A stretch of 35,864 nt of DNA from Priapulus caudatus (Eukaryota > Priapulida > Priapulimorpha > Priapulimorphida > Priapulidae), in NCBI RefSeq assembly GCF_000485595.1, contig NW_014577117.1, positions 370,495 through 406,358 of the forward strand, written 5' to 3'. Position 1 is the first letter of the stretch. The number at the start of each line of letters is the position of its first letter. The translations under genes and the position numbers were made by a program. Positions 1 to 35,864 of this stretch are shown piece after piece. Below the pieces are notes generated by a model. The model had not been told where the DNA came from. It ran no database searches and saw only the letters and a program-made list of their open reading frames with translations.

Positions 1-442
1 CAACCGGCGAAAAATATATTTGCATAATTTTCCAATTCCCAGACAATTAAAGTTGATTCAATCTCGCGATCTTGCAAAAATATCCGTTCCCCCGCTTTTT
101 AGATCTAGAACTTGCATAGACTAAAACACTGCGTCGGGTTAGATGCTGGTTTGGGCTCAAAAGACTATGATGTTTTAGTTTAGATACATCATCGCATTAC
201 TTTGGACAGAAATGCGTGCGTTTTAACGCGGAGTGGGTCAAGACCGTTCAAAGATTGTGACGTAATCGATACATGATTCTGTGCTGCCGCCTACTGTGAG
301 AAAGGTTAACTACCTGTGTTTCGCGGCGCGTTCAGCCCCAACCATTGGATCTTGGTGCTAGAGACGCCTTGCTGAATAAATGATATAGTTCTGAATGCTG
401 ACAGATAGCTTACAGAGACAGGTTTCAGTGGTGTTACTACTG
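1..442 (+). repeat. Dispersed repeat family A, copy 1 (cut by window start)
   Basis: Matches the reverse complement of 12205-12633 over essentially its whole length, with scattered substitutions and short indels. Shared landmarks are AAAATATATTTG, TTCCAATTCCCAGA, TCAATCTCGCG, GCTGCCGCCTACTG, GCTAGAGACGC and the end GGTGTTACTACTG. The homology stops at 442. The other end is outside the window, so full length is unknown. Confidence 0.85.
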
Positions 443-559
443 AATATGTGGATCTAACAGGCAGACACCACATGGGATGCGAGTGCCCAACTCTGTGTCG
501 CTACCCTCTAGATCTATGCTGCTGTGAAAGGGCATCGTAATATCACATGTGTTGATTAG

Positions 560-642
560 GTGTGTGTGTGTGTGCGCGCGCGTGTGTGCGTGTGTGTGCC
601 TCTCTGCGCGCGGGCGTGTGTGCACGCGCACATGTGTATGTG
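560..642. repeat. GT/GC-rich microsatellite
   Basis: Runs of TG and CG dinucleotides with interruptions; a simple repeat producing false Cys/Val frames. Confidence 0.9.
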
Positions 643-2279
643 AGCGAACTCTTTCTGAGAGTCAAGCTCGAAAAGAAATACAACTGTAAAATTGCAGTTT
701 CCATCGACGCGACGCTTTCGGAAAACGCGGACACACCGGTCTTTAGAGAAAGAGTAGTAAAGTATATGGCGGCCCCTATACAACAAGACGGGAACAAGGA
801 CCGGAGATCTGAGATACGTATGTTATTTGGCGGGCGGTCACGCGCGGTCGGCCCTGGCGGTAATTTCACCATCGTGCGTCGTGGGACGACGGCGATTTCG
901 ATTGGCTGCGCGGCAACGTCATTGATGCTGCGGTACAGCCCAGCCGCCTACGGCCATGAAATGCAAAGAGACTCGCTGCGTGCCACTTCCTCAATGCACG
1001 CGTAGCAGCGTCGCGAGGTCACTGACATCATACCGGACTTTCGCTCCGGCCGCGTTCCACTTTCTATTTCGTTGGCATTCGATCATCTATGTGACGAGGC
1101 GACGACGTGTGACGTGTGACGTGTATAGAGAGAGATTCGGCGTCTGCAGCTGTCGCACCGTTACAGACGGCCCCGTCACAACGATTTGATTGACTCTGCG
1201 CAGTCGTAACACGAGTCTAGTGTTGTATGCGCGGTAGGGGGGAATTGGGTTGAAATTCCTCCGTTAAGTAGGAAACTGCGCAGAGATATAGGTAAATAAG
1301 CCGCGTTGAATGTTAATATGGTTTTGGCCCATCAACCTCGCGGTACGAAATCGCGATGTCCGGGCGATGCGCGTGTAAGCGAGGTCGGATCAAGGTCAGA
1401 GGAGATTATCATTCATGCTCAATCTAGCCATGATCTTAACGATCAATCATCAACGCAATCGACATTACAAATGACTAAAGCCAATCGGCAACATTTGCTC
1501 ACTAGCATCTACATCTACTGCTGCATGTCGGATCCTCACGAAACGAATCACCTTGGTGCTCGCTCTGTATGCATTCGCACACGTCCACCTATCTTCTTGC
1601 CGCGCAATATTTCCTAACTTCTCGCCGAGTTAAGTGCTAACCGACGGCGGCCCATCAGCAGCGGCAGTCATGACTCTAGATTGATCTTCGTTCGATGAGC
1701 GCGTACGCCGTACATGGTTGACGCGCGTGCGTGCGTGGGTTCGTGCTCGTGCGTGAGCGCACGCGCGCGCGGACAGGGGGCGTGTTGTGCGTGCGCGGGC
1801 GCCCTGCGTAACAGGTGCGAGCTGCTGTCGGCGTCGTGTCTCTTCCGCGTTGCGCTGTAGTGCCGTCGGATCATCCTTCTCCCCTCCCCCTCCCCCCGCT
1901 GCCCCCCCCGCGCGCGTGGGTGTCAACGCTGGCCGACTCATCCTTGACTCCGCAGGGCGTGATTGATGGTTGGCGAGCAAAGGTTTCTAGCGCCTGTCTC
2001 TCTACGCACCGCGCTCGCGCTCTCTCTCTCTCTCCGTCGCATTACTATATCGCACGTATACCGCACGGTGGTGCCAGTGTCGCAGGAGTATCCAATTCAC
2101 GCCGATGTGTGACAGTCTCTCACGCTCGCTGCGGTGATATTACGACACGAAGGAGAACTTGGAGAGGACGTCTTACCGTGACGTGTTTCGTGACTTTTGA
2201 GCGCGTTTTGTTAAATTGCAGATTGGCAAGTGATACATGTCGTGATATTCGATCGCAAATCAGCGCCGGGCGCAGGTGG

Positions 2280-2312
2280 AATATATATATATACATATAT
2301 ATATACATATAT
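2280..2312. repeat. TA microsatellite upstream of exon 1
   Basis: Interrupted (TA)n with two TACA steps, 27 bp before the start codon. It could lie in the 5' UTR or core promoter, but nothing proves this. Confidence 0.85.
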
Positions 2313-2338
2313 TGCGATTGGAGCTGTAACAATTCGGG

Positions 2339-2371
2339 ATGGAGCTTCGAGGGATTCTCATTATTCTGTTG
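2339..2371 (+). CDS. Exon 1: first part of the signal peptide
   Basis: Eleven codons ([11 protein letters not shown]) are followed directly by a perfect donor, gtaagt, at 2372. Joined in phase 0 to exon 2 they give [17 protein letters not shown], a typical signal peptide: a charged start, a hydrophobic core, and small residues before a likely cleavage after A17. The ATG is in a fair context (CGGG before, G after). No other in-frame ATG upstream of exon 2 gives such a peptide. The 5' UTR and transcription start are not identifiable. Confidence 0.82.
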
Positions 2372-2963
2372 GTAAGTGAAGAGATTTCCATTTAAATTGT
2401 TATTATTTATTTATTTACGAAAAACTGAAGAAATATAACGCGACTACCGAGCGATATTATGAAAATGGTATATAAGGATATAACGAAATAACAGTTAGAG
2501 AAAGTATTACGAAGATAATATATTCACATAGGCAGTGCATTATGCATTATGCACGTTACGTAATACAAAGTTTAACCTGCATGATATCGTAGTTTTAATA
2601 CATTATAGCATCTCTCGTGGGTAAAGTTTTGATATGTTGCCAAGCCATCTAAACAACCAAAAAGCCTCCCACCATACACACACAGCCTACAATGCACATA
2701 CTAGTAATATATTACTATACTTCTACACCTACACTCTATACACACCTAATCAATGCCCACAATACAATCTTCTCAATACCGATAGTGTATAAATCTTTTT
2801 TACACATCACCTACCACGCGCACACTATTATTACACAGTACACACCAATCTGCTTTCCGCTACCAATGAAAATCATCCACACCCCCACACAAACGCACGC
2901 AAGCACATACACACACGCACGCGCGCGCGGTCGCTCACGCACACACATGTATATATAAACACG

Positions 2964-3015
<52 letters not shown>

Positions 3016-6000
3016 TATATAAACATAAATCACGAATCAACTACCAGTATCACTCGGTATATAATATTCACGTGTTTGAACCGGCCTATCTATCATGCAG
3101 TAAACGCAGTCTCGCTCTCGCATATATACCGCTCACTCGGATAGGCTGGTCACGTTGCGTTGAAACCCACGAGTTATTGCCGGGATAGTGATCGCATAGG
3201 CGTTGCATTATACGCTGCAATACACGGTCTGTTGATTGATGTGTCATCCGTTCCTTTTCTATCCCAACTCAGCGTATACGTACGCATTGATGCCTTACTA
3301 GATTTTCTTCCAATTTGCATGCAACGAATGGATACTTTCACGAAAACGGTGTCAGGTCTAACAAATGTAGCAAATTTCTTTTTTTCCGGGGATTGAGCAA
3401 TGCATTTGATATTGGACGGTATAACTATGTAAGGCGCGGTAGAGGTAATGTAGATGTAGCCTAGATGTTAGCAAACGCAACTACAACAGCTTGAAACGAA
3501 AGGGTTTAGCGGCTTATTAACTTCGCTATGTCTCGACTACTAATTACAACATATTGCTAAATCTGAATGTTACTAATTAGCTAGTCAAACGCCTAAGCAT
3601 TGGTTTCTCAGATTGACTACTTCCCGGCTCATGCTGTGCGCAAAATCTGTCAAAAACTATACATACTGATTAAACCTATCAGCATGTGACCGTGACCGCT
3701 AATGAAACTTCGCGACTGGGTGCAGTTAAATGCCGACCCGGAAAAACATTCCTGTTAAACTTTCAATGGTTTGACGCACACTAGTTTCTTTAACCATTAA
3801 AACGGAGAAACAGTAACATTCCTCAAACTGTGGAACGTTGCGACGGCACAACCAACATACTGACCGCGAGTTTCGGGCGACTATCGGGTGCCGCCTCAAG
3901 GTTGCGGTGACAATGACAATTAAATTTAGCAATCAGTCACACTAAACTTCATCTCGTGAAGATAACCTATTTTCGTTGGGAGCTATCGCTATTTGAAACA
4001 CGGGGAGCTTTCATATGACAGAAGGTGACGTACCTGGAATGCGCGTGCGTCTCGGCATCGAATGAATAAAATTTTCATATGTCTGAGTTTTTGCAGCACT
4101 AGACATAAACTATCTACTCAATCGTAAATGCTGATGGCGTAATCAACGCCAGACAAATGTCAGCCATGAAACTAATGAACTCGAACAGAGCCGTACGTTG
4201 TGAACGCAGTAAGACGAAAAAGACAATTTACGATTCCAATTGATACCGGCTTTCGATAAACCCAGAAAGCAATCATCGACGCAATTTATATTTAAGATAT
4301 AAAAAACAAGATAACGCGCGCAGCTAAATGTATTAATTTTCTCTCGTTTGTGGAGAACTAATCCACACTTTGTCGCTGTATGACAAAGTGTGGAAGTGAC
4401 AATACAATAGCAAGATCGAATAATCTTTATTCCGTGTTATTATACGTCTATCTCACGGCCATTCTCCTCAGTAGCCAGCTTGGTGAATCTCGGTCCGGTA
4501 TATTTCTCTTCGCCTAAGGGGAAGATCAGTCCGGTATTCGGGATCCAGGAAACGACTTTTTGCCTGGGAAATTGGAAATTTCCGTTCCCGTTTCATCTTA
4601 GGATATATTTTCAGGTGATTCGGGGGGGGGGGAATAACAATCACTCCAATATTTGCTCTACACCATTCGTAGTTTGCACATCGTTCCCTTGTGTGATGAC
4701 GTCATTCATGAGATGGTCACGGGATGCTGGGCGATGATCACGTGCTTTCTCTGATACGTCACGTGACGCCAAGCAGATGACGTTTTTTTCGTACCTGGTG
4801 AAAAAGACATTAAAACTCGTTGGGGTCTAATCGTGTTGACGTGTTGGTGATAGGCATTACCGGATGAAATAGCTGCAATGCGGATCCATAGATTCAGATA
4901 TATATCACATCTATCCATGGCTATAAGTGCCGTGTAGTCATAGCTAGTATATTAATTATCTGTGCCGACAGGTGGCGCTGATATGCTGTACAACTCGCGT
5001 AACTCTGCATCGTTTCCGCGGAGAATTACTTATTAATTAAAGCTTTAAATGCCGATTGACCGTATTAGGAATTTTTACATAAATGTGTGACTGCAACGCG
5101 ACTTTATATGATAGGAAGCCATATATGGTATTAATATTCGAAATATCTTACGTTAGATAAAAGGTTTCTCAGCAACGTTACATGTATGAACCGCTTGTTG
5201 GTAGCATTATTCAACAACCCATGTCTATACGCCTGTTTAGCTGAGCGTTCATCATGATATCGCTCGCACAGAGAACAGAGAAGAAAAGCTACAGCACGAG
5301 AAATAAACATGGCGGGGTCTCTCAGACACAAGAAGAGCAGTGTTGTTTGATTAATACTAAGAAATGACTGCTAATCGTTAAAAATACTTGGAATTAATAT
5401 ATTAATTTTTATCGTGGGATTATGCATAAATGCATTACAATCGTAGCATCAAGAGAAAACATTTTTTGGTTTATTTTGAAACAATAGTACAATGGAAAAA
5501 CACATCAGTTTTATTGTTGCAATCGCACGAATAAGAATCAATACCAATTAATTGACAACAACTACTAGAAGGCATTTTCATGAGAGTGCAATATTTTCTC
5601 TATATTATCAGGAAAGACATTGCGTGTTTGCATATTTATGAATCGTAGCATACTAGTCGCTTGCGTGTCCAATAACTAGTCTGCAGTATTGCGCTGTAAT
5701 GTTTATAACTATTAGCCTAATTTGCAGTCTAAGCCGAGAAAGATAATAAGCATCCATATGGCGAATAACATATTCCGTTTTTACTCAGGTGTATCAGACA
5801 CACGGGGTTGTGTCTAAGTAAAGTACGCGTACGTCATAAGCCTCTGTGACTCGCATGTCTCTATTTCGCATGTTAAGCATGAAATGGAACAGCCAATGAA
5901 ATTGTCTGGACTAAAAAATGAAGGACGCCATGTTTGAGAGAATTATTTATACGCACTCCCGCGTGATTTTTCAAGAACCATTTATATTCATCATGCGAAA

Positions 6001-8131
6001 TGGCATTATGTTTACGAAGATTTTTAATTTACGAATTTCAAACACAATAAGAACAATTAAAACAACAAACAGGAAGTCATTGTATGTGAAGGAGTAATAT
6101 ATATATATATATATTTGATACACTTATAATGAATCCACTTAATGTGTAAATTTTACCTCGTTATTGTCAAATAATATATTGAAGGTGGTAGCATCGGGTA
6201 TAAAGTCGACTAGTAATCATACTCGATATAGTACTGGTCAGGCATCCCGCCACCAGGATCGGTATTGTATGCTACATTCTATGTGGAATTGCTTTTGCTT
6301 AACGTTTGCTTTTGTTTGCCTCTCCTCCATTCTTCCCTCTTCGTCGTTTTTCTTACTGTCTCGTACATGCGCCCTCTCTTTCTCGCACTCCTATTGACAG
6401 CAGTGGTCACTCGAAACAAGGCTAATTCCGGTATAATTAGGTAGCATCCCTCCCCGGCTTCGCTCCGATGACATGCTAGTAGTGCTTTATTCACGCTTGC
6501 AGACAGAGGAAGGATTATATCGCATTGGCATAATTCACAGTTTTTTGTTCTATGTGGGGACTGTGGCACCAGGCGCGCGAAGGTCGCAGGGAGAGACCAA
6601 CGCCACCTGTCCGCGAATAGCTATTATTACTGGTGATATTGTATACTATCATTTACGTTTGCACGTGATTGCGTTTATTGTACCATGAAGTCAGAAATAT
6701 ACATTGGCGCTTGTAAAATACAGAGCTCGTCCTAAACCGACCAGGCTCTTCGACTGTTACACGTCGTAGGCTCTCGCAGTCGTACTCGTAGTCGTAATCG
6801 TAGTCGTACTCGTAGTCGTAATCGTAGTCGTAGTCGTAGTTGTAGTCGTAGTCGTAGTTGTAGTCGTAGTCGTAGTCGTAGTCGTCGTCGTAGTCGTAGT
6901 CGTACTCGTACTCGTAGTCGTACACCTCGTAGGCCTCTCGCCAACGTAGTGTTAAGCGAGAAGGGAACTTGTGGCTAAGCTCGTCCCAACAACAGACACA
7001 ACTATTGTCTTTTAGCTGCAACATTTACCGCACGGACTCGCTTATAACGGACACATTTTCCGGGTTTCTATTAGATGGCCCTTAAATGCAACTGTAATTG
7101 TACGCAGTAATATGAGCTGCCGTTATAATGGGGATATTTAAATCTTTGTACTTTAGAGCATCTAACATAAACATTAAATTTTCTGATTAGCGTTATATTT
7201 ACCTCTATTGACCAACGTGGATTTTTTCGTTCACTCTCATTTAATGCGTATTTATTCACTCCCTAATAAATGCCATGAAAGCCATCCTACGCGATTCAGC
7301 AAATAATAAATTATAGTAAAAGGTTGGCATTAACAGTAAATGTCAGTAAAACGCTAGTAAATAACAGGATAGTAAAAAGAGTGCTCTGCATCTGGCTACA
7401 GTGTCACGCATTCTTGACTACTATACCGTGACAAATCATCACCTGCTTTATGAATAATGCCCTCGTACTATCTGTATATTAGCAGAAGTAGATAATAGGG
7501 AATCCCCTATTATCTACTTCTGATATTATGTGTATCCAAACCATTGCAATTCGTGTAAAGTCGCTTATTACCGTAATCATGCACTCAGACCATTGCAATA
7601 ATAATTAGTTTTATTCAAACTATGATAAACAAATCAACCGCATATTTAAGCTCGGTAAACAGCAATTGTACTTCGGAATAACTCACGCGTACGTAGCTGA
7701 AACCACCCGTGCCCTTGTTAACACAACGAACCAGGGAGATTTTCGCGAGTAAATTATCCGCAGGTCTTTGTCATCGTCGCGGTTATTGCATTGATACTGT
7801 AACTGCACAGCCGGGACTTGTCTAGACGTGGTAGTGGCGGGGTTGAAAGTACCCGGCGAGCAATCATGCGTGGGCCAACATTCTCTTCCGCATGTACAGA
7901 CACGCACGTATGTACCTATACATACACACCTGCGCACGCACGCACGCACGCACGCGCGCACACGCATGAACGCACACGTGCACACATACGCGCACAAGCA
8001 TGCACACGCGTACGTGCACGCACACGTGAACGCATTAGCACGCACTCTCATACAGATACTCTCACGCGCATACATAAACACACTATCACGCGCGCACGCG
8101 CACGCGCACGCGCACACACACACACACGCGC

Positions 8132-8164
<33 letters not shown>

Positions 8165-9844
8165 CACGCACACACACACAGGCACACATCCACACAACCC
8201 TACGCATATGGTTAAGCACACATACGATCATCTAAGTCACGGTTTTCGTCTGCCGCATTCCAGCGGATTAGCTTCATTTTTTACCCGCAAACGACCGGGG
8301 AAGTGGCGCGGACGTAACGTATAAAACGTAGGAATGACACTGCTGTGCCAGAGACCTTAATGTAAAGATTAGAAACACATTATGGTTGAAAGATGATCCC
8401 TCTACTTCCGTGGTGCGTTTAGGCCACACGCACACCACACGCGCGCGAGCGTAATAATCACTTCAATCGTAAAAAGTCCCCGGCACAGCAATATATGTGA
8501 ATGTGGCAGTGAACCGTCAATTGTATGTATACTCGTCTATGTGACTTCGGTCGAATTTAAGGGCCATCCTTGCATCAATGCAATACGACGTCATGGCAGC
8601 GAGATTCCCCTTTCTGTAACCTGCTCACTTTTATTACTCAGTGATATAAATATTTTATCACGAGCTAATAAATAATACATGTTTTATTCGCTCTTGATTT
8701 TATACTAGTATGCCGCAAGACCTTTTGACACCTACTGCCATCTAGTGAGAAACTCAAACAACTTCAGCCTGACAAAATTCGCTCTCATTTGCAGGTGGCC
8801 TGCACCAGTGCCATGAAATCCGGGGAGAACATGGGCGAGGGAACTCCGGATCCGAAAATCCAGTACTATCAGCGCGAGGAGGCGCAGCCCGAGCCAGCTG
8901 CCGACTACACGCTGCCGCAGCAAGCGCATGACTTCACGGACGCACCGGAGCAGTCTGGCTTCCGCGTCGTACAGGGCACAGTGTCGCCCGTCGTGCAGGG
9001 TAGCGCCGTGGCGGTTGACCTCGGAACCCTGGACCTGGACACCCTCGGATTCCTGTCGGGCGTCGATGTGGGCAGTGTGGGTGGGGGCAGCACCGCTCGG
9101 TCGGGGGCCACAAACTTCATGCTGAACGTTCGACGAAGCGGCGCGGTCGGCAGAGCTAACGCCGGTGACGCTGCGACGTCGTCCGTCGACCGACAGGTGG
9201 TCGGTGGCGCCGCCACGCGGCCGAAGCAGGCCGTGGTTACGCAGGATGCACCGCTGAGTATCTTGTTTGGTGGATTGAATCCTGGGTCGGCACAGACGAC
9301 GTCCGTGAGTGTCGACAGACAGGTGATTGGCGGCAGCAAGACGATCGGTGACAGCTCTGCGCTGTCGTTTGACGGGTCGGGCTCGTTAGTAGGCTCGGGT
9401 AAGCCATTTACTACGTCGTTTGGAGTTCGAGGAGCAACTACAGATAACCACGGAATTACTTTCGGCGAGTTCCCCTCCACAGCTGACCAGCCTGCTCAGG
9501 CTTTTGGCAGCCAGCCATTAGCTGCTGATGCGTTCCCCGGCCCCCAAAACCAGATATACGCGGGTCAGGTCTCCGGCACAACCACACGCAAATCTCCAGG
9601 AACTCGGGAGCCCAGCCAAGACGGGGTAGGATACCTTGAGGGAAGCATCTATAATCCGTATTCGGACAGAAAATTCGTCAGCCAACACGGGAAATTCGTA
9701 CGACCGGATAATCCACAATATCCCGGTCGAGCATTTCCGGTCAGTGCCAGTCCGTCTGACATCACGCAGGATAGTCAGAGTACGGGAGGCCTTCTCGGGT
9801 CGAATTACGAAACAACACCGCAGCAACAACAGCAGCAGAAACAA

Positions 9845-9876
<32 letters not shown>

Positions 9877-12800
9877 ACAGCAGCAGCAGCAGCAATACAC
9901 TGGAGTACAGCAGCAATTCGCAGTGGCGGATGGTAACTTCGCCGGCCAGTCCCGTCCGCTAGACTCTACTTACGGAGTGGCGTCCGCGGGGCAGCAGTCG
10001 GTGGTACCTGACACAGCCCCACTCGGAAGCAGCTTTGGTATACCCACATCATCGGACACAAGCTACGGCTTACCATTCACGGCGACAAATCGAAAACAGA
10101 AGAGCGGTGCTACAGAAGGCAGGGCCGGACTAGCGGACACTAATCAGTATATCGCTAGCGGCAGAGGTCTGTATGGCAATGTAGGTCGTCGCCAGTACGG
10201 CAATGCCGGTGATGGTCAGTATGAAATTGATAATCGTGGGCAGTACGGGGGTCAGTACGGCACGCAAGACCAGCTCGCTGGACGCGCGCAATATGACGGG
10301 CAAGGTCGGAACGCCGCACGAGTTCCGTTCGGACGTGGTCAGCAGTTTAGCAGGTTAGGTCTTGACCAACGCGAATTGGTCGGGAGAGATACTTACTGGG
10401 CCGATTCACCGGGTCAACAAGGTGTCGGGATTGGTGGGCAACAAACAGGTGGCAGAGTAGAGCCGCAACAGTATGGCATCGATGCACAGAACCAGTATGG
10501 AGCCGGAATACAAAACCAACCCGCATACGTCGACGCAGGCACACCGGGCCAATATGCAAGTACGCAATACGGGGTCGGTGAACAGAGCATAAACCCATTT
10601 CTCACCGGTGACAGCGCTACACTTGGAGACACTCAATTTGGAGGCGGAAACGCGGGTCCGTTTTCTCGACCGGCGTTCTCACGTGAACCACCCATACAAC
10701 TCGTCGGTCGGAATACAGTCGGAATCGATCCGATTTCGTTGTATCCGTACGAAAACAATGGAGCTTTGATCAGACGCCAGCAGGCGGAAAATAATCAGTT
10801 CCAAGTCGGGATTGATCCTGTGTCGCTGTATCCGCGCGAGGAGTTGAGAGCAGGACAGCAGGGCAATCGACAGCAAACGTTTTCTCGGCAGAACGCATTC
10901 GGCGCTAGTGGGTTAAGGCAGAACCGTTTCGGCGGTTTCAATAGTCGGCAAACGAGCTTCACGCCGAACAACTTCGGCGGCTTCGGTAGCCAGCAAACCA
11001 GCTTTGCGACGAACAACTTTGGCGCTTCAACCCTCACCGGGAGCGCCGGACAGGTGCCGAACATCGGCGTCTCCGTGCAGGAGAAACCCAGCACTGCAAT
11101 CGTCGGCAACTACGGCATATTCGCCAACGTCGGCGCGCCCATCAGAGAGCAACAGCAGTCAACATTCTCTGGTGTCTCCACACTGGGAGGGCGGCAGGAC
11201 TTCGCGGCGAATCAAGTCAACGGCAATCTTTTCGGGCAGCGTCGTCGCGGAGTCGCCGGGTTAGGTGTCGGCATATCGGACGCGGGCGGCATCCTCCCCG
11301 AAGAGCGACGAGCCGCCGTCAGCGTCTCGTCAGAGCAGGGCAACTTACAAACCGGTTCGTTTCAGTCGAACGGAATATTCAATCCGTATAAGAACGCCGC
11401 CGGATCTTCCGCGAGAAGCGGAACCCGAGGCGGATCCACGAGCAGAGCAGGAGAACAAGATCCGAAACAGTCGCACGTATCGCGGGGTAGATCCCGAGAG
11501 ACGAGTCAAAACCGTGTGAGGCTGGACATCGGTAATGGGCCAGGCTCTGAATTCATCGACAGAGCGACTCTTTACAATCCTTTCGCTAGCCAGCAGCAAG
11601 ATGCCGGTACGAGGACGCAGGGAGGCCTGACGACGTACGGAGGCGTGGGCAACGCAGCTGCTCAAGACTCGGAGTTAACGCAGTACGGACGCGCCTTCAA
11701 TGGACAGGTCAGAGGCATCACGGGTTCAGCGGGTGAGCGTGGCGGCCAGGTAGACCTGAGTCGCGGCTCGTCGACGTTTAGAACCGGATTCGCTTCGTCA
11801 TCCGGAAGATCATCGTCATCAGTAGACGATGGCTTCATTTTTCCGTGGAAGACGACAGCCTCTCAGCAGCATCGCATAGGCGGCGCCGGAACGAGGATCG
11901 GCGTCAGTTCTCGGGGCGGCGATAGGCAGCCGGTCCACTATCAGATACCAGGGTTTGGCAGCAGCTTCCAGACACGCGAGCGTGCTAGTCAGCTTGATGC
12001 TGGCCAGGATGATAGGCAAAGGACAAGGCTGTCGGGCAGTGAAGACAGGTCTCGCGCTACAAGCCGCGGTAGCAGGGCAGGTATAGGAGCCGCCTTTATA
12101 GATGTCCAGAATGACTCTGATTTTGTTGCTGGGCGAAGAAAAGGGCAGGTGGACTACCAAGGCAGGTCACGCGCTACAAGCCGCGGTAGCAGGGCAGGTA
12201 TAGACAGTAGTAAACACCACTGAACCTGTCTTGTAAGCTATCTGTCACATTCAGAATAATCATTTATACAAGCGTCTCTAGCAACAAATCAATGGTTGGG
12301 GATCGAACCGCCCGAAAACAGGTAGTTAACATTTCTCCCAGTAGGCGGCAGCACAGAATCATTATCGATTACGTCACAATCTTTACGGTCTTACCATCCG
12401 CGTTAAAACCACCGCATTTCTGTCACAAATAATCGATGATGTATCTAAACTAAAAACATCATAGTCTTTTGAGCCAAACAGCACCCTAACCCGACCAGTG
12501 TCTTTATGTTTGTTCGCTCGCATCTATTGCAAGTTTAGATCTAAAAACGGGGGAACGGATATTTTCAAGACGCGAGATTGAATCACTTTAATTATCTGGG
12601 AATTGGAAAATATCAAATATATTTTTCGCGGTTCCGAAATAGAAGTGAGCCGGGAAGATCACCCGAAATTGTGATTTTCGGGATCCAGGAAACGACTTTT
12701 TGCCTGGGAAATTGAAAATTTCCGTTCCCGTTTCATCTTAGGATATATTTTCAGGTGATTCGTGGGGGAAAAATAACAATCACTCCAATATTTGCTCTCT

Positions 12801-15800
12801 ACCATTCGTAGTTTGCACATCGTTCCCTGGTGTGATGACGTCATTCATGAGATGGTCACGGGATGCTGGGCGATGATCACGTGCTTTCTCTGATACGTCA
12901 CGTGACGCCAAGCAGATGACGTATTTTTCGTACCTGGTGAAAAAGACATTAAAACTCGTTGGGGTCTAATCGTGTTGACGTGTTGGTGATAGGCATTACC
13001 GGTTGAAATAGCTGCAATGCGGATTCATAGATTCAGATATATATCACATCTATCCATGGCTATAAGTGCCGTGTAGTCATAGCTAGTATATTAATTATCT
13101 GTGCCGACAGGTGGCGCTGATATGCTGTACAACTCGCGTAACTCTGCATCGTTTCCGCGGAGAATTACTTATTAATTAAAGCTTTAAATGCCGATTGACC
13201 GTATTAGGAATTTTTACATAAATGTGTGACTGCAACGCGACTTTATATGATAGGAAGCCATATATGGTATTAATATTCGAAATATCTTACGTTAGATAAA
13301 AGGTTTCTCAGCAACGTTACATGTATGAACCGCTTGTTGGTAGCATTATTCAACAACCCATGTCTATACGCCTGTTTAGCTGAGCGTTCATCATGATATC
13401 GCTCGCACAGAGAACAGAGAAGAAAAGCTACAGCACGAGAAATAAACATGGCGGGGTCTCTCAGACACAAGAAGAGCAGTGTTGTTTGATTAATACTAAG
13501 AAATGACTGCTAATCGTTAAAAATACTTGGAATTAATATATTAATTTTTATCGTGGGATTATGCATAAATGCATTACAATCGTAGCATCAAGAGAAAACA
13601 TTTTTTGGTTTATTTTGAAACAATAGTACAATGGAAAAACACATCAGTTTTATTGTTGCAATCGCACGAATAAGAATCAATACCAATTAATTGACAACAA
13701 CTACTAGAAGGCATTTTCATGAGAGTGCAATATTTTCTCTATATTATCAGGAAAGACATTGCGTGTTTGCAAGCCGCCTTTACAAATGGCCAGAATGCTT
13801 CTGATTTTGTTGCTGGGCGAAGAGAAGGGCAAGTGGACTACCAAGGCAGGTCACGCGCTACAAGCCGAGGAAGCAGGGCAGATGCCGGCTTTGACTTTAT
13901 AGTTGATCGGGTTGATTCTCCGCTTGTTGTTGGACAAGGAGACGGTCAAGTGGACTACCAGGACAGGTCACAAACCACAAGTCGCGGTAATAGAGCAGGT
14001 TCAGGCAGAGGAAAAGGGATAGTGGACTACCAAGGTAGGTCACGCGCTACAAGCCGCGGTAGCAGGGCAGGTATAGGAGCCGCCTTTATAGATGTCCAGA
14101 ATGACTCTGATTTTGTTGCTGGGCGAAGAGAAGGGCAGGTGGACTACCAAGGCAGGTCACGGGCTACAAGCCGAGGAAGCAGGGCAGATGCCGGCATTGA
14201 CTCTATAGTTGGTCGGGTTGATTCTCCGTTTGTTGTTGGACGGGGAGACGGGCAAGTAGACTACCAGGACAGGTCACAAACCACAAGTCGAGGTAATAGA
14301 GCAGGTTCAGGCAGAGAAGAAGGGATAGTGGACTACCAAGGCAGATCACAAACAGTAAATCGCGGTGGTAGTACGGACACTCGTAGAAACTTCGACGACC
14401 TGCGTAGGGCAGAAGACAGACGCCAGGGTCGAATAATCAGCAACTCAGTCGTTAGCTACGATACGACGGGCTCAGACGACCTATCACAGGTTAATGCATG
14501 GACGGGGCGAGGTAGAAATCGAAGACCGATCGCGGCCGGCGGTACTGTTGCCGGAGATAGCGTAGCGGAAGGAAGCGTCGGCACTAACATTGGGGTGCGC
14601 TTTAGCGAACAAGATATCAAACGCTATCAGCAGAGAACGTTTAAGCCGGCGCATGTAACGTTCGCTCCGGTACAGACACCTGGTAGAGACTTCAACACGA
14701 TTGTTCGGACGACCGCTAAGCCGTATACGGAGAGACCTGTGGCCAGGCGTGTACCCGACATTCCGGCGGTTATCACGGGACAGAGCGTGATACTCAGCGA
14801 TGATAGATTGCGTGGTAAGTAACGACGGTATTGTATGCTACATTCTATGTGGAAATATTGTACAGCCGGTATTGTATGCTACATTCTATGTGGAAATATT
14901 GTAACTCGCACGCTCTTTCAAGTTTTCAATATGCGTCATGTATATTGAATGTCAAACCTCAATAAAAACTTCAGGTGATTAATGTTAGCGGATGAGTATA
15001 ACAGATAATAAACGGGTTTTCTATCTCCAAAATACAAGCATGCGATCTAATTACGCACCACCGTGACAGTGAGAAGCTTGGCATATGAACAGGTTGTATT
15101 CACTGTAATGTCAATAGCCCCATCGTATCCTATAACTGAATACAGATTAGCAATAAATACGAACTTTTATTGACCTCTGTCGACGAATATCTGTAAAGTG
15201 TATTTTAGTTCTAGGGGATAGTTGGAGAATGACGAATATCTCATTAGAATAACAATATTCTTGTTCCTTCTACGGAATATTCATTCTATAAATGTTAATA
15301 AAATACAATATGGCGGCTGCTTGTATTAAGAGCTCAAATATGTGCAGATGAAATAAGAAACGTACAACGTTAACTAGTTAATTAATACGCAAATTCTTAT
15401 AAAGACTTAATTGTAACTTAATTAAAAATGGTGCTTTAATTTATAGGATATTTAATCCATAAATGACTTGTAATTCGAAAGTAGGCATAAGAAAAATGGC
15501 TTGTGACTGTCTGCCCAATTTCTATCTACATATTACTATTTTGTATATACTAGCAATAATCATAGAATCATATAATTATGTAGCATTTCTGTATAAACCT
15601 TTGAACAAGTTGTTTTAATTTGCAGAATAATGAAATTCTCTAACAATGAAAATATTCACAAAGGTAAAATCACTGATCGCACACACGAACGAGGAATTCT
15701 TTTTCTCGAATTTCTATCCGGTAATAATAATTTCAATTTTCCTTCACGAGTAATCGTGTTAGGTTTGCCGCGGCTCACCACGCGGTAAATGACGTGCATG

Positions 15801-15881
15801 CGCCGATCTTTGAATTTTCCTGAATGCGTTATTGGTTCGTGCGCGTCGTCTATAGGTTACGGCATTTCCTTGTTGTTCTCT

Positions 15882-15950
<69 letters not shown>

Positions 15951-17371
15951 ATGAGTATATGCATAGATATATATATGTGTGTGTGATAGAAGGACGTATG
16001 CGTTGACCTCGATGAATTTTCTGTGTCCGCGAAATGTCAGCGTACCTGAGACCACACACAAATGATTTCATTACGTATGTTACGTGTCTATATCTACACG
16101 TGCCTAGCGTAAGTATAGAGCTTCATCATACACGCAAAGCAATATCGGACGACTAATCTCATGCGCTGCTTCACTCTAGACGTGAACGTACACTGCGACA
16201 CGCAGCGGAAGGTGATGGTCATCAACCTGCACTTCAACAAACCGTTCTCCGGCTCCGTCTACCCGAAGGGCTACTTCAAAAACTCCGTGTGCAATCGAGC
16301 AGTAGAGAGTCTCACTGATCCAGTTATCGAGATTCCCCTTGACGGATGCGGCACAGTGGAGGGAGACGTGAGTACCGCCATTTTGGTTCAATTGACACAT
16401 TCCCATGAAGTGATTAACAGGAAGCTGAGCCGGTCGGCGTTGTGATAGGATGTTCTAAAAGTCATTGCTTGGGTGCGCGTGTTAAAACCATGTGTAAACT
16501 GGTTCAGCTTGACTCGTCTAGCAACAATTTTTAACGTGGTGTCGTTATCTCGCTCGAACACATCGGTCAATTAATTGAACGGCATTGTCTCGGCATCAAC
16601 AGATTGTAAGCAACTCAGGAATTTAACGAGAAATTATTTCTAACTGTTTAATAAATAAGTAAATAAATCTCTGCCCTTTTATCCTTGAGGCCCTCCATCG
16701 CGTCCGATTGGAACTATAGTTCGGAATCGCGTATGAGACATGTTCACACGCGTGCGATCTGAATACGCGATGTGCTCGACGCGCGACGTCTTAAAACGTA
16801 GTCCGTTAGCATATAAGATTACGATGCAGGATTATATTTGATATTTTTATTTAAGTAATTACCAATGCAAAACTTTACAAACAATGTGTACACTAACAAT
16901 TTGCGGGCGAACAATTACCACGGATAAATACGCAAACTACTGTGACAAACGCTCAATTACATTGTGATCCTTAGGCGTCATGCACATATCAGCAAGATGA
17001 AAATACATATGGAATAACTCGTACCCTGACAGCTTGGCTTCTTGCTTCTCTTGCAGTCGTTCGCCACCGATAGACCCAGTGGGGTGTTCGAGAACACGGT
17101 CATAGTGATGAACGATCGAGTGTTCAACGTGTTGTGGTCAACCGACAGAGCCTACACGGTCCGCTGCACAACCGGAACCGGATCCGCGAACAAGCGTGTG
17201 TCGGCCGGTATCACAGTTCCGTAAGTCGGTGCAACATCCCATCCCGTCGCTCTTCTGATATTTCTATCGATGCTCCTGCTTCCACTCATCCGCGGTTATA
17301 GTCAGTTAGTAGGGAGTAGTTAGTTAGTTAGTAAGTTAGTTGGTTAGTTAGTCCGTGAATTCGTTATTTAC

Positions 17372-17402
<31 letters not shown>

Positions 17403-19350
17403 TTTGTTTGTTTAGTTAGTTACTTAATTACTTAGCTAGTTAGTTGGTGCATAGCTTATAAAATGTAGTTTGGAGTAAAATCGCATGGATACATACGTTC
17501 GTCTGCTGTTTATTTCTATTTGAACTAGGACAAATTAGGTTTCCACAGCCTAACAGTGCGCTTGTTGTTGTAGGATGGTGCGCGGGACAACACTGCCACC
17601 TGTCGACGCCCTTACAATGCCAGACATCTATCTAAAGGTTATAGATGGCAGGGACCCGCGGTCAACACCCACCAACACGCTGCTCGTGGGCAATTTGGCT
17701 TCCATCGTCATTTACTACGATAACACAGGTGCGTTCCATGCTACTGAACTTGGGTGGTGTAATACAACACATGTCGCCAGATAAAGGTCAACACTCCCTA
17801 TCAGACTTTCCTTTCACGTACTCGCTATAGACCTCGTAATACCGCTATACGATGGGTAATATAATAGGGAAAGATAAATATCGTAACAATAACAATAACG
17901 TAATATTAACGTAATATGTATATACATATAAATACAGTGTAATAATATAGTGAGATATTAGGCGCGTTCACACACAAGAAAAACCGCGATTCTAATCGCG
18001 ATGAAATACCGAGATAATTGTGTCGTTGTTCACACAGGCGAATAATTGCGCTAATCGCCGAGCGGGATAATTCTATTAATAGAACTGCGCATGCTCACTG
18101 CCGGAATGATACTCACTGCGCATGCTCACTGCTCTCTCGCTTGGAATGATGGGATAGAAAATACCGGGATTATTTGCGCGAGCGTTCACACACGCAAATA
18201 ATCGCGCTAAAATACCGGGATTATTTGCGCGAGCGTTCACACACGCAAATAATCGCGCTAATTCCAAAGCGAGCGTTCACACACGCAAATAATCGCGCTA
18301 ATTCCAAAGCGAGCGTTCACACACGCAAATAATCGCGCTAATTCCAAATAATCGCAGTCAAAAGTGCGATTTGGAGCGCGATGCTGATCGCGATTATTAG
18401 TGGGTATTATTGCGTTCACACTTGTAATAATCTCGGTATTTCGATCGCGATGCAAAAACCGGGATTTGCATCCCGCTTATTCGCGCCAGTGTGAACGCGC
18501 CTAATAGTATATTCCTATTACTTTACTCTTGATTATATGAAAGATCGATAACTATATGACAGGTGACGATGCCACCGCTGGCGGGTAGAACAATGACAAT
18601 GATGACTGTTATTAGTTGATTGACAACCGCTGATCTCTATCGGAGATCAAGTGTAGTTGTTTGTAATCCCAAAGCGTATTTTATAGTTTTATATGTGTAT
18701 TTAGAAAGGCCACCTACGTAACCGGTTCACGACACCCGGTGGCAGTTAGCTCAGTCAAACGTGTGTCAAACGCTAATACATTTTTATGCCTAGGGCTAAC
18801 AAAATTGTTGGAAACGCAGAGACGCAGAAATTTGATTAGTTAATAAATGCAAGTCAATTGATTATGTGTTTATATTTTTGGGCGCGCCTTGAACGCATAT
18901 TTATTGGTATATTATGGGTGTACATTCATTGTGTGGATGTAATGTATCGTCACGTGATCGTAGTATTTTAATAACAACGCCAGACCTACTGCAAATTTAT
19001 TCGACCGTAATTCTTTATATAAATGTGCTCATTGCAGATGACTGGGGAATATGGGTGACTGATTGCTATGCTCACAGCGGCACCGAGATAGGAAGAGTGG
19101 ATCTCATAGATAATAACGGGTAGGTGGATGTCGAAAATAACAGCCGAGGCGACAGACAAACTAGCGCAAATGTTTGCTTCACGGGTATCCCATCGGCACT
19201 GTCCGTCACGTTATGTCGTCAAGGCAATGGATATACTTTGTAGCTGACCCAGTTGCTTTTAGTTATCGGCTAAATACACACGCGCGCAGACAAAAACGCA
19301 AGCATGCACGCGCACACACACAACCTCATGCACACGCACGCGCACACGCG

Positions 19351-19412
<62 letters not shown>

Positions 19413-20254
19413 ATATGCCCGAGTCATTAGTGATTGATGTCAAGAATATCTACATTCAATTTCATACAAGTTCAATTTTAACTGTTAACATGTATCTGTA
19501 TTTATAATATGAAAAGATGCTCTCTTCCGCAATGTGAAGCGCAGTAATGCAATGTATAGCAGAACCAATGCATTGCTTCATGCCAATACCAACTTACCAT
19601 CTAAAGGTAATCGTAAACCTAGATCACAAGCAACGGTGACCACCATCACGCGTCGATTCGCTCGTTATGCTGACTTCTCTTTCTCTCTCCGCAGATGTCC
19701 TATTAATCGGAAACTGATCGGGAAGTTCAACAATAATCCGCAGTACAACGGAAATGGCGTCACCTACGTGTACGCCATCTTTAAGAGCTTCAAATTCCCG
19801 GACAAGGAGAATGTCTATTTCGAATGCAACGTGAACATCTGCAAGGACAACTGTGAAGCCGTGAGTATTCGCCGCCGTATACTATGAAGACAAGCATAAC
19901 TACAAACGCGCTATATTGCATTTCATTGATTTGAGGCCTCTATTATTAAAGGGAATTCATTCCTAATGTATCCATAGATGAGCAACGTTCCACTAGTTCA
20001 GATCTCCGTGTGAAAAAAACCATGGTGAGAAAAGTGTAATCTAATGCTAGAATCTGTGTGAGTGAGTGAGTGAGTGTGTGAGTGTGTGAGTGAGTGAGTG
20101 AGTGAGTGAGTGAGTGAGTGAGTGAGTGAGTGAGTGAGTGAGTGAGTGAGTGAGTGAGTGAGTGAGTGATTGATTGATTGATTGAGTGAGTGAGTGAGTG
20201 AGTGAGTGAGTGAGTGAGTGAGTGAGTGAGTGAGTGAGTGAGTGAGTGAGTGAG

Positions 20255-20301
<47 letters not shown>

Positions 20302-22202
20302 GTGAGTGAGTATGCGAGTAAGTGAGTAAATGAATGAATGAGTGAGTGAGTGAATGAATAAGTGAGTAAATAAGTGAACGTTTTTACCATATATTCAAAC
20401 ATTGACTGATACTTTCTTTCGCAAGATCGAAGCATTATCACTGTTATTTAAGAACTGACGACAGCATTGCCATTTCATATTACTGCATTAGATAGAGCCG
20501 CTGTATTTGCTGCAGTGTACCGCATGCTATGCTGGGGTGAGAGGATGACCAACTCTGTCTCCGCCCGTGTAAGATTACTACGTGTGTCAGGGCAGCAGCT
20601 AACCTCTACAAGACGCATCGACTAATCGCGATAATAGATGTCCATTGCGCATGTACGTGTTGACAGATGCAATCGTAGTACTTAAGTGGCGACTCCCCGA
20701 TGATGACCGATGATGGCCGATGATGACCGACGCACGCGAGTGCGCAGTTCCGGAAATCGGAATATACAGGAAGCGCACTCTCCTCGGAAATCCGGAGAAA
20801 TCCGGATTCGACTTCTTGCATCGGTTGGGTGGGTGTGGGAGTTGGTAGAGGGGTTACTGGGGGAAAAACGGGGACGGAAGTTATTTATGGTGGACATAAT
20901 TCCTTTGATTTTTTGGACGGAAGTAGTCAAAACGGGGACGGAAGTTATTTATGGTGGACATAATTCCTTTGATTTGATTGGCTTGGATTATATGCGGGCA
21001 TATATTCCTCGCTTCCCATTGGTCGATTTATGGTGACCATAAATATGATTTATGGTGACCATTAATATGCAGTCATGTATTCTTGATTTTTGTCCACTGT
21101 GGCCAACCATATGCGTCTGTGTAAAAACGACGTTCATTTGTTTATCGCAGAAGCAATGCCCCTCTAGTGGCAGACGCGGTAAACGCTCGCTGGACGTGGA
21201 GGAGGACGAGAGCGAGGAAGAGGCTACCGAACATACGCAGGAGAAGCCATTCAAGCAGACGCTATCGAACCTAGCTCAGACTACCAACGTCTACAAAGGC
21301 ATCCGGATCTATCTCTCCGGAGAGTCGGGAGCTAACGAATTCCTTCGTAAGTGGCATGCAGAAGCGAACAGAGGCTTAGAGATATTTAGAGCAATAACGT
21401 GGTGATGATAAGTAGCGTTTTAGATAACCTTAAAGATGGCGTTGGAAAAGACATGTGAATAAACATTATCGCCCAGAAAATCGGCAGATATTTAGCGATT
21501 ATGTTGATATAACAACGCTTACACGTTTAAACAATTCCGCGCAATAACATGATTAAGAATACGACCACCCTCTCAGTGAGCCGTATTATTGACGTACTCT
21601 TAACAATTTTCATCATTACACCTTCTGATTATATACTACATAGGCCTATGTGAGACATAAAATGTTATTTTTTATAACTGTGAAGTAGCATAGCCTGGCG
21701 TAATGACAGTGGTCTTTCAGTAAACGCTGCCTTCTATAGCTATAATCATTACCCCTCTCGTGAGAAAATAGTTATCATACGTTAGAAGAAGCAGCTTAGA
21801 ACAAAAGGGATCCTGTTCTATAACGCACCATATTTCGCGAAAGAAGCAAGTTACTCGAGCCGAGTTTATACCACAGGTGTACGACACCCGTGCCCCCATT
21901 TAAGCAACTACTCTATGCTGTATGCAAGTTTAAATCACTCCCGGTGGTTGTTTTGGATGTTTGCAGATCGATTCAATAATCGCTACGTGAAACACGGCGA
22001 CGACTGCGTGGACACGATGGTTCTCGTCTTGTCCTTCTCCATCATGACCCTGCTGCTCATCTCAACCTTCGTCACGGTGGCGCTCATGTTCGCCAGATGG
22101 CGGCACCATCAGCTGATCAGAGAGAAGGTTGCCGATGTATCGAACGAATACTACCTGAAGCCGCTGCAGTTTACACCGGGGACGACCGCCGCCTATCGCT
22201 AG
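2339..22202 (+). CDS. Ten-exon gene for a secreted/membrane-anchored zona pellucida (ZP) domain protein (joined CDS)
   Basis: Exons 2339-2371, 8795-12197, 13774-14814, 16180-16367, 17057-17220, 17574-17728, 19038-19119, 19695-19860, 21151-21346 and 21967-22202 join in phase into 5,664 nt (1,887 residues plus stop), all with GT-AG introns. Domain order: signal peptide (1-17), low-complexity Gln/Gly/Ser ectodomain with polyQ (354-378), Arg/Ser/Gly tandem repeats (about 1110-1345), linker, ZP domain (about 1493-1750), furin-type site RRGKR ending at 1756, membrane span (about 1826-1851), and a 36-residue cytoplasmic tail. ZP proteins are known to polymerise into apical extracellular matrices such as cuticle or egg coat after furin cleavage releases them from the membrane, so a structural matrix role is inferred. 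Exon choice rests on splice consensus, phase agreement and ZP conservation. The specific orthologue is not recognised; the long repeat ectodomain is unlike short cuticlins. Existence of the gene is near certain; small exon-edge errors are possible. Confidence 0.9.
2881..3024. repeat. CA microsatellite with duplicated ATGTATATATAAAC flank
   Basis: (CA)n interrupted by CG steps. The block ACACACATGTATATATAAAC occurs at 2941-2960 and again at 3005-3024, so the array has been partly duplicated. Confidence 0.9.
4363..4393. repeat. Perfect 12-bp inverted repeat (hairpin)
   Basis: CCACACTTTGTC at 4363-4374 pairs with GACAAAGTGTGG at 4382-4393 across a 7-base loop. Function unknown. Confidence 0.85.
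4537..5632 (+). repeat. Family B repeat, copy 1 (intron 1)
   Basis: About 1.1 kb nearly identical to 12677-13771. The copies differ at only a handful of positions, mostly in the first 350 bp, including a G-run reading 13 G against a mixed GTGGGGGAAAAA. The match ends sharply after GCGTGTTTGCA (5632). Both copies contain the same 66-codon minus-strand reading frame, which shows no coding signature and is simply copied. No clear terminal inverted repeats. Confidence 0.92.
6260..6288 (+). repeat. Dispersed single copy of the 14826 tandem unit
   Basis: The 29 bp from CGGTATTGTATGC to ATGTGGAA are identical to the units at 14826 and 14867. Confidence 0.85.
6779..6932. repeat. GTCGTA hexanucleotide satellite
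   Basis: About 25 imperfect units of GTCGTA with TTGTA and CTCGTA variants. The minus strand reads as alternating Tyr-Asp, which is a repeat artefact rather than a protein. Confidence 0.93.
7484..7521. repeat. Perfect 17-bp inverted repeat (hairpin)
   Basis: AGAAGTAGATAATAGGG (7484-7500) pairs with CCCTATTATCTACTTCT (7505-7521) across the loop AATC. It is perfect, so either young or maintained; it could be a solo transposon-end palindrome or a small hairpin RNA. Confidence 0.9.
7904..8182. repeat. CA/CG compound microsatellite
   Basis: Nearly 280 bp of alternating purine-pyrimidine sequence (CA, CG, CGCA units). Frames in all directions are His/Thr/Arg or Cys/Val artefacts. Such DNA could adopt Z form. 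Confidence 0.92.
8795..12197 (+). CDS. Exon 2: large low-complexity ectodomain (residues 12-1145)
   Basis: A 3.4 kb open exon. The acceptor is ctcatttgcag at 8794; the donor G|GTATAG at 12198 leaves phase 1. It completes the signal peptide (VACTSA) and then encodes Gln-, Gly-, Ser- and Arg-rich sequence without cysteines after the signal region. Visible repeats are VDRQV(V/I)GG at 142-149 and 184-191; VGIDP(I/V)SLYP at 653-662 and 682-691; N-P-(Y/F) at 298, 611, 874 and 939; a QYG-rich stretch at about 462-605; and NNFG/GFG-type repeats around 715-760. The end carries SRGSRAG-type repeats that continue in exon 3. Reading on past 12197 in frame meets a stop at 12221, inside inserted repeat DNA. 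This is an intrinsically disordered matrix-protein type of sequence; no known domain was recognised. Confidence 0.88.
9821..9895 (+). repeat. CAG/CAA tract coding polyglutamine
   Basis: Twenty-five codons in exon 2 (residues 354-378) encode glutamine with one lysine at position 360. CAG and CAA codons are mixed, which normally lowers slippage. The tract lies in frame inside the ectodomain. The antisense strand reads as poly-leucine, which is a shadow. Confidence 0.95.
12044..12197 (+). repeat. Coding tandem repeats at the end of exon 2 (SRGSRAG type)
   Basis: Two [12 protein letters not shown] motifs, joined by a segment [20 protein letters not shown] and GQVDYQG, end exon 2. The same module recurs in exon 3, so the array is split by intron 2. 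The unit here is uninterrupted at GCAGGTATAGGAGCC (12077-12091), which gives the reference for judging how intron 2 arose. Confidence 0.9.
12205..12633 (-). repeat. Dispersed repeat family A, copy 2, inverted
   Basis: Reverse-complement copy of 1-442. It starts with CAGTAGTAAACACCACTG directly after the coding remnant GGTATAGA. On the minus strand it contains GGTTCGATCCC (around 12295-12310), which fits the B box of a tRNA-type internal promoter. No convincing A box was seen, so a SINE origin is only a possibility. It forms the 5' part of intron 2. Confidence 0.85.
12677..13771 (+). repeat. Family B repeat, copy 2 (intron 2)
   Basis: Near-identical to 4537-5632 at an offset of about 8,140. 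Its end at 13771 falls two bases before the exon 3 start, so the repeat end and the splice acceptor nearly coincide. The high identity implies a recent copy or gene conversion. Confidence 0.92.
13774..14814 (+). CDS. Exon 3: Arg/Ser/Gly repeat array and linker (residues 1146-1492)
   Basis: Acceptor ...tttgcaag at 13773; donor CGTG|GTAAGT at 14815, phase 1. It encodes [12 protein letters not shown] and then two 102-residue units, starting at residues 1152 and 1254, each containing VDYQ(G/D)RS motifs followed by TSRG(S/N)RA. After about residue 1345 comes a non-repeated, basic, Thr/Val/Pro-containing linker with [19 protein letters not shown] and [14 protein letters not shown], leading into the ZP domain. 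An ATG lies upstream at 13719 in the same frame, but the residues before 13774 lie in intronic repeat DNA and the phase match with exon 2 is exact. Confidence 0.86.
13791..14370 (+). repeat. 306-bp in-frame tandem repeat, about two units
   Basis: Units begin at 13791 (QNASDF) and 14097 (QNDSDF), exactly 306 bp or 102 codons apart. Each contains shorter sub-repeats of VDYQxRSxxTSRGxRA roughly every 33 residues. The second unit decays at [10 protein letters not shown]. Nucleotide identity between the units is high, pointing to recent duplication or ongoing homogenisation. Confidence 0.9.
14826..14903 (+). repeat. 41-bp tandem duplication next to the exon 3 donor
   Basis: Two identical 37-bp blocks starting CGGTATTGTATGC, at 14826 and 14867, separated by CAGC. 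A partial third copy is at 6260-6288 in intron 1. Confidence 0.92.
15885..15948. repeat. CA microsatellite
   Basis: Almost pure (CA)n with one TACA step, followed by a 34-bp block also found at 22329. Confidence 0.95.
15949..15982 (+). repeat. 34-bp dispersed repeat, copy 1
   Basis: Begins ATATGAGTATATGCATAG and ends ATATGTGTGT; identical to 22329-22362. Both copies adjoin a long microsatellite. Confidence 0.9.
16180..16367 (+). CDS. Exon 4: start of the ZP domain (residues 1493-1555)
   Basis: Acceptor ttcactctag at 16179, donor GAC|GTGAGT at 16368, entering in phase 1 and leaving in phase 0. It encodes DVNVHC, then a beta-strand-rich segment with cysteines at 1498, 1530 and 1549 and the [12 protein letters not shown] signature. 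This matches the ZP-N half, in which the first conserved cysteines and a Cys-Gly-Thr motif occur. An AG at the same place as the phase demands, plus a pyrimidine tract, supports the start. Confidence 0.92.
16368..17056 (+). other. Intron 4 of the ZP gene
   Basis: gtgagt donor, cttgcag acceptor, phase 0. I see nothing else of note in it. Confidence 0.8.
17057..17220 (+). CDS. Exon 5: ZP domain, end of ZP-N half (residues 1556-1610)
   Basis: Acceptor cttctcttgcag, donor CC|GTAAGT at 17221, phase 2 exit. It encodes [27 protein letters not shown] and YTVRC. The F-x-N-T-V-x-V strand followed by a cysteine in YxVxC is characteristic of ZP-N. Confidence 0.92.
17221..17573 (+). other. Intron 5 of the ZP gene
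   Basis: gtaagt donor, tgtag acceptor, phase 2. Contains GTTA and TTAT tetranucleotide repeats at about 17297-17440. Confidence 0.85.
17297..17440. repeat. GTTA and TTAT tetranucleotide repeats
   Basis: A run of GTTAGTTA units passes into a pure (TTTA)n block and back to GTTA, a compound tetranucleotide satellite. Confidence 0.9.
17574..17728 (+). CDS. Exon 6: ZP linker and start of ZP-C (residues 1610-1662)
   Basis: Acceptor gttgttgtag at 17573, donor ACAG|GTGCGT at 17729, phase 1 exit. It encodes [20 protein letters not shown] and then [27 protein letters not shown], the usual ZP-C opening with a hydrophobic strand, a Gly and a VG-L-I segment. Confidence 0.92.
17958..18504. mobile_element. 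MITE-like element with TTAGGCGCGTTCACAC termini and TA target duplication
   Basis: The left end TTAGGCGCGTTCACAC and right end GTGTGAACGCGCCTAA are perfect inverted repeats. TA flanks both sides (17956-17957 and 18505-18506). No transposase frame is present, so it is non-autonomous. Inside, GCGAGCGTTCACACACGC and AATAATCGCGCTAA blocks recur tandemly and are themselves echoes of the terminal repeat. A TA target would suit Tc1/mariner-like transposases, but the superfamily is not established. Confidence 0.82.
18170..18352. repeat. Internal tandem repeats of the MITE
   Basis: Units of about 40-50 bp carry GCGTTCACACACGCAAATAA followed by TCGCGCTAA; about four units, the last three with ATTCCAAA. 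A duplicated TGCGCATGCTCACTGC lies just before, at 18085-18131. Confidence 0.88.
19038..19119 (+). CDS. Exon 7: ZP-C segment with the DC/AHSG motif (residues 1662-1689)
   Basis: Only 82 nt. Acceptor ctcattgcag, donor GG|GTAGGT at 19120, phase 2. It encodes [15 protein letters not shown] and VDLIDNNG, the ZP-C pattern in which a Cys is followed by A-x-x-G and LIDxxGC. The glycine is completed by exon 8, which starts A-TGT, giving the GC pair. Confidence 0.92.
19120..19694 (+). other. Intron 7 of the ZP gene
   Basis: gtaggt donor, ctccgcag acceptor, phase 2. Contains a CA/CG then TA microsatellite at 19277-19412. Confidence 0.85.
19277..19412. repeat. CA/CG then TA compound microsatellite
   Basis: CA and CG steps pass into about 25 TA units ending TTTATATATAAT. 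Confidence 0.93.
19695..19860 (+). CDS. Exon 8: ZP-C core with FKFPD and cysteine cluster (residues 1689-1744)
   Basis: Acceptor ctctctccgcag, donor GCC|GTGAGT at 19861, phase 0. It encodes [11 protein letters not shown], then [24 protein letters not shown] and NCEA. The aromatic FKFPD strand followed by three closely spaced cysteines is a strong ZP-C hallmark. Confidence 0.94.
20058..20376. repeat. TGAG/TGAT tetranucleotide satellite
   Basis: About 300 bp of TGAG units with TGAT blocks and decayed edges (TGAA, TAAG). The minus strand reads THSLTHSL and NQSI repeats, which is not a protein. Confidence 0.95.
20768..20863 (+). repeat. 96-bp dispersed repeat, copy 1
   Basis: Identical over all 96 bases to 31343-31438. 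Begins AGGAAGCGCACTCTCC and ends GGGGTTACTGGGGG. Confidence 0.95.
20865..20975 (+). repeat. 64-bp period tandem duplication
   Basis: The block starting AAAACGGGGACGGAAG and running to CCTTTGATT occurs at 20865 and again at 20929. A 22-bp period duplication of GATTTATGGTGACCAT follows at 21024-21068. Confidence 0.9.
21151..21346 (+). CDS. Exon 9: last ZP cysteine, furin site, acidic linker (residues 1745-1810)
   Basis: Acceptor tgtttatcgcag, donor C|GTAAGT at 21347, phase 1. It encodes KQC, then [10 protein letters not shown], a basic furin-type cleavage site ending at residue 1756. A very acidic stretch [15 protein letters not shown] follows, then VYKGIRIYL, which could be the external hydrophobic patch that in other ZP proteins blocks premature polymerisation. 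The patch assignment is inference. Confidence 0.92.
21347..21966 (+). other. Intron 9 of the ZP gene
   Basis: gtaagt donor, gtttgcag acceptor, phase 1. Nothing else recognised. Confidence 0.85.
21967..22202 (+). CDS. Exon 10: transmembrane segment, cytoplasmic tail and stop (residues 1810-1887)
   Basis: Acceptor ggatgtttgcag at 21966. It encodes [16 protein letters not shown], then a roughly 26-residue hydrophobic span (about 1826-1851), a basic stop-transfer sequence RWRHH, and a tail ending TPGTTAAYR before TAG at 22200-22202. This is a type I anchor, as usual in ZP proteins. No canonical AATAAA was found soon after the stop. Confidence 0.93.
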
Positions 22203-22371
22203 TAGTGAAGAGATGATCCGATGATTTGCTCAGTTTGCCAACCGAGAGGATGCAGTCTATAAATCGACACAAATCGTTGCAATTTTAGCTTGCCGTAATG
22301 GCATATAATAATGAATCAGCTTATATATATATGAGTATATGCATAGATATATATATGTGTGTATATATATT

Positions 22372-22416
<45 letters not shown>

Positions 22417-22942
22417 ATTATATTATATTATATGTATATATCTTATGTGTGTGTGTATCCGTGTCACGCACACTATCATGCGTTCCGCAACGTTCATTTA
22501 ACGAACTTTCACAACACCAGCACGGGCGCGGCTGCAGCCTACAGTTTCAATATTACTCCCCAGGCCCCTTCGATCACGCGCTCCTTCTGCAGTCAGACAC
22601 GCTCCTTTGAAGGACCCATAGCGAAATCAAGATGGCAGTCAGCCAGTAATAGTAGTAGGACGACCTGAGCAAATCGTCGATAGCTTTCATCCGTGATGTC
22701 GTGCAGCGGTGGCTGTCACGACCAAACAACGCGAGCCTCAGATTGCAATCACGTCTGCCGCGGCAATTACCTCGGAACATTGCTGAATTTAACGGCCACG
22801 AGTGCGGTGGAAGGCAGAGGACCAACTGTCCGCGCGGGAATAGACGGGATATCGTCTGCTATAGACAGCGATAGAGTGACCGGTGGGTGCTCCCGGTGCA
22901 AACTGGCAGGGCGTTTGGAAATGGTACCACTAGCGCGTCCAG

Positions 22943-22983
<41 letters not shown>

Positions 22984-23004
22984 CTATATATATAATTATA
23001 TATT
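22203..23004. other. 3' flank of the ZP gene
   Basis: Likely includes the 3' UTR, but no AATAAA lies close to the stop. Holds a TA microsatellite with the second 34-bp repeat copy (22329-22447) and another TA run (22944-23004). Short frames here show no recognised product. Confidence 0.5.
22329..22447. repeat. 34-bp dispersed repeat copy 2 plus TA microsatellite
   Basis: 22329-22362 is identical to 15949-15982; it runs into about 80 bp of TA/TTATA sequence. Confidence 0.9.
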
Positions 23005-23411
23005 ACGTATGCGTTGCCGCTTTCCTGTGTCGGTGATCCGTTCCTCCCGGAGAACGTGAAGACGCGCCGTACTTGATTGTCTGGCGTGTATGTAAATATG
23101 GAGACGTTCTTGTGTCTGCGATGGCCTGCCCACACATGGGGGGCAAAAGCGCAGAATAATGTTCAACGACTGCCCACCCACGTCCGATTTAAAAGGAAGG
23201 GAGGGTGTAAATCTTGCGTGCGTGATCCTAATACTAACGACACAATAGTACGCGGTCTGGACATTTATTGATAATTGAATGACGCGAATGAATGGATTTA
23301 TGAAATGTAATTATATGAATGTGGCTAAGCGATTTGAATGACCTTGATGCAGGAACATTTGTCCGGCTAGATGATGGGAATATAATAGACTAACGTCGCG
23401 TGTCAAAACAA

Positions 23412-23546
23412 GGGGCCACTGTTAAAACATCAGAAATAGCTATGACATCATCGTCTTATCTTTCAAGTGAAGTGTCGTGCAGACGGTTATGACGTTTTAG
23501 ACTTATGATAGTCGTAATTTATTTATGACGCTTTTGACAACGAACC
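23412..23546. mobile_element. Short inverted-repeat element inside the direct repeat, copy 1
   Basis: The left end GGGGCCACTGTTAAAACATC and the reverse complement of the right end (GGTTCGTTGTCAAAAGCGTC) are related imperfect inverted repeats. They resemble the termini at 31438-32138. The matching element in copy 2 is 32892-33027. Classification as a MITE is tentative. Confidence 0.45.
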
Positions 23547-24617
23547 TCAGTGCTTCCTTACTAACCCGTTCACACTTCGCATCGACACTCTTGTGATGTC
23601 GGCAGGTATGTCTCAAGCTCGATAATCGTTATCGGGACAGCAATTACGATCACGACATGGTTTCGTTATCTTCGTGTATAAAGATATTAGATTCGCGTGA
23701 CTGAACGAACGAAATGCCTAAAAATGTTAGTTATTTTTTACCGCTTACTATTTCAATCGGCTAGATTGTTGATTTGAATACAAGACGGCGCTCTCGGTTA
23801 AGTGCAGCTGCGAGCGGACGATTAGTGAAGGCCCGCGGGGAATGACTATACATAATGTCTACTTTACGCTACGATATATGGATTTCTTATTCATTAAATC
23901 AGCGAGTGATAAATACCATTTGTTTTATTCACTTCTGATTAAACGTTTACGTAAAGAAAGCATGCGGACAGCTTTACAAACGATAAACATAGTGAACGGA
24001 TAGCAGGGCGCATGAGCAAACGATTTGCCCAATGATCGGACGTTTGTTAATTGCCAATTAAATCGCCCGGAGTTTATTTTCGTATGTACAATATCATAAT
24101 ACTGTATATCTAAGAGAGATTACGTGTTATGTTCATGCTATATATATAGTCATGTTACGTATTTAGCATGGTCGAGAAATTCCTTTAATCAAATGTAGGT
24201 TGCAGGAAATCAAATTCGTTTCGGCGGTACATGTTTATATTCATTAGAGAGTTGCTGTGCTAAAAGTGTAGCGTATATCTGTACTTGTACGTACAGACCG
24301 TGATTGACGGGACAGCCAGACGACAGAAGTCTATAAGAGTCGATGATAATAAAATATTCGGTGAATAAAGGGGCTCGAATTAAGCAATTATAAATAGTAA
24401 TTATCATTAGGAATTTATGTCACCTGTATGTTTCTTAATACTGTTCAGCAGTGGAAAATGTCGTGTCTACATATTGATAAATAAACAACATTTTCGCTAT
24501 TTTAAGTACACGCTTCTTCGTTCTGTATCGACAAATTTAACTCAAACAATTTTGCGAAGTTATCTGGGATAATTCATTTCTATAATGTTGACCAGACTAC
24601 GACCCTTCTACGTACTA

Positions 24618-24743
24618 TCTAGCTTTACTCTTTCTTTCTCATCCCTTCTTTTTCTCTCGTCTCTTCTCCTCTCCTCTCCATTTCCTCCTCTCCCCTCCCC
24701 TCCCCCATCTCCCTCTCCCCATTTCCTTATTCCCCCCCCCGCC
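24618..24743. repeat. Polypyrimidine tract
   Basis: About 125 bp of nearly pure C/T on the plus strand ending in a C run; the counterpart in copy 2 is 34085-34206. Low-complexity sequence. Confidence 0.9.
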
Positions 24744-26700
24744 CTGACGTGTTGATCGGTGTCGTCATGGTTCGTCTAGTCTCTATAATTACTTGAAATA
24801 TAAACTACTTAAATTTGATCACAGTTTATTGTTTTATATACGAGATTGTGTTTTTGACGAAAATTCTTTATATTAGATTAGATATTTATGGCCCGCCACT
24901 ACTGCGTTATCCGTTACATACCTTGAAAATGCGTGGGGCGGCGCGACGGACGCGGTGCCGAAATTAAGGGCGGGGGCTCTCGACCAGTCTTATAACAAGA
25001 TGATGGATTGTATACAATTGTTCGTTATAATTATAAGTTATTACTACTCTGATTGCTCGCGGTGCGCGGAGCTAGATGTGATGAAACGTTGAGGGGCCAT
25101 TACTGATAAACGCGAATAGCCAGATACGTCATAATCATTAAGCCGGCATATTTATTACGAACGTTTATCATGACCTGCATTTCGTTACCGCTCGCAGCAC
25201 ATGCCCACTTATGTAAACTGATAAATTCTAACGCTTGACATCAAAAATTGAGTAAGTGATTTCCAACTTTATACAAAGTAGATGGCAGCACATTACGACA
25301 ATTAGCCGATGGCAGCACATTATCCGTGAACGAGAAAGCATTAACTTTGCATGACATTTTTAAATCTGTAATACATTAGTGGGAGGCGACCTTAACATAG
25401 AAATCGATTATTTCAAAAACACATTGTTCCGTAGATTAAACTATATACATCATATACATAAGTCAGCACATTGTGCTCTTTTGCTTAGAATTTGTGAAAC
25501 TTTTGACACGCATAATTACATAGTTCCTGAAGATATTTTCTGATTAAGTGCCAACTTTAACAGCGTAAACCTGGGGGCGTACAGCGCTCTTGGCGGGATT
25601 TTCGTTTAACGGGGTATTTTTGTTACACTATTCTTTGGGTTTTGGCGTATAATTTCAAGAATAATCATCCATTATTCAAGAAGTAGCTCATAGATTTGTA
25701 GATATCTTACTAATATTATAGAAACAATTTATTGAGTTTGGTTATCTTGAAGTTTGTAATAAATAATGTTGAAGCAATAAAATTTCGGTTTCTTAAAAAA
25801 AATGATAAATTTCTTTCCCTGTAATTAATAATGGCACCGATATATAATAAAAATTTATCCAGTCTGATGAGCATTGCTTATGTCAAAATATTCCTTTTTA
25901 GTAGGCGAATCCACTATGTTTTAACATTACTGCAGTAACGAAAGGATTTTTGACATATCGGTTCATTTATAGGTTTTGTAAGTTTTTATTATTTTTAACT
26001 ATTTCATTGTTTCAAGTTACCTTAATTTTTATTACAAACTTAAAGATAACTACACTCAGTAAATTTGCTTTTTAGAATAATAGTAATTTTAATAAAAAAA
26101 ATATAGATATCTACGAATCATGTGAGTACTTCGTGAATAAATGGATGTGTATTATTGAATTATAAGCTAACCCTAAGAGCATTTATAACGCAATACCGTT
26201 AACATCACAGGGGCGCTGTACAGCAACGAGATGGCGTGTTCATTGGCACTTATACTCAGAAATATCTTCAGGACGCTCATGTAGTACGCGTGTGCAAGAG
26301 TTTCACAATTCTACCAAAAGTAGCACAATCCATGTGCTTATCGCTGACCATGACATGCGTGGGCGGCCCATAATTTATAGACCTAGTGTCTCGTTGTTGT
26401 TATGATGAGATTTTTTATTAAGTTGAAAATTCGTGTTAATCCGCACGTATTTGAATTAAATTCTTAATATTAATTATATGAATACAAATATATATATAAT
26501 TAATAATAAATAATAAAGAAAAATTATAAATTAATAATTTAATTATTATAATTATATATAATAATATTCAATATATTAATTATTCAATTAGGATATGGAC
26601 GTGCAACTTTGAAGGTTGAAGGTGCCGTCGTTGGCACATCCACTCAATATCTCCCCACAATGTTACCCTATGAGAAACCCATAATGGTCACGTGATCTTC

Positions 26701-26765
26701 AGTGCGTGCGTGCGCGTGTGTGTGTGCGCGTGCGTGCGCGTGTGTGGCACATGAGGTGATGTGTG

Positions 26766-26843
<78 letters not shown>

Positions 26844-26862
26844 TGTGCGCGCGCGCGTGTGT
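26701..26862. repeat. GT/GC microsatellite
   Basis: (GT)n with GC steps and two TTG interruptions. Confidence 0.93.
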
Positions 26863-27100
26863 ATGTTCTGGGGTAAGTGCCGGAAGCTGCCAAATCCCTT
26901 AGATGCGCTGGGTGTCTTGAAACTTTATTTCAAATCGCAATGTTTCTAATGGGTGTTCCCGTCATGGCAGGACCGCTTTGTAATCTGCCTCAGCGACTGG
27001 ATTGGAACAAACAACGCCACACTTAACACGCTGAGCACGACACTCTTCCCTCCTCTCTCTTTTCAAACATCACATGCCACGCGCAGCACAAAACACATAC

Positions 27101-27325
27101 CACGCGCGCGCGCACACACACACTCACGTGCCAACACACACGCGCACGCCACACACGCACGCACACACACACACACACACACAACCCACACACACACACA
27201 CACACACACCACACACAATACACACACAGTCACACACACACACCACACCACACACACACACACCACACACCACACACACCACAACACACACACACACCAA
27301 CACACACAAACCACGCCCACGCCAC
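27101..27325. repeat. CA microsatellite
   Basis: CA and CACC units over about 220 bp; roughly complementary in type to 26701-26862 and able to fold back with it. Confidence 0.93.
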
Positions 27326-27754
27326 ACCTGCTTGCTTTATTGTACAGGATGTATAAAGATCATCACGAAAATTACAATTCGACTGAGCCATTATGTCGGC
27401 CTAGCTGCTGCTCCGATAACTTATCACGCATCGCTGCGTGGTACGCGCCACGCAGCCATATTTCCTCACCGGCGCGCTGACGCTGCTTTCTCGCCCTACA
27501 GTTAATCTGGTACGGGAAGCGCACATCTATGTATCTTCCTCAGCTGGTTGCTATTGTTGCTAGAGAAAGTTGAGGAAGCGTTTGCTACTGCGCCTACAAA
27601 GCCGGGTACTGCTTGGTACGGTGGGTGCGCCGCCTCTACTTCATCGTTACCGGAGCGACGGCAGGGGCTAACGTTCCGCGGTAATTCTTATTTCAGCGAT
27701 TACGTCATGCCATGAGCCCCTTATATAGGCGCGCGGTTCATTTTTCACCGCTCG

Positions 27755-27933
27755 TATATATATATATATATAATTATATATATATAATATATATATATAT
27801 ACGTGTTGCGCATATGTTGTGTGTGTGTGTGTTGTGGCTGTAGTCGTGTCGTGTGTGTGTGTGCTGTGTGTGTGTCGTGGTGATTTGCTTTGTTTGTGTA
27901 CTACTCGTGCTGTGTGTGCGTGTGTGTGCGTGC
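27755..27933. repeat. TA then GT compound microsatellite
   Basis: TA repeats (27755-27801) are followed by GT repeats with CGT and GCT interruptions. Confidence 0.9.
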
Positions 27934-28145
27934 CTACGTAATTGTACGCGGCTACTGTTATCGCTTCCTTACTGCTTTCTTGTAATTCCCTCCCAGAAGA
28001 TTTCAGATGTAATCGGGTTGACCGTGTTTTAGTGTACATGTGTACTCACGCGTCGTCAACCCTGACAACGCCGCTGGCTACTATAACCGTGAACGTTTTC
28101 GTAAACCTGATCTGATGTCCGTCTGCGCAATTTCGCCTTCCGTAC

Positions 28146-28212
28146 GTCACAGATCGTTTGATGCGTCACCTATGTCTCAGATCGTTTGATGTGTCACCTA
28201 TGTCACAGATCG
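28146..28212 (+). repeat. 28-bp tandem repeat, about 2.4 copies
   Basis: Units starting GTCACAGATCGTTTGATG at 28146, 28174 and 28202 (partial). Confidence 0.92.
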
Positions 28213-28369
28213 ACTTACTATACGGGGAAAAAGGAGATAAGGGAAAAAGAGTGTATGTCGTCTATTCTATCTACCGAGGTTCGACAATTACGGACGTTTT
28301 ATTGCGATGTTCATTCGCCCAACCTAGTTTACACATCGACGTGAAATAAACTACATACAGCCATACCTG

Positions 28370-28500
28370 TATAAACGGGTCACTCAAGAGAAACGCAGAA
28401 AACTCTCATTTATGGAAAGGTTTCCGTTAAGGTGGTGTCACTACCTAACTGGCCCAAGTGAAACGCGGAAAAGTTTTCTATAAACAAGTGACCGTTTCTA
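28370..28500. repeat. Imperfect inverted repeat, possible transposon remnant
   Basis: AAACGGGTCACT near the left edge and AGTGACCGTTT near the right edge pair with one mismatch/bulge; AGAAACGCAGAAAA and TGAAACGCGGAAAA are internal direct echoes. No transposase is visible. Confidence 0.35.
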
Positions 28501-29148
28501 TATAGTGGACCACTGTATAACAGCTACTTAAGGAAATCCCAAAATCGAACTTTCGAGATTGAGTCCGTTTTATCGAGTAGTTTTCGCTGCACAGCGTTGA
28601 CTGAAGTTCACTCATTCTATGCGTGCCCACTCGACGGACTATACGTAACACCTATACGTAGCAAAACCTGCCCACTGACCCCTTTGATACGCGCCTATAA
28701 CTGCACGAGAATAATAAGCGAGGGAATGATATATACGCGCACAATTACTGCACGGTTCGTCGCCGTAAACGTTTGCTGTGGCCCACAAACGCTCACGTTT
28801 AAAGTCTCACGCGACACGCGCTGCTGCGGGCGGTTTATACCGTTAACCGACTAGCAATGCGTGCGTACGATCGGAAACCTGGCGATCGCGAGCGACTCGC
28901 AGCATCTGCGCATGCGCGCGCGCTGGTATCGAGGCTGCCTGTGCTAATGGTGCTAGAAAACTGTGCTGATGACCTGCGCTGTGGGTGAGCCTCAAGTTCA
29001 CGGCCTTAATCCGACGCTAGTCGACTCGCCTGAGCTGCCACAGACTGTTTCGATATATGATCAGTATCATAGCCGATATTAGATAATAGCACGCCATATT
29101 TGTAACACTTCTCTTCCCCCCTTTCGCTCACGCACAATATATATATTT

Positions 29149-29370
29149 AGCGAGAGAGAGAGGAGAGAGAGAAGAGAGAGAGAGAGAGGAGAAGAGAGAG
29201 AGAGAGAGAGATGAGAGAGAGAGAGATGTGTGTGTGATTGTGTGTGTTGTGTGTGCGTGTGCGTGTGTGCGTGTGCCGTGTGCGCTGTGCGTGTGCGTGT
29301 GCTGTAGTGCGTTGTGCGTGTTCGCGTGTGCGTGTGGTGTGCGTCGTGCGTGTGCTTGCTGCGCGCCGCG

Positions 29371-29402
<32 letters not shown>

Positions 29403-29422
29403 TGTGTGTGTGTGTGTGTGGT
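29149..29422. repeat. GA then GT/GC compound microsatellite
   Basis: (GA)n at 29149-29226 passes into GT with GC steps to 29422. Confidence 0.93.
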
Positions 29423-29497
29423 GCTTTGGCTGTCCTTTAGTTTACTTCTCTTATTTCTATCTTAGCACGTTGTTACCGCCACGTTCGCCGCGAACGA

Positions 29498-29636
29498 TGT
29501 CAGATCCATCATAAACACTTATGAGCATCATAAATCTGAATTGCTATAATCGTTACACGGCACTTTTAGTGCAAATGTTATAAACATTTATTTTAAGCTT
29601 ATGATGTCACAGCTATTTATGATGTTTCTGACGGAC
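29498..29636. mobile_element. Possible short inverted-repeat element
   Basis: TGTCAGATCCATCATAAACA on the left and the reverse complement of the right end (CCGTCAGAAACATCATAAAT) are imperfect inverted repeats, sharing the GTCAGAAACATC core with 31438-32138. Age and boundaries are uncertain. Confidence 0.4.
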
Positions 29637-30245
29637 CCCGGATCATTGTATTGCAAGTAAGCGCAATGACTAAGCGCAATGATCAATCGTTTGTAATAAA
29701 AATTGCAATTGTGATTTTAGTAAATAACCAATTTGTTCATTATTACGTAAAGTGAGAATTGATGCAATCTTGGTCCATAAAGTATAATTTATTCGTTTCT
29801 TAACTATTACTTCCGTGCAAAAGCGTAATAATTGATTCGTATTCAGCAATAGCCCTGGGCGCACATGTCGGGGTGTGGGTTCCACATTGAGCCCGCGAAC
29901 AGCATCACAAGTTACACCCCAAGGAACGAAGGGGACGCGTCGAGGAACGCAAGCTCACACAATTGCGTTTGTGACAATCGCCACTAGTCGTTCCCTTCGT
30001 GCGTAACCGTTTGCCTGCGGCCGTGTTTGCTCGAACGCGATTACGCGCTCGCGGTCGGCGCTCGGAAGTCTAGATTCGTTCGTTCACGTTCGTTGTTAGG
30101 CTGTCACTGCGATCACAATGTTCGCCCCGAAATCTGTTTGATTTAAGGTTTCGCAAAATGCGCTCGGCAACAATAGTAGCCTATAGCCGTTTGTTAGGCG
30201 CTAAACATAGTTGTTCTATTACGGCCTGCGCACAAAACGTAGCCC

Positions 30246-30325
30246 TTATATATGAAACAGTGCTAGGAGTGTGGCTTGCACATAAAACAACGTATCTGTT
30301 ATATATGAAACAGTGCTAGGAGTGT
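30246..30325 (+). repeat. 53-bp period tandem repeat
   Basis: The 27-bp block starting TTATATATGAAACAGTGC occurs at 30246-30272 and 30299-30325, each preceded by CACA(A/T)AAA-type sequence. Confidence 0.9.
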
Positions 30326-30626
30326 ATATCGGTATCGCCTAACGACCGAGTTTGCTAGTTGTTGCAATATAAATATGTAATAGAGACACTAGTCTAACTA
30401 GTCTATTATTTCTATGGTTGTTGCACGCCTTCACATTGAATTGATATGGAATAATAATAGAACGTCTGTTATTAACAATATGTGTTTAATGGGAGTAAAG
30501 AACTTCGGATAGGTTCGTCCGAGATTCAGTGAGTAGAAGGAGTAAAGATTTGCACTCGAGCTGCGAACAGATAGCTAGTCAGATGGCTAGTCATAGCCTG
30601 CGAGAAGAACCTGCTACTCAACAAAT

Positions 30627-30845
30627 ATCCCACCCGTTCACTGGCCATCGTTCGCTCAACCCAAATTCGCCTATATCGTAGAGGAGTTAGCAGAATTTCA
30701 CGACTCTACGAGATTCCGTGAAATACTCACCACACCATCATCCCACCCGTTCACTTATCACTGTTCGCTCCACCCAAATTTGCCTATATCGTAGCGGAGT
30801 TAGCGGCATTTCTTAACTCTACGAGTTTCCATGTAATACACACTA
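30627..30845 (+). repeat. 113-bp tandem duplication
   Basis: Units begin ATCCCACCCGTTCAC at 30627 and 30740 and share CCTATATCGTAG, GGAGTTAGC and CTCTACGAG, with about 15% divergence. Confidence 0.88.
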
Positions 30846-31135
30846 CTATCACTGTGTATCATGTACCATAGATACTCGATTTGTTGTTACATATAGACAC
30901 TTGACCCGCGAGCACATGCCCGTACCTGCGTTCTTCTGTCATATCTAATCCCATCTTAACGGCGCGGGAACAGGTCGACAGTAATGTAAACAGGAATGAT
31001 GCTATAAATCCCGTCCGTCCGTCCCCGACCCTTCCCTATGTACAACCAAACTATCTACGATTACTAATTCAATGTAACATCTGTACAACATGTGTAAAAG
31101 AGACGTTACAGTAACGCGGTAATCGTGTGATGGTT

Positions 31136-31187
31136 TCAGGAGTATCATAATATAGATGTCTATATAATAATATTATGACACTCCTGG
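31136..31187. repeat. Imperfect hairpin
   Basis: CAGGAGTATCATAATAT pairs with ATATTATGACACTCCTG with few mismatches, directly beside the 16-bp minisatellite. Confidence 0.75.
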
Positions 31188-31342
31188 TGGTATTACGTCG
31201 TATTTCGGCGTGATGGTATTTCGGCGTGATGGTATTTCGGCGTGATGGTATTTCGGCGTGATGGTATTTCGGCGTGATGGTATTTCGGCGTGATGGTATT
31301 TCGTTCAATGGTATTTCGGCGTGATGGTATTTCGTTCAATGG
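31188..31342 (+). repeat. 16-bp minisatellite
   Basis: About nine units of GGTATTTCGGCGTGAT; two end in the variant TTCGTTCAATGG. The units are contiguous with no spacers, and the array abuts the 96-bp repeat. Confidence 0.95.
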
Positions 31343-31438
31343 AGGAAGCGCACTCTCCTCGGAAATCCGGAGAAATCCGGATTCGACTTCTTGCATCGGT
31401 TGGGTGGGTGTGGGAGTTGGTAGAGGGGTTACTGGGGG
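31343..31438 (+). repeat. 96-bp dispersed repeat, copy 2
   Basis: Identical to 20768-20863. The identity ends where an inverted-repeat element begins. Confidence 0.95.
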
Positions 31439-32138
31439 GCCGTTGTCAGAAACATCGTAAAGTTAATGCTAATGTTAATGCTACGATAACACTTACGACT
31501 AATGTTAATGCTACGAGAGTAGCGTTGACAGAAACACATCGTAGCTATTAGAAAACTTACGATAACAGGAACTTCATCATTTCATGTCACAAGGCTGATG
31601 ATTGGATGAGAATCGATCACAAAATTCAAATTCATACACATTTATTGTACATCACAGTTATTTATACATATTATGATGGCTAACCACATATAAATAATAT
31701 TTGATGAAAAACGACGTGGTCATGAATTTATTCTGCACAACAAGACAAATTCTCACACTGTAACACGAGACGCGAGAGTCGTGGCAAGTGGCAAAGTAGT
31801 TCAAACAAGAGAACAAATGCCATACGCCATTTGTAAATGTTTTGTTTTATTATCGGTAGATAATGAATGATTTTGACGTGTTTTTTAAGAAAAACACAAA
31901 TTTTATTCATTATTATAAAATATAATATCACTATAATTGTAATTCGTAGTGTAAATGTGTTATTTTCATCTTAATATTAAAGTTACGAGAAGGTCTGGGC
32001 TCTCGTAATGTTAAGAGAATATTTTCGAGGATTTTTCATTCTCGTAACTTTGCGATGTTTCTGTAAACGGTTTATGAGTGGAAGTTAATGTTAAGACTAA
32101 TTAATGTTAAGACACATTTTGTTTCTGACAACGGGCCC
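31438..32138. mobile_element. Non-autonomous inverted-repeat element of about 0.7 kb
   Basis: The left end GGGCCGTTGTCAGAAACATC and the reverse complement of the right end (GGGCCCGTTGTCAGAAACA) match closely. Subterminal GTTAATGTTAATG-type repeats occur near both ends on opposite strands. No transposase frame. The target duplication is unclear because of the G and C runs at both edges. Confidence 0.65.
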
Positions 32139-32451
32139 CTGATCTTTAATTGATTAGTTATTAATAATCTGAATCTTTACTTATTTGGCGGGGTTGGCAG
32201 TGTGTGGGTGGAGTGTTGATTCTAGTTATCATTAAGATAGAGTGGGTGTGAGTGAACCTTTAATTAATTGCACAGTCGGTAGAGACGGGTTAGTTACTGC
32301 TTGAATGCAGGCAATCTCAGTCATTCATCATTCCGGTAAATACCTATCCCTGTACACGTGTAACCACCACAGATTCACAGTTTGTGTAAGATACATTATC
32401 AGTGATAATTTCATATATTTTTCCTAATAAATAAAGCAATCGCATATTTTA

Positions 32452-32453
<2 letters not shown>

Positions 32454-32489
<36 letters not shown>
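32454..32489. repeat. TA microsatellite
   Basis: About 17 TA units directly before direct-repeat copy 2. Confidence 0.93.
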
Positions 32490-32491
<2 letters not shown>

Positions 32492-32891
32492 CGTATGCGT
32501 TGCACCGTTTCCTGTGTCGGTGTCCGTTCCTCCCGGGAGAACGTGAAGACGCGCCGTACTTGTTGTCTGCGCGTGATGTAAATATGGAGACGTTCTTGTG
32601 TCTGCGCATGGCTGCCCACACATGGGGGGCAAAAGCGCAGAATAATGTTCAACGACCTGCCCACCCACGTCCGCATTTAAAAGGAAGGAGGGTGTAAATC
32701 TGCGTGCGTGATACCAATACAAACAGACACCAATACGTACGCAGTCTGGACATTTATGATAATGAATGAGCGAATGAATGTTTATGAATGTTAATTATAT
32801 GAATGTGTAAGCGATTAATGAACCTTGATGCAGGAACATGTCCGGCTAGATGGCATGGGAATATAATATACTAACGTCGCGTGTCAAACAA

Positions 32892-33027
32892 GGGGCCCAC
32901 TGTTAAAAACATCAGAAATAGCTATGACATCATCGTCTTATCTTTTCAAGTGAAGTGTCGTGCAGCGGTTATGACGTTTTAGACTTATGATAGTCGTAAG
33001 TATTTATGACGTTTCTGACAACGAACC
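32892..33027. mobile_element. Short inverted-repeat element inside the direct repeat, copy 2
   Basis: Counterpart of 23412-23546. The right end reads GTTTCTGACAACGAACC, closer to the TTGTCAGAAAC terminus seen at 31438, so this copy may preserve the original end better. Confidence 0.45.
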
Positions 33028-35744
33028 TCAGTGCTTCCTTACTAACCCGTTCACACTTCGCATCGACACTCTTGTGATGTCGGCAAGGATGTCTCAAGCT
33101 CGTAATCGTTATCGGGGACAGCAATACGATCACCGACATGGTTCGGTATATACTCGTGTATAAAGATATAGATTCGCGTGACTGAACGAACGAAATGCCT
33201 AAAACATGTAGTTATTTTTTACCGTACTATTTCAATGGCCTAAGATTGTTGTTTGAATACAGACGGCGCTCTCGCGTTAAAGTGCAGTGCGAGCGACGAT
33301 TAGTGAAGGCCGCGGGGAATGACTATACATAATGTCTACTTACGCTACGAATATGGAATTTTATCATTAAATCAGGAGTGAATAAATACCATTTTGTTTT
33401 TATTCACTTCTGATTAAACGTTTACGTAAGCAAGCATGCGGACAGCTACCAAACGTAAGCATGTGAACGGATACAGTGCGCATGAGCAACGATTTGCAAT
33501 GATCGGAAGTTTGTTAATTGACAATGCCAATTAAATATCGCCCGGAGTTTATTTCGTATGTACTATATCATAAATACATGTATATCTCAGAGATATGTAT
33601 ATCTAAGAGAGATATACTTATGTTCATGACTATATATAGTCATGTACGTATTTTAGCATGTCGAGAATTCCTTTAATCAAATGTAGGTTGCAGAAATCAA
33701 ATCGTTCGGGGTACATGTTTTATATTCATTAGAGAGTTGTGTGTAAAAGTGTAAGCGTATATCTGTACTTGTACGTACAGACCGTATTGACGGACAGCCA
33801 GACGAACAGAAGTCCTATAGAGTCGATGTGAATAAATATACGGTGAAATAAAGGGGCCTCGAATTAAGCATTATAAATAGTAATTATCATTAGGAATTAT
33901 GTCACCTGTATGTTTCTTACTGTTCAGCAGTGGAAAATGTCGTGTCTACATATTGATAAATAAACAACATTTGTATTTTAAGTACACGCTTCTTCGTTTC
34001 TGTTCGACAATTTATCAAACAATTGAAGTTATCTGGGCATAATTCATTCCATAATGTTTGACCAGCACTACGACCCTTCTACCGTACCTATCTAGCTCTA
34101 CTCTTTCTTTCTCATCCCTTCTTTTTCTCTCTCTCTCTCTCTCCCTCTCCATCTCCATTTCCTCCTCTCTCCCTCCCCTCCCCTATCTCCCTCTCCCCAT
34201 CTCCTATCTGACTTTGTTTGTTCGGTGTCCCGCCACTGGTTCGTCTAGTCTCTATAATTACTTGAAATATAACTACTTAAATTTTCATCACAGTTTATTG
34301 CTTTATATACGAGATTTTGTGTTTGGCGAAAATTTCTTTATATAGATTAGCATATGCAGTGTAGGCGATTAGGGCTTCCGACCATCTATAACAAGATGAT
34401 GGATCGTTATAATTATAATTATACTACTGTATGCTCGGGTAGCGAAGCTAGATGTAATGAAACGTGAATGGGGCATTACTTGATAAACGGAATAGCAGAT
34501 ACGTCATACTCATTAAGCGCATATATACGAACGTTTATCCATGCTGCATAGTTACGCTCGCATGCACATGCACTTATGTAAACTGATCAATTCTAACGTG
34601 ACAAAAATTGTGTAGTGATTTCCAACTTTATACAAAGTAGATGGCAGCACATTATCCGTGAACGAGAAAGCATTACCTTTGCAATGTCATTTAAATCTGT
34701 AATACATAGTGGGAGGCGACCTTAAATGGAAAATCGATATCAAAACCACATATGTTCGTAAATTAAACTATATACATCATATACATAGTCCAGCACATTG
34801 TGCTCTTTTGCTTAGAATTGTGAAACTTTGCACACGCATAATACATAGTTCCTGAAGATTTTCTGATATAGTGCCAATTGAACAGCGTAACCTGGTGGCG
34901 TACAGCGCTCCTTGGCGGGTTAACGGGTATTTTGTTACACTACTCTTTGGGTTTTGGCTATAATTTCAATAATACTCATCCAATTTATTCCAGAAGTAGC
35001 TCATAAGATTTGTAGATATCTATACTAATATTATAGAAACAATTTATTGAGTATGGTTATCTTTGAGTTGTAATAAAATAATGTTGAAGCAATAAAATTG
35101 TCAAAAAAATGAAAATTTTCTTTCCACTAGTAAATTAAATGACCGATATATCAAACATTATCCAGTCTGCATGAGCATGCTATATGTCAAAATATTCCTC
35201 ATTTAGTAGGCGAATCCACTATGTTAACAAGACTGCAGTAACGATGATTTTTGACATATCGGTCATTTAATATGTAAGTTTTTATTATTTTTAACTATTT
35301 CATTGTTTCAAGTTAACCTTATTTTATTACAACTTAAAGATAACTACACTCAGTAAATTGCTTTTAGAATAATAGTATAGATATCTACGAATCATGTGAG
35401 CTAATTCGTGAATAAATTGGATGAGTATTATTGAAATTATAGCTAAAACCCTAAGAGTATTATAACGCAATACCCGTTAACGTCACAGAGGCGCTGTACG
35501 CCAACAGATGGCGCTGTTTATTTGGCACTATATCAGAAATTCTTCAGGACCTCATGTAGTACGCGTGTGCAAAGTTTCACAATTCTAACCAAAAGTCCAC
35601 AATCCATGTGTTTATCCGCTGGACCTAACATGCGTGCGGCGGCACAAATTTATAGACCTAGTGTTCTTGTTGTTGTTATGCATGAAGATTTTTTTTAAGT
35701 TGAAAATTCGTGTTAATCACGCACGTATTGAAATTAAATTCTTA

Positions 35745-35864
35745 ATATTAATTATAATAATATAATATATAATATAATAATAATAATAAATAATAAAGAT
35801 AATAATTAATAAATAATAATAATTATAATTATTATAATTATATATATTAATAATATAATATATA
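35745..35864. repeat. AT-only low-complexity end of window
   Basis: TAATAT and AATAAT units with almost no G or C. Confidence 0.9.

What the first reader, a model, noticed from the sequence alone, without database searches (positions are those of the whole stretch)
12190..13785. Intron 2 looks like a recent spliceosomal intron created by repeat insertion into a coding tandem repeat
Intact coding units (12077-12091 and 14067-14081) read GCAGGTATAGGAGCCGCC. At the intron, the left flank is GCAGGTATAGA and the right flank AGCCGCC. Put together they give an unbroken unit with one G-to-A change and nothing missing. Between them sit 1,567 bp (12205-13771) that match dispersed repeats elsewhere in the window. 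The donor (G|GTATAG) and acceptor (AG|CC) are both former coding bases, phase 1 on each side, so splicing loses only 9 coding bases (three codons) and keeps the frame. Unspliced, the reading frame stops at 12221. This would be a clear case of intron gain with splice sites recruited from the host exon, made visible because sister repeats keep the uninterrupted state.
Basis: partly seen in the sequence, partly recalled or inferred. Interest (0 to 1): 0.88.

Follow-up and report, generated by a model that had tools for sequence, protein, structure and literature searches.

The report
Recent insertion splits a coding repeat
A 1.57-kb piece of DNA, found in the assembled genome only in this one neighbourhood, has recently landed inside a repeated coding stretch of an animal surface-protein gene, where it looks like a newborn intron, although its splicing has not been shown and the proposed splice sites are weak.

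Summary
The insertion is real. 12205-13771 (1,567 bp) interrupts a coding tandem-repeat unit of a ten-exon ZP-domain gene (2339-22202). The flanks rejoin to sister units with one G>A difference at the join and nothing lost. In the closest paralogue found, the N-terminal region is one unbroken 4.35-kb frame, so intron absence is probably ancestral.

(1) The insert is not a dispersed repeat. In the 385-Mb assembly its only long matches are two partial copies in the same window; only a ~180-bp fossil repeat inside it is dispersed. No terminal inverted repeats, target duplication 0-1 bp. (2) Junction 12197|13774 is not privileged: 83 of 1,106 GT-AG pairs restore the full frame. Its acceptor ranks 41st and 58th of 78 in two matrices; a better acceptor, TTATCAG|G at 13751, lies inside the insert but pairs in frame with donor 12165, not 12197.

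Best reading: a very young intron candidate made by local insertion, probably spliced inefficiently or at other sites. A frame-breaking, possibly polymorphic, insertion remains a serious rival. No transcript was available. New member of a known kind.

The parts
12205..13771 (+). insert A, 1,567 bp, CAGTAG...TTTGCA; no terminal inverted repeat seen, target-site duplication 0-1 bp
   Evidence: only full-length match in the assembly, termini
12042..12204 (+). coding tandem-repeat units upstream of the insert (period about 117 bp); interrupted unit ends at 12204
13772..14349 (+). coding tandem-repeat units downstream; the second half of the interrupted unit starts at 13772
12077..12094 (+). uninterrupted sister site GCAGGTATAGGAGCCGCC, upstream
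14067..14084 (+). uninterrupted sister site, downstream
13731..13750 (+). element-borne acceptor TATTTTCTCTATATTATCAG|G (exon would start 13751, phase 2); rank 1 and rank 3 of 78 AGs in two matrices, rank 20 in a short one
12163..12167 (+). host CAG|GT donor (exon ends 12165, phase 2), frame-compatible with acceptor 13751 and with 13850; weak too
4537..5632 (+). copy B, partial copy of insert positions 473-1567 in intron 1 of the same gene; same 3' end; flanked by TATT/TATT
2..442 (-). copy C, inverted copy of insert positions 1-429, same 5' end, runs into an assembly gap; indel-noisy
12545..12730 (+). fossil dispersed repeat 'M' inside the insert (13 further pieces in the genome, 70-81% identical), with 18-nt inverted arms at 12551-12568/12712-12729; the only part found to be dispersed

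Best explanation
A 1,567-bp, low-copy, locally duplicated DNA segment recently inserted, with a target duplication of 0-1 bp, into one coding repeat unit of a ZP-domain surface-protein gene (shown). The segment carries a stop in the gene's frame and a good-looking 3' splice site near its own right end, and the host repeat units offer CAG|GT sites in all three phases (shown). I infer that the spliceosome now removes it from at least part of the transcripts, making it a nascent intron. Removal would use host donors with either the insert's own acceptor (13751, in frame with donor 12165) or weak acceptors around the right end (13756, 13774, 13794, 13850), while mis-spliced and unspliced RNA meets an early stop and is probably degraded (inferred). 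The exact junction 12197|13774 is one candidate among several and not the strongest.
For: Empty site restored to the base from sister units. Insert ends coincide with the ends of copies B and C. The closest paralogue found has one unbroken 1,451-aa stop-to-stop frame before its ZP exons. Full 1,887-aa ZP protein if spliced. Only three long copies found in 385 Mb, all in one 14-kb stretch. Acceptor 13751 ranks 1st of 78 AGs in one matrix and 3rd in another. 83 of 1,106 GT-AG pairs and 15 of 40 CAG|GT-to-CAG|GT pairs keep the frame to the natural stop. New introns in Drosophila are reported to have weak splice sites and more often carry premature stops (PMC2809761, abstract). Daphnia neointrons are reported in some cases to recruit neighbouring exon bases or leave insert bases in the exon (PMC4202315, passages).
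Against: No transcript seen. The four top-scoring donor-acceptor pairs all break the frame, among them 12197|13751, which ends after 1,195 aa; the best pair that keeps the whole frame ranks fifth of 1,106. In the gene-trained matrix the host donors near the insert (12148, 12165, 12197) all score below the gene's eight other donors, so my preferred donor 12165 is weak too. In a short acceptor matrix 13751 ranks only 20th of 78 and lies below the eight native acceptors. An intact frame downstream proves little at 1% divergence.
Confidence: 0.52

Rival explanations
1. The insertion disrupts the gene. It is not productively spliced, and this haplotype makes a 1,153-aa protein without the ZP domain, or no protein; the insertion may be polymorphic or slightly deleterious.
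Against: The other exons stay open through the ZP domain to the stop; many frame-keeping pairs exist, including one with the best acceptor in the recalled-frequency matrix. The assembly shows no second copy of the coding unit outside this contig, so no empty allele was found to test polymorphism.
Confidence: 0.3
2. One reading: an intron spliced at 12197|13774, both sites recruited from former exon bases, losing three codons.
For: Canonical GT-AG, phase 1/1, keeps the frame; Florenciella introners are reported to co-opt both sites from the target (PMC9860276, section 7 read).
Against: Acceptor GCAAG|CC ranks 41, 58 and 53 of 78 in three matrices; the pair ranks 205 of 1,106, and sixth among 83 frame-keeping pairs; a stronger AG precedes it by 23 nt.
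Confidence: 0.12
3. An old intron invaded by repeats.
For: Intronic sequence similar to part of intron 1 of the same gene (copy B).
Against: The sister units contain the would-be intronic bases GTATAG and AG as continuous coding sequence; the one paralogue examined has no intron in its long N-terminal frame; the non-host stretch begins and ends exactly at the ends of the other copies.
Confidence: 0.02
4. Assembly artefact: a locally repeated segment wrongly placed inside a tandem array.
For: The window lies between two N gaps, and gap-adjacent sequence is indel-noisy.
Against: Both joins are seamless within a repeat unit with nothing lost, and A differs from B at 11 positions plus one gap, so A is not a pasted copy of B. 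The window itself holds no N.
Confidence: 0.04

Closest known systems
Introners / transposon-derived introns (PMC9860276: passages and section 7 seen)
   Same: Insertion into an exon that may be spliced out; families without target duplication or terminal repeats, and families that co-opt both splice sites, are described there.
   Different: Introners there are families of 5 to more than 2,000 copies per genome, median lengths 30-654 nt. Here one candidate intron, 1,567 bp, with three local copies, the other two not shown to be introns.
Transposon-insertion introns of rice, maize, Drosophila, Oikopleura (PMC3443670: passages and Table 1 seen)
   Same: Single insertion events into exons, precise or nearly precise splicing by latent sites.
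   Different: No transposon family recognised here; no AGGT target duplication.
Daphnia pulex neointrons linked to double-strand-break repair (PMC4202315: passages seen, abstract in part)
   Same: Young insertion, no requirement for a transposon, neighbouring exon bases recruited in some cases.
   Different: Daphnia neointrons average about 78 bp; here 1.57 kb of sequence found only locally.
Introns from tandem genomic duplication of AGGT-bearing exon segments (PMC3443670 passages; PMC4974935 listing only)
   Same: Host repeat units carry CAGGT, so unit-to-unit splicing is possible.
   Different: The intronic sequence is not a duplicated exon segment but foreign to the exon.

Membership tests
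Introner family | many sequence-similar copies acting as introns in different genes | tested here: not met
   Long parts found only in this window. 5' 22-mer, up to 3 mismatches: 1 site, exact (reversed control 3 sites). 3' 22-mer: 2 exact sites plus one with 3 mismatches (reversed control 2 sites). The tool calls its counts lower bounds and the assembly has gaps.
Introner family | spliced out of transcripts | not testable with these tools
   no RNA data held
DNA transposon (cut-and-paste) | terminal inverted repeats and fixed-length target duplication | tested here: not met
   no inverted pair joins the two ends, 0-1 bp duplication at A; a TATT repeat flanks copy B, 1.2% by chance
LINE/SINE retrotransposon | common 3' end, 5' truncation, poly-A or simple tail, target duplication | tested here: inconclusive
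   A and B share the 3' end and B lacks the 5' part; no tail, 0-1 bp duplication at A, and not dispersed
Recent intron gain | ancestral state without the intron | tested here: met
   sister units uninterrupted; one paralogue's frame unbroken; orthologous loci in related species not available
Recent intron gain | functional splicing of the new sequence | not testable with these tools
   no transcripts; sites weak
ZP-domain (cuticlin-like) protein | ZP-N and ZP-C domains above curated cut-offs | tested here: met
   PF00100 39.9 bits (cut-off 24.6), CUT_N 33.6 (27), CUT_C 34.5 (30)

The most novel reading that the evidence does not exclude
A new intron born not from a dispersed transposon but from a locally duplicated, low-copy 1.57-kb segment that brings its own 3' splice site, inserted with at most a 1-bp target duplication into a coding tandem array. 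Because the units of the array carry CAG|GT in the same phases, the spliceosome can remove the insert in many in-frame ways, including whole-unit skipping. Coding tandem arrays would then be buffered landing pads where new introns can survive until better splice sites evolve.
Probability: 0.2. Interest if true: 0.66.

Novelty: new member of a known kind. Interest (0 to 1): 0.42.

Why it matters
Recent intron gains for which both the inserted sequence's other copies and the pre-insertion state are visible in one genome seem rare in animals (my reading of the papers seen, not a survey). Here the empty site survives in sister units of the same gene and the other copies lie within 14 kb. Splicing of the new segment, its efficiency and its presence in the population could therefore be measured with ordinary RNA reads and one PCR.

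Tried and rejected
Dispersed transposon or introner: rejected on copy number.

Patchwork of copies B and C joined by template switching: considered. The fossil repeat M is intact in A across the point where similarity to B begins (12677), whereas B has only its last third, starting where its similarity to A starts (4536-4589). That fits B as a truncated copy better than B as a template, but it is not decisive because C runs into a gap.

Diverged M left half in B: a weak alignment (28 of 500 shuffles as good) was not confirmed by the profile search.

5' terminal hairpin: seen by eye, no better than shuffles. TATT repeat at copy B as target duplication: 245 of 20,000 random pairs match as well; left open.

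Rfam: no match at gathering thresholds. Element ends in viral contigs: none. Protein searches: two Priapulus caudatus ZP proteins, 37% and 32% identical; the full-length query found nothing. In some searches only the 7,979 and 7,997 candidates sharing most words were scored. Species therefore not named.
Full report
What is there. The window carries what looks like a complete animal gene on the + strand. The only relatives found in the protein database were two ZP proteins of the priapulid Priapulus caudatus, 37% over 54% of the query and 32% over 75%; a full-length query found none (searches scored only the candidates sharing most words). The genome held for the window has 385,217,808 bases in 2,952 contigs, and the window is C57:370495-406358.

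The insertion. The coding repeat units read GCAGGTATAGGAGCCGCC without interruption at 12077-12094 and 14067-14084. At 12205-13771 a 1,567-bp segment sits between ...GCAGGTATAGA and AGCCGCC.... The two flanks joined equal the sister units at the join except A for G at 12204; identity is lost at once inside the segment. The right half of the interrupted unit has 5 further differences in its first 28 bases. The six bases GTATAG and the bases AG that would become intron ends are thus ordinary coding bases in the sisters, which is hard to explain if an old intron had been there. In the closest paralogue found (C455; ZP-C part 75-77% identical, ZP-N part 47-48%) the N-terminal region before the ZP exons is a single stop-to-stop frame of 1,451 aa. 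It ends beyond a GT and is followed by a ZP exon with a matching acceptor context. I read this as the intron-less ancestral structure. One paralogue was examined; one search lists 56 matches, several of them other ZP loci that I did not open. The paralogue does not carry the 117-bp units, so the position itself cannot be aligned.

What was inserted. Within the window the segment matches copy B (4537-5632, intron 1 of the same gene; 11 mismatches and one gap in 1,096 columns) and copy C (442 down to 2, inverted; 7 mismatches but 42 indel runs). The 5' end of the segment coincides with the end of C and its 3' end with the end of B. Genome-wide, 16 matches were returned: the segment itself, B, C, and 13 short pieces that all fall in query positions 341-478. 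Terminal 22-mers with up to 3 mismatches give 1 site, exact, for the 5' end (reversed-pattern control 3 sites). For the 3' end they give 2 exact sites plus one with 3 mismatches (control 2 sites). So the segment is local and low-copy, not a dispersed transposon. The tool warns that counts are lower bounds and the assembly has gaps, so hidden copies cannot be excluded. The dispersed pieces belong to an old repeat of about 180 bp (12545-12730, nhmmer 125 bits against a profile made from the 13 pieces). B holds only its last third, beginning where its similarity to A begins, so B looks like a truncated copy. Copy C runs into a 1,951-base N gap directly upstream of the window; its indel pattern looks like uncorrected long-read gap filling (inference), so its 84.6% identity should not be read as age. 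No inverted pair joins the two ends. At A there is no target duplication, or at most one base; B is flanked by TATT on both sides, which 245 of 20,000 random pairs also achieve.

Is it an intron? No transcripts are held. Unspliced, translation stops at 12221. Keeping the frame is not diagnostic: of 1,106 GT-AG pairs (GT at about 12040-12260, AG at about 12400-13900), 83 give the full protein. The acceptor TTATCAG|G at 13751 scores 7.2, rank 1. With matrices trained only on the gene's other eight introns, 13774 ranks 58 of 78 and 13751 ranks 3, but these matrices are small and the native acceptors themselves score from -6.3 to 9.4 when left out. Donors 12148, 12165 and 12197 (-5.6, -7.2, -7.5) all fall below the eight native donors (-1.1 to 7.0). 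In a short acceptor matrix 13751 ranks only 20 and lies below the native range, and 13774 ranks 53. The pair 12197|13751 breaks the frame (1,195 aa); 12165|13751 keeps it and is the best frame-keeping pair by score (rank 5 of 1,106). The array offers further exits: 15 of 40 CAG|GT-to-CAG|GT joins across the insert keep the full frame, for example 12165|13850, which joins one unit to the same point of a later unit.

How it most likely works. Shown: insertion, polarity, copies confined to this locus in the assembly, open downstream frame, weak exon-derived sites and a better-scoring element-borne acceptor. Inferred: that the spliceosome removes it, with unspliced and frame-shifted RNA degraded by nonsense-mediated decay. 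Weak sites backed by such decay are reported for new introns in Drosophila (PMC2809761, abstract only). That gained introns can take neighbouring exon bases, or leave insert bases in the exon, is reported for Daphnia (PMC4202315, passages). The main rival is a plain disrupting, perhaps polymorphic, insertion.

Against what is known. Insertions that become introns are an established kind: transposon-insertion introns in rice, maize, Drosophila and Oikopleura (PMC3443670, passages and Table 1), and introners, some without target duplications and some co-opting both splice sites (PMC9860276, section 7 and passages). The membership test for an introner family fails on copy number. The unusual features are the local low-copy sequence and the coding tandem array as target. 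I saw no title or abstract on exactly that combination in the listings of seven full-text searches, of which searches are the ones aimed at it; some listings were capped at 8-10 rows. This is a limited search.

Recounts confirmed the indel and mismatch numbers. Added at that point: the weakness of donor 12165 and of 13751 in the gene-trained and short matrices as evidence against, and the pattern-search controls.

Noticed in passing
window 22955-26576 and 32444-35863: A 3.5-kb direct duplication whose copies differ mainly by small indels (over the first part 42 mismatches against 130 indel runs in 2,015 columns). The second copy abuts an N gap and looks like uncorrected long-read gap filling or a false duplication.
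   Followed up: partly
window 1-442: Gap-adjacent sequence with insertion-rich indel noise relative to the clean copy at 12205-12633 (32 insertion and 10 deletion runs against 7 mismatches).
   Followed up: partly
window 20768-20863 and 31343-31438: Perfect 96-bp repeat.
   Followed up: no
window 6260-6288, 14826-14854, 14867-14895: A 29-bp sequence present once in intron 1 and twice, in a 41-bp tandem repeat, at the start of intron 3 just after the donor of exon 3.
   Followed up: no
C455:67513-75250 (L038): A paralogue with the same plan: long polyQ-bearing N-terminal frame followed by ZP exons; the genome holds many further ZP matches (56 rows).
   Followed up: partly
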